Assembly (NCBI RefSeq): GCF_921293095.1
Contig: NC_060249.1
Span: 77,635,907 to 77,699,906, forward strand
Length of the DNA stretch: 64,000 bases
Source: Ischnura elegans
Taxonomy: Eukaryota > Arthropoda > Insecta > Odonata > Coenagrionidae
Direction of reading: 5' to 3'
A model generated the notes under the pieces. It had not been told where the DNA came from. It did no database searches and saw nothing but the letters and a program-made list of their open reading frames with translations. Below are positions 1 through 64,000 of this stretch, piece by piece. A program made the position numbers and the translations under genes. Position 1 is the stretch's first letter. Every line of letters starts with the position of its first letter.

Positions 1-571
1 TTTTAAACTCAAACAAACCATAATGGGTATGCCATTCCAGGGCGTACGAAAATTCCCCGCCAATTTTTAAGGATTTGATTTCACGAAATATTTATCTCAT
101 GCTCAAGAATCCATTCATATTGCTTCTCTAATGAGGCTGAAGGCAAAGAGGGAGGACTTTATTCATATAAATACAGCTCTCGTTAAGTTGAAATATCTCG
201 ATAGTCCTCAAATTTCTCGGGGAAGAAAGATGCCTTGGTAATTCAACTGGCTAAAGCATTTGACTGGAAATCGGGGGATCCGGGTTCGAATCCCAGTCAA
301 GGCAAATGATTTTTTCGTGGTGGATTTTTTGCACAATTTGTGCATTGCAGGTGATTCCGTAAAGATATTACCGTGACTAGTCCCAGTAAACTTAAATTGA
401 AATATCTTTTCATTCTGAGCATTTCCTTTGGCCATATTATTCCCCTAATGTCATGATCAGTTACTTGTGTCCTCTCTAGTGTATGATGCATTTTGTTTTT
501 ATACAAAAAATCAACATAAATTTTTATATGTACATATATGTCTCTAAACTTTTCAATATCATCTCATATAG
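1..571 (+). other. Last intron of the zyxin-family gene (3' part)
   Basis: The stretch before the LIM exon is intronic. It ends in a plausible acceptor (pyrimidine-rich tract, then AG at 570-571). Its only recognisable content is one solitary tRNA-derived SINE at 199-396. No coding exon is seen in the rest. Confidence 0.6.
199..396 (+). mobile_element. Solitary tRNA-derived SINE (family A)
   Basis: A 198-bp insertion lies between two copies of TTGAAATATCT (188-198 and 397-407), an 11-bp target-site duplication. Positions 232-303 fold like a tRNA: D-arm, anticodon arm and a T-arm with GGTTCGAATCC, closed by a GCCTTGG/CAAGGC acceptor stem. The family is the same as the units at 11376-13876 and 57863-58448, but this copy is diverged and has only about 200 bp, without the roughly 125-bp spacer seen in the tandem units. 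The 3' tail ends near the AGTAAACTT that matches GTATACTTT in the array. Confidence 0.85.
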
Positions 572-703
572 GACTGTGGATTGGTGTTATCATCTGAAGC
601 TGAAGGCAGGGGATGCTATCCATTGGATGACCATGTACTCTGCAAGAGTTGCAATGCTAAGAGAGTTCAAGCATTGACATCCCACATGACCACTGAGTTG
701 TAG
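572..703 (+). CDS. Zyx: Zyxin/LPP/TRIP6-family LIM protein, terminal coding exon
   Basis: The exon encodes 43 residues and a TAG stop. It starts DCGLVLSSEAEGRGCYPLDD, continues HVLCKSCNAKRVQAL and ends TSHMTTEL. This is the second half of a C-terminal LIM domain, with the zinc ligands C-x2-C and the final C-x2-C, plus the CYPLD-HVLCKSCN signature and -TEL tail of the zyxin/LPP/TRIP6 group. These proteins are focal-adhesion and junction adaptors linking actin regulators to adhesion sites and can shuttle to the nucleus. The acceptor AG lies at 570-571 and reading is in frame from 572. Upstream exons with the proline-rich part and the other LIM domains are outside the window. LPP-like versus zyxin-like cannot be separated here; most arthropods carry a single zyxin gene. 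Confidence 0.82.
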   Translation, partial: DCGLVLSSEAEGRGCYPLDDHVLCKSCNAKRVQALTSHMTTEL

Positions 704-2425
704 CTTAGTCTGGATTCATTGGTGAAGGAAAGTCTTTTTTTTTGGGTAATTTGTAAGGCTCTTAGTTGCCAAATGCATACTGCTTGCCTGTATTATTGAG
801 TGAATTCCTGTTAGAGATAAGTAAGCATCTGAAGTAGGTTAGTTGCTATGTGATACTCATTTTAATGATGCAAATGATGTGCTTGTAAATATATATTTGG
901 TGTAAATTTTACAATTTTATTTATATCCAATGTTTGTATCTGTGGCTGTATTGCTATGAAAATCAAATACACCTACTGCTGTTTAAGATTCACTGGTATA
1001 TTTTTGGAGTATGTTCGCCAAAACCCCTCCTATGGTATATGAAGTATCAGGACGTATTTATTCTCCTAACCTTGATAGAACGTAAGAGTGGTGTCTCTTG
1101 CAGAGACTTCCAAAGTTTACTGACTTAGTACTTTTCTTGGTCCTGCGATTTTCAGTAGGTAACCTCAAATTGAATCTTATTGTGAAACTGATCAGACTTT
1201 ATTATTTCATGTTACATTAATAACAGTTGTCCAAGGCATAAATAAATTATCTTTAGTAATTTTTTTCCTGTTTGAGGCGGAATTTGTTGCTAGAGCTCTC
1301 TAACTAGAGTTCTCTACATTGGACTCGGAAGTAGCTTTCTTAAGATATGGTTCACCATGCAGCATGATATTACTATGTATTTTGACTATCTGTGGTGCTG
1401 GAAAATGTAATGTCATAAGTACAAATCTTATTTCTCAATGATTTCTTGAATTGATATACAGCATTATTAGTAGTATTTTCACTGACAATGATGATTCTAC
1501 CTAAGAACCCCAAAATATATAGTCATGAAAGAATTCCGTATTGCAGACAATTCAGTAAGTTTTGAATCAATGTGGGTGTCCCATATCCCCAATAATATCA
1601 AGAAATTTAAGTAAGCTTGTTTCTAGCCAGTTGTTGGCTGGAAAATTGCAGATGGGTTTGTGTCCTCTATAATTGAGGAAATGTTGTGTACCGATTTCTC
1701 AGCATAAATGGGTAATTGGTACTCTCGCACCCACAGACTTATATTGCAAGCTCCTAAAATTTAGTGGAAGAGCCTTTGAGATTCAATCATCAATTTGTAG
1801 CAATATAATACAGCATAATTCTGTTACAATGTCTCATATGGGACTCCATGCATTAATTTTTAATCTATCATCAGAACTTATTATGCTGAATTTCTATAAA
1901 GTAATGCATGAAAACTCTTAGAACAAAAAAGAGTTTATGTACTCCAAAATGACAGGTCTCCTCTGTTTTTCAATCTGCTCTACAGTGTTTTTGTTTAATT
2001 GAACATGAAGTCATTTTTACCAAAGTGTGTATTCTATGATATGTACTATTGTAGCATTTAGGTGAAACCTGGTTATATGAGGCACTGAAAATATCTAGAG
2101 GGTTTAATACAAGTTAATATACTTCATAATAGCAAGTCAGGGAAATTTGGTACACCAAGTGTTTGGCATATGAAAAAATAAATTTACCCCTCTTCAAAAA
2201 ATGGACTAAGTTGCATGAAATACAGCTATATACCTGTATACAAAAACTTGCCTACAAGGTACCGTAGGACAACATGTGATGTGAAGAAGGATAAATAACT
2301 ATGAGTGACTTCATGGACTTTCTAACCATCATTTTGACAGGTCTTGGTCCTTAAACCCTTTCATGTCAAACGTCTGGTGGAGCATGATGAGCATTTTCAC
2401 ATGCAGAAGACCTAAAGTTGGGTGT
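704..2425. other. 3' UTR of the zyxin-family gene and intergenic DNA
   Basis: AT-rich sequence with only short chance open frames. The first 550 bases are probably 3' UTR. Nothing else is recognised before the hAT-type MITE at 2434. Confidence 0.5.
1241..1246 (+). terminator. Polyadenylation signal AATAAA, zyxin-family gene
   Basis: AATAAA lies about 540 nt after the TAG stop, in AT-rich sequence consistent with a 3' UTR. It is the first canonical hexamer in a suitable position. No cDNA evidence is available. Confidence 0.5.
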
Positions 2426-2433
2426 AGCTGGTG

Positions 2434-2702
2434 CAGTGGTGTAGCCAGGCATTTCGTTCGGGGGGGGGGGGGGGGGGGGGAATCCAAAACCAGGGGAGAA
2501 AAATGTTTGAAAAACAGGGCACGAAGTAATGGGTTTTAAATTAATTTTAACGCTTATCATACTCGAAAAAAACTTCATTTTTCAAAGAAATATTTTGTAA
2601 ATTAACGAATTTTCAATATTTTGTTTACTTTTATGATGCGAAGTAACTGTTTTTTATATTTTGAGGGGGCCCTGACCCCCTCCCCCCCTGGCTACACCAC
2701 TG
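2434..2702. mobile_element. hAT-type MITE with G-run
   Basis: Terminal inverted repeats CAGTGGTGTAGCCAG and CTGGCTACACCACTG bound 269 bp. They are flanked by an 8-bp direct duplication AGCTGGTG (2426-2433 and 2703-2710), the size made by hAT transposases. A run of about 20 G lies just inside the left end and a C-rich run inside the right. No transposase is encoded. Confidence 0.85.
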
Positions 2703-2710
2703 AGCTGGTG

Positions 2711-3537
2711 TGCAACGGCTATAGCTGGTATGCAGAAGGGAAGCATCGGCTCTAGCTGACGTCAGTTCATTTGTGTAGAAGAATCCACACTGGCTAGAGC
2801 CGACCTTTGGTTTTTTGGGCATGACAATGCTTGTTGTCTAGAGCCGCCAGTATTGGGAAAATTCATTTCATGGAGGAATTTAATTCGTTAAGGTAGGTCC
2901 ATTGGCGTAATGGCATTCCGACATGACATTCGTCATTGCCTATTTAGATACGAAAATGCGAGGCAGTGAAAATCATGCTATCAGCAACTGCATATTTGGC
3001 CTCTTCTTCTCACTATCATTTAATTTCATCTTACTATCCCATGCTGTACTGTCATTAATATGTTTAGATCAACTTCGATTTCCTCCATTTTTCGAACTTC
3101 CACAAGTATCGTCCCCAGTGCGTTCCCTAAAGAAGTAGGGTCAAGTAGGGTGACACTCCCATTAAACTACACAATCGTCAACAATGAACGCATCGGGACC
3201 ACAAATTTAGAGAATCCCTTCTCCAAGTGCCTCAATAGAAATGATTTTGTAACTAAAATGCTTGAATAGTGGCACAAGTTCAGTGAATATTTAGATTTCA
3301 TTTCGTTATGTATTAATAGTTCAGCTTAAGTAACTCAAACACGAACCCTGCCAATTTGAATTTGAGAGCATCCTAAATATCGGCTTTCAATTGTTTTGTT
3401 TTGATCCTCGCTCGTGCAGAGGGCGAAAAAATCGTTTCTCCTGCATTTCGTGATATGGGCGCATGCTGCTAGTTGCCGGTGTTAATAGTGATTAACCGTT
3501 AATATAGGACCCATAATCTTCTAGCTAGTTTTTAGTA
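2711..3537. other. PHB2 upstream region
   Basis: An 830-bp gap holding the presumed PHB2 promoter and 5' UTR. A palindromic TGACGTCA lies near 2758-2765. No TATA box or other gene can be supported. The short open frames here show no protein-like content. Confidence 0.4.
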
Positions 3538-6500
3538 ATGGCTCAAAGTAAGCTTAATGACCTGGCTGGAAAGTTGGGGAATACCCCTAAAGGAGTTGGT
3601 ACTGGGTTAAAGGTTCTAGCTGCCCTTGGTGTTGCTGCTTATGGTGCAAGTCAGGCAATGTACACAGGTAAAATGTTACATAAATGCAAACTGTGTTGCT
3701 CTATCAGTTTTATGGTATTGTTGCACAAGTGTTTCAATTCCTACATGTTCAATTACGGAATCTCTGTTCTTATCGTATGCGTGACGAAATCTTTTGTTGA
3801 TGTTGCTCAGTATGTCGCTGATATTTTACATCTCCTCATTAGTTGAAGGTGGTCACCGAGCTATCATCTTTAGTAGGTTAGGTGGTGTTCAGCCTTATGT
3901 ATATGCCGAAGGTCTTCATTTTCGTATCCCATGGCTGCAGTACCCCATCATTTATGATATAAGGTGTGTAAAACTGATAGCAATCAACTCTTATTTAGCT
4001 TGTCGTTTTTCTGTTTATTACTCTAAGTATTATTTATAGGTCGAGGCCGAGGAAGATCTCATCACCTACCGGAAGCAAGGACTTGCAAATGGTTAACATT
4101 TCACTTCGAGTTCTTTCTCGACCGGACGCGGATCAAATTCCCATTATGTACCGACAATTAGGCCTGGATTACGATGAGAAAGTGTTACCATCCATCTGCA
4201 ATGAAGTACTGAAGAGTGTGGTGGCGAAATTCAATGCATCGCAGCTTATTACTCAACGACAACAAGTTAGTATATAGCATCAAATTTTTCTAGTGTCTCT
4301 GTCACTTTAATTTTAAATACGACGGTGGTTATTGGTAGTTTTCATGTACCTAACTTGTTATCTAGTCGACAAGTTATACGCAAAGTCATTGGAATTCGAT
4401 ATTTGTTGGGACACTTGTTCTCCAAAAGAAAGTTATTGTCAAGCATAGTGTTGCTTTTATCAGTTTTACTGGTTTACGTAAAAAGTAAAGTTAATTGTTA
4501 CACTCTATTTACTTCTTCTTAGTCGTTTAACAGAGTAATCTTGATAAATTCGTTTAAGTATGTGCTACTAGTCAAATTTTCGTTTCAGGTTTCTTTGCTG
4601 GTTCGAAGAGAACTTACTGAGCGAGCCCGAGATTTCAACATGATTCTTGATGATGTATCAATTACAGAACTGAGTTTTGGAAAGGAGTATACCGCAGCTG
4701 TTGAAGCTAAGCAGGTGAGTATAGCTGTTAAATAGTGGTTAATGCGTGAGCCAGAGTGATAATATTTATTGGGTAACACATTACTCTCAGAATAGTCTTC
4801 TTCATCTATATGGCCTTTAATCAATAAATCTCATGCTTGTACTCGATCCAAACAGAAATTTTTACTTTTTTACAAGCTGAGCAAGTAGGATGGGATATGT
4901 TAAACTGAGGATAAATAATTATGAATTTTAGGAGGGTTGAGATCTTCTGATAGTTGCTTTTGAAAGGGATTCAAAATAATCCTGTGATAAGGATTTAAGC
5001 TAATCCTTCATAATTTGTTGGTTTTACAATGTGGAGATCATGGTTCAAATCCACGTTTTGAGCCATCAAATATTTTAATAAATGATTTTATAGAGAAATG
5101 GACATTATACATTGTACGGTGTCATCAATGAGCTTTGCGTTAATTTTTTCCAGAATTGGTGTCTGAAAGCATGTGGCTTAGGAACTACTTGAAGACGTCT
5201 GTCTTCTAAAATTTTGTCCTTGTAATGCTCTCATACAACCGGAAATTTTTAAAACTATAAGCCCCTTATCCTAGGAAAATTAATCATATCAGTTGCATTG
5301 TGGCAATGCACTAAAGACCCAATTGTGAATTTTACCCCATAATCGCCAAAGTATGCTTCAACCATGTCTCACCTAGAATGGAGTATATGTACACTCATCT
5401 GGACATCTGTGAAAACAGTGGACATATTGGGAATTGAAACTGCCTGAGGGCACAATGTTTTGGTGGTGTAGTAGGTAAGAATAATGGAGGTTCCACAGAT
5501 CAAGTCTTGGTGATGGATTCTTTTATACTGCACACTCATTGTGGACATTTTTCTGATCTTTAAACTTAGCAAAAGGTAGCATTAGGTCCAGAGGATATTG
5601 CATGGCTATTAAATTCTTAAGTGATAATTTGTTTGCTGAAATTCAACTCCTTTCTTGCATCGTCTAGCCCTGCTTCAGTGCCCCATTATATGCATTTCTG
5701 ATTCATCACGGCCTATTCCTCCTGAAGATTATTGGGAAAAATTAGCACTTGGGTCTATTGTGGGTTGTCGTAATCCGACGGAAAAGATTAATTACCCTGG
5801 TATTAGGGTTTTTAGAAGTTTTAAAAATCCCGTTTGTATGAGAGCATTACAAGGACAAAATTTTGTAAGACAGACTTCTAGTCCCCACTTTCAGATGCTG
5901 ATGAGCCATGCATTAATTCTTTCCGCCACTGTACATATTTATTTACGTGACTTGCCCATTTCTGCTTTTGTACACTGAATAGGCAAAAATTATGATGCTT
6001 TAATAGGCCAAGATTTTCTCTGTCTAATGGAGATAGTGGACTTTTAAGGGTGAGAAAAAGTCTAGGAAAATGGAAACATATATGTATCTAACTAATCATT
6101 TTGATTTATTTCTCCTTCATCTTAATTATATTAATTTTTTGGTGAAGTATAAGTAGTATGAGGAAAAAACTTAGGAATTCAATTGGACTCCCAAGTGTAG
6201 ATGACTATAGGAAAATCATGGTAAATTTGAACCTCGGGTTGTTGTTCCTTTCTCCATTTTGATTTTTGTACTGACATTGTTATAGCAATGCTCTTTAAAA
6301 CTTATCAAATATGGTTACTGATTGTCATTCTCCCAATTTAAAAAATATTTTTCTTTAATTTCTATCAAAGGACTCATTATTGTAGGAGATAATCTTTTTT
6401 CAATTTCCGAATGAATTTTATTGTTAATTTTTTTGAGTTAATTTTATATCTAATTCTACTGAAAATTTGATGTTTATTTTTTTCTATAGGTGGCTCAACA

Positions 6501-9500
6501 AGAGGCTCAACGTGCTGCCTTTGTGGTCGAACGAGCCAAGCAGGAGAGGCAACAAAAAATAGTCCAGGCTGAGGGAGAGGCTGAAGCAGCTAGAATGATA
6601 TCCTTTTCACACTCATGATTTATTTTATGTACAGTGAGTCCTCGTTTAACGTCACTTACCGTTCCTGAAATATGTGACGATAAACGAAATGACGTTAATC
6701 GAAGCATAATATCCCATAAGAAACAATGTAAAAAGTGAAAATCAGCTCCTAGACCTCACAATTCCTACGCGAAAAAAATGTTAGCGTATCATATCTGGGG
6801 CATTTTTTTACGGTGGGAATGCCAAACTATGGCATAAATACGAGTTCCTGTCTTCATCGACGACAATAGCAGCAGTGACGTAAATCCTCCTCCATTTTTG
6901 TACCTTCCCGCATTTTCTTTTCGGCTTCGCTATGGTGGTCGCCCGGGCGAGCGTCGCCTGGGCATCATCCAAGGTTCTTGGAGTTCAGTCTAAGAACCTT
7001 GGGCATCATCATCGCTAAAACATCGTCGCAGTTACAGGAACCAAAATTATTGTGAACTCGGAGAAAAAAGTGACGACAAAAACTCCGAGTTCTACACGGA
7101 AAAATGCCTTGAAATCACTTTTTAGGTTCCTGAAAACCATTATGTCAAGTTAAACCTTGCGCACCTACGCAAGAATACATTTTGCAGAAATTTTTGCTAA
7201 AACCGTAATCGCAATGAGGAACTTGCATGGGTCGTAGATTGCTCTAAAAACTATTTTGAATAAGTCAAATGGATACATTAGCTCGAAAAAATACCTTCAG
7301 TTTCTCCATTCAACATCAAAAGAAATAAAAAAAATTTCATTTAAAATCGAGAAAAATTTCTCTGAGCCGACCACTGCACGAAAACACCCGAGCGTTGCCG
7401 AGGCCAGGCTTGACGTCATAGGTGCCTAAACAACCGTAGGGAGTAGGGAAATACGCTGAGCGCATGGTGTAAAATTTGTTTTGAGGGAGTATTTAGCCGC
7501 TCATCGTCACTTTATTTTGGTCTGTTATTCTTGGGTAAGTTTTCCTATTGCTATTGTGCCTAGATTATTACTTGGGATATTAATAATGCGGCATCGGGAT
7601 GATGAAGTACAAGCGTTTCACTTCGTATGTTTTAGTGATCGGAAAAATGGATGATAACGTTGCCACTCGTTCGAATAGTACACCTGAAATTCATCAACAC
7701 CTACACAATACCCCGCAAGCCGCCTAAAAGGCATGTGGCATGGGGTGTTAGGACACCAGCCTTTTTTTAGGACATCAAAAATTGATGCCACGTCGACCCT
7801 CATGGAATTAGTTAAGACAAATTGCTATACGTCGGCGGCAAATCGAGTTGTAAAAGAAACTTGTAATACTGGAGGATAACGATCGTAAGCTGTGCTGTTG
7901 ACATTAGAGTAAGTTGTGCTGTTGAATTTGGCAACGCCGAATTAACGGAGAAGGTAGTCCTATCCGTCCTACAGTACGAATTCATAGCAAAACAGTCTGC
8001 ACACAATCCACATGTGAGATCGCGAATTGGTTCCGCTGCAAACACACACACAAGCTATAACCTATTTCAATAATATAGGTAAATCCATGAACAATATGCT
8101 CGCATATACCATAAAAATATAGTGGGAAATAGGCAAATACTCTTATCAAAAACTGGATGTCACTGTCACATTCATATATTCATCACGTACAACTTACAAT
8201 AACAGAACTCGTTATGATGCAAACAACTATTTATTCATTGATTGAAACCCTTAAATTAGCCGACACAGGTGACTTTTCTCAATATTCGTTGAAATAATGG
8301 AATAACAAACTTCACTCACAGTTTTTATTTCAATAGCGTGATTGTGAAATGTCATATCTACGGTGAACAACGGAGATTAGCACGCCACTGACAATTTTTA
8401 CACTACTGTTAGACATTTATCGATAGCATAATAGCACTTTTTACAATTCAATCACGATGGAACACTGATAACTCTTGGCTTGATTTTTCAACCTTGTCAA
8501 ACTTTTTGCATCACAACCACTGGCACTGTGATTATTAGCAGTAGCTTAACGGGAGATGTCACGTTGAAAATAACACTATTTGGGCACAAAAATGTTCCTA
8601 GATGTCTCCAATCAGCGAGCAAAAGTTGCATTGACTGGAATTCACCCCATAATACAAGTTCAGACAGTCCTAAACGACGAATTCTCCGGTACCTACGAAT
8701 AAACGGATGAAGCTGTTGTATATAAAAGCTAAGCGGGCATTAGTAGACATCAAAATCATTCTAATTACATACTTAAATGAATGATATGCCGTCAATAACA
8801 TCAACTAACAATAGGGAACTTGCATACATTTCAGATATAATCAATAACCCCAAAATTATATAAAAATATATGTTTGCTTACCTCGGTGAAAGTTTTTTTG
8901 TTATTTTATGAAGTGGTTTGCGATATTTAATGCATCAAAGTTCACGAGAATTTTCAAATGCAAGTGAGAAGCGAAAATGCCCGATGATTGGCTGGTAGAA
9001 AAGTGACGTCATAGTTCAGTACGAGGAGGCACGGCCATATTACTTGAATTGATTACATGCGATGGCGTGGTTATGATTCATTTATTGAAGTGCAGACGTA
9101 TCGGAGTTGTTCAGTGTGACTTCAGGGCTATTATTTGATCTATTTTCCCTCCATTGAAAGCGATAGATTGCGTAAAGATGAAGGAATACGGTTATTCCTA
9201 GTCTGATCCTAGCAAGCTTCCTGTTACTGATTCCATCATGATAACAGGGTATTTTAGTGAAACTGTAGACTTCGTCGGCGCGGAAAGTCGATGTCGAGAA
9301 ATGGAAAGGTAGCTGATGTGCATCTGAAATGTTTTATAGTTCATAAAAAAAGTGAGACTTGCGTATAATATTGGCGAAAGCGTATACTCATGTGAAATGT
9401 GTATTCTTTTGGCAGTCCGGTAGAGTCTTATGGTGAACTTATTTCCACCTCGAAGCTGTCGATGATACTTTCAACTTAAAAATACCTTGCCTGGAGGGCG

Positions 9501-12500
9501 ACAGGAAGCTCTGAGAAGCCAGACTATTAATTTTTCAATTTAGTAGCGATAATATAGACGAACTTCCAACACAATGTACCATCTTGTGACTCAAAACCCC
9601 GAAGCCACTTCCTATTCTACAGAAAGAATCGGTCAATCGCACTTCGATCAATATAATAAACACAACGTCTTCAGGTGTTAATAAGTTACTTTTGTAATGA
9701 AATCCTTCCTAAATTAGCATTAAAATGTGAATGTTTTCCAAACAGAGTCTTTAATACATTTTGGGAGCTTTTCTCACGATATATCTGAAACCTACTCTAA
9801 AGGGGGGAGCTAATCTTCATTGCGATCGGTTGTCACTTAAAAATTCCGTATCGGAAATCCTAGAGGGATGACCTTCGACGATGACCATGATCACCTGCAC
9901 TCTCACTATCACTAGAACCCGTGGTGAAAATATCATCCCAATCCTATTTCTATTTGGTTTTAACTGGGGAAAGAGCAAGATAGAACTGCACATTCTTTGG
10001 GCAACTTTGGGTTTGACTTTCCCTCAAACACCCCATTTCCCCTGTGGTGCACATCAGTTCTATCTTTATACGATGGCCTGACAACCTTTAAATGGATCCT
10101 TGGTTCATCCTGACAACCAACTAAATGGAAATTGCTGATCCACGCGTCTTCCTCTATCTCCACAGTTTCCAAATCAAGGGCCGCGGAACATTCCTCTTGT
10201 GACTCAACTTTTTCTGAAAAGCAAGCCGGCGTAGAATAAAACCAAAGAATGCTGCGATTCATTTTTTGTGACCACCTCTGGATTCCATTCTTTTTCCATC
10301 TAAAAATTCCTTTATCTTTCGGGGTAAACTATGGGACAAGATAATGTTTAAATATTTTCATTAATTTATAACAAAATAAAAGTTCTAAAAATACCCAAAA
10401 GCCATTTTATTAATCCGCACTGATGAGTGTAAATTAATGTGGAAGATGAATGCTGTAGACGTAGTGCAAGTTCATGAAATTGACAAAACGGCTAATTTTT
10501 CGGTGCGCGGAGTCATTTATTGCACAGGCCGTGTCTTATACATTTTTCAATTTTTTTGTAATAAAATAAATCAGAATTTAGGATAAAATTTCCTTTAAAA
10601 TGACGTATAGTTCATTATTATAGCATGCAGTAAAGCCAGGATATAAATTTGCAAAGTACAGCGGCTCATCATTTTGACGCCGACAGTAGAAGAAAACGCT
10701 GTCTTCTTGGCTGGCACTCGAATGCATGAGGATCAACGTTGCTCTATATTTTCATATTTCCTCCCTTGATTTTAAACATCATGGAATTTTCTATGTCCTT
10801 CCGTAACTAAAAATTGAACAAGTGCCATAAATAATTTGAGTCCATCGTAACCATCGAGAAACACCTATCTCGATTTTTGTTGTAAATTTGAGTTTTTATT
10901 CTACGGCGGCCGAATTATCGAAAAATCTCAGTTTCAAGTTATTCAGTCAATGAAATATGGAAATATTATTTATATTAAAGTTATCTTCGCTCACATAGCA
11001 CACGGGTTTATCATTCTGTTTATTATACTCTTATTTTTCCGTAACGCTCATCCCGACAGACGGCATACATTGAGGCTTTTCTTCTAATTTCCTCCGTGGG
11101 AATGCAGACGAAATTTTTTTCTGGGGTGTTATTGCACAGAGGAACAATGCACCACTTGTAATTTTTCCTTACTTCACCCATGTTCTCCTTTAAACGCAAC
11201 GTGGCTCTTCCAAACCTGCAGTTTGGGCTTGGATCTTGGACTCCTACTGAACTATGACGTCACGGCCAAATATTAGTGGGGGCGGTATTTTTTAGCCCGC
11301 GAAACTCGGGAGACTTTTGGGAGTCATTTTCTAGTGTATAAACTGAATTTTAAGCGGAGAAAAGTATATTGCGGTGCGAAAAATCCACAGAGGAAAAATC
11401 ATTCGCCTTGACCGGGATTCGAACCCGGATCCCTCGATTTCCGGCCGAGTGCTTTAGCCAGTTAAGCTACCGAGGCGTCATTCTCCCCTGTGGAAATTTG
11501 TGGACTTTACCGGACAAGGTGGTATGGACTGCTGAGCATATTATGCGGCTAGCAGTCCAGGTCGTGCGCATGGCGCCACAGCCGGAGAACAAAGCCCGAA
11601 CTTTGAACACTAGAGGTGTTCGCTCTGGACTTATGAAAGTATACCGGGACTAGCCACGGTGATAACTTTTTACGGAGTCACCCGCAATGCACAAATAGTG
11701 CGAAAAATCCACAGAGGAAAAATCATTCGCCTTGACCGGGATTCGAACCCGGATCCCTCGATTTCCGGCCGAGTGCTTTAGCCAGTTAAGCTACCGAGGC
11801 GTCATTCTCCCCTGTGGAAATTTGTGGACTTTACCGGACAAGGTGGTATGGACTGCTGAGCATATTATGCGGCTAGCAGTCCAGGTCGTGCGCATGGCGC
11901 CACAGCCGGAGAACAAAGCCCGAACTTTGAACACTAGAGGTGTTCGCTCTGGACTTATGAAAGTATACCGGGACTAGCCACGGTGATAACTTTTTACGGA
12001 GTCACCCGCAATGCACAAATAGTGCGAAAAATCCACAGAGGAAAAATCATTCGCCTTGACCGGGATTCGAACCCGGATCCCTCGATTTCCGGCCGAGTGC
12101 TTTAGCCAGTTAAGCTACCGAGGCGTCATTCTCCCCTGTGGAAATTTGTGGACTTTACCGGACAAGGTGGTATGGACTGCTGAGCATATTATGCGGCTAG
12201 CAGTCCAGGTCGTGCGCATGGCGCCACAGCCGGAGAACAAAGCCCGAACTTTGAACACTAGAGGTGTTCGCTCTGGACTTATGAAAGTATACCGGGACTA
12301 GCCACGGTGATAACTTTTTACGGAGTCACCCGCAATGCACAAATAGTGCGAAAAATCCACAGAGGAAAAATCATTCGCCTTGACCGGGATTCGAACCCGG
12401 ATCCCTCGATTTCCGGCCGAGTGCTTTAGCCAGTTAAGCTACCGAGGCGTCATTCTCCCCTGTGGAAATTTGTGGACTTTACCGGACAAGGTGGTATGGA

Positions 12501-15500
12501 CTGCTGAGCATATTATGCGGCTAGCAGTCCAGGTCGTGCGCATGGCGCCACAGCCGGAGAACAAAGCCCGAACTTTGAACACTAGAGGTGTTCGCTCTGG
12601 ACTTATGAAAGTATACCGGGACTAGCCACGGTGATAACTTTTTACGGAGTCACCCGCAATGCACAAATAGTGCGAAAAATCCACAGAGGAAAAATCATTC
12701 GCCTTGACCGGGATTCGAACCCGGATCCCTCGATTTCCGGCCGAGTGCTTTAGCCAGTTAAGCTACCGAGGCGTCATTCTCCCCTGTGGAAATTTGTGGA
12801 CTTTACCGGACAAGGTGGTATGGACTGCTGAGCATATTATGCGGCTAGCAGTCCAGGTCGTGCGCATGGCGCCACAGCCGGAGAACAAAGCCCGAACTTT
12901 GAACACTAGAGGTGTTCGCTCTGGACTTATGAAAGTATACCGGGACTAGCCACGGTGATAACTTTTTACGGAGTCACCCGCAATGCACAAATAGTGCGAA
13001 AAATCCACAGAGGAAAAATCATTCGCCTTGACCGGGATTCGAACCCGGATCCCTCGATTTCCGGCCGAGTGCTTTAGCCAGTTAAGCTACCGAGGCGTCA
13101 TTCTCCCCTGTGGAAATTTGTGGACTTTACCGGACAAGGTGGTATGGACTGCTGAGCATATTATGCGGCTAGCAGTCCAGGTCGTGCGCATGGCGCCACA
13201 GCCGGAGAACAAAGCCCGAACTTTGAACACTAGAGGTGTTCGCTCTGGACTTATGAAAGTATACCGGGACTAGCCACGGTGATAACTTTTTACGGAGTCA
13301 CCCGCAATGCACAAATAGTGCGAAAAAAAAAAAAAAAAAAAATCCGGTCCGGTAAAGTCCACAAATTTCCACAGGGGAGAATGACGCCTCGGTAGCTTAA
13401 CTGGCTAAAGCACTCGGCCGGAAATCGAGGGATCCGGGTTCGAATCCCGGTCAAGGCGAATGATTTTTCCTCTGTGGATTTTTCGCACTATTTGTGCATT
13501 GCGGGTGACTCCGTAAAAAGTTATCACCGTGGCTAGTCCCGGTATACTTTCATAAGTCCAGAGCGAACACCTCTAGTGTTCAAAGTTCGGGCTTTGTTCT
13601 CCGGCTGTGGCGCCATGCGCACGACCTGGACTGCTAGCCGCATAATATGCTCAGCAGTCCATACCACCTTGTCCGGTAAAGTCCACAAATTTCCACAGGG
13701 GAGAATGACGCCTCGGTAGCTTAACTGGCTAAAGCACTCGGCCGGAAATCGAGGGATCCGGGTTCGAATCCCGGTCAAGGCGAATGATTTTTCCTCTGTG
13801 GATTTTTCGCACTATTTGTGCATTGCGGGTGACTCCGTAAAAAGTTATCACCGTGGCTAGTCCCGGTATACTTTCATATATTGCGGTACTAAGTGTTTAC
13901 TGTAGTATATCAGCATACTGTTTATAAAAAGTATGCAATTTCCCTATTAACGTATCCCCCTTCCAATGGTCGTGGCTCAGACTCCTACAACGATGTTATT
14001 TAGGTATTATAAAGTTTTTGGTTTAACTGCTCCAGTTTTATATTTTATGCCCTTACTCAGATATTAATATTATAAATAATGCAAAATATGAGGGCTTCCA
14101 AGTCTCTATCGTCGGATATTTATCTTTAAATATAAAATAATCAACACGTCTAACAAATGAAGCTCTCACAACTGCTGGCAACTATTACAAACAATCACAA
14201 CAACAGCTTCGCGTGATGTTTAGGCACCTTTGACGTCATCGAGGCTTCGTCGGCAGTGGCTTGGGGGGTGAGGGAGTTTTTCCCGCGCTTTAAAATTCGT
14301 TATATTTATCATTAAATATCTCGCAAAGGAAAACTCAGATATACATGCGGTTTTCTTTGTTGTATTCAGAAAATAATTTTCTGTCTGCCTGTGAAATAAA
14401 AAAAAATCACGCAAGTTCCCCATTATCAATAAACAACACTGTTTTACACTTTGTATAGACTGTCTATATTACCGCCCACAAAACGAACAACCTGCTACGC
14501 CTGCCGCTTCGCCTTTTTTTCGCGCGAAATTTGAAAGACGTGACGTTATCGCGAAGCGTAGGTGCGATAAACGAATGACGGTCTCAAAATTTTCGTGACG
14601 TTATCGCGAAATGATGTTAAACTGGGTGACGTAGAACGAGGACTCAATGTACATCTAATTCAATATATGCTGATGACCACCTCGGGTTATTTTACTAGCA
14701 ATCTAAAAGGGGAATGACCATCACATGGGGTGTTTAATGGGCACTCAGATGGAACTAGACCATACTACATATAAAATGAATAGGTAATGAGGATTTGAAT
14801 ACTCTGTTGTGGGAGGATTTTAGCATGCCTTTTTCACGGGTCAGAAAAATTTCTGCTTGAAATAATTGTTGGACCCCAACTCTGGTGTTAATAACGTTAT
14901 ATGTATAATGAATTCCTCTTAACTGTCATATCACAAATAAAAATTTAATTCACAGCCATAGTTATAAATCTTAAGTTATGCAAACAGGTTGGTTATTTTA
15001 TTTTTTGGACTAAATTTTGTAAGTCCTTTTCATAATATTCTTTGGCATTTTTCTGGCATCACATTTGCTACCACTTTTGAAGCAAGGAATTTAATAGAAA
15101 ACTCATCCTTACAATTTTTGTTTAGATCTTAGTAATAATGAGTTTTTGTTGCAATCAAATGTATAGCATTTCTATGCTGTTCTTTTACATCTGAAGTCAG
15201 TGTTTTGAGACCTATTTTGCCCTGGAAAGTGGCATTATAAGGAGGCATAAAAACCATGTGAGTCTGTGACATTATATGTACATGATTTTTTTCGAGAGGC
15301 ACTTAAATCTCTTGGTAAAAAGGTTTATATCTTAAGAAGTATGCAGTTTTGGTTACCTGAGTTATATATCGTAGTGAAACTTGGGGCTCTGGAGCATTTC
15401 CACAGTTGGACTATTTGCTCTCTAGTAGTCCTTAGAGGAAATTAAACATCTGTCTTCAATAATAATATACTTATTCAATGGTACATTTTATAAAGGTATG

Positions 15501-16541
15501 AAACCAAATTAAGTCTCATTTGCTGAATTGCCTCACGCTCAGAGAAGTCAAAGTTACTTTATGGTTCTCTTAATCAGTAAATTTTATTTGAAAAAAAACT
15601 ACATGGGCAGTACTGATACAGGTTTATAAGTTTTTCGAGGTTGTTCAGTTAGTTCTGAGAAAAAAAGCTGAATGAGCATCCATGCACTCAAAGAAAATGC
15701 AAAGTGGAAGAAATACCATTAACACATTCAATGTAGGCCGATTTTCATTTAAGTCTTCATAATCTGCCACACGGTTTGAAAGGGGAAAGCTTGCTGAGAC
15801 CATACACACGATTGAATGACTCAGAAGTGGATATTAGTTACGAACGGAGGCAGAGAAAGGGCTCCCGGCCTGACCAGCGGAGCGTGTCAATTGATGTATC
15901 TCGTATTGGACAGGACCACGTCAATTGACGTGCTCCACACTGAATGTGTTAATTTAGACTTCTTCTTTAATTTTGAACATAGGTATTCATTAATGAAGCA
16001 GGAAATAAGTCCTCACCATTGGCAGTTAATATTAATTCTTTTGTGTTAACAATCTGTAATTTAGTGGTTTGAGGCAGAAGAAAATTCCTCAATGTTACTT
16101 ATACATACTCAAGACTATTAAATTATGTTGTATTTTATTCAATATGGTATTTCATACCCTTATTTTTTTAAAATGCTTTATTTGATATTGATTAAGATAT
16201 TTTTGCTTTTTCACGGTAATACCTTAACTAGTTTTACTTGGGAGAGGCCATGAGTAAAAATCCTGGTTTCCTGAAACTGCGAAAGATTCGAGCAGCCCAG
16301 AGCATTGCTCGCACTGTAAGTATCAATTGATTATTTGAAGTTCATGAATCAATTTGTTGTAGAACTGTTCTGTTCTAACTTTTTCTACAATGAAGATGGT
16401 AAAGACAAAGTGATGATAATTAATTGCTTCTTTCAGATCGCTGCATCTCAAAATAAAGTGTATGTTAGCAGCAATAATCTGATGATGAACATAAATGATC
16501 CTGCATATGATGACTTGAGTAACAAGTTGGCAAAGAAATGA
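3538..16541 (+). CDS. PHB2: Prohibitin-2
   Basis: Seven coding exons join to 297 aa: 3538-3667, 3843-3963, 4040-4265, 4589-4714, 6490-6597, 16238-16315, 16437-16541. Phases agree at every junction. The product starts [14 protein letters not shown], has an N-terminal hydrophobic anchor ([19 protein letters not shown]), then the SPFH/PHB domain ([44 protein letters not shown]-equivalent [14 protein letters not shown]) and the C-terminal coiled coil ([20 protein letters not shown]). Human PHB2 is 299 aa, so this copy looks complete. With PHB1 it forms ring complexes in the mitochondrial inner membrane that scaffold m-AAA protease, cristae and mitophagy. Introns 1-4 and 6 are GT-AG; intron 5 is AT-AC. 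The AATAAA at 16941 follows the TGA. The start is the first ATG in frame with the conserved N-terminus. Confidence 0.97.
5150..5915. repeat. Foldback repeat in PHB2 intron 4
   Basis: Two diverged inverted arms, about 5150-5290 and 5790-5915, share stretches such as AAAATTTTGTCCTTGTAATG and GCTCTCATACAA (read on opposite strands). About 500 bp lie between them, including a 107-codon open frame from 5655 that matches no family I recognise. The element's ends and duplication are not clear, so the class is unknown. Confidence 0.6.
6960..7010. repeat. Small hairpin insertion with 10-bp duplication
   Basis: GGGCATCATC occurs at 6960-6969 and again at 7001-7010. The 31 bases between them form a hairpin with arms CAAGGTTCTT and AAGAACCTTG. 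The sibling element near 52890-52910 has a single GGGCATCATC-type site and no hairpin, so this is an insertion in the 8-kb copy. Confidence 0.7.
10947..11181 (-). pseudogene. THAP-like zinc-finger relic inside the Tigger element
   Basis: On the minus strand an ATG at 11179-11181 opens [19 protein letters not shown], then [17 protein letters not shown] and [12 protein letters not shown] before a stop near 11030. The C-x4-C pair, the proline after the FxxIP strand and the RRKxxxxxxCRDE helix follow the N-terminal half of a THAP domain. A second piece in another frame, [14 protein letters not shown], ending at a stop at 10947, resembles the second half (C-x-SEDHF motif). One frame disruption therefore separates the halves. 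THAP domains bind DNA in host regulators and in P-element-like transposases; which of these this derives from is unclear. It is too short to be a working gene here. Confidence 0.6.
11376..13876. repeat. Palindromic tandem array of SINE family A (324-bp units)
   Basis: Six head-to-tail units of exactly 324 bp run 11377-13320 with the tRNA-like part on the minus strand (first at 11405-11476, then every 324 bp). A run of 20 A (13323-13342) follows, then one whole unit (13347-13670) and a 206-bp part unit (13671-13876) on the plus strand (tRNA-like parts 13386-13457 and 13710-13781). Units appear identical. The whole block lies between two copies of TATATTGCGGT (11365-11375 and 13877-13887). Each unit is about 200 bp of SINE plus about 125 bp of spacer. 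The tRNA-like anticodon loop is CCGGAAA, without the T at position 33, so it is not a tRNA gene. Confidence 0.9.
15723..15948. mobile_element. piggyBac-type MITE in PHB2 intron 5
   Basis: TTAA at 15719-15722 and 15949-15952 flank 226 bp whose ends are inverted repeats (CACATTCAATGTAGG versus CACATTCAGTGTGGA on the reverse of the right end). TTAA target duplication is diagnostic of piggyBac-type transposition. It encodes nothing. Confidence 0.8.
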
Positions 16542-16940
16542 CCGTGTGAGGAACCTCTTGAAGAGATGATTCCTGAGGAAGTAGTTACTGTGCAAGCAAC
16601 AAGTGAAGTTTCCCAAGAAGATGGCATTTGTTTAGTTGGAAATTGCTGTGTGTAGTTTTCATGTTGCGTTGTCTAAGAGACTATGTAATTATTGAATTCC
16701 TACCATGTTGAAATATTTTGACCTTGTGTCTGAGCATTGCATACTGATTTTGCATTTTTGGTATACATGTCCACTGAAGAGGTGGATGCTGGATTGATTT
16801 TTCCTTTATTTTTTCTGAAACTCAATCCTTAGTAAGGCTATCTATATAAGTATGTAGTGCAAGTGGCAGAAATGAGATCAAAAATTGTTAAATGTTCTGT
16901 AGACTGAAAGAAATTTATTTTCCACTCATACCGGTTAGAC

Positions 16941-16946
16941 AATAAA
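16941..16946 (+). terminator. PHB2: Polyadenylation signal AATAAA, PHB2
   Basis: AATAAA lies 400 nt after the PHB2 stop, giving a normal-sized 3' UTR (16542 to about 16970). Confidence 0.7.
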
Positions 16947-16969
16947 GTTTTCATGTATTATTTTTAATT

Positions 16970-18496
16970 TTATGTTATTTTTTTGTCTTTTTAACTTATA
17001 GTTAGGGAGTTATCAATGAAAATTTAATGGTTCAGATGCAACTTCCCTTCTACAAACCCCATGTAGTCCAATGTTGTATGATCAAAATTCCAAGGATATT
17101 AGCCGTAATAAAAGGTTTCTGAGACAGCTAAGTGTGACATGATGCATCTTTGTCATTAGAAAATCTTAACTTGGTGCAAGGGGTAATGCCTAGATCACAC
17201 ACAGCCTATCCCTCTGAGGATGTTGCTTCTATCTTATAATGTGAGGATTGTGATGTCTTAATTGCAAATTAATATGCCTCTGATCTATTTATAATTTTAA
17301 GTGCATCCAATGCAAAAGATTAGACCAATTGTGCCCTTAAATATATATATGGTGTTATATGTATATGTTAGGCATCAACCATGGTGGGATGTGAAGTGTT
17401 CTTAATCTGAAACCTCATTTGCCTTTGAGTACATTGTCATTATGCATCCAGTGCCGTGATAGATACATATTTGCATTAATAGTATAATGAAAAGACTGAT
17501 ATCATGTACCAGCCTACTCTCTGCCTAAAATGGGTTGTTCACGGCTTGAGTTAAAAGAAATTGTTGGGGCAGGCATGGAGAGAAAAGTTAAATTCTAGGG
17601 CTATCTTGCCTGCCAATGTTTGATTAAGCATGTAAATAGTTAACATTCAATTTATATGTCTATACAAAGAGGATTATTGCTCTTCCTATGTTAACAGGTT
17701 AAAGACATAGATTCAGTATTGGGAGGGAGTTGACAATGCACCAGAATGTATAGTATATTACACGAGAAGTAAGAAAAATGTCTTAAGTAGAATAAAAATT
17801 CACTACATTCAAAAAGATGAATTTAATTAACCAATCCTGTTTCTGCCTACTCGGTGCCCATTACTGATAGGTTGTTAAGGTTTTATCATCCTGGAAAACT
17901 TCAATTACATTTATCTTAGTTATTGCTTTGAAACACTATAATTTATGGCATAAAACATGTACACTTCATTTCAATCATGCACCCTATATACTCACCTTTT
18001 TCAAAATCCTTTCACAATAGGGTGGTTTCCTTTATTTTTTTATTGCCTAAATCGAAAGATTATTACTCCTGGAGTGCACATTTCACGCTCTTAGATTTTC
18101 GAATGACGATATCTATTTTTCACAATTAAATGAAAAGTGAAAAATTTCAAGCACGCGAAAATGCGACGGCTAAGTAGGAATGATGGGATAAGTCCGTGTG
18201 ACGTATTTCTGGTTCCCGCTGCTGCAAGTGAGGTGACCTTGGGACGAGGCTTTGAGCGCTGATACGATGCAGGATGCTAGCAGGTAGCAGTGTACCCTGC
18301 TAGCTGGTAGCGCTTGGCTTAAATAAGGATTATAAATACCTTACCAAACGAAGAAAACTTCCCGACCTTAGCCAGTTTTAATAAGTGATTATTAAGACAT
18401 GTTTCCCTGAGCTCTGTGCCTCATGCATGCATTGGTAATCTCAGACGATGTAAAACTCCTATCTACTCGTACAGAAACAAGGTCCCTGTGACGTCA
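16970..18496. other. Intergenic DNA downstream of PHB2
   Basis: AT-rich sequence without a supported gene or a recognisable element until the hAT MITE at 18505. A TGACGTCA palindrome lies near 18490-18497. Confidence 0.4.
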
Positions 18497-18504
18497 CGTG
18501 GAGT

Positions 18505-18699
18505 CATAGGTGGATCCGGGGGGGGGGGGGGCACGTGCCCCCCCCCAGACCCTCAAAAATATGCAAGATTTTTAATACGGTCCCATTATCATTGCATTCG
18601 TTTTGTATTACGAGGTATCCTTGTGCCCCACCCAGAACAAAATCCTGGATACGGCCTTGCTTGTGCCCCTCCCAGAAAAAAATCCTGGATCCGCCCCTG
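18505..18699. mobile_element. hAT-type MITE with G-run
   Basis: 195 bp between 8-bp duplications CGTGGAGT (18497-18504 and 18700-18707). The ends are CATAGGTGGATCCGG and, on the reverse strand, CAGGGGCGGATCCAGG, a form widespread among animal hAT MITEs. A run of 14 G lies just inside the left end. A second internal copy of the right-end motif (near 18633-18660) suggests a partial internal duplication. Confidence 0.85.
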
Positions 18700-18707
18700 C
18701 GTGGAGT

Positions 18708-19796
18708 GGAATCGCATGGAGGCCAATGTGGCCTTTTTCAAATGAGGTTAAAATTGACCGTGGCCATTCGTCTAAACTGGGATTTCTAAAACCAAATAAT
18801 TAGTATATTATGAATACAGTAATGGAGGGTAAGGAATCGCAATCAAGGCATTTCGTTTTCTTTGATGAAGGAAACTACCCTATTTGCATCATCCTCTTTC
18901 TTTGTATGATATGTATTTATTGCTTCATTTACATACTTGATTCCCTTTCATTCACCACCTTGTTTCCTTAACCACCAAGTATAACTCTTCCTCATGCTCT
19001 CCATCCATCTCACCACCTCCATTCTTCCCTATGCATACATATTTACATCTGGAATGCCTTCACTCCATTAAGGCCATTTTTACATGGGGCATATCATTGC
19101 ACAGGTTAGCACTGAAAACATTTGTTGAAATTGCAAGAATGTTAGGTTGGAATTAAAGCAGGGGCTATTTTGCCTTCTTATATGCACTCTCGCAATTCAC
19201 CACTTTACATGATGCAATTTTGAATGTGCCTTCGTAAATACATCAGATTGTGCAATGAAAATGCACCCTCCAAATTTACCCTGTTTCAGCTTCAGCAAGA
19301 AGTCTGGTGCGGGCTAAAGGCTCGGTTACACCATACCAACGAAATTTTCCCGGAATAATAAAATTAAAATCTATTTTAACACACCAATATCACCGATGAA
19401 CATGAGTATTGAGTTGTACAAATTATTCAACCCAAAAAAATCGACCCATATCAGTTAATGTCTAAAGGCATGAACGAATTTGGTGGATCAGAGTGAAAAA
19501 TGAGTGAATGCATGAACCAAATTAGAACAGGTTCTATTTTCTGCCAATACATTCATACAAGTTGGGTGGTTACAAAGTGAATTTTGGTGTTCGTTCATTC
19601 CGACATTGATAGAATATGTTTTAATGTACTGGGTAACCAGGCCTTCTTATTGTGTTCTCAGGAATTTATTCATTTTTGACCATAATAAATTCATGATTTG
19701 GGGCCAGAGGGTGCAAGGGCATACTCAGGATCATAACTAGGGGGGGGGGCAACCTAGTTACGACATTAGTTTATGAGATTATTTCCTAGAAAAAAT
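18708..19796. other. Intergenic DNA
   Basis: No gene supported. Near 19730-19770 a G-run flanked by AACTAG and CAACCTAGTT looks like a short remnant of another G-rich MITE. Confidence 0.35.
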
Positions 19797-19826
19797 AGTT
19801 TTATTTTAGTTACTTACTACTTGGCA

Positions 19827-20304
19827 CTACAGCCCAGTATGGGCTTTGGCCTCCCTCAAGACGCCTGTCCATTCTCTCCTGTTCTGGACTTTCTCCCACC
19901 ATCTGACAATCCTCATAGCCTTTATGTCTTCTTCCACATGCTGCATCCATCTTTTCCTCGGTCTTCCTCTTTTTCTCTTTCCATCCATATTTCCATGTAG
20001 AATCTTCTTAGGCATCCTTTCTTCACTCATTCTTTTTACATGACTTAGCCAAGCTAGCCGTTGGGTCTTCACAAACCTCACTATGTCTTCGCCTCGGATA
20101 ATATTTTCTATTTCCTTGTTTGTTCTTATCCTCCAAGTTACCCCATCTGTCACGGGACCATATATCTTTCGCAAAACCTTCCGTTCAAATATCCGCAGAG
20201 CTTGCTCGTTTCCAGCGGAGATGCTCCACGTTTCTGCTCCATATGTCACGACCGGTCTGATAAGTGTCTTATAGATCTTGAATTTCATCTCCTTAGATAG
20301 AAGA
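19827..20304 (-). pseudogene. RTE-like LINE ORF, C-terminal segment
   Basis: Reads KEMKFKIYKTLIRPVVTYGA, ETWSI, then VLRKIYGPV, WLSHVKRM, KRKRGRPRKRW and ends REAKAHTGL with a stop. This is the conserved region after the reverse transcriptase in these LINEs. It continues seamlessly from KLLKSTLLS at 23740 once the plus-strand LINE and one copy of its duplication are removed. Confidence 0.88.
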
Positions 20305-23300
20305 CTCGCGGCTGAGCTAAAAGCCACCGAGTGCGTCCACCGGGTTGCGGATGGTGGGTCGACCTTTAGATATAGAGGTTAGCTGCGAGATAAGCGAGTT
20401 CTCTCGTCGAATAAGCAGTCGTGGACAAAAAGCGGCGGTATTCTGAGGGGGTATTGGGCTACCCTTGGGTAAGGTAGGCAATTTAAAAGATACCAAAACC
20501 TGTGAAGATACCGTGACTTGGCGACTGGGGGCCGCCAATAATTATGCCTCCCATCACCCAGGGGAGAGGGCAGCAGCTCTTCTTCACATGTGCGAAGGTG
20601 GAGACCATACTGGTCGGTATAGCGACACACATTCCACTACGGGCGTGGTAACATTTACTTTAACGGCTGTAGTACTGCGATGTGGAAGGCAAGGGGAAAC
20701 CACCACATTATCATCCCGAGGAGTCACAGCTACTCCACTCAATTAATATAATGACATGATGGAATTCTCTCGGGTAATATATTCCGGAGGTAAACTAGTC
20801 CCCCATTCGGATCTCCGGGCGGGGACTACTCGAGAGGGTACATCGGTCAAACGAGATAGAATGTTACGGATAGGAACAATCGAACGTCAGATCACTTAGT
20901 ACCTGCGGTAAGCTAGAGAACTTGAAGGTGGAGATGCGAAGAATGAACCTCGATGTATTAGGCATCAGCGAAATGAAGTGGCCCCAGGAAGGAGACTTTT
21001 GGAGTGGAAGCTACAGAATGATACACACGGGATCGCTAAATGGTAATGCTGGAGTAGGCATAATGCTTAGAAAGAGCACCGGGATGCGTGTTGAAAGCTA
21101 CCTGCAGTTTAATGAAAGGATAGTAATGGTGAAGATAGATACTAAACCCGTAGCTACTGTAGTGGTACAGGTTTACATGCCTACGTCAGATTATGAAGAC
21201 GAAGAAGTAGAAGATGTCTACCAAGATATAGCGGAAGTTATCAAGCAGATAAGAGGGGAAGAAAATCTTATTATTTTAGGGGACTGGAACGCTGTCGTCG
21301 GCGAAGGTCAAGACGGAATAATAACTGGGAAATATGGGTTGGGTAACCGAAATGAAAGAGGAGAAAGGCTACTTGAATTCTGCACGGAGCACAGGCTAGT
21401 GGTTGCCAACACTTTATTCAAAAATCCCCTGCGAAAAAGATACACGTGGAAGATGCCAGGAGACCGTAGAAGATTCCAAATCGACTACATTCTAGTGAAA
21501 CAAAGATTCAGGAACCAGGTGAAGGACTGCAAAAGCTATCCAGGGGCAGATATCGATAGTGACCACAACCTAGTTATGATGAAATGCCACTTTAAATTTA
21601 AAAAGTTGAAGAAAGCCGTGAAAAACATACGGCAGGTTGAAAAATTGAGGGAGGTTCAGCATCAACTGGCTTTTAAAGAGGCTGTAGAAAATAAAATAGG
21701 GGAGGATCCGACAAACAAACCAATGGAAGAGAGTTGGAAAACCATTAGAAGTGGTCTGCAGGCGGCAGCTGAGGAAGTTCTTGGTAAAAGAAGAGTTGTT
21801 ATGAAAAAACCATGGATCACGCAGGAAGTATTAGATCTCATTGAAGAAAGAAGAAAATACAAGGCTGCGAAAACAGAGGAAGGACAGAATCGTTACAAGA
21901 GGATAAGGAACGAAATATGTCGTAAAGCGCGGAAGGCTAGAGAAACATGGATGAAAAGCATTTGCGAAGACGTGCAAAACAATCTTAAACATGGAAAAGT
22001 AGAGGCCGCTTATAGGATAGTGAGGAACCACTTTAAGGAAAGGGGCGTAAGATGTAATACCCTTAGGGATAAAAACGGAGAACTATTGATTGAAAACGAA
22101 GAAAAAGGGAAGAGATGGAAGGAATATCTGGAAGATTTGTACAAAGGAAGTCGCCTCAGAACCAATGCTATCGAAAACGAGAGGGAAGTGGATGCCGATG
22201 ACATGGGAGCCCCAATATTAAGATCGGAATTTGATGCGGCTGTACGAGACCTCAGGATAAATAAAGCGTCTGGCATTGATGACATTCCTGCAGAACTAAT
22301 TAAAAATTCAGGAGAGAAGACGTTGAACCAGCTATACAAAATCATTAGTGAAATGTATACGACAGGTGAGATACCAAAGGATTTCGAGAGGAACATTATA
22401 ATCCCTATTCCTAAGAAGAAACGAGCGGAGAAGTGCGAAGATTTTAGGACCATAAGCCTAACTACACATGCATCAAAGATACTGACAAGGATCATCTATA
22501 GAAGAATAGAACGAGAAGCAGAAGAGTACTTGGATGAGGACCAATTTGGATTCAGAAAAAACAAAGGCACAAGGGAAGCAATATTGGCCCTAAGACTGCT
22601 CATAGAAAAGAGAATGGAAAAGAACAAGCCAACATTCGTTGCGTTTGTGGACTTAGAGAAAGCATTTGATAACGTGGATTGGAGCACAATGCTTGGAATC
22701 CTAAAGGAAATTGGGGTTCTTTATAATGACAGAAGAATCATCCACAGTTTATACAAAAACCAAGTAGCCGTGATGAAATCAGGGCCCAGCTGTGAAGAAG
22801 CAAGAATTAAGAAAGGAGTGCGACAAGGCTGTACATTGTCACCCGTAATTTCAACGTTTACATTGAAAAAGCCATTAAGGAAATCAAAGAAAAGGCATTG
22901 GGAGTGAATATCCATGGAGAAAAAATAAGCATGCTAAGATTTGCCGATGACATAGCCGTTATAGCAGAAACAGAGAAGGATTTGAAAAATATTCTGGTTA
23001 ATATGGGTAGGGTAATGAGTAGATATCAACTGAAAATAAGCACGAAGAAAACCAAGATCTTAGTATGCAGCACACGAGAAGAAGTGAAGACCAACATTAA
23101 AATAGGGAGGCAAAAACTAATAGAGGTGGATGAATTCTGTTATTTGGGAAGCAAGATAACTAGTGACGGGAGAAGCAAGAAAGAAATTATCACCAGAATA
23201 GCCCAGGCGAAGAGAGCATTCCACCAAAAGAGAGACCTGCTTACAGCGGGAAACTTAAATATGGAAGTAAAGAAACAATTTATAAGAACCTACATCTGGA

Positions 23301-23726
23301 GTATGCTCCTATATGGAAGTGACGCATGGACAATGACCGCAGCGGAGAAAGCAAGAATAGAGGCCTTTGAAATGTGGTGCTACAGAAGAATGATGAAAAT
23401 CAAATGGATCGACCGAGTTAGTAACGAGGAAGTCCTAAGAAGGGTAGGAGAGAAGAGAAGCTTCATGAAAACCTTAATAAGAAGACGGAACAACCTTATA
23501 GGCCACATCTTGAGACATGATGGCCTGATGAAGACAATCGTCGAAGGACAGGTGGAAGGCAAGAATGGAAAAGGAAGACCTCGAACAAAATATATGGAAC
23601 AAGTAAAGAGAGATGTGAAAGAGAAGAAATACGTAGGAGTGAAAAGATTAGCTGATAGGAGAACTGAGTGGAGAGCTGCGTCAAACCAATCCTAGGATTG
23701 TTGACCAGTGATGATGATGATGATGA
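20305..23726 (+). mobile_element. LINE inserted in the minus-strand LINE
   Basis: 3,422 bp between two copies of TAGATAGAAGA (20294-20304 and 23727-23737). The 3' end is a short GAT microsatellite rather than poly-A. The element carries endonuclease and reverse transcriptase frames (20922-23695). The 5' end, from about 20305, is a GC-richer leader. The clade is close to that of its host LINE but the sequence is clearly different. Confidence 0.9.
20900..23695 (+). pseudogene. LINE endonuclease-reverse transcriptase (near intact)
   Basis: Frame 1 (20922-22907) encodes an APE-type endonuclease (LDVLGISEMKW, LIILGDWNAVVG, IDSDHNLVMMK) followed by reverse transcriptase (NKASGIDDIPAELIKNSG, FVDLEKAFDNVDW, KGVRQGCTLSP). 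A frameshift of one step just after LSP moves the rest, FNVYIEKAIKEI and the catalytic FADDIAV, into the second frame (22898-23695), which ends with the LLYGSDAWTM and KGRPRTKYMEQVKRD C-terminal region. Upstream of 20922 the frame can be read back through NVRSLSTCGKLENLK to a second one-base disruption near 20880. Two small lesions therefore separate it from an intact frame, which indicates a fairly young copy. Confidence 0.88.
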
Positions 23727-23864
23727 TAGATAGAAGAGTTGACTTCAGGAGCTTAATATTAGCAAAGTAAGCCCTATTTCCAGCCATTATCCTCTTGTTG
23801 ATCTCTTCCGTCATTTAGTTCTTACAATTTAAATTAGTACCGAGGTAGCTGAAATACTTTAATT

Positions 23865-25654
23865 TTCAAAGTTGTACTGCCCAAATGTAACGTTTTGAGT
23901 CCATCTTCTGTCTTCCGTGGTCGACATTCTCATGTATTTCGTTTTTCTCTCATTGATTCTGAGCCCTATATTCCTACTCTTCTGTTCTAAGATTTTGAAT
24001 ATTTCTTTCAGAGAATCCATATTCCGTGCCATTAGAACTATATCGTCGGCATAGGCACATGCCTGAGTAGATTTATGCACAATTGTCCCCTCTAACCCCA
24101 GTTCTTTCATGGCTTCATGTAGACACAGATTAAATAGTACTGCTGATAGAGAATCTCCTTGTCTTACTCCAGTTGTTATCGTAAAGGCTTCACTAGTCTT
24201 GCCCCCGATATAGGCCTTAGCTTGAGATCCTTCCATAGTCATATTTACCAACATAATTAGCTTTTTTGGTATTCCGAATCCCTCCAATGCCTTCAACATT
24301 TTTCTTCTATTGACACTATCAAAAGCTTGCTGGAAATCAATGAAAATCATATGTAGGTCAATGCTGTACTCATAACATTTCTCCATGCATTGTCTCATTA
24401 CAAAGATTTGGTCGGTTGTTCCTCTTCCCGGCCTGAAGCCACATTGGTATTCACCAAGGATTACTTCAGCATACGTGTTAAGTCTCCTCTGCAGTATACA
24501 AGAAAATATCTTGTAAGTGACATTTAGTAATATGATTCCCCAATAGTTGCTGCATTGCAATTTATCTCCCTTCTTGAATATAGGGCAAATTAAACCAATC
24601 TTCCATTTCTCAGGCATCTCTTCTTTCTCCCATATTAATGACTCCTCCACCTCCTCAATTGATGGCCTACTAATATTGGTGTCCACCCTCATGTCCAGCA
24701 TTTCTCCATCCTCCTCATCTATCTCATTGACATTCAGCAATTCCTTAAAGTACTCGGCCCATCTTCCCATTACTTCTTCCTCTGTTCCAACCAACCTCCC
24801 ATTCTTATCCTTACATGCGTTTGTTCTTGGTTGAAATTTATTCGTCATCCGTTTGATTGCCTGGTATAACTTTCTACTTTCATTTTGTGTGTTCAGTTCC
24901 TCAACCTTTTCCACAAACCCTTTTAAGTACTGTTTTTTCTTTTTTCGTAGTATTTTATTTGCTTGTCTTCTGCTTTCTTTATATCTTTCAACATTTTGTC
25001 TTGTCTCTTTCTGGATGGTGTTCCTTTGATCTATATTCTTCCTTTCTATAGCCTTTCTGCACTCATTATCAAACCATTCTTCATTCCTTGTTTTCTTTCT
25101 TTCTCCTATAGTCTCCTTTGCAGCCTCTTCCATAGCCTTCTTTATATTAAGCCATTTTCTCTCCACTGAGTCATTTACACTCAGGTTCTCTGCTCCTTCT
25201 TCTAGTTTCTTAACCAGGATTTCCTGATATTGGGCTACAGCTGCTGGTTGTCTGAACTTTTCCTCTCTCCACTGTATCCTCTTGGGTCCTTTAATACGTC
25301 CCACATTCGCAATTCTTTCCCTGAGCTTGGCCTTTACCAAATAATGGTCTGAATCACAGTTTGGGCCTCTTGCAGACCTTACGTCAATGACTGAAGATGC
25401 ATGTCTTCTGGAAACCAGAACGTGATCAATTTGGTTGACCACTCCTATACCTGCCATTTTCCATGTTCCCTTATGAATATCTTTGTGAGCAAAACAGGTA
25501 CTTTTGATTATTAGCCCTTTAGCTTCTGCCAGCTGACTTAGCATCATTCCGTTTCCATTTGTTTCAGTATGTAACGAGTGTTTTCCAGCTACATGCTGCA
25601 AGAAGTCCTCTCTTCCTATTTTTGCGTTGAAATCTCCTAGGAGAATCAACATAT
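23865..25654 (-). pseudogene. RTE-like LINE ORF, endonuclease end and reverse transcriptase
   Basis: Opens MLILLGDFNAKIG, has VNQIDHVLVSRRH and CDSDHYLVKAKL (endonuclease), then reverse transcriptase motifs GEYQCGFRPGRGTTDQIF, IFIDFQQAFDSVNR, TTGVRQGDSLSAVLFN and CAYADDIVLMARN. A frameshift after QYNFEN and one stop about 12 codons later interrupt the path to MTEEINKRIMAGNRAYF at 23740-23810. The segment joins 32150-32808 exactly at the gypsy insertion site, at PKYD-MLILLGD. Confidence 0.9.
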
Positions 25655-25953
25655 TGTAAGCGCGTGGTTTCTAATTGGGTTGGCACTCCAGAGGAATTAT
25701 GGAATCAACTCATTTCGTGAAGGTATTTATTATCAATCACACACCGTGCGTCGCACACCTGGCCTGCGGCCTTTACACATGAGTACTTTTTGCCGACTGC
25801 TCTCTGCCTTTTCCACACGTGGCCTCCGGCTTCCCGGAAGGTGCTGATGGCAGCATCACTCCCACGCACTCACATGAGTGACTAGGCATGGGGATCAGAA
25901 TAGCATTACCATCCGGTTTCACGTCTCTGCGAACTCAAGATGTTCCGCTTACA
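25655..25953 (-). repeat. Gypsy 3' LTR
   Basis: 299-bp terminal direct repeat, TG...CA, apparently identical to the copy at 31851-32149. Confidence 0.95.
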
Positions 25954-26651
25954 ACTATACCCCCTCCAAAGTGAATTGTTGAATATCCTAAAAACACAAC
26001 AATTCAATAGTAGAATACATGGAAACCATTAAAATCACAATAAAACAAAGAAAGATGAAAAGTTACCCAATGATAGATGAAAGAAAGAAAAAGAAAGAAA
26101 AAAAAACTTAACGCACTTAACAGAAAACCGTACAATTTGAAATATATGAATCAATTCAAGTGGATGAATAGGTCCAGAGTTCAATCTTCGGCCGTGGCCT
26201 ACACTTTTTTAGAATCACAAATTCCCACCCTCCCAAGCACTCGTCATCTTTGCACGGGAATCCCTGGATTTTAAAAACCCTCTTGGCAATTCACTGCCCA
26301 CGACCCCGCCCCACACTACTGATGCACTTCACACATTACACATTATCACTGTTAAGCAATACCCTTCATTTTTACAACCTTAAATCTAACATTGCATACC
26401 CATTATCTAGGGGTCCCCGCCCCCCATCACGTATCCTCCCCTTAGCTCTGTCAAACAATTGACCTATTAATTTATACTCATTATTCATCCCTTCAAATCA
26501 AAATTAATTACCACCATCCAATCGTGTTCTATTAACCCTACATCTTGTCCACGATCAAATACCAAACCGTTTTTTTTTTTTAATGGCACCAATTCTTGAG
26601 CCATTTCAAGTCCCGCTATCCCAGCGGCGACTAAAATGGCAAATACCAAGG

Positions 26652-29600
26652 TCATTGTTCTTGTTCGTGTTCCTCTAGAACCGTGGACAAGGGTCCTTGT
26701 GATCGGAGCGAATAGGAGTGTGAGGGCGCTGGAGAAGGGGACAGGGGAGGGGCTGCGATTCTCTCAGCTGTTCGCTGTCTGCTGCGGAGGGGGTAAGGGG
26801 ACCGCCTTGTGAGGGGAGGGGAAGGCGGTGGAAGGGAGGCTGCTTCGTTCCGCTGGGAGGAGTTCTCCTCTTGGTGTGGAGGGGGGGAAACAACTCTTTC
26901 CCTCTTCGCTGGCGCCTCGCCGTCTGGGGTGGGTGAGGGAGGGGAGTCAAACCCTTCCCCGCTATCCGTTCCCAGCTGGCTGGCTTCTGGAAGGTCGGCG
27001 TATCCCCGCGGCTCCACAGATTCGAACTCTATTTCACTGCAAGGGGGTAGAATTGGGGTTTGGGGAGGTAGGGGTGGATTCTTCCGGGGTCTTCCTCGGG
27101 GGCGAGCACGTCTCCCTCCTAAATCTGGGGGTGGAATAGAACCTGAGTAAGGTTTCACACGATTCACATGCACCACAATTTTTCGAAAGGGAAGCTCCAA
27201 CTCTAAATTGCAATCGGACAAAACTCTTATCACTCGATACGGCCCTTCCCAGGGGCAATGAAACTTTTTCACTTGCCCTGGCTTCAAACACGGGTCGCGT
27301 AAATATACGTAGTCGCCCACCTCGTATCTGCGTTGTTTTCCCTTTGTTTTTACCCCTTCTGCTTGCGTCTTTTGTGCCCTCCGATTGTTTTCCTTGCAAA
27401 CTTCCCACAACTTTGTTAGTCTCGCACACAATTCTCCCACAGCCGGGTGCTCAGACGGAACACCGTTCGCCGCCACGACTTCAAAGGGGGAGGCCATCGG
27501 AAATCCGAATATCACTTCGTGGGGGGAGTACTCTGTACTACGGTGCTTTTTAATATTATACACAGAGACTGCATAGTCTAATAAAGAATCCCAATTGTTG
27601 TTATTGTAATTCACGTAATGGCTCAGTATTTGGGCGATCGTGCGATGCACTCGCTCAACCCTCCCGTTCGCCTCCGGGTGATACGATGACGTGCGTAATC
27701 GCTTCACTTCGAGCAGTCTACACATCTCGCGGAACAACTCCGATTCAAAATTGGTTCCCTGATCGGTGAGGATCGTCTTTGGGACTCCGAATCGCAAAAT
27801 CCAGTTTCTAACAAGCGCCGCAGCCACCGTCTCCGCAGTTTGGTCGGCCATGGCCGTCATGACTACATACCGTGAAAAGTGATCCACAATTGTCAATATG
27901 AACCGGTTTCCTTTATCTGTTCGCGGCAAAGGGCCTACAATATCTAGCGCTAAGAACTCAAACGGCCGCGAGGCATAAGGCACTTCCTGCAAGGGGGCCT
28001 TAGAGCCTCCATACGGGCTTCTTCGATTGCACGCAATGCAGTGCTTGACGTGCTCCCTCCCGGCTCTTTCCATACCTGGCCACCAATATTGCGATACTAG
28101 TCGAGTCACCGTTGCTTCCCTACCTAAATGTCCCGCCATTATATGATCATGGCATTGTTTAAGTATTTCCTCCCTACAGCTTCTCGGCACCACAGTCCTA
28201 TTCCCCCGTTTCGTTTTCCTAAACAACACGTTGTCGATTACCGCGAAATTTTTGTCTTCCCTCCACCCTCGGCACTCCTCATCACTCCCTTGCGCATCCG
28301 CGAAGTCTATCGCTCCCTCAGCGACCACGCCCCTCACCTTCCGGCTGAGCGTGTCGGCATTTAAATGCGCCTTCCCGGGCTTGTGCGCTACTTCGTAGTC
28401 GTACTCGCTTAACTTAAGTGTCCAACGCATTAGCCTGCTGCTTGGATCCTTGAGACCAAACAACCACTTAAGAGCAGCATGGTCAGTTACGATCAAGAAT
28501 TTACGGCCAAACACGTAACACTTAAACTGTCGCACTGCCCACACGACAGCGAGGAGTTCCTTCTCTGTTGTAGTATAGTTTATTTCGGGGTTTTTCATTT
28601 GCCGAGACGCGTATGCCACGGGGTGTTCCTCCCCATCGATCACCTGTGATAACACGGCTCCTATTGCGAAATTACTCGCGTCCGTAGAGATGATGAAAGG
28701 TCGGTTGAAGTCGGGGTAAATTAATACCGGACTACTCGTCAACGATTCCTTTAAACTCTCCACAGCCTCGTCACACTCAGGCGTCCAATTAAAAGTAGTC
28801 CCTTTCCGCAGCAACGCCGTCAGTGGTCGGGCGAGGACGGCGTAGTTATCCACGAACCGGCGGTAATAGTTCGCAAGTCCTAAAAATGACTGAATTTCCT
28901 TTGCCGTTCTCGGGGTTGGGTAATCGCGCACCGCAGCAACTTTTTCTGGGTCGGGCCTGATCCCGTTGGCGCTGATAACATGGCCAAGGTACTTTACTTG
29001 TGGGAGGGCAAAGTGGCACTTAGTCAATTTCAACGACAGGCCGGCCGCTTCCAACTTCTCGAATACCTTGCTTAGCCGTGAGGCGTGCGTGTCAATCGAA
29101 TCGCTAAACACGATGACGTCGTCTAGATAAACTAAACATTCCGACGGCGTCATCCCCCGTAGCACTCCGTCCATCATCCGTTGGAATGTCGCGGGCGCGT
29201 TTCTAAGTCCAAATGGCATACGGACGTATTCGTAATGGCCGCTGTTTACGATAAAGGCGGCCTTCTCACGCGAGTCCGCGGCCATCGGAATCTGGTGATA
29301 TCCGCTAGTGAGGTCGAGGGTCGTGAAGTACTTACATCCGCCTAAATATTCCAAAGTCTCTGTGATATTGGGAAGGGGGTAAACATCTGCTTTAGTGATA
29401 GCATTAAGGGCCCTAAAGTCTATGCAGAATCGATAGTTTGGCTTGCCATCCAGTGACTTTTTCGGAACCACCACCACCGGAAACGCCCACGGGCTATTGC
29501 TAGGCTGGATGACCCCCCCGTCTAATTGCTCTTTCACGAAATTCTCTATCAGGGGCTTCAGGTGGTGCGGGGTCCTATAGGGTTTTTTATAAATCGGGCG

Positions 29601-30824
29601 GGCATCACCCGTCGGAATTTCGTGCTCCACTAGATGAGTGGCAGGGGGCCCGCCCGTTTGCGTAAACAAATTCTGAAATTTCTCAATCACTGGGGCTAGT
29701 ACTTCTCGTTCCTCCCCTTTCAAGTGCCCCAACTTATCCCGAATGTCCCTTCCGAATTCCTTCACTTCCATTACCCCAACGCACTTTTCCTCCCATCCAG
29801 TTGTCCCCTCTTCGCGGCCCGTTTGAATGTCCTCACCCGAGTGCACCTCGCTAACTCTCGCGATCAATGTCCCCTTGTTTAGCGTAAGTGTATCAGGTCC
29901 AAAATTACTTACGTGTGTGGTGACGCTTCCCTCATCGCTCACCAAGCACACACACCTGGCCACCCAGCACTCCTCCTCCTCCAGGGCAGATTCCACCAGG
30001 CACTCCTGACCCGGCCGCCAAACTTCGGTGTCCAAGAAAATAGGCAGGAGTCGCACGCTTCTACCCGGAACGATTTCAGCGCGCAGGAGTCGAACCGGTA
30101 CGTCAACTGCTCCATGGCGATGGCACGTCCTCGTGGGGTATCCTCGTGGTATCTTTTCGCCCCCTCTCCTCGCCGCGTCGGGGCGGAAAGGAAGATCACG
30201 GTCGGTCGCCGCCAGCACCGGGTCCACTACCGGTGAGAGCGGGCTCCTCGTCGCCGCTAGGGCGGCCCCATCAGCCGCGGGCGATGACGGCCCGTCGGTC
30301 GGTCTCCTCCTTCCCCCTCTCTCCTTGCGCTGGGGCGAAACCACGCCCACTTTTCCTTCCATCCCGTCGGACGGGGCCCGCTGATAACAACCCACCGCGC
30401 CCATCGCCGCCTCCCTCCTAGTCGACGCACTCTCTCGCGCGTCGGCCAAATGAACTATTTTTCCATTCAATACCAACACTCCCCGAGCGAGATCAATCAC
30501 TGCACCGTTTTCTCTTAAAAAGTCCATCCCCCACAGTCCTGCATAGTCGCCCAGCGAGTCCACCACTTGCGCACGCAGCATCAGTGACATGCCACCAACT
30601 CTCAAAGGGGCCACCACTTCGCCGTAATTTCGCATGTGCCCCCCCGAAATCCCTCGTATCCTCAAGGGTGAGAAAGTAGGGGTCAAATTGCCACTGCACT
30701 GTTTAGTTATTAGGGAAACTTGGGCTCCTGTGTCCACTAACACGGGCCACACCCGTCCGTCCATCTCCACTCGTACTACCAGTCCATTTGCCTCGCGGAG
30801 CGAGCAAACAGGTGTGATCGCCAC
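26652..30824 (-). CDS. Gypsy pol polyprotein
   Basis: One 1,390-codon open frame with, in order, a retropepsin-like protease, reverse transcriptase, RNase H, a zinc-binding integrase N-terminus and an integrase core, then a proline-rich C-terminal tail. The order with integrase last places it in Ty3/gypsy rather than Ty1/copia. Polyproteins of this kind copy the element's RNA into DNA inside particles and insert it. The frame looks whole. It follows gag with a short gap, in a different frame. Confidence 0.95.
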   Translation of the reverse strand: MAITPVCSLREANGLVVRVEMDGRVWPVLVDTGAQVSLITKQCSGNLTPTFSPLRIRGISGGHMRNYGEVVAPLRVGGMSLMLRAQVVDSLGDYAGLWGMDFLRENGAVIDLARGVLVLNGKIVHLADARESASTRREAAMGAVGCYQRAPSDGMEGKVGVVSPQRKERGGRRRPTDGPSSPAADGAALAATRSPLSPVVDPVLAATDRDLPFRPDAARRGGEKIPRGYPTRTCHRHGAVDVPVRLLRAEIVPGRSVRLLPIFLDTEVWRPGQECLVESALEEEECWVARCVCLVSDEGSVTTHVSNFGPDTLTLNKGTLIARVSEVHSGEDIQTGREEGTTGWEEKCVGVMEVKEFGRDIRDKLGHLKGEEREVLAPVIEKFQNLFTQTGGPPATHLVEHEIPTGDARPIYKKPYRTPHHLKPLIENFVKEQLDGGVIQPSNSPWAFPVVVVPKKSLDGKPNYRFCIDFRALNAITKADVYPLPNITETLEYLGGCKYFTTLDLTSGYHQIPMAADSREKAAFIVNSGHYEYVRMPFGLRNAPATFQRMMDGVLRGMTPSECLVYLDDVIVFSDSIDTHASRLSKVFEKLEAAGLSLKLTKCHFALPQVKYLGHVISANGIRPDPEKVAAVRDYPTPRTAKEIQSFLGLANYYRRFVDNYAVLARPLTALLRKGTTFNWTPECDEAVESLKESLTSSPVLIYPDFNRPFIISTDASNFAIGAVLSQVIDGEEHPVAYASRQMKNPEINYTTTEKELLAVVWAVRQFKCYVFGRKFLIVTDHAALKWLFGLKDPSSRLMRWTLKLSEYDYEVAHKPGKAHLNADTLSRKVRGVVAEGAIDFADAQGSDEECRGWREDKNFAVIDNVLFRKTKRGNRTVVPRSCREEILKQCHDHIMAGHLGREATVTRLVSQYWWPGMERAGREHVKHCIACNRRSPYGGSKAPLQEVPYASRPFEFLALDIVGPLPRTDKGNRFILTIVDHFSRYVVMTAMADQTAETVAAALVRNWILRFGVPKTILTDQGTNFESELFREMCRLLEVKRLRTSSYHPEANGRVERVHRTIAQILSHYVNYNNNNWDSLLDYAVSVYNIKKHRSTEYSPHEVIFGFPMASPFEVVAANGVPSEHPAVGELCARLTKLWEVCKENNRRAQKTQAEGVKTKGKQRRYEVGDYVYLRDPCLKPGQVKKFHCPWEGPYRVIRVLSDCNLELELPFRKIVVHVNRVKPYSGSIPPPDLGGRRARPRGRPRKNPPLPPQTPILPPCSEIEFESVEPRGYADLPEASQLGTDSGEGFDSPPSPTPDGEAPAKRERVVSPPPHQEENSSQRNEAASLPPPSPPLTRRSPYPLRSRQRTAERIAAPPLSPSPAPSHSYSLRSQGPLSTVLEEHEQEQ

Positions 30825-30865
30825 CTCCTGGGGGGGCCGCGTTCGGCGATTAACTCGGCCCCACC

Positions 30866-31786
30866 CTAGTTTAAATCCGGCTTCCTGTCGCTCGACAGCC
30901 GCGGAGTACTCTTACAGTCCCTCGCAAAATGCCCCTGGCGGCCGCAGGCGAAGCAGAGCCCTCGGGGGCGGCTCGGACATAAGCGTGCGAAATGACCCTC
31001 CTTCCCGCACGAAAAACACGCCTTTGCCGTCGATGCAAAGACTTCCATCTCCCCAACTGGCCTCTTCGCACGCCGTTCCACCTCCACGATGCGCGTGGCG
31101 TTCTCAATGGCGTCATCAAACGTCGCTGGCATCCTCAGTCGCGTTTGTCTGCCCACCTCGCCAGAGAGACCGTTTAAGAAGGCATCCAATGCCCTCTGGT
31201 CGGCCTCTTCCCGGATGGCAGCCACCCTCTCCTCAGTGCCTTCGACAGAATAGGTCCGTACATTCGTTTCACGAACCCGATCCGCGAATTCCTGTATGGT
31301 CTCCCCCGCCTTCATCCGCAGAGTGGACAGCAACTCCCGGTAATACCGCCGGCTTTTACTCGACCTGTATCTCTCCTTCAGCAGTCCGGTAATCTCCGGA
31401 TACGTCAATGCCTCTCTCCCCTCGGCCTTGGCTCGGCAATACGTATCCGCGGCCCCCTTGAGTCGCAGCCTGATCGCATGCTGTTTCTCCTCCTCCGTCC
31501 ACTTACTCAGCAAGGCAGCCCTATCGAACCGTTCGAGAAAGGCATCCACATCCTCCGCTGGTCCGCCGCAGAAATTCTCAACCGAGGCTAAGAGGGCGAA
31601 ATTCGGTTGTCTATCCGCGTAGTTCTCAGCGGTCGGGGCGGGGAGATGCATAGGTCTCTCGGCCTCTCGAGCCCTCATTCTAGCGTTCTCCTCCTGCAGG
31701 TCCTTTAACTGCGCAGTCAACGTGTCTAACGCGCGTTGGAGATCCATTTCTTGGCCCAATATACTGACCCTGCCCGTCATCCTCAC
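30866..31786 (-). CDS. Gypsy gag protein
   Basis: A 306-codon frame with a coiled-coil start, a capsid-type helical region and two CCHC zinc knuckles near the C-terminus. It lies directly after the 5' LTR leader and before pol. The frame looks whole. Confidence 0.92.
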   Translation of the reverse strand: MRMTGRVSILGQEMDLQRALDTLTAQLKDLQEENARMRAREAERPMHLPAPTAENYADRQPNFALLASVENFCGGPAEDVDAFLERFDRAALLSKWTEEEKQHAIRLRLKGAADTYCRAKAEGREALTYPEITGLLKERYRSSKSRRYYRELLSTLRMKAGETIQEFADRVRETNVRTYSVEGTEERVAAIREEADQRALDAFLNGLSGEVGRQTRLRMPATFDDAIENATRIVEVERRAKRPVGEMEVFASTAKACFSCGKEGHFARLCPSRPRGLCFACGRQGHFARDCKSTPRLSSDRKPDLN

Positions 31787-31850
31787 TTACCTTCACTATA
31801 GACTTGATTCCTCTTTTTGTTGGAGGCCAACGTCGCACTCTGACACCAGT

Positions 31851-32149
31851 TGTAAGCGCGTGGTTTCTAATTGGGTTGGCACTCCAGAGGAATTATGGAA
31901 TCAACTCATTTCGTGAAGGTATTTATTATCAATCACACACCGTGCGTCGCACACCTGGCCTGCGGCCTTTACACATGAGTACTTTTTGCCGACTGCTCTC
32001 TGCCTTTTCCACACGTGGCCTCCGGCTTCCCGGAAGGTGCTGATGGCAGCATCACTCCCACGCACTCACATGAGTGACTAGGCATGGGGATCAGAATAGC
32101 ATTACCATCCGGTTTCACGTCTCTGCGAACTCAAGATGTTCCGCTTACA
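31851..32149 (-). repeat. Gypsy 5' LTR
   Basis: 299-bp terminal direct repeat matching 25655-25953. It abuts the duplicated ATAT at 32150. Confidence 0.95.
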
Positions 32150-32808
32150 ATATCATATTTAGGTATCTTGCTGCATTCTCTATCCAGTTGATCATAGAAG
32201 GCATTCTTCTCATCATCATTAGCATCTTCTGTGGGTGCATAAGCTGAGATGATAGATAAGTTTCTAAAACGTCCTTTGAGCCTTATCTTACACATTCTAT
32301 CCCCCAGAGGTTCATACCCTAAGCAGCTTTGCTTCATTTTGTTATTAAGGATAAACCCTGTTCCACATTGTCCAGTTCTCAGTTTAGGCCCACTATAGAA
32401 CATTGAGTAGTCCTTTTTATCCACTCTTCCATTTCCGTTCCATCTTATTTCTTGTAACGCCACTACATCTATCCCATATTTCAATACTTCTTCAGCGATC
32501 TCTGCCATTTTTCCAGCCTTCAACATGGTCCTTACATTCCATGTAGCTAAGGTCAATGTTGTATTCCGTTTCCGAGTTCCTGATCGTTTGCCAGTGTCAA
32601 TATCCTTAAATCCGTCCGTATTCCGAGGCTTATTTATGGGTTTCGTAACAAAACATTTTTTATGGTGTGGGATTGTAAGCCCCACGCCCAACCCCCAACC
32701 TGGAGGACCAGGGTATCTCTTTTTGTCGGACCTATCCCCTTTGACCTGTCCGGCTTGGGTAGCCCTACCAGGAGCTTTTGCTCCCGCCAGCATAGCTCTC
32801 AGGTTCAC
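32150..32808 (-). pseudogene. RTE-like LINE ORF, N-terminal endonuclease segment
   Basis: Starts MNLRAMLAGAKAPGRATQ, then the APE endonuclease motifs LATWNVRTM, VVALQEIRWNGNGRVDK, GTGFILNN and ISAYAPTED. It is open up to the gypsy insertion point and resumes at 25654. The ORF start lies about 50 nt from the element's 5' boundary, so the 5' end looks complete. Confidence 0.88.
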
Positions 32809-32874
32809 TTAGGCACGCAAGCCCCCTCATCACGACAAGATAGAGATACCAGCGAGGGGGAGTTTTATTTTAGT

Positions 32875-33873
32875 AACATATCTTATATTAGTTGAATGCT
32901 TTCATTTCAATTCAGTACTGATTTTGCTTAAAGACTTTTGTGATTTTGGCATATAGGGGGGAGGGCAGCCCCTCCCCTGCCCCTCTGCCCCTCGCTGCGT
33001 ACGCCCATGAGAAGGTGGATAATCAGACAATGTCAACGTTGTGTGTGAAGAAATATTTTTGCCTAAAAACACCCCTAAGGCCCCTTCGATTTCAGATAAT
33101 AATCAAAAATATCTTGAAGTTAACCTGACTGGAGCTTCCTTAGGAATGAATGAAACTGCTAGTTGTAAAACTTACAAGGGAATATCATGTTTTTCACACA
33201 ATACACTGAATTCATATCTTTTCAACACTATTCCTCATCATTGCAAATACTCTGTTATGAACATCAAGACTAAATCGATTGCTCAACTATATTGCTGCAC
33301 TGCAGACACTTTTGAATACCAATTAAAAGGTGACCATAATGGAAGCCTGAATCGAGCTTCCAAGAGACAGTCCTAGGCCTCCACGACTGAGCCTAGCTAT
33401 GTGGCCATTGAAGAAGATGTGACCATGGGGTGGTGTGGCTTGAAGCCATTCTTTCAATATCAGGAAGTCGCAGCATCATCAAATAGTCACATTTGATTGC
33501 AAACTGATATTTGAGCCAACTTTTTAAAATCATTTTACATACCTACCTCAAAAAGACACTGGCATTTTTTAAATAGGTTAATGAGCAAATAATTTTAATT
33601 GCATTCAAAAGGGAAACTAAAAGAATGTAAAAAAGACACCATGTACAGTTAAAAAATAACTTTTAATATTTACTCAAACAAGATTGAGGCCTGACATTTC
33701 AATAATGTATCATTGTGATCTTACATAATGAGGAGCATCTCCATGCTCTGGCAATAATTAAGTTAATGAACAGAACATCATTGCTACATGGTGAGGGAGT
33801 GTTTGAAGTAGGGCACAGAATGGAGAACTAAATCACCAGCTGAAAATACAAAATCCTTACTATTGCATAGCTT
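32875..33873. other. Intergenic DNA between the LINE nest and mS38
   Basis: No gene supported. Around 32955-33010 a G-rich/C-rich stretch ending GCTGCGTACGCCCATG resembles the end of a G-rich MITE. TTTAAT at 33662-33667 could serve as an ATTAAA-type polyadenylation signal for the mS38 gene on the minus strand. Confidence 0.4.
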
Positions 33874-35303
33874 TCAGTGAGGCAACACTCTACCATACTT
33901 TCCGATCATTATTTCTTCCTTGGTCTTGCGAGGTGGTTTACTGATAGGTGTTTCTTTGGCTCTCCTTAAAACATCAATTGCCCATTCCTCGGCATTAAAT
34001 TTTTCGGCTAGTCGTATTTCTTCCAAAAGAGATGCTTGGAAAGCTTTTTCTTTTCTTAGTTCTCGCCTTTGCCTGATCTAAAATAAATAGCCTAATTAGT
34101 AACAAGAAATATTAGGGCATCAATTAAGATAAGTTTGATTGACTATCAAGCCAACATAACGGCAGTCTTGTGAGCAGAGTTACATGAAGATGTCCCATTA
34201 TATTTTTCAGAGGAATGGTGAAAGATTATTAAATATAAAGTGGAATTTTTACAAGCTGAACAATGAGAATGGTGAAGTCTTCTCGGGGTTTCCACCGGGT
34301 GAGTTGATTGCAGGCCGACGTTTCGACGGCAGAGGCACCCATCGAAACGTCGGCCTACAATGGACTCACCCGGAAGAAAACCCGAGAAGACTTCAACAAA
34401 GAACAAGATCGTATTTCGAACAATTAGAATAATATCATTTTCCTCAAAATTCACCGCTGATATTGCTCGCTGGGAATTCTAAAATTACCCTCTACACTAA
34501 CTTCTATTTCACGAAAAACTATGAGTTAGTCGGCTGATATGGATGCATGCATCAGTCAGTGTTAAGAAAACACAGATTAAGACTAAGGACATGATTTTTT
34601 TGTCATAATTATAATGTATAAAGTTAATATGCAAATAACTCTTAATTCTTTATTACGCTATTTCAAGACCAAAGGCTTAACCTTAAAATTACCTTTGCCC
34701 ACTCGAATTTCATCCTTTTCCTGAGTTTCTTCAGTTTGTGCTTCTTCATTTTGCGACGTCTGATTACTATGAGCCTGGCAGCATACTTTTTGAATTTTCC
34801 ATATTCAGGGGCAAGAAGTTCCTTCAAGCCTTCTGGAGTCTCATTTTCTTTTTGATTCTGATAATCATAAATAATAGTAATTGTTGGCGCAGTAATTGGT
34901 TTGGAAGGGAATCGTTCAGGTACATCCACTTGTTTATTTGTAATACCTAAATCGATCACCAAAGGTTGATTCACTTGCGCATTTACATTCTCGACTCTGG
35001 TCAAGCATGGTAATCTACTGCTAGTTGGAGAAATGAAACGGCCAACGAGTAAGCTCCTTGGAGTAAATTTGATTCTATAGTCTCTTTTAAATGGAAAACA
35101 GTTTATTCGGAGAATATTAGAGTGTAGCCCCACTTGATGCTTAAACGTCGATACCGACTGAGAAAACTGGTCTGAAAAGGATAGTGAATAAGCATGAGTA
35201 TACTCAATATAATTTCAATAGAGAACAACAAATACACTTCACTGCTGTGTTTACCAAATCCAATCCGCGACAACCGCAAATTTCTTGATAACATTCCCCA
35301 CAT
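33874..35303 (-). CDS. AURKAIP1: Mitochondrial small-subunit ribosomal protein mS38 (AURKAIP1)
   Basis: Three exons read 35303-35255, 35171-34693 and 34077-33874, with phases that agree, giving 243 aa. The N-terminus MWGMLSRNLRLSRIGF is rich in arginine without acidic residues, as expected of a mitochondrial presequence. The conserved C-terminal block is split by intron 2: IRRRKMKKHKLKKLRKRMKF then EWAK, joined to IRQRRELRKEKAFQASLLEE. This basic block is the mS38/AURKAIP1 signature; mS38 lies near the decoding region of the mitoribosome, and the same protein was named in humans as an Aurora-A interactor. Both introns are GT-AG. The first-exon assignment rests on splice phase and the presequence and is a little less certain than the rest. 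Confidence 0.93.
34272..34396. repeat. Inverted pair of Penelope-like element ends in mS38 intron 2
   Basis: A 125-bp imperfect palindrome with arms GAAGTCTTCTCGGG and GCCGACGTTTCGA. Read on one strand it ends CGAAACGTCGGC, then CCGGAAGAAAACCCGAGAAG, the same layout as the terminal repeats of the Penelope-like element at 43820-45482 (CGAAAC, then CGGAAGAAAACCC). It is probably a deleted copy keeping only the inverted terminal parts. Confidence 0.6.
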
Positions 35304-37516
35304 CTTTACGCGGCAATTTTAACATCACTGTCACGTCATTAACTAGCTGTGATTTTTTTAAAACACCTAACACAATAAAAATTCAGTCATTCACTTTACA
35401 AACACCCGAAACCCGAATAAAATACAGATTGTAAAGTCTCACAGTTGATAACAGAACACCACGGAACACCCTGAGCAAAAACGCATTTAGTCCAGCATTT
35501 GTTAATGAGCAGTTCTGGGAGACCTCTACGACAGAATCTGGAAGCATATTGCGGTACTTCATATTTCGAAATTAATCTTGGCAGATTAAAATGTTTTATT
35601 CAGAATATTGGGAGAATTTGAATGCATATGCTTTTAAAACTTGAAATTCCTATTTTCAATACAATTATAAACCATATTGGCCAACAGCATTCAGTGGGTG
35701 TATCGAGAGTCTGTATTTTATGGATGTTACAGATTGTGGTGCGTAGTTAATTTATTTCATGCTTCTAGCCAGTGACTTCCTGCGATGTTGGTTTCCATAT
35801 AAAGTTGAATTTGCATGCTAACTTACGATTTTATTTGCTGAACGTGTGAAGTTACCGTTGATGTTGTCGTATGCGTAGCATGAAATGTATACCCTTCTAA
35901 ACCATAGTACTTCCTTGGGTGTCTCCTATTCCTGTATTCTGTCTATAATGGAGAAAGTTTGAGGATTTCATCATCCACGTAGTTCTCTGCTCTACCTTTG
36001 CTCTCTCATCACTGGATATTATGGTACCATCCATTTTACTTTATACATGGTTTATTCATTATCCTTCAAGTTCACTGTAGAATAGTTTGTCTCATCCTTG
36101 CCACCGATATTCTCTTTGGTTCAAAGTAATTATCAGCTCTTCTAGTATACAATTCAATTCGTGGGTGAGGAAGTAGGCATTTGTTCGCATGATGATAATG
36201 TAGCGCAATTAAAGCTGCTATCTTATGTCGTATGCAATTGTTGCCCCTTAAAGCTGTATCATTAAAACCGCAACGAAGTATCCCTCCCTCTTCAGGAATT
36301 AAAATATACCAATAAGGATGTAGGACTCTTGTTAGCTGTCCCTAAGCACCCCAAACCTGTATGGATTTCCTTGGTGATGTGAATTTTAAATGGTTCGTAT
36401 GGCAATGTAAGACATTATTTAATGAGCTATCGATATTTGTTTTGACATGCGATTTCATAATTTTTTTAAAGTACTTAGGTCAATTTACCATTGAGTGTTC
36501 ATTGGTGTTTCATCGACACCTCCAGGCAAGTTGTTCTGATACCTTTTATGGATAAATATTTTTTTGTGCCGAATGGTAATTATAATTTACTTCATGGTTT
36601 GTATTTAAAGGTTATGCATAATTCAGATAGTTAAAGGGTTGGTATACTCCAGCCCTTCATCTCTCAAAGTACTCTCTTTGATGTCTTGGAGGGATTTCTC
36701 CATTTAATTTTCCCTCGACTTTGGGTACTTCTCTCATAAGTTTGCCCGTAATGGGCCAGTCCAGCATTTTCTTTTGTGGCACATTGTGCTTCCCTGTACC
36801 CTTCCTTATCCTATTCTTCTGTTTATATCCTCCTATTTCAGTTTTCTGTCTGTTTTGTATCCATTTACAGTATCCTCCTCTTGCTCTACGTCCTGAAGAG
36901 GCTTTTGTTTTTTTAGTTCAGTTTTTCCAATGGCCTATTCTTCTAATGTGCAGGGTGCTGCTACTCCATAAACACTCTTGCATTCTGATTCCTTATCTCC
37001 AGTCTTATGCTCATCAAGGAAAGTAACAGCCTTTGTCATGATATCCACCATAAATATGATGGCCGATATATTCTTTGCTTCTTCTATCCTTGGTAATGTT
37101 TCTCCTAAATTAGGCGAATGATTCGTCTCCCTCCAGTCTCTCTCCATTGTGATATATGTCAGGTACCGAAATCTCCGCTTCGCTCATAGCCTTGTCTGAT
37201 TTTTTATGTTCAAGTGCCTCAGTTTTTGTCTGATGTTTTTCGTATTGTAATTCTGAAGTATCAGTCTTATTCATTGATTTTGGTTGTTCTCATGTTATGA
37301 AACTATTTTGAAAATAAGGCAAGCGTCCAATGTTAATTTCTTCTCCAGTTGCCTATATACATTTGATTCACTGTGCTATTTCTTTCATGGCTTTCTTCGT
37401 ATGCATATTGAACTGTATTGGCAATAGGTCATTAATCTATCAGACCCATTATTTAAATTTTTCTTATGTATGTTCCTTAATGCATGCATATTGTGGCCGC
37501 CTGGTTCATGTAGAGA
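35304..37516. other. Intergenic DNA
   Basis: AT-rich sequence of 2.2 kb upstream of mS38. It should contain that gene's promoter near 35304-35500, but no specific element is visible. A pyrimidine-rich tract spans about 36640-36960. No gene is supported. Confidence 0.35.
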
Positions 37517-37518
37517 TA

Positions 37519-39248
37519 CACCCATGTCTCGTATAGCGCAAGGGATGCGTTCCTTGGGGTCTTTGCGCTATACGAATTTGCGTTATACGAGAGCGTTTTA
37601 ACATAGGGAAGATAGGGATGCGTTCCTGGTAGCATAGGTCTTTGGTATTGAATTTCCTCTAAAACATCTATATTCCCATAAAAAGCCGTAGAAAACATTA
37701 TTTCTATAAATATTTATAGTTTAAAACATCTTTAAAGATAGTATTCACGCATTCAAAGACTTTTATTCACGTAAAAAAAAATTCTTACGTGCTTTCGAAA
37801 TTCCATCCTGTCGTGCGGGTGGGCTAACATCTGCTATCTCAGGGGATCGTAATGCGTTGCCGGCAGTTGACGATTTTTCAAACTAGTCTAAAAACAACTG
37901 TTGTGTCACCCAGGCCCTTTTGTCGCTCATCGAAATGACAGGAAAATGCTACTTTAAATGCCATTTCATAGCTAGCGGAGTTTATGAATGATAAATCATT
38001 TTAATTTGAAGTCCTCCGAGTCATTAGCAGCTACGTGAAACAGTCTTTAAATGCCTTGAAACCTGACCAAGGTTTCCCTTCCCTGAAAATGAATGAACGA
38101 GAATGCATTCTTTTCCAAAAGAATATCGTCTCGTCAACACTAAATCTAGTTGAGGGGGAAAGGAGCCACTTTCAATAACAGCTTGGAGTTCATCAGAAAA
38201 TGTTGTGGTGGCTGCGCTATCAACACTTGCAGATTCACCTGATATCGCCGCACTGAAAATACCTGCTTGCCGTTTAAATTCTGGAACCAACCGCTTTCAC
38301 TAAATGTCTCGGAGCGATTACCACTCTCGTCTTTTTGTACCGATTCCCCATGAACTTTCCGTATGTGTAGACCGCTTGGTTGAAGTTGGTGCGGCTGAGG
38401 TCACTGATATTTTAGCTTCGTCTTTATTCAGAATAAGGCATCGTGAGTTTAAACTTCCACGCAATATCGCTTTGACGCTCTCCATTTTCAAAGCAATTGA
38501 CCTCTCTCAAGTCCTCTTCTAGGTTTATGGTTTTTCTTGATAAATTCTTGATTTTTCTACACGCATTCCTATTTTTTGCCATATTCTCTTGGTTTTTACT
38601 CCGTATGGCTTTATCTAAATCACCTTCTTCTGCTGAACTGTATTCCTGAGACGCAGAAGGCCTATGACTGCGGGGAGGGAACGAAGCCATTGTGTTTGAG
38701 ACTCTATAGCGGACCCTTTTATGTGTTGATGCTATTCATGCGCAACTCGGCCACTGCTCCATTTCTCCCCCGTGAATACCGATGACCTTGAAGGCTTTAG
38801 CCTAGACCCTCTACCTGGAAGTCAATCGCCCGGTAACCTACGACGGCAAAAATACGTCTCAAACCGTATTGCTGAAAAAAAATCATTTCCGCTAGCCCCA
38901 CGCTTAATTAACGATCTAAATTATTTATTATCATTCTGTTAATGAGACGAGATAAATCTTCGGTAGGCCGGCTATCTGGACCCAATGACGAGTAATACTT
39001 TTGGCAATTGCACAGCAATGAATTTCGATTAATATATAAACAAAAAAGAAGATTTGAGGCAAGAAATAATATTAATATGCGTAAATTGATAGAAATTACG
39101 TGTGTACTTAGCGCAAGTTCACGTTTTATCACGAGAGCGTTTAAAATTTTTGATTAGGCTACACTGCGTTGCAATGTTTCCCCGAGGAACGAATTTGCGC
39201 TATATCGAAATTGCGCAAATCGAAATTGCGCTATACGAGACATGGGTG
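37519..39248. mobile_element. Tigger-like element relic (1.7 kb)
   Basis: Inverted ends start CACCCATGTCTCGTATAGCG on both sides, flanked by TA (37517-37518 and 39249-39250). Inside the ends the repeats continue with variants of GCGCTATACGAA and GCAAAT. A decayed Tigger transposase lies on the minus strand at about 38030-38690. The terminal CAC in place of CAG is unusual for Tigger, but the encoded protein settles the superfamily. Confidence 0.85.
38030..38690 (-). pseudogene. Tigger transposase relic with CENP-B-type HTH
   Basis: Minus strand, from 38690: MASFPPRSHRPSA leader, then KTINLEEDLREVNCFENGER and QSDIAWKFKLT, the N-terminal helix-turn-helix shared by CENP-B and Tigger/pogo transposases. 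After a frame break a second piece, ISGESASVDSAATTTFSDEL, corresponds to the linker before the catalytic core. QLDLVLTRRYSFGKECI stands where family members read a VFNxDETGLFWKKMP-type sequence, so the first catalytic aspartate motif is lost. Several disruptions; the C-terminal two thirds are missing. Confidence 0.8.
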
Positions 39249-39250
39249 TA

Positions 39251-40040
39251 TAAGGTTTTAGCCCCTGAAGTTTAGCCCTGTAATATATAAAATATACTTC
39301 AACTAGTAATAAACCGAAACGTCAGTTATTGTACATAAATTTCTTGGTTATTTCTGTCCTATTTTTGTGTATCTATGTACTGCTGGTATGGATATAAGTC
39401 TGACACTCCGAGGTTTTTTTATGGATCAGAGATTTAGTTTTGAGGTATTTTCACGCAATTTATCACGAAAAACATTTAGTATTGAGCACTTTTGTCATTA
39501 AAATAGATACTATATTGCATGAAATTACATTTGAACACCATTGAATATAAGCAGTTGTTATTCTATATCAGCAGTAATAACATAGTTAAAATTGCCAAAA
39601 GTGTAGTGCAAAGAAATGTATTCATATCAAAGCTTCACTCAATTTCCACTGCACAAATAATGGATGGTAATAGCTAATGAATGACCCTTCATTTTAGTCA
39701 AGCCTTTTGTTCTCGTCCAACTGGTATATGTATAGTTTTTAAGGGCTCAGCGATGCTATTGCAGTGATGTGTTTGCTGAATGGTTTTTCTCATTGCACCA
39801 GAAACATTGAGGAAATGATCTACCAATGTCAGCCTATTGAATATTTTAGAAAATTAATGTATCTCAGAATGAATTTATGTGTCCTCTCCCCCGGTTAATA
39901 GTGTATGCTGTACAAAATTTTGAATTCCTAAGTCTATCTGTAGATGACAGAACAACAAGGGTGCATCCAGACAGTCTTGTGGGCCTGAATGTCTGTGAGA
40001 GGCAATACCATCTTGCTTAGCCCACCCATGTATTTGCTGT
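39251..40040. other. Intergenic DNA
   Basis: AT-rich with no recognisable gene or repeat up to the GC-rich 5' leader of the LINE near 40050. Confidence 0.35.
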
Positions 40041-40499
40041 GTGTGGCGACCTGTGTTGCTGGGAATGGGGATCCTGGTGGCTGAGGGGACCTTCTCTGTG
40101 GGAGGGGAGAATCCCCAACACTCCACTTTGGCCCCTGACTCTCCTAGACAGGTGGCTGGGAACTAGTCCAGTCCTGGCTCCTGGTGGCTGGGGAGATAAA
40201 GAGGCCTTCATAGGGCGGCCGAAGGCATGTAGGTTTGGAGGGCCCCTACGCCAGAGTTTCTAACCCGAAGGAGACTCGCTTATCGAAGGTTCCTATATCC
40301 CTTGGGTAGCCCTGACGTCCACACTGGATCGCCGTGTGGCGTCCCGAATGTGTGGCTCTGTGGTGGGTGGGGAGCCCAGGGGATGAATTTTGTATAAGTG
40401 TATGGATAATAGAAAAATTTATTTCCTCCACTGAAAAGATCCTGTCCGGAAACGGGCGAAGGAGAAGTTAATTCTTCCGTTTGTCAGAAATATTTGGTA

Positions 40500-41313
40500 A
40501 TGAAATGTGCAAATGATGGTGAGACTCTGACTAAGATGTCTCCTTTCTTAATAAGATGAGTTCTGTCTGCAGCAGTTAGGGGAGAATTGGAATCAGCAAA
40601 GTGAAAAGTTACAACAAATGGGAAAATTAAACGACATCCCTATCAAGGTCCAGGTGCACTGCACCTGTAGGGGAGTCATAACCCACTATGACCTTCTCTA
40701 CGTCCATGAAGATGAAATAAAGAGAGAGATGGCATCTCAGGGTGTTATTGGCTGTTGTCGATTGAAGACTAAGAGGAACGGTGAGCTGGTTAACAGCACG
40801 TCTCTCATCCTCACTTTCTCTCGAGATAATCTCCCTTGCAAGGTCTTTGTGGGATATGAATCGTTTTCCATCCGCCCATTCATCCCAAGTCTCATGCGTT
40901 GCTTTCAATGCCAGCATTTCAGCCACATTGCTACAAGATGTGAGGGCAAGGCCACCTGCCCACGCTGTGGCAAAGAAAAGCACGATGGTGACTCGTGCAC
41001 CTCTGAACCAACCTCAATCAATTATCCGTTATACTCTCGAGATTGCCCCAAAATGCGAGGAGAGGAAAAAGTAATGGAGTCAAAGACCGTGGAAAAGCTG
41101 CCATATCATGGAGCCCAAAAAAAATACAGAACTCCTATCGCCCCTATGTTCTCGAGCTCGTATGCTACCATTGTAGATAATGAGAAGAAAAATATTCCAA
41201 ACACGGAAGAGAAAAAGAAGGAAGAATCGGGTCTTAAGAATATTAAACAAGCCAAGCCAGATAAGGCTACTAAGCCAGCAACTAAGAAGGGCACACTGCT
41301 GGAAAAAAAATGA
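40500..41313 (+). pseudogene. LINE ORF1, gag-like protein with CCHC knuckles
   Basis: The frame probably began at the ATG at 40500 (MKCANDGETLTKMSPFLI), which is stopped after about 18 codons and shifted near 40605. The main open frame, 40618-41313, starts GKLNDIPIKVQVH and carries two zinc knuckles, CFQCQHFSHIATRC and CPRCGKEKHDGDSC, then a lysine-rich tail. Such ORF1 proteins bind the LINE's RNA. At least one stop and one frameshift make it non-functional. Confidence 0.8.
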
Positions 41314-41582
41314 TGCTAGTCAGGGTTCTTAAAAGAAGAACCCAACCAAAACCACCATTGGGGCCTCGCAAAGGAAGCGTGGAATGATTCAGTCCCCGGG
41401 TCCATCTGGTTCTCCTACACGTAGCTAACCAGAATCTATGGAAGAAGACAAATATATTCCCGAATCGGAAATAATCCGGGCGAAAGCCATGGAGAAGAGA
41501 CGCATTAAGCGTTGACTCTCCCTTTGGCAGTTTTAAAATTATTTATTTTTCTATTTATTAAAATTTTTATTAATCAATTTTT

Positions 41583-41698
41583 ATGGCTTTTATCATACAG
41601 TGGAACTGTAACGGACTTTATCGGCATAAGGAGGAGCTTGACATTTTAATCAGAGATTTTTACCCGTCCTGTATAAGTCTGCAGGAAATGCATTTTAA
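41583..41698 (+). pseudogene. LINE ORF2 start, endonuclease fragment
   Basis: MAFIIQWNCNGLYRHKEELD followed by ILIRDFYPSCISLQEMHF is the N-terminal strand-helix of an APE-type endonuclease of I/Jockey LINEs. It is cut at the TTAA (41695-41698) by the piggyBac-type insertion. Confidence 0.82.
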
Positions 41699-43135
41699 CC
41701 CTTTAAGTGCCACTGGCTTTTTGGTGGGTACTCCCAGAAGTGCCATGGGTATTTTGTTAATTTTGTAGGCCTTTATTCAAAACTTAATAATTTGCTTATT
41801 TGTAGCTGTTTTTGCATAATTCTTTTTGTATTTGGCAGTGAGTTCTTTCTTAAAAATAAAAATTAAAAAATATTGCCCGTTTATTCTTGGTAAAACGCAA
41901 TTCCTGTAGCTTAAGCTTTATGAGTTTGAACAATTTAATTTTTCACTTTTGACCCAAAAATCGAGATGTAAAATCCTTTCTACATCGATAAAACAAGAAT
42001 AAACATAAAATTTCATTGTTTTTCTTGAAAATTGTCACAAAAGTGCAAAAATAATTGCACAAATTTTCAGTATTTTTTTATTTTATTTTTGCAATTTCAG
42101 TTGCATACAATTCAGGAAGATCAAGAAAATTATAAGATGAATCTTTTCTTAGCCATGAGTCTAAATCATGTGAAAACTTTATGACAGAGGTATCTGGATA
42201 ATAATGGCAAAAATTTGTGCTAATTATAGCAAAAAATTATTTACAATTACACTAAAAGTTATTAAACATATGTTAGTTCACATTCATTCAAAAAATTGCA
42301 ACATTTCAAACTTACTTCCAAATGAAATAAATGAATGTAACGTGATTCACAAATGTGATAAGAAACACAGTCCATGTATACCTTTTCCACATTTAACACT
42401 ATCTGTTCTAGATCTATGGACGGGGCCGCCATCTTTCCTTCTGCATACAACACAAACTTTTTCCCTCCTCCCTGGCAATTTCCTTATCCCCCACATTCCC
42501 GTCGACACTGTACTGGGAGTTGACAGATTTGGATTATTCTTTGTAAGAAACCATTCACCCTTAATGCTGTCTATTATTTCAGTCATAAACTGCAATCTTG
42601 AAATTTTCTTGCTAGGATTGCTTGATTTATAGATAAAATAGGCATTCAGTACCATTCTAGAAACTACATTGAAAACTACTTTCTTCCAATGTTTCAATGA
42701 TCTTCTCTCATCTAAATAACCATAAAGCATCATATCCGAAGTATCAATCCCACCCATATACCGATTGTACTGTTCAATGATTTGTGGCCTTTTCTTTGGC
42801 AATTTTTGACCCTTTCGAGCAACGTAATTGCTTTTGGCTATCAAGTTAGTTGAAAGTAATAAAACTGGATTTTTCTGTGATTTTTTTTTCTCGGTATCCA
42901 AGGAAGAGAAGGTCTTCACATCTAACATACTTTTTCTCACCCACGCTGTATTTTTCTTCGAGGGGTTGAGGAATTCCTTTCCTATTAAGTCTCAACGTAC
43001 CAGTTAAAAATGTACTTTTTTTAACAAATCACGAGCTAAATCTATTCTTGTGAAAAAATTGTCCAATACAACATGATACCCTTTCATAAAATAGTTTCCA
43101 GCACTCAGTAAATTGTTTACTACCCTTTGAAAATG
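41699..43135 (-). mobile_element. piggyBac-type transposon relic
   Basis: The end CCCTTTAAGTGCCACTGGC abuts TTAA at 41695-41698; CCCTTT next to TTAA is typical of piggyBac ends. A minus-strand transposase relic starts inside. No partner end with TTAA is found on the other side, where the CCTATAGG array begins near 43140, so the far end is lost. Confidence 0.78.
42347..43130 (-). pseudogene. piggyBac transposase, C-terminal half
   Basis: Upstream part (43130-42950): NYFMKGYHVVLDNFFTRIDL, where the DNFF motif holds a catalytic aspartate of piggyBac transposases. After disruptions, the open frame 42940-42347 reads IIEQYNRYMGGIDTSDMML, YLDERRSLKHWKKVVFNVV, then a C-terminal cysteine-rich domain CVVCRRKDG and CGKGIHGLCF that binds the terminal repeats. 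MGGIDTSD carries the last catalytic aspartate. The N-terminal half is missing and at least two frame breaks are present. Confidence 0.85.
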
Positions 43136-43139
43136 TCCC

Positions 43140-43440
43140 ATTGATTTCCTATAGGGTTTTAAGAAATACTATTGGAATTATGTAAATTCCTACAGGAAAT
43201 GGAATTTCCTATAGGAATCACAATGGTTTGTGTAGGAACAATTAAGATTTCTATAGAAACCTATATTGGTCCTATGGGAACCTTAATTGTTCCTATAGGA
43301 ACCATTGTGATTCCTATAGGAAATTCTATTTCCTATAGGGTTTTAAGAAATACTATAGGAATCACAATGGTTCCTATAGGAACAATTAAGGTTCCTATAG
43401 GAACCTATTTTGGTCCTATAGGAACCTATATGGAAGGAGG
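43140..43440. repeat. Array of CCTATAGG palindromes
   Basis: About 300 bp made of the 12-base palindrome TTCCTATAGGAA and near variants, spaced by 8-12 bases such as CCATTGTGA and ACAATTAAGG. Eight exact CCTATAGG cores are seen. Blocks also repeat at a larger scale: AGGGTTTTAAGAAATACTAT occurs twice, and GGAATCACAATGGTT recurs on both strands. A 95-codon open frame across it is a by-product of the repeat. Confidence 0.85.
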
Positions 43441-43639
43441 AATGGAGCACTGTGAATGATGACGACCTGTAAAAATGACAAAACACCAAACATTCATTTT
43501 TTAATTACATTGTACTTTTATTATCTTAATCAATAGATTTCTAATCACATCTCTTTAACAAATTATGGCAATTAGAGAAATATACATTTTCAGTCTCTTA
43601 GTGCAATGGAGTGTATGATATTTTTAGTGAGTCTATCTT

Positions 43640-43805
43640 TAGCTAACACAAACTGGATGGTTTACCCACGCGGCAGAATAATGAAAAATAGTTTACATCC
43701 TATTCTCAGACTTACTGAATATACCCGCAAAATTTCATAGGAATCGGTCCAGCCGTTTCGGAGGAGTTTGTCTACAAATACTGTGGAACAAGAATTTTAT
43801 ATATT
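43640..43805. repeat. Likely LINE 3' tail fragment
   Basis: The stretch with CGCAAAATTTCATAGGAATC, GGTCCAGCCGTTTCGGAGGA and a tail ACAAGAATTTTATATATTAG matches, from memory, a motif common at the 3' ends of insect non-LTR elements. No coding part is attached, so the family is not certain. The 200 bases before it, from 43441, hold nothing recognisable. Confidence 0.4.
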
Positions 43806-43880
43806 AGATATACTTTGTTAGAGCGTAGGTTTCCGCGGCGATGGTTTGATCTCTGCATTTCTCCAGGGTTTTCTTCCGCG

Positions 43881-44309
43881 TCAGATTGTTGGTTGACAAC
43901 AGTTTCGCTGGCTATCCTGCCGGTTTCTGCCTCGCTTATATACTGTAGGCTGGATGGGAGCTGCACTGTGATTGGCTGTCTGACTGGGTGCTTCTCTCTG
44001 GTTGGCTCTCTCTTTGATCACTCTTTTCCAGGCGCTGTGAAGGAAGTATCCATCTTCTCTATTGAAATTCAAAGGTGTTTTTTGAATTTCTATTGCTTCC
44101 CTGATTTGTCTAGGGAAATATCGGCACTCCTTAACTAAAAGTTTCTTCTCCTCAAATTTAATGTCATGGCCGGGTTCCGACCATGCATGTTCGGCGATGG
44201 CAGAGAGTTGAAACTGCTTGTTCTTGGTCGCCCTCTGATGTTCTTTAATCCTCACATGCATGGAGCGGCAAGTTTCCCCTATGTAGGATTTTCCGCAGGA
44301 GCAGGGCAC
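43881..44309 (-). pseudogene. Penelope GIY-YIG endonuclease part
   Basis: Reads MPCSCGKSYIGETCRSMHVR, IKEHQRATKNKQF and SAIAEHAWSEPGHDIKF. The SYIGET block with the following R and H residues is the GIY-YIG nuclease core that Penelope-like elements carry after the reverse transcriptase, and CSCG is the zinc-binding linker. The frame runs into the inverted terminal repeat. Confidence 0.85.
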
Positions 44310-44322
44310 CTTGTATACCCCC

Positions 44323-45303
44323 TCATGCAGTTCTTGAGGAATGATATCCTTGGGCCCGGGGAGGAAGTCTTATCTTGGTCACACAGTTATATCTGGTGAT
44401 CACTTCGTGCTTTTTTAATATTCTGGCGATCCTCTCTGACGTTCCAGCAATGAAAGGGATGGTGACGTATAGCTTCCTTGACGATTCTTCTTCTCCAACG
44501 TTATCACTCTGGTTTTCAATGGTGGCCTTGCGTCGCTTTTCCTCCTCCTTCGTGGTCCTTTTAAGGACCAATTCTCTCCTATAGCCATTTCTCTGCAGTG
44601 CCGTAGTGAGGTGCTTTATCTCCGTGGAGAGGGAGATATCATCGGAGATATTATACGCTCTGTTAATTAATGTAGCCACTAGTGAGGCCTTCTGACTGGA
44701 ATGATGGTGAGATGCTGCATTTAGGTATCGGTCGGTGTGCGTAAGCTTTCTGTAGACAGCATGGCCGAGTCTCCCGTTGTCTTTTTTGGTCACGAGGACA
44801 TCCAGAAAATTTAATGACTGCTCCTTCTCCATATCCATAGTAAATTGGATTCCATGATGTTGTGAGTTCAGGTGCCGAAGGAACCCTTGTAGTTCCTGTA
44901 CACCATGTGGCCAGATGACGAACCTGTCGTCCACATATCTCAGCCACAACTTCGGCTTCTTTTCGCAGGATTCGAGTGCCTCCTTTTCGAATTTCTCCAT
45001 GAAGAGATTGGCTACTACTGGTGATAGTGGTGAACCCATCGCCGTGCCCTCCGTCTGTTCGTAGTAGCAACCGTTCCATAGAAAAAACGAGTTCCTTAGG
45101 CAGTGCTTGACCAGTTCCGGGAAGTCCTTTGGAATGCCATCGGATGTGAGCGATCTTACAACTTCAACTGCATCTGGAATCGGAATGTTGGTGAAAAGCG
45201 ACACCACGTCGAAGCTCACTAAAATATCGCTTTCTTTGATGGAGACATTTTTTATGATGTCAATGAAGTGAGCAGAGTTCTTCACATAAGACACACTTGC
45301 CAA
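44323..45303 (-). pseudogene. Penelope reverse transcriptase, C-terminal part
   Basis: Reads ILVSFDVVSLFTNIP, TAMGSPLSPVVANLFME and LWLRYVDDRFVIW. These are the palm and YVDD motifs of Penelope-type reverse transcriptases, related to telomerase. The fingers domain is missing because of the 5' truncation. The frame leads into the GIY-YIG part with about one break between them. Confidence 0.88.
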
Positions 45304-45402
45304 CCAGAGAGAAGCACCCAGTCAGACAGCCAATCACAGTGCAGCTCCCATACAGCCTACAGTATATAAGCGAGGCAGAAACCAACAGCCGACTCCTTCG
45401 AC

Positions 45403-45440
45403 CTGAAGACGCTGGCAGGATAGCCAGCGAAACTGTTGTC
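45403..45440 (+). ncRNA. Hammerhead-ribozyme-like motif in the Penelope terminal repeat
   Basis: CTGAAGA (45403-45409), then a perfect stem CGCTGGC/GCCAGCG closed by AGGATA, then GAAAC and a GTC 7 bases later. This is the order of a hammerhead core (CUGANGA, stem II, GAAA, stem III, UH cleavage site); hammerheads are known in Penelope terminal repeats. One base of the core is shared with stem II and stem I is not convincing, so activity is doubtful. The inverted copy at the other end lacks the CTGAAGA part. Confidence 0.5.
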
Positions 45441-45698
45441 AACCAACAATCTGACGCGGAAGAAAACCCTGGAGAAATGCATAGATATACTTTGTTGGTG
45501 GTTATATGCTTCTTACAAATAAATACTTCCCAATTGATGCTTTGTGTCATCCTCAAACAAACTCCTTAGTGAATAACTTAGAAGAATCGAAACTAGTTGG
45601 GATTTTATCTGTAATGATTTTTTTCAAATAATTTATGTACATATAGGCTGCCTACGAGTGAATCCGTTAAAGCTTATTGCTAACTCAGCCCACTCTAG

Positions 45699-45780
45699 AA
45701 GTCTATTAGCCAAGGCCAAACCAGCTGGAATCCAAAGTGCTTGCTGTCAACAGACCAATTTGGGGGATTCACCATATATT
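45699..45780 (+). CDS. Possible upstream exon of the zinc-finger gene
   Basis: An open 82-nt stretch between TCTAG and GTAATG. It would encode KSISQGQTSWNPKCLLS then TDQFGGFTIY and leave one base over, exactly the phase needed by the exon at 46097. A branch-like TTGCTAAC precedes it. There is no homology support, so this is a candidate only. The rest of 45497-46096 holds nothing recognisable. Confidence 0.35.
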
Positions 45781-46096
45781 GTAATGTTTTTATTTGCTCT
45801 ATTGAATATCTTTTTTAGGAAATCATTGGGTTGATAAAAATTACTGCCATCTTTGAGAGCAAGAGTAGTGATGTTGGGTGGGATGTGAGTAAACATTCGG
45901 GAAAAGAAAATAGGGAGCAAAGGAAGAGTAGGGTTGAGGTGGAAGTCACGAGACTTACTGAAAGATTGGTCGATGGATTATATATATTTATTGGTCGATA
46001 TTAATAATGATAATGATATTAATATAATATCTAAATATCATTAAAGCTCTGGCTTGCAGGTATTAAAAAGTCTGATATGCTAAATTTTAATTTCAG

Positions 46097-49000
46097 GCCT
46101 TTTGGTCAGCAGTCATTCAAAGCTAAAAAATACTCAACATCATAATACCAGCATAATGGGACTACCCTCTCCTTACATTCAACCTCAGATGAAGCAAAAT
46201 TTCGCTACTCAAGTATGTGCTCAAGCAAGGGTTGAACATGGAAAACCTTTGCTTTCATCAACTTCCAGTAACTACAAGTCACGTTCAAGATCTCCTATCA
46301 ACTGCTTGACTGCTCATGTCAAAGGTACTGAAAGTGCTTATAAATTTTCTATATATATTTCAAGCATGGGTTTACTAGAGAAAAGGTTAGCGGGTTCACG
46401 TATCAGCCTTCAATTTTGTATTCACTCTTTTGCCATGGAGTCAAATATCGAAAAGTGGTACTCCCCTCACAAGTGCCTCCAAAAAAAAGTCATGGAGCTT
46501 TCTTTTGGCTATGACCCTCTCTTTTTCATATTTCCTCTACTGGGTCTTGAGCTTGATCGGACTCCAGCCTTTTTTCTTGGCCAAGGGGCGAAGATAATCT
46601 TCCTTATGTGTAATATTCCAAACCCTGCCGCGTGAACGGCGGTGAAATATACAAGAATTGCCATGAGAAAAAATTCCCCTGGACCGGGAATCGAACCACG
46701 AACACCTAGTGCCATGAGCCTCGGTATAATTGCCATGGGAATTAAAGAACCTGGGTAGCGTAGTGGTCTGCGCATTGGCCCGGAAAGCCAAAGGTCCGTG
46801 GTTCGATTCCCGGTCCAGGGGAATTTTTTCTCATGGCAATTCTTGTATATTTCACCGCCGTTCACGCGGCAGGGTTTGGAATATTACACATACCGCTTTG
46901 CGCGGCTTTAGCGCAGGTTTGAGGCTCTCAACCGGTTGTGGCTTCTTGGAAGTCCTTTCTCCCTCGCGTTGCCATCCTTGATGGACCGCGAGGGCCTAAC
47001 ACCTAGTGCCATGAGCCTCGGTATAATTGCCATGGGAATTAAAGAACCTGGGTAGCGTAGTGGTCTGCGCATTGGCCCGGAAAGCCAAAGGTCCGTGGTT
47101 CGATTCCCGGTCCAGGGGAATTTTTTCTCATGGCAATTCTTGTATAAATCTTCCTTATGTCTCTCTCTCCGGACGGAAAGGAGCAATGAAGTGCTGGAGA
47201 TGGTGGGAGAGGAGAGGCAGCTTCTAGATGAGATATGGAGGACACAGAAAGTATGGATGGAAGGAGTACTCAGTGGGGAGGGGTTGTTGAAAATGGTATC
47301 AGAGGGTAGAATATTAAGCAAGCGAGGGAGAGGAGCGAGGGGGGTTTGGGGGTTAAACCCCCCCCCAGAGCTCAGAGAAATGCTTAAGTTTAATCCATTT
47401 TACTTAATTGGATTGATATTACCGATAGAATAGTGTAAGGATTAATATAATATCCCTCAGAAAGCCGTAAAACTCACCATTTTGAACCATTTATCTTAAA
47501 ATTCCGCAATTTATTAATCTTGCACCTACTTATGCCTGCTTATCCTGGTGGGTATTCCACACCCCAAACACCCCGGTATTAGTTGCATATAAGCCCCCCC
47601 CAGCCTTAATTCCTGGCTGCACCCCTGATGGTGAGCAGTTATAACCTTTCCTTGTTCATGACATTGGGAAAAATTACATTTTCTCATACATGTTTTCTAC
47701 TAAATACATTCTGAGGCTTGGTTATAAATTATTCACATCAACATGAGTAAACCTAGAAATACCCTTGTTTCCCCTGCTGTTGTGGGAACCCACTTTTGAA
47801 ACATCAATTTTTTTTGCTGCTTAATTTTTTCCTTCTCCTGAGCAAGAAACTGCCTCGTAGACGTTTGTCTCAATCACCATAATTGTAATTTCATCATCAA
47901 AAAATAGCTCAAAATATGCCAAGGAATCATCTATAGAGCGTTCCACATTTAGTTGACAGTATGGGCTCTTATGGAGAATCGTTTCCCATGTTAATCTCCA
48001 TAAGGCCAGGAGTAATGTTGTCAATAACAGCACGAAAATTAATGTTGCGTTATGCACTGATTAAAAATTGCACTCTAATGTAAAAAGAGATGCTGCATTC
48101 ATTGGTGCCAGTAGTTTTTCGATAAAAATTATAACAAAAGCTATAAAAAACATTTTCTTAAATTTCCGTCAGAAACGTGTATTTTTTTACTTTATCTTCT
48201 TCTCGCAGTTTCTGTCTGACCGTTGTCTGTATTGGATTGAATCTTCTGCACAAAATTCTTCACACTATTTTCTCTTTGAAAGTCTTCACCAATCGCACAA
48301 ATATTGAGTTAAAATGTTGTTATGCCGACGTAACACCCTTTAGGACAAGAAAATTTTTATTTTTGCAAGGTAAAAAGTAGTCGCTTACTAACTTACGTTT
48401 CTTACGTCGTAGGTCCCTATATCCTGTGTATCAAATGTGAAGAAAACTACAAAGTTATTTTTGGTGAAAATATTATTAACTTACATCAATTCTGAAGCGA
48501 GTTACAATGTTTTGATCTTAAGAAAAAATATTACGGCGCCGCTGGGCCGGGCTTCTTGCTTTTTCTTGCGCGAAGAGGGAAAATTCTCGGGCGGAAAAGG
48601 AGTTTTTTGTCAATGCATACTATGAAATATATTTATCTATTCGTTTGATATCCTAAACAGAGAATACTCATACGTCGTAACAGCAGTGTTTTTATCTGAA
48701 TATATTGATACACGAAAGTAAGCAAGCGGCTTGGAAATAAGCTGCTTTCGCCTTGGGTGTTTCGGTCCCATCGCGGAAACCAAGAAAGAGAATATCTCAT
48801 AATCTGTGCGCAACACTACCCCATCCAGTGCACGCCTTTTACAAAAGGGGGATTGGGTATTTTCTGAGTTCCTTTCATAGGGTACCATATAACCTGCACC
48901 AGAATCGACCCTAGCCGAAGGTGCCGTGGGAAGAATTTACGAAGGCGTTCAGTTTGTCATTGCATTTTTTTGGAGTAAACAAGTGTTGTGTGGTCTATTG

Positions 49001-52000
49001 AATTTGAGAATTGTGAAGTGTGTTTTACAATTATCTCTGCTGTAACACGCCCAATCAATATGTCCGATACAAAGAAGAGGAGAAAAGGTGAGAAGCTCAT
49101 AAGCCGCGAAAGACAGCTGGTGCTCAAAGTCTTCTCGTACTTAAGGAAATCTCTCAGCATTTGTGATGCCTGCCGTGAAGCTTCGAAGGCTACTGGGTGC
49201 TCGGAGTCCACTTTTTACGGAGTGAGAAAGGAAAGCTCCCGTGGTCCATTGGTAAATCCTTCAAAAACTAAAGAAATTAGACAGCCTTACAAAAATTCGA
49301 GAGCAGTGATTTTCGACGATTTTGTGAGATCGGGAATTAGAAGGAAGGTACATGAATCCTTTGTGAAAAATATTCCTCCGACTTTAAAATCCATCTTAAA
49401 CTCGGTAAATATGGATAGTATTCTCCCAGATTACAAAAGGACAACACTACATCGTCTTCTTTTGGACATAGGCTTCGTGTACGAACGCAGGGGGAAAAGA
49501 ATCGTCCTTATTGAAAGGGATGATATTATTCGTTGGTGGCACAATTAATTATTTATTAAGACAGCTAAAAAATGTCGCGAACACAGGACGAGTGTCTTTA
49601 CAGGCGATAGTTGGATTAATGTTGGATAAATAGTGAACATTAGTTTGCGAAACAAACAATTAGAAAATCCGCGTCAAGCTTCCCTTGCTGGACTAAATAC
49701 TGGGCTTGTCCCCCACTTCCCGAGTATGTCGATTTGCAATTATACACACAGGAACGGAAAATGGGTTCATAAAAGGAGCATCGTATGTGTTTCTGTATAA
49801 AAAGAACTCAATGGGTGAGCATGAAGAAGTGGGTGGCGAGTGTTACGAGAGATGGTTTGAGCACTCACTTCTTGCAAACTTACCCGAGGGATCAATTATA
49901 GTGGTTGATAATGCCTATTATTACCCAAGGAAATTGGAATTCTTGCCTACTACAAGGTGGAGGAAAAAGAACATTAAGGAAATTAGCTTTGAAGATGTTA
50001 GCTTGAAAAGAGATCTTTAATTTACAATAAACCAAGTACGGGAAATTTTTGAAAAATTAAAGATTGATGATGTCTTATACAACATCGCCTTTCATGTAAT
50101 ACTAGCCATAGCCAAAAAATATTGCATAATATGGAAGGAATAGAAATTTTGTCTCATTCAGGAGTGGCGATAATTTTTATTATCCTTCAATTTATTGCTA
50201 TTTTTTTACATCACAGATTATTCATTGTTCAGCTTGTGCATTGAATAAGTACATACATAAAATAACAAAAGACTTTTCCTTTTATATCGCAGCAAAGGTG
50301 TTGTAATTTACGCTAAAAAATTCTTTAATTTACGCCGTCTTTCGTGCGATCCCTAACTCTTTTTTGAACTATACCGTTTTGGCGCCATATTATGTGTGGT
50401 TGCATACGCTGTTAGGATGCCTGCCGGCGGAGCGGAAGCTTGGCAACACTGTTATCCATAAGGCCTGTACTGTCAACTAAATGTGGAACGCTCTATATAC
50501 ATGGAACAGGTGGTATTAGTTTTCGAACTAAATCACACATGAAAAGTAGAGGGTCAGCACTGCTGATCTCTTCCGAATTATTTTATTGAAAATTCATAAA
50601 ATAATGAGAAGGCATATTATCTTCTGAACTGAAATCAAGGGTGTATCAACTTGAAACTGCTAAAGTGGTATCTGAACATTCTGCACTTTTTTCTTCCGGT
50701 GCATTAAGCACTTGCTCATTAGATAAATCACAAGAGCTAGAAGCTATGGTCAACTAAAGAGGGGTTTAGATGTGGAATCGACCCAGGGCCTAAAAAATAA
50801 TAAACCCACCAAAGCAAATGTAGGTGTGAATAAAAACCCAATCTTAAGCTTTGAGCATCGCAAATAGGATGCCAGATGCTGGCAGGTCTTAAAGATTCCG
50901 AATAGCATTGAGTAACAATGTCTGGATAATCCATGCCTTCACTATTGCTGCCACAATCAAAGAGAAAGGAAATGATGAGGCAGAAAAGCAGGTGATAATG
51001 ATCCACAGAGGAAAGCATTAACTATCCACACTTAAAGTACACAATAGCTAAGAATGTGCATAAATCAGAGTGTGAGTGGAAGGATATCTTTCATTAGCAT
51101 CCACCAGATGCTACTCCTTGAGGAAGTATTTCTTTCCTGGCATCAGATGTAAAAAATATTCTTAAAAAAAATACAAGCACTTATAAGCAGGCAATAAAGA
51201 GGCGCAGAATGAAAGCTGTTAGATATGTCTAAATATGTACTCACTAAAAGTACATTGGTACATGGAAGCTTAAGAGATAAGGATTTTAAAAAAACATTTG
51301 GGCACCCATTGTGTGTCACTCATGCTTGGAGCATGGCAATCAGAGGACTCACACATGACATTTAAAGTCACGCTTGAGGATTTAATGTCCCTTGTAAGAA
51401 GAACTTTATGAGAGAGTAGCTTAATATTTTACATATGTTTTTCATTTCAGATGTGTCTACTGGGTCTGTGACATCAAATGAAGAACATTCAGGTCAGTGG
51501 TAATTGAATTGTTTTTAATTTTTTATGTACAGGCAATTTTGTGTCAGCACTTTGTCACTGTCACTTTGTGCATCCATCCATTTCTCCTAATCCGAAGCTA
51601 GTTCCTTTAGTTTCTTTTTCTTATTCTTCCTCATGTCCTGTTTTATATACCCCAAGTACTTATCTCTTGGCTTACTTCAGGGGATATTCCTTCCAAGGTA
51701 CCAAATTACTCCTTGTTTTAGGCCTACTTGGAAACAAATACAAAAATATTAATGAGTGCATACAGTATTTTTTTTCCGTAGGATTTAAAATTCTAATGGT
51801 AACCTATTGTTATGTGTTACATAAGATGTATGCCCTCCATAGGTCCCTCCTACCCACAAGTTTATTTTGAATCGTCCTCTTTTCCAATGACTGATCATCA
51901 GAAAATTGCACTGCTTATGTATCTTGAAAAAATATGTAACCAGTCGCTTTGACTCCTGAATTCAATTGTACCTATGTCTCCCTTATCATGTACATATTGG

Positions 52001-55000
52001 GCATTTACATTATAAGGAGAACACCCCTAGGCTCATTCCTTACTTAATTACTGCCCTCCCAGATTAATTTGTTACTTTCTCAGGTGCCTTTAGATTCATG
52101 CACTCATTGCCCGTGAGCAGCTTTCCCTTTCAATCTGTATGTACAGCACACTCCTGATTATCCAGGCTAATGATGGGGAGAGACGGCACGAATAATCGGA
52201 AAAAAAGGATAACCCAAACTTTCACTTAAATGTCTTGTAATGTTCATAATTTATGTAAAACGTACAATATATTATTATTTATGCAGTAATTCAATTATTT
52301 TAGAGTGCTTTGACTCATTAAGAGCTTTCTTTTTTCCTTCCTGGATCTTTTAGCGGCGATAATATGTTTGCACTGGTATTATTACTGCTCCATATACAGT
52401 GAGTCCTCGTTTAACGTCACCTACCATTCCTGAAAAATGTGACGATAAACGAAATGACGTTAATCGAAGCATAATATCCCATAAAAACAATGTAAAAATT
52501 GAATATCGGTTCCTAGACCTCACAATTCCTATGCGGAAAAATTTTGGCGTATCATATCTGGGGCATTTTTTACGATGGGAATGCCAAACTATGGCATAAA
52601 TACGAGTTCCTGTCTTCATCGACGACAATAGCAGCAGTGACGTAAATCCTTCTCCATTTTTGTATCTTCCCGCATTTGCTTTTCGGCTTCGCTATAGTGC
52701 GGTCCAATGAATGCTACCAGACGCTACAGACCAGGCATCCGATGCTCCGGTCCATAGGCCCTACCCTCGCTACGAGAATTTCTTTTCGGACCGGTCAGGA
52801 GCGAAATCAAAATGGCGGAAATGAGCGAGGGCGGGCAAACTGGGATCATGAAATCGAAGAGATGGTTTTAATTGCGAATTGAGGCGGGGGGCGTCGCCTG
52901 GGCATCATCATCGCTGAAACATCGTCGCAGTAACAGGAACCAAAATTATTGTGAACATTGTTCTCTTAGACATTGTCGTGGAAATGTCTCTGATGCTAAA
53001 ATTTGCCAAAACCGTAATCGCAATTAACAATATACACACCGTTTTACACTTTGAATAGACTGACCGTATTACCGCCCACGAAACAAACAACCTGTAACGC
53101 CTGCCACTTCGCCTTTTTTCTCGCGCGAAATTTAAAATACGTGACGTTATCACGAAGCGAAGGGACGATAATCGAATCACGGTCGTAAAATTTTCGTGAC
53201 ATTATTGCGAAATGACATTAAACGGGGTGACGTAGAACGAGGAATCACTGTAAGACCTGGTTTCGAAAACCACACATTCGTGGCTGCATGATCTTGGATA
53301 AAGAATAGTGGTTTGCAGAAATACTTCAAAACCACTGCGCGTCATCGGAAACTACTGTCAGGCACCACGCCATGTAGTCGCGTCTCGGACGAGTTGCCCA
53401 GGTTAACAACTGCTGCAGGACGTGTATCCGTGGTCACGCACTGCGAGGCTTGGAAAACAGAAACACGGAGCTCCCATGAATGCAGCTGGCGCGCGATTGC
53501 TTCCGTTTTAAGATGGGGATTGTAGTGGAAATAATAAGTCCGGTGTATCCTAGCATTAAAATGCAGTAATTCCGGTGATTTTGCGTTAGGTTTTATTTTT
53601 GTATTACGATTGCGGAAAATATCGAACGAGAGTGAAAATTATGCACGGATAATCCACAACACGGATATACCACAGCCGGATAATTAGGAGTCTGCTGTAT
53701 CTTAAAATTATGTCCAGTCTTCTCAAATCACAGTGTCAACCATCTAAAATATTTTATCTTTATTCCAGACTTTGATGACCCATTTTCCTCTAGGGATCTC
53801 CCAGAAGAGCTAACGTCTCTGTTCTCTGCTCGCCACTGTGACTTGTGTGTAGTTCAGGTAAAGATTTCTCTAGTTTTTCTGTGAAAACCAGATATATTCC
53901 ATGAATATTTCCTATAATTTTATATTTTATTTAAAATTTTAATCCCTCTCCTGCCCTGATTGTAAAATTTTAATTCCAAATTATTCAGATGAATTCTGAA
54001 CTTCAGTCAAAAATGCACTACCATGGCAAGCAGCACAAGAAAAAAGTTCGGTTTTTTATGAATAAGTGGAAGAAAGAACCTCGGGTCAGTTATCCTGAGG
54101 GGAGTGGGAATGACAATGGGCCTGATCATTTGAAGGTAAGTCTGTGATACTACGTTAGTTTTCATTTACATGTGGACACTTGGGGATTTCAATTATAAGA
54201 TACACCTCATTTTTTCATAAATAATGATAATTTTTTGAAAGATTGATGTTACCCTTACATGATTGGTTGCTAATTTGTAGTAATACAACCAGTCAAGATG
54301 AAATGTTAATTAACCTTCAAAATTGTAAAGCACCAGCTTAAAAAAAATATTTTCTTAGCCCATGCAATTAATAAATTGTTGTTATATATGGCTCCAAATA
54401 TTTGTTATCAGCAATTCTGGCTTAAGGGAATGAATGGCAAAATTAAGTCGTTTCAATCGCCTAGCAACAGATGATATTTTATTGAATATCTGCTTGAATC
54501 ATACTTAACACTTTGCAAGCCATGGACGTAACATTTCGTCCTGCTAATCCTTCTGAGGATTGCCGTGGACGTAATATTACGTCTTTCCATTTAATTGGCT
54601 TTGTATACATGAAGCCGTAATATTTCGCCCGTGGTACTTTTCCAGTTTACTGCTTAGTGGTTCTGTTTTTTCAAAAATCAACTGCTTGATGGAAAAAGAG
54701 TTCACTTTATGTCTTGAGGACGAAAAGTCCTCCGTAGCTACTGGCATCCTCATCTTAGGCCACTTAGTGTGAAAATTCTTTGGGCCAATGGACCATTCGT
54801 TGAGGGTGCATTGACCCTTTTTGTCATCCAGGATTTTTAATGCTTTGCTTGGAACAATGCTTTTTTATGATTTCCATGCTTTAAATAGTTCAAATTGAGC
54901 GTATTAAAAATATTATTATGCATGTTATGGCGGTACATCATATGTTGCAACTTTTTTATTTTTCAAAAACAGTAGGTTTTCATTGTTAAATTATGTATTT

Positions 55001-58000
55001 AAAAATTAGCAGTAAATGTTATTCAACTCATTCATAAAGAAGAGCAAAGTCCATTTTTATTGAAATGCACATCGATATAAATATATTTTTGATGCTAATG
55101 TTTTAAAAAAATTTACGAATATAGTAAAGATGGCTGGATTTTTCAGTAGGGCTTTAAATTTAGCAGCCGGCACTCAAGGTGTTAAGGGTCACGGTTCGTT
55201 TCAAGCATCAAGCGATTTGGAGCGTCACCGTTCTAAAGACCGGTCCGCTTCATTCATTCGCTTTGAATTGCTTCAAGCACTTCTGAAAAAAACCTACCGG
55301 CATTTCAGAACAGCGGGCATTTCAACTTGGGTTGCTAGGGAGTTGTTGAAAGACATTTGTTTATAAACATTTGTCATCAATCAGACACCTCGATGTTCAT
55401 CTTCAATCGCACGAAAATGGAAGATTTTTTGCAATTGCAAACAAATATTTTTGATAGTGAATCAGATACAAGTGATAACGTAAGTACAAGTGAGAGTAAG
55501 GAGGGATTGGAAAATGTCAATGAGGTGGATTTACAAGTAATTTATGCCATTATAATGTTGGGGGAGACGAGGGGAAATCTTGTATTGAGGCCACGGATTC
55601 TCTCTTACGTGAAGAATGTGGTAGGGAATTACAATGCACAAACATTCTAAAGTCATTTCAAGTATTGTCATTGATATGTCTGATCTTATTTAAAATATTG
55701 TGTTGAAATAATAAATCAATTTTGGCGCGGGCAACGCAGCTTCCGTCCATGATGCGAGGGTGTTAAAAAATTCACGGCTCTCTTACTTTTTGAGCCATCA
55801 AGAAGAATTCTTTCCAAATGATACCCACATCATTGGAGACTCTGCTTATGGAATCAATGAACATTTTATGCTACCATTCAGAGATAATGGGCATCTGACT
55901 TTGCATCAGAAAAACTTCAATGCCAAATTTTCGAAGGCTCGAAAAGTAATTGAAAGGCCTTTTGGATTGCTCAAAAGGCGATTCAGAAGCCGGAGAAACA
56001 AATTGAAATTAGTTGATATGGAAAAAATACCTGAGTTCATCTTGGCTTGTTGTGCACTCCATAATATTTGTGTAGAAATAAGAAATGAAGCGCCTGATGT
56101 TGCTCCACTTGACGTGGAAAGAGTACTGATTAACTTTAATGAAAACGTAACTAGGATAAGAGGGGTGAATAAATGCAGAGAATCATGAATGATTCACCTC
56201 AGAATTAATTACTTTTATATGTAAGAAATATATTACTTTGTACTTATATATGTAAGAAATTAAACACATTACATATAGTAGTAGTTTTGGCGAATACTAT
56301 TTTAATACTACTTTAATACATTACATATAATTTTAATATATGTAATAACAAATTAAAAGAACCTATCCTAAAAATGCGTTAAACCTCTTCTTATTAATTT
56401 TTTATCAGTTAAAATAAAAATATTATGATCATCCAATTAAAACATAATGTCACTGATTTTTCGCTATTTTTTTTCAACAAATCTTTTGCTGTTCTTTTTA
56501 ATTCCATTTTCTCCTCGAGCCTTTGCCGCTTTTCTTCATCTAATTTTTTTCCCTCTCCTCCTTCGCCTTTATACTTTCTTCCCCCTCTTTTTCATGCTCC
56601 CGCTTGTTATTTCCCCTTTCCTGGTTGATTTTTTTTTAATGAACTCCTCGATTATTACCTCCACTCGCCTCTTCTTTGGAATTGCTAGGGAAAAATGAAT
56701 GGATAGTGATTACCACAGGAAATAATGTTACTAGGGACGTCTAAGCAAATTAATTCAATAAATTAAAGCATCGTCACAGTTAACACATTATTAAAAGGAA
56801 ACATCATCAATCACTATAGCACTAAAGTCATTAGCATTGCTTAAAATATTTTATTGTTTGTATTCACTCACTTTCTGCAGATTGTGAAGGCCCTGCACGG
56901 CATGGCAGCTCAGGGCCATCGTTCGTGGCTATGGCCGGTGGATTTACCCATGATTTCTTTCCAAAAATATCATCTATAATCTACAAATTTAGAAATAAAA
57001 TTTTTATACTTCTTTCATCTGGAGACTTAATTACTACAATTTAAAAAAATATTAATCATAAAATGAATAAATACCTTGTTATAGTACCATGCTACTGCAT
57101 TGTTGCCTGTTTTTCTTATATGTACCTCCTTTTCCTTTTATTGCCAAATATGTTTTTTGAGCTCCCTGGTTTTAGTTTGGCTCTGTTTTGAGGTAGGGAC
57201 AATTTTTATATTAATGCCCGCTATTATGCCTGCAATTTCCTCCCATTCTTTTGCATGCTGTTTCTTCCGGAGGGAAAACTCATGCTCATTTTCTTTGCAT
57301 GTCTCCATTAATAGCAACACCCCATCCTGCGGCCAAATATAACCTTTATCACCATTCATCTCTGTAGGAGGAAATGAATAAGTGGAATTAAATGCTATCT
57401 AAGTGTTGTATTATTAGATTCAAAATTCACGTTAATAGTTACTGTAAGGATATTATCTGTTGAATTACCTCCTTCCTCTTCTATTTGAGGAATTTCATCT
57501 GCTTCAGTCTCCCTTGCTTTGACCTTCTGATTAACAAAGTATCATAAGTAATCAGAATCTTGCAAAAATTAAGCCAAGTGATAACTTTTTTCATTTTACA
57601 ACGAACAAACTGGTTTAGATTTAAAAAATAAAATGTGTAGGTAATTACGCACTATGCAAATTCATGATGGATTCTTTCTGCCTTTCTTTTTGTATTGTAT
57701 TTCGAAAAACTAAGCTTTCAAGGCTTGATTGTACTCCTCTCCTGAAAGTAATAATTTAGTCTTCCTTTAACAGATGGGCACGCACATTTAATTCTATTTG
57801 TCTCTCCATTCCTTTCAATTATTAATCAAAACCTTTCTCAGCTACAAAGGTTTAAGTCTTCTTTAAAGTATACCGGGACTAGCCGTGGTGGTAACTTTTA
57901 CGGGAGTCACCCGCAATGCACAATCGTGCGAAAGATCCACAGAGAAAAAATCATTCGCCTTGACCGGGATTCGAACCCGGATCCCCCGATTTCCGGTCGA

Positions 58001-61000
58001 GTGCTTTAGCCAATTAAGCTACCGAGGTGTCATTCTTCCCTGTGGATATTTTCGGACACTACCTGACAAGATGTTGCTGGACTGCTGAGCATATGATGCC
58101 ACAAGCAGTCCAAATCGTGTGCTTGCTGCATCGTACGCTTGTGGCATCATACCGAGGCGTCATTCTTCCCTGTGGATATTTTCGGACACTACCTGACAAG
58201 ATGTTGCAGGACTGCTGAGCATATGATGCCACAAGCAGTCCAAATCGTGCGCTTGCTGCATCGTATGCTTGTGGCATCATATGCTCAGCAGTCCAGCAAC
58301 ATCTTGTCAGGTAGTGTCCGAAAATATCCACAGGGAAGAATGACGCCTCGGTAGCTTAACTGGCTAAAGCACTCGACCGGAAATCGGGGGATCCGGGTTC
58401 GAATCCCGGTCAAGGCGAATGATTTTTTCTCTGTGGATCTTTCGCACGTTAAGTCTTCTATTCCCCAGATTTATTTATTAATCTCACCAGTGTATAGTAA
58501 CCATGATAATATCATAGGAAATTGGTGCATTTTCTCGAAAGACTGCAAACAATGTATCCCATTTGCTCCAAACACTTCACGCAAATGATGGGGTGTTTGG
58601 AGCTATCAAACTTGGTAATTTATGCCCCCACATTATGAGCTTCAGAGTCCTCTAAAGCGTGAAGCGGACCGGCCTGAGGCGCTTGAAGTGTGAAACGGAC
58701 TGCGACCAAGGCTTAATTAATTCTAGTTGTTTTCAGAGTTTAAAGGATTTATTTTGGATACACAAATTTTTAACTACATTCTAACTGTTGGCAAAATTTT
58801 ATAAATTGTGTTTTAAACGCAGCTAATAATTAAATATATGTAAATTGTACGTATTTAATCACTGAGTGAGTAGTGAAGGATGGGTTACCTATCATCAAGT
58901 GGAGATATGGAAAACCATTTGACAATGAAGGAAAATATTTAAAATTTGGATTATTTAATTTGTGGACCTATGAGAGCTGGGTTTAACTGAAGTTTATATC
59001 CCTTCTTTTATAGAATCCTGATGATATGAGGCTGTATTGTGAGTGCTGTGATTTGTCTTTCACTTCTGATCTACATGCTCAACAGCATTACCGGGGCAGA
59101 AATCATCAAAGGGTCTTGAATGGTTTAGAGCCCTTAAAGTCAGGGTACTTCAATAAGCTGACATGCAAATGGCAGAGATTGTGAGTATTGTTTCTGACAA
59201 TATAGGTGATTTAAGGTGACACGTGTCATTTTGTGGTATTAGTCTTCTATTATCTTTAATTTTGGTACTTACATCTTATACCTTCTTGGCTAGTGGTAAG
59301 TGGACTAATTCACATCATGGCTACACAAAAGAAGCATTTTAAGTCCTTTCGGTTGGATTGTAAATGAAAAAAAAATAAGGCCTATATCCAAGGAGAAATC
59401 TCAAAATTGGCATTTATTGTAGTGTATTCAGGAGAATATTTGCATTTGTTGACACTATAATAAAAATAAATGCTTTCTTTCCATGCCATTTGAATACATA
59501 TGGATTATTTTGCTTTCAAATGATTTTTTCACACATTGGGACTTCATTGACATTCACTCATGAGTATTTTATGAAAGGAAAATTGAAAAAGTCATAATTG
59601 CATATATAATTTAAAATCTACTTTAAATAGTATTTTCCAATATTGAATCATGTGATAGCCCATACTAGTTTATGAAACATTTACATATGTACTTTTAATT
59701 CAATTTCATAAAAAAATTACGATCAGTCAGATTAAGTGAGAAAATAGTAAATGATTAAAAGTTAACCTTCACCAATGGAAATAAAAGCAACCTACAACTT
59801 GATGTGCTTTGAATTTAAAATTCCCAGTAATTCTTATTTTAGAAATTTTAGTATGTATGCTTTTGAACAAGAGCTCAATTCAACATTTACTAGAGCTGCA
59901 CATGCTGAAATACATATTTGTAATTTTAAAGTTGAAGCTATCTTTCAGTCTTTAAGGCTTCAGCATCATCAAAATTTTAAGTCAGTGCACTTTACCTATA
60001 TTGAAATGATTGGATCATTTTTATTTTAGCCCTCCTACAGAAGTAGTAAATGGTGTTGCTGTCAGTCCCTGTGAATCCATGAGTTCCCATGATTCACCTA
60101 GTACAAACCAAGATGTGAACTATTCAGGGATTTCCTCTGAAAGAGGAGAGGACCAAAAGTCAAGGAGGGGCAGGTAGGATGTATTAAATAGTAGCTCTCA
60201 GAGCTTATTTTCGTAGATTATATATGGATGTCATGGCCATGAGTACAGTTTTATGGGGGCCAGAGGAAGCCTAGATCCTCTTACTAACTTAAATGGTAAT
60301 TTTCCAAAAAAATATATGAAAATTGTAGATTCAAGGACAATGAAAATAGAAACATCCAAATGTTAAATAAATTCTAGTCTTAGGTAGTACTTAAGGTGCT
60401 ATTTTCAGAGGCTAATTCAAAAAAATTTCCTGGAACACTTCCCAATGGAATACTTCCCGTTTCACTGGGGAGTGTTCCATAGCCCCTAAACCTCTTGCAG
60501 CATTGCTGGCTCTTCCAGCGTAAAAAACTGAACTTCACCCACTTACGTAGCGTGGTTGCTAGGAATATGTTCTGAAAACATTTTTTTTATCATCGCTGCA
60601 ATGTGATGAAAATATGATGCCTGCAGTAATGAGAGACTTTGGAGCTGATTTCTTAAAATTATTGAAATTTAAGCTTTATTTTTGGGTATACATACATTCA
60701 AATATAATGTAGTTTTTTATGAATATTAATTTTTTTACCGTTCACATTATGTATCCATTTAGCTACTTAATTTAGATTGTATTCGGCAAATATACATGCC
60801 AGTATAGTTTCAGTAAGGAATAATTACAAAACAAAAGAGCTTATTCAGTTTAGCCCTTTCCTGGCGGTGCCTACAATTGGAAAATGTTTTCTGTGCTGCA
60901 AAGTTGTAAGAGAATATTTTCAACCTCTCTGTGCGAAGTTCTTTTTTGGGGTGGAGTTACCCTATTATTTTTGTCCCTCAGATTTTGGACCCAACTCGAT

Positions 61001-62488
61001 GGGGCACCCATTCCTTACCCCCCCAGACTAGACCCTCTAACCCTATCATAGCAAGAATTCACACTCAACTTATTGCGTTACCAGTATTTTTTTGAACCAA
61101 ATATAGTATTAGATATTCAATAATTTACTTTTAAATGAGTCTCTGGCAGTATAACTACAAAGTTAGTGAATACAAGGTAATGAGGCTATAAGTCCGGTAG
61201 TCCGTTATTTTTAACTCTAAAATTTCATTTAGAAATTGTTTAGCACAGAACAAATCGAAGAATCCATTTCTAAGTATAAAAAATTTTAGTATGCAACAAA
61301 ATATATCATCGAAAACACTATTGATAAAATAACCACTTCCCAATGGATTCCTGCGGTGAGAATGATCATAAATGAGTGGGAGGGTTGAGCTTAATTGCCG
61401 AGGAGTGGCCCTAAGGACTCGTTAAGCTGGGTCTCAGACTGGGCCTGTATGCATCCGACAATTGCTACCTCAGCAGTCACTTCCCTTCTCTCGTGTTGGC
61501 TAGAGACGATGTCCAGCAGTTTGCGTTGAAACATCCGTGGCAGCTATAACCGATCTGAGGTTTTCTGCGTATGAAAATGCCCATTGGCTCCACTGGACGT
61601 TCGGCACCAAAGGGTTAAAGTAAATACTGCATCAAATTTATGACTTTGACTTTAGAATTTGACTTTTCAAAAATGAAATTGTAAATTTCTTACCTTATTT
61701 TTCTACTTTTTTTGTTGAAGCTTCTTATTCTTGTCCACTTTTTGTTTTCCTAATGCACTTTTGCTTCTTTTGTTTGTAATTTTTTTCAATTGGTTTTTCA
61801 ATAAATTTTGAGGTAAACAAATTTGTTGTCAAGAGTTTTTATTATTCTCCTTCCTTTCAATGATCTCAGCACTACCATAGGATTTTGGTAGCAATTTTTT
61901 GAACTAATCTCCATATTCAATTTTAACTTCTGAATAAAAATGGAGATAATGTTCCGATCATTATAAAAGTGTTAGAATATTGCATTGTCATCTGATGTGT
62001 TATCCTGTGAATTCCAGCTTAGTAGATATTTGATAAGTTGGTTAAAATTTAGGTGCAAGATTTGATCCAGACAAGGCAACAGTAACAACAAAGTGATTTT
62101 ATAGAAATATTGTAAAATACCTGCAAACGCATGTGAAGAAGCATCTATAATGAGAATTAATGATTTTTCAAAGTTGGAAAAATTGAAATGGACTGCAATT
62201 TTTGCTTGTCTTTTGGTTTCAGAAATTCTTTTGTAGCCTCTACTTTTTGCCCTTCTGGCATTAATCTATTAGCCCAAATTTCATGTCATATTTTTTAATA
62301 AAAACAAAATTTACTCCTAAAGCAATTTAGTTTTCCTTGCACATATTTATAATGAACCATGAAGTTAAGACCCAGGTTTCCATCATATTGCTTGTGCATT
62401 GTATACCACCCCGTTATCATCAAACAGTATCAAATATTGAAAGGTTTTCCTTAGGCACCCAGAGGATAGAGAAACAGAAGATCCTTGA
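46097..62488 (+). CDS. Matrin/U1-type C2H2 zinc-finger protein, multi-exon, 5' incomplete
   Basis: Exons 46097-46324, 51451-51492, 53769-53857, 53989-54135, 59014-59180 and 60030-60173 join with consistent phases and canonical GT-AG sites. The first is serine-rich (TSSNYKSRSRSPINC), the next acidic. Finger 1 is split by an intron: CDLCVVQ then MNSELQSKMHYHGKQH. Finger 2 is LYCECCDLSFTSDLHAQQH then YRGRNH. The 12-13-residue C2H2 spacing with long H-x5-H matches zf-met fingers of the ZMAT/ZNF346 type, which usually bind structured or double-stranded RNA. A last exon at 62455-62488 (HPEDRETEDP, TGA) fits the phase but is weakly supported; the gene may go on. I cannot name the ortholog. The introns hold at least five large transposon insertions. 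Confidence 0.8.
46610..47146 (+). mobile_element. SINE family B dimer with inverted 5' arm (twin-primed)
   Basis: 537 bp between two copies of AATCTTCCTTATGT (46596-46609 and 47147-47160). A unit of 297 bp starts at 46701 and a second, shorter unit at 46998, each with a tRNA-like part (CTGGGTAGCGTAGTGGTCTG ... GGTTCGATTCC). The first 91 bases, 46610-46700, are an inverted copy of 46797-46887. The tRNA-like anticodon stem TTGGC/GCCAA closes the loop CCGGAAA. The tail ends CTTGTATA. Confidence 0.9.
47330..47640. mobile_element. G-rich hAT-like MITE remnant
   Basis: The right end reads, on the reverse strand, CAGGGGTGCAGCCAGGAATT, close to the other two hAT-type MITEs here, and a G/C-rich hairpin GGGGGTTAAACCCCC lies near 47345-47365. 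The left end is not clear and no duplication was found. The flanks 47161-47329 and 47641-47931 hold nothing else recognisable. Confidence 0.45.
47934..50495 (+). mobile_element. Tc1/mariner (IS630)-like transposon relic
   Basis: Inverted ends TAGAGCGTTCCACATTTAGT continue to TTGACAGTA before diverging, and are flanked by TA on both sides (47932-47933 and 50496-50497). The 2,562-bp element carries one decayed transposase on the plus strand (49060-50019). It lies in the first identified intron of the zinc-finger gene. Confidence 0.85.
49060..50019 (+). pseudogene. IS630/Tc1-like transposase relic
   Basis: Starts MSDTKKRRKGEKLISRER with a helix-turn-helix region (SICDACREASKATGCSES), then TTLHRLLLDIGFVYERRGKR. 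In the next 150 bases the frame is lost by stops and shifts, but VFTGDSWINVG (first catalytic aspartate region, one expected acidic residue changed) and ENPRQASLAGLNTGL can be read. The second open part, 49706-50019, has HTGTENGFIKGASYVF and IIVVDNAYYYPRKLE, where the aspartate of VDNA is the second catalytic residue. At least three disruptions. Confidence 0.85.
50498..51450. other. Intron of the zinc-finger gene
   Basis: AT-rich sequence without recognisable repeats or exons before the short exon at 51451-51492. Confidence 0.45.
51493..52141. other. Intron of the zinc-finger gene
   Basis: Pyrimidine-rich in parts. No repeat family or exon recognised. A 109-codon frame at 51541 looks like chance. 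Confidence 0.45.
52144..53697. mobile_element. Tigger-like element, outer member of a nest
   Basis: Ends CAGCACACTCCTGATTATCC and, on the reverse strand, CAGCAGACTCCTAATTATCC, flanked by TA (52142-52143 and 53698-53699). This end sequence is typical of Tigger elements. Removing the inner element leaves about 700 bp with no transposase, so it is a non-autonomous copy. Confidence 0.85.
52397..53250. mobile_element. Tigger-like MITE, sibling of the 8-kb element
   Basis: Starts CAGTGAGTCCTCGTTTAACG and ends, on the reverse strand, CAGTGATTCCTCGTTCTACG, with TA on both sides (52395-52396 and 53251-53252). It shares about 300 bp on the left and 240 bp on the right with 6632-14649. The middle (about 52690-52890) is private and includes a short frame MAEMSEGGQTGIM of unknown meaning. 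It is inserted in the Tigger element 52144-53697. Confidence 0.88.
54136..55184. other. Intron of the zinc-finger gene
   Basis: Around 54507-54660 TTAACACTTTGCAAGCCATG and repeated GGACGTAA-type motifs suggest a piggyBac-type MITE, but the second end was not found. The rest is AT-rich without features. Confidence 0.4.
55417..56188 (+). pseudogene. PIF/Harbinger transposase relic (HARBI1-like)
   Basis: N-terminal piece MEDFLQLQTNIFDSESD ... RPRILSYVKNVVGNYNAQTF, then the centre is missing or scrambled (55650-55750). SVHDARVLKNSRLSYF, IIGDSAYGINEHFMLPF and ARKVIERPFGLLKRRFR and LACCALHNICVE follow. GDSAYG carries the second catalytic aspartate and the ERPFGLLKRRF block the glutamate of the DDE_4 domain. 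The first aspartate lies in the missing centre. At least one large deletion and frame changes. Confidence 0.88.
56864..57359 (-). pseudogene. Harbinger Myb/SANT-like accessory protein relic
   Basis: Minus strand from 57359: YIWPQDGVLLLMETCKENEH then EFSLRKKQHAKEWEEIAGII, a trihelix/Myb-SANT domain as in the second gene of PIF/Harbinger elements, which helps the transposase bind DNA and enter the nucleus. One stop after KKHIWQ interrupts the frame. It continues to a GTATTT donor, and a second exon 56980-56864 encodes IIDDIFGKKSWVNPPAIATN and ends at a stop. The gene is convergent with the transposase. Confidence 0.75.
57863..58448. repeat. Palindromic SINE family A insertion
   Basis: 586 bp between two copies of TTAAGTCTTCT (57852-57862 and 58449-58459). 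A SINE in minus orientation (tRNA-like part about 57956-58028) and one in plus orientation (58345-58416) meet head to head around a repeated head fragment (58150-58250). The left outer end has the full GTATAC tail; the right outer end stops at TTTCGCACG, inside the element. Nested in the Harbinger relic. Confidence 0.88.
58716..59013. other. Intron of the zinc-finger gene
   Basis: Ordinary AT-rich intron ending in a pyrimidine tract and TATAG at the acceptor. Nothing else seen. Confidence 0.45.
60174..62454. other. Intron of the zinc-finger gene or 3' flank
   Basis: Mostly AT-rich. A short hairpin with arms GGAACACTTCCCA and TGGGGAGTGTTCC lies at 60432-60478. A GC-richer block at about 61380-61616 ends GGCACCAAAGGGTTAA, which looks like one end of a piggyBac-type MITE; its other end was not found. 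No exon is supported. Confidence 0.4.
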
Positions 62489-62899
62489 AATGGAAGTCCC
62501 TCGGACCTGTATTTGGGAAGTAAACTGAGGTCTAACTTGTATTGTCAAAGTTCTCAGTGTTGCTTTACCTATCTCAAGGTAATCAATTTACGTCATTTTT
62601 TACTCTACACACCTGACCTGCCAAAAACTATCTGCCTTTCATTCAATGCTATTTGCACTTGTTAATTTACCATTAAATTTAGCCAATATCAATCATGAAC
62701 TGTCCACAGTTAAAGTGATTGCAGTTTCCAATGGCTGCAGCTTAAAAACTATAAATGAAATACTTCAGAGGAAGTTGAAAACACAACCTATTTCACAGGT
62801 TGCTCCCTTCCCCCCATCACAGAAAATATAAAAAAATAATGCCGGCTATTGTTTATGGGAGATATTTCCAACAAGCTTGTTAACAAATTCCCCAAAAGT

Positions 62900-63290
62900 A
62901 AATTCAATATTTCTTTTTACAGCCCTTGTACTCTCGGTAAAAGTTTTTGTCATAACAAAGGTGAAATAGAACCCATCCATCAATCTGACATGTACAAAGT
63001 TAATTATGATTCATGAAACATGCGTTACATAGGCCAGACAAGCAGTTTTATTATCATAATGAAAGAACATAGAAGGTGCTAGGAAAATGGGGATGAAATG
63101 TTACAGCTTGCCAAGCAGTTACTACAGACTAGTCATTCCTGTCATTTCCAACCAGACATTTTCCACATTGAAAATAAAGGCACAAGGCAAGTTATTTTAG
63201 AGCAATTTGAATTTGTGCAAAGTGTTGGAAAAATACACATGAATGAACAAGTGTCTGTCACCCACACTCCTCTAGGTAAGAGTCCCTTTT
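62900..63290 (+). pseudogene. Second Penelope-like element relic, GIY-YIG end
   Basis: Short frames read NMRYIGQTSSF, MKEHRRC, then LAKQLLQTSHSCHFQPDIFH and MNEQVSVTHTPLGK. This resembles the GIY-YIG domain and C-terminus of another Penelope lineage (YIGQT-x-KEHRR, then ILHIENKG-type and THTPL motifs). It is badly decayed, with several disruptions. A pyrimidine-rich stretch (about 63300-63700) follows, as in the 3' parts of such elements. Confidence 0.55.
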
Positions 63291-63299
63291 CGAAAACAA

Positions 63300-64000
63300 A
63301 TGATCAAATTCTTTCTTCACCCTCCACTTAACCACCTCAATCTCCACAGGGGTTTTTCCATCTGCCCACCCTCCATCCTTATTGTATTGACCATTTTCTT
63401 CCACCTGCAATCCCTTCCCGGTACCCATGCTAATTCTCATTCCTTTTGCAGCTACCCTTTTGGGGACTTCTCTCCCTCACTTCTTCCTTGCTTCCCTAAT
63501 TACTCCACCACTCATTATTATGACTTGTGGCCTCTCTTTCACCCTGCCTGTTCTATTCCTCTCTATTCGCTTGGCCTTCCTGTTTCTGTGGTACTTTCCC
63601 CAGTGTCGTTCTTCTGCAGTTATGACTTGAATCCTCCTTCCACCACTGGGTTTTCCTGTATCTCTTTAGTTGCATGTTTCTCACTCTCTCCTCACTGTAC
63701 CCCTGTTTCCTCAAATGTATAAATGTAATGTTCACATGTATGTACTGTAATGTTTAGTACCAGGTGATGGCTCTGTGAGCTGAAAGGCTTCATATGCTTA
63801 AATTTTTGTGAAAAAGTGCAACTACCTTTCATTTCAATTTGTCGAACTTCCACTATATCACATCAGAATCAGGTAAACTTATTCAAAATAATGATACAAC
63901 TTTACCTTTTCTTTAAGCAAATGAACTAGCCTCTATGCACCTGACGGATATTTTTTCCTTTTGTTGTGTGCACCATGATGCTGGACCCAAATTACGTACA
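63300..64000. other. Pyrimidine-rich tract and end of window
   Basis: 63300-63720 is C/T-rich on the plus strand and gives long but low-complexity frames. It probably belongs to the Penelope relic. 63800-64000 holds nothing recognisable. Confidence 0.4.
63757..63788 (+). ncRNA. Degenerate hammerhead-like motif
   Basis: GGTGATG, stem GCTC-TGT-GAGC, then TGAAAGGC. It resembles a decayed CUGAUGA-stem-CGAAA hammerhead core downstream of the Penelope relic at 62900-63290. Key core bases differ from consensus, so activity is unlikely. Confidence 0.3.

What the first reader, a model, noticed from the sequence alone, without database searches (positions are those of the whole stretch)
11376..13876. 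Palindromic tandem SINE array inside one target-site duplication
Eight units or part units of an exact 324-bp period, apparently identical, run six in one direction and two in the other, joined by a 20-A run. A single 11-bp duplication (TATATTGCGGT) bounds the whole. Either a multimeric RNA was inserted in one event, or a dimer insertion grew by unequal exchange or replication slippage. SINEs are normally monomers, so this is unusual.
Basis: partly seen in the sequence, partly recalled or inferred. Interest (0 to 1): 0.7.

Follow-up and report, generated by a model that had tools for sequence, protein, structure and literature searches.

The report
Twin-primed tRNA repeat, Penelope-type insertion
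A short tRNA-bearing sequence appears to have been copied over and over into both cut strands of one DNA target, leaving a mirror-image tandem array whose ends follow the rule of Penelope retrotransposons, and related arrays in the same genome follow the same rule.

Summary
The array is real: 6.03 identical 324-bp units in one direction, an A20 run, then 1.64 units inverted, inside one 11-bp target-site duplication (TSD). Thirty-nine listed copies of the invaded repeat (97-99% identical) lack the insertion.

It is not a lone accident. Of 38 loci of the family (window plus 37 fetched best matches), 26 are palindromic. All 26 have one end at unit position ~258 and the other at ~324, with TSDs of 11-16 bp. 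A second tRNA-bearing family does the same in 5 of 5 palindromic loci read. Autonomous Penelope-like elements (PLEs) here carry a 'tail' at exactly one end in 11 of 13 loci. Two start sites bounding a tail are the published PLE signature (PMC11167929).

Variants seen in no other fetched locus fill every unit of both arms, e.g. 7/7 here and 16/16 in L033. Best reading: PLE-type twin priming on one re-entrant template, probably a 324-nt RNA circle. It is not an ordinary SINE, and no ribozyme was found. The partner PLE and the circle are inferred, not shown.

The parts
11365..11375 (.). left target-site duplication TATATTGCGGT (last 2 bp shared with the arm)
   Evidence: empty sites
11374..13327 (-). 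B-primed arm: 6.03 identical 324-bp units; outer end at unit position 258 (TTTTTCGCAC|), no tail
11403..13097 (-). six tRNA-like sequences, anticodon GGA, 75 nt each, every 324 bp (first 11403-11477, last 13023-13097)
   Evidence: ARAGORN; Rfam tRNA 55 bits each
13323..13346 (.). inner junction: A20 (the unit's A5 lengthened, read as slippage on the RNA's U5) plus TCCG filler
   Evidence: slippage is inference
13347..13878 (+). A-primed arm: 1.64 units; outer end at unit position 324 (CTTTCATA|)
13385..13459 (+). tRNA-like copy 7 (copy 8 at 13709-13783)
13813..13878 (+). 66-nt 'tail': the unit stretch between the B and A start sites, present at this outer end only
13877..13887 (.). right target-site duplication TATATTGCGGT
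57852..58459 (.). older, rearranged copy of the same family: arms 57865-58255 (-, two pieces) and 58266-58447 (+), ends at positions 320 and 258, TSD TTAAGTCTTCT (57852-57862 / 58449-58459)
   Evidence: arms; TSD read by eye
46596..47160 (.). second tRNA-bearing family (period 297): arms 46605-46703 (-) and 46701-47146 (+), A and B ends 38 nt apart, 14-bp TSD AATCTTCCTTATGT
203..393 (+). old partial copy of family 1 (83% identical, unit positions 126-319)

Best explanation
The array is one retrotransposition event of a non-autonomous, tRNA-bearing 324-nt element integrated by Penelope-like (PLE) machinery. A GIY-YIG endonuclease cut both target strands with an 11-bp stagger. Each freed 3' end primed reverse transcription at a different fixed internal site of the RNA: one strand at B (position 258), the other at A (324); the 66 nt between them is the PLE-style tail. 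Each cDNA ran repeatedly round one 324-nt sequence, most likely a circular RNA, giving 6.03 units in one arm and 1.64 in the other. The two cDNA ends met at the A20 tract and were joined, leaving a palindrome inside one TSD. Shown: arms, fixed ends, TSD, empty site, shared variants, and the same anatomy in PLEs of this genome. Inferred: PLE protein acting in trans, the RNA circle, the order of steps. The confidence given is for PLE-type twin priming in one event; for the circle itself about 0.6, so the first rival overlaps with this statement.
For: One A end and one B end in 26 of 26 palindromic loci; same in 5 of 5 palindromic loci of a second family. A tail at exactly one end in 11 of 13 inverted PLE loci of two families; L050 of one family has RVT_1 and GIY-YIG domains. 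Among the 149 listed GIY-YIG matches I count 16 close minus/plus pairs (150 of 2199 candidates scored). A purified PLE cuts and extends both strands from two internal RNA sites that delimit the genomic tail (PMC11167929). TSD and empty sites; L028's empty site is intact in L022 (385/413 identical). Template unity: variants found in no other of the 38 loci occur in all units of both arms in six loci: window 7/7 (two sites), L012 13/13, L019 12/12, L033 16/16, L036 3/3 (two sites), L040 4/4. Exact patterns for the window and L033 haplotypes matched only inside their own arrays (7 of 7 and 15 of 15).
Against: No PLE sharing the family's end sequence was found. No hammerhead or other Rfam ribozyme in the unit or in the 14 PLE loci scanned, so nothing known would make the circle. 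L012's variant also occurs at 2 other places and L019's at 11, the latter a CpG transition. L017 has one variant in 2 of 4 units, at different places in the two arms, which a uniform template does not predict unless that CpG mutated twice. L049 and L062 show no tail at either end. Of 12 single-arm loci, one search found no shared flank of 6 bp or more in L011, L022 and L044 and only 6 bp in L024, L029 and L032. No RNA data.
Confidence: 0.8

Rival explanations
1. PLE-type twin priming on a linear multimeric transcript of a pre-existing homogeneous tandem array, with no RNA circle (a variant of the best explanation, differing in the template only).
For: The PLE paper proposes multimeric transcripts as templates (PMC11167929). 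Direct multimers exist in the genome, up to 14.9 units in one arm. L017 shows alternating bases at one site in both arms.
Against: Exact-pattern searches found no donor array with the window or L033 haplotype. Elsewhere L012's and L019's variants appear only as isolated single matches. Only 1 of 40 well-covered variants is in neither one nor all units. A donor absent from this assembly is not excluded.
Confidence: 0.27
2. LINE-driven SINE: ordinary target-primed insertion with L1-style twin priming of a SINE multimer.
For: tRNA-like part, TSDs, inversions, overlaps at some inner junctions. LINE-type ORFs are present in the window.
Against: L1 twin priming inverts at variable internal sites (recalled); here both outer ends are fixed in 26 of 26 loci. 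No A-rich tail at the outer ends. U5 runs after the tRNA would stop RNA polymerase III (recalled).
Confidence: 0.06
3. A dimer insertion that later grew by unequal exchange, slippage or conversion between arms.
For: Units are identical, and tandem arrays and inverted arms can convert each other (recalled).
Against: Private variants are in all units of both arms in six loci, while other variants are almost always in single units. The arrays of about 13 to 16 units (L012, L019, L033) carry at most two single-unit differences away from the arm ends.
Confidence: 0.06
4. Assembly artefact.
For: No reads could be inspected.
Against: Same anatomy with a different TSD at 26 loci, and empty sites seen.
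Confidence: 0.03

Closest known systems
Penelope-like elements (Penelope/Poseidon type, GIY-YIG EN)
   Same: Inverted terminal copy, optional tail at one end, TSDs, tandem copies, two internal RT start sites (PMC3846280, passages; PMC11167929, main text); same anatomy seen here in two PLE families.
   Different: The unit has no RT or endonuclease ORF, carries a tRNA-like domain, gave only chance-level matches of 12-17 nt to the PLE loci apart from a nested copy in L053, and has a tail of 66 or 38 nt versus 30-40 published.
Metazoan (non-LTR) retrozymes, PMC7229834 (outline, passages, Discussion read)
   Same: ~170-400 nt units, multimers in the genome, TSDs longer than 4 bp, proposed circRNA template, PLEs proposed as mobilisers.
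   Different: No type I hammerhead found; tRNA-like domain instead. The word 'inverted' does not occur in that paper's main text.
tRNA-derived SINEs
   Same: tRNA-like part, short, dispersed, TSDs.
   Different: Multimeric and palindromic, PLE-type ends, U5/U6 runs inside the unit, no A-rich 3' end; defining SINE features are recalled.
Schistosoma W elements and Sm-alpha-type hammerhead repeats
   Same: Satellite-like units with hints of mobility (PMC8490949, passages read; Sm-alpha recalled).
   Different: Linked to hammerhead motifs; no two-site end rule in the passages read.

Membership tests
Penelope-type insertion (mechanism) | two fixed RNA start sites giving tail and no-tail ends | tested here: met
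   26 of 26 palindromic loci, 5 of 5 palindromic loci in family 2; 11 of 12 single-arm loci end at one of the two sites
Penelope-type insertion (mechanism) | head-to-head inverted copy inside one TSD | tested here: met
   12 of 38 loci show one arm only
Penelope-like element (autonomous member) | own RT and GIY-YIG ORF | tested here: not met
   no such ORF in the 324-bp unit (one search lists no ORF of 150 aa or more there); PLE ORFs lie elsewhere
Non-autonomous partner of a named PLE | shared end sequence with an autonomous PLE | tested here: inconclusive
   no match to the 20 PLE loci beyond chance hits and a nested copy in L053; a tail pattern with a changed flanking base gave 15 hits whose contexts were not read
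Metazoan retrozyme | type I hammerhead ribozyme in each unit | tested here: not met
   Rfam at E<=5; motif scan on both strands found no exact core followed by GAAA, and no convincing core at one mismatch
Metazoan retrozyme | circular RNA of unit length | not testable with these tools
   no RNA data; only indirect support
tRNA-derived SINE | tRNA-related RNA polymerase III promoter | tested here: inconclusive
   tRNA-like fold by ARAGORN and Rfam; promoter activity not tested, and a U5 run follows
tRNA-derived SINE | 3' end shared with a LINE, or A-rich tail | tested here: inconclusive
   outer ends CTTTCATA and CGCAC, no A-tail; LINE 3' ends not compared

The most novel reading that the evidence does not exclude
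A new kind of mobile RNA: ribozyme-free circles that carry a tRNA-like domain in place of a hammerhead, and are inserted by a Penelope dimer that gives each cut strand its own fixed start site on one circle. Both strands are extended by rolling-circle reverse transcription.
Probability: 0.42. Interest if true: 0.8.

Novelty: new variant of a known kind. Interest (0 to 1): 0.65.

Why it matters
How Penelope elements complete both ends of an insertion is not settled, and the in vitro study saw no difference in start site between strands (PMC11167929). The palindromic copies read here obey a stricter rule: the two strands use different sites, 26 of 26. The arrays also give genetic evidence for repeated copying of one short template. 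They tie retrozyme-like tandem repeats to the PLE mechanism, which PMC7229834 put forward as a suggestion. The tRNA-bearing, hammerhead-free form raises the question of how its template is made.

Tried and rejected
Satellite or foldback DNA transposon: rejected because the two outer ends are not inverted copies of each other (258 versus 324) and empty sites plus TSD show insertion. Hammerhead or other ribozyme: none; the miRNA-family hits were below their gathering scores, mostly on inverted repeats. RNA helix holding the two start sites together: supported in family 2 (8.9 expected pairs, 0 of 86 control positions as high) but not in family 1 (0.34, 29 of 95 as high), so not claimed. Target motif: TSDs 69% A+T, flanks 64%, window 60%; no clear motif. 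A seeming internal region in L031 proved a nested Tigger/pogo-like transposon (DDE_1, CENP-B_N). Autonomous partner by tail sequence: not found. Literature searches for a PLE-borne tRNA or SINE-like tandem element showed none in the listed titles, abstract starts or passages read. One paper mentions short nonautonomous Penelope elements in butterflies without such detail (PMC6685494, passages). Only CC-licensed PMC text is held; the 2014 PLE hammerhead paper was not held.

Rows left out: of the 20 PLE loci fetched, 13 were examined for tails. Left out were L050, L054, L057 (no inverted repeat found), L046, L047, L059 (short or low-identity ones) and L064 (same place as L063). Family 2 loci were chosen because one search showed them as minus/plus pairs. 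The homogeneity count dropped 6 nt at arm ends and indels.

Full report
Observation. Window 11374-13327 holds 6.03 units of 324 bp at 100% identity with the tRNA on the minus strand, and 13347-13878 holds 1.64 units with the tRNA on the plus strand. Between them are A20 and TCCG; the A20 continues the unit's own A5. The bounding repeat is TATATTGCGGT. The window lies in an unnamed 1.72-Gb genome of 110 contigs; the host species was not identified. A first look there found 3229 candidates for the unit, of which 40 were scored, giving 167 matches, so copy counts are lower bounds and the loci I fetched are the best matching, hence probably young, ones.

Insertion. The joined flanks with one TSD copy were searched in the genome: 40 matches were listed (40 of 2179 candidates scored). 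39 are 97-99% identical across the junction, and one is 86% identical over the full 411 nt. So the array entered a dispersed repeat, duplicating 11 bp. L028's insertion likewise has an intact, 93% identical empty site in L022.

A rule, not an accident. Of 38 loci (window plus 37 fetched), 26 are palindromic, all with the tRNA-sense 3' ends outward, and 12 show one arm. In 26 of 26 palindromic loci one outer end lies at position ~258 (B) and the other at ~324 (A); the inner ends are scattered. TSDs are 11-16 bp. In a stricter search 25 of 26 reach 11 bp and one gives 7; 650 mismatched flank pairs never exceed 10. Among the 12 single-arm loci the outer end is B in 6, A in 5 and neither in 1. Their TSDs are less clear: 9-12 bp in L013, L021, L025, L034 and L041, 18 bp in a repetitive flank in L023, 6 bp in three and none in three. 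In L013 and L021, which look like duplicates of one insertion, a remnant ending in CTTTCATA is visible at the far side. L031 is a palindrome interrupted by a Tigger-like transposon.

Second family. A different tRNA-bearing element (period 297; like family 1 only over ~40 nt in the tRNA part) has the same plan in 5 of 5 palindromic loci read: the window copy at 46596-47160 and L066-L069. Its A and B sites are 38 nt apart. In L068 the B end was taken from the TSD position, as the alignment ran past it.

Penelope link. A GIY-YIG search gave 149 matches (150 of 2199 candidates scored), among which I count 16 close minus/plus pairs. L050 encodes RT plus GIY-YIG. In 13 inverted PLE loci examined, a ~32-nt tail matches at 28-33 positions at exactly one end in 11 (the other end matches 13-17, chance level); L049 and L062 have none. 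Those 11 have candidate TSDs of 11-14 bp, ambiguous in L061. Published work describes pLTRs, an inverted pLTR, TSDs and an optional 31-bp tail (PMC3846280, passages read), and shows that a PLE protein cuts and extends both strands from two internal RNA sites that bound the tail (PMC11167929, main text read). Its authors call the tail unique to PLEs. They saw no strand difference in start site; the palindromic copies here show strict partition.

Template. Variants found in no other fetched locus appear in every unit of both arms: window positions 43 and 84 (7/7), L012 (13/13), L019 (12/12), L033 (16/16), L036 (two, 3/3) and L040 (4/4). Of 40 variants at sites covered at least three times in a locus, 14 are in all copies, 25 in one copy, and one in 2 of 4: L017 position 218, a CpG site. 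By exact pattern the window haplotype occurs 7 times in the genome and L033's 15 times, all local. L012's occurs at 2 single sites elsewhere and L019's at 11. So no long donor array is seen for these four, and one short re-entrant template is the simplest source. A donor absent from this assembly remains possible.

What the unit is. It holds a tRNA-like domain with anticodon GGA and no long variable arm, folds better than shuffles (z -4.4), has U5 runs after the tRNA, and no known ribozyme. So it works like a Penelope passenger and resembles retrozymes, but fails their defining ribozyme test.

Noticed in passing
window 43881-45321 (-): Penelope-like RT ORF (RVT_1) followed by a shorter ORF that looks GIY-YIG-like by eye (no Pfam match), close to the second tRNA-bearing element.
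   Followed up: partly
window 26652-31786 (-): Gypsy-like LTR retrotransposon with long open frames (pol domains by Pfam; gag by eye).
   Followed up: partly
window 20874-23695 (+): LINE-type ORFs; the first has endonuclease and RT domains, the second was judged by eye.
   Followed up: partly
L033 6912-7162: 251 bp of unrelated sequence sits between the two arms, perhaps captured DNA or a later insertion.
   Followed up: no
L031 2912-5170: Tigger/pogo-like transposon with a 544-aa open frame nested in the array at a TA next to start site B.
   Followed up: yes
window 43251-43431: Minisatellite of ~21-bp period beside the Penelope-like ORFs.
   Followed up: no
inner junctions of several loci, unit position 245-251: cDNA arms often stop at the U5 run after the tRNA (e.g. 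window, L012, L018, L038, L039, L042), the place of the A20 run here.
   Followed up: partly
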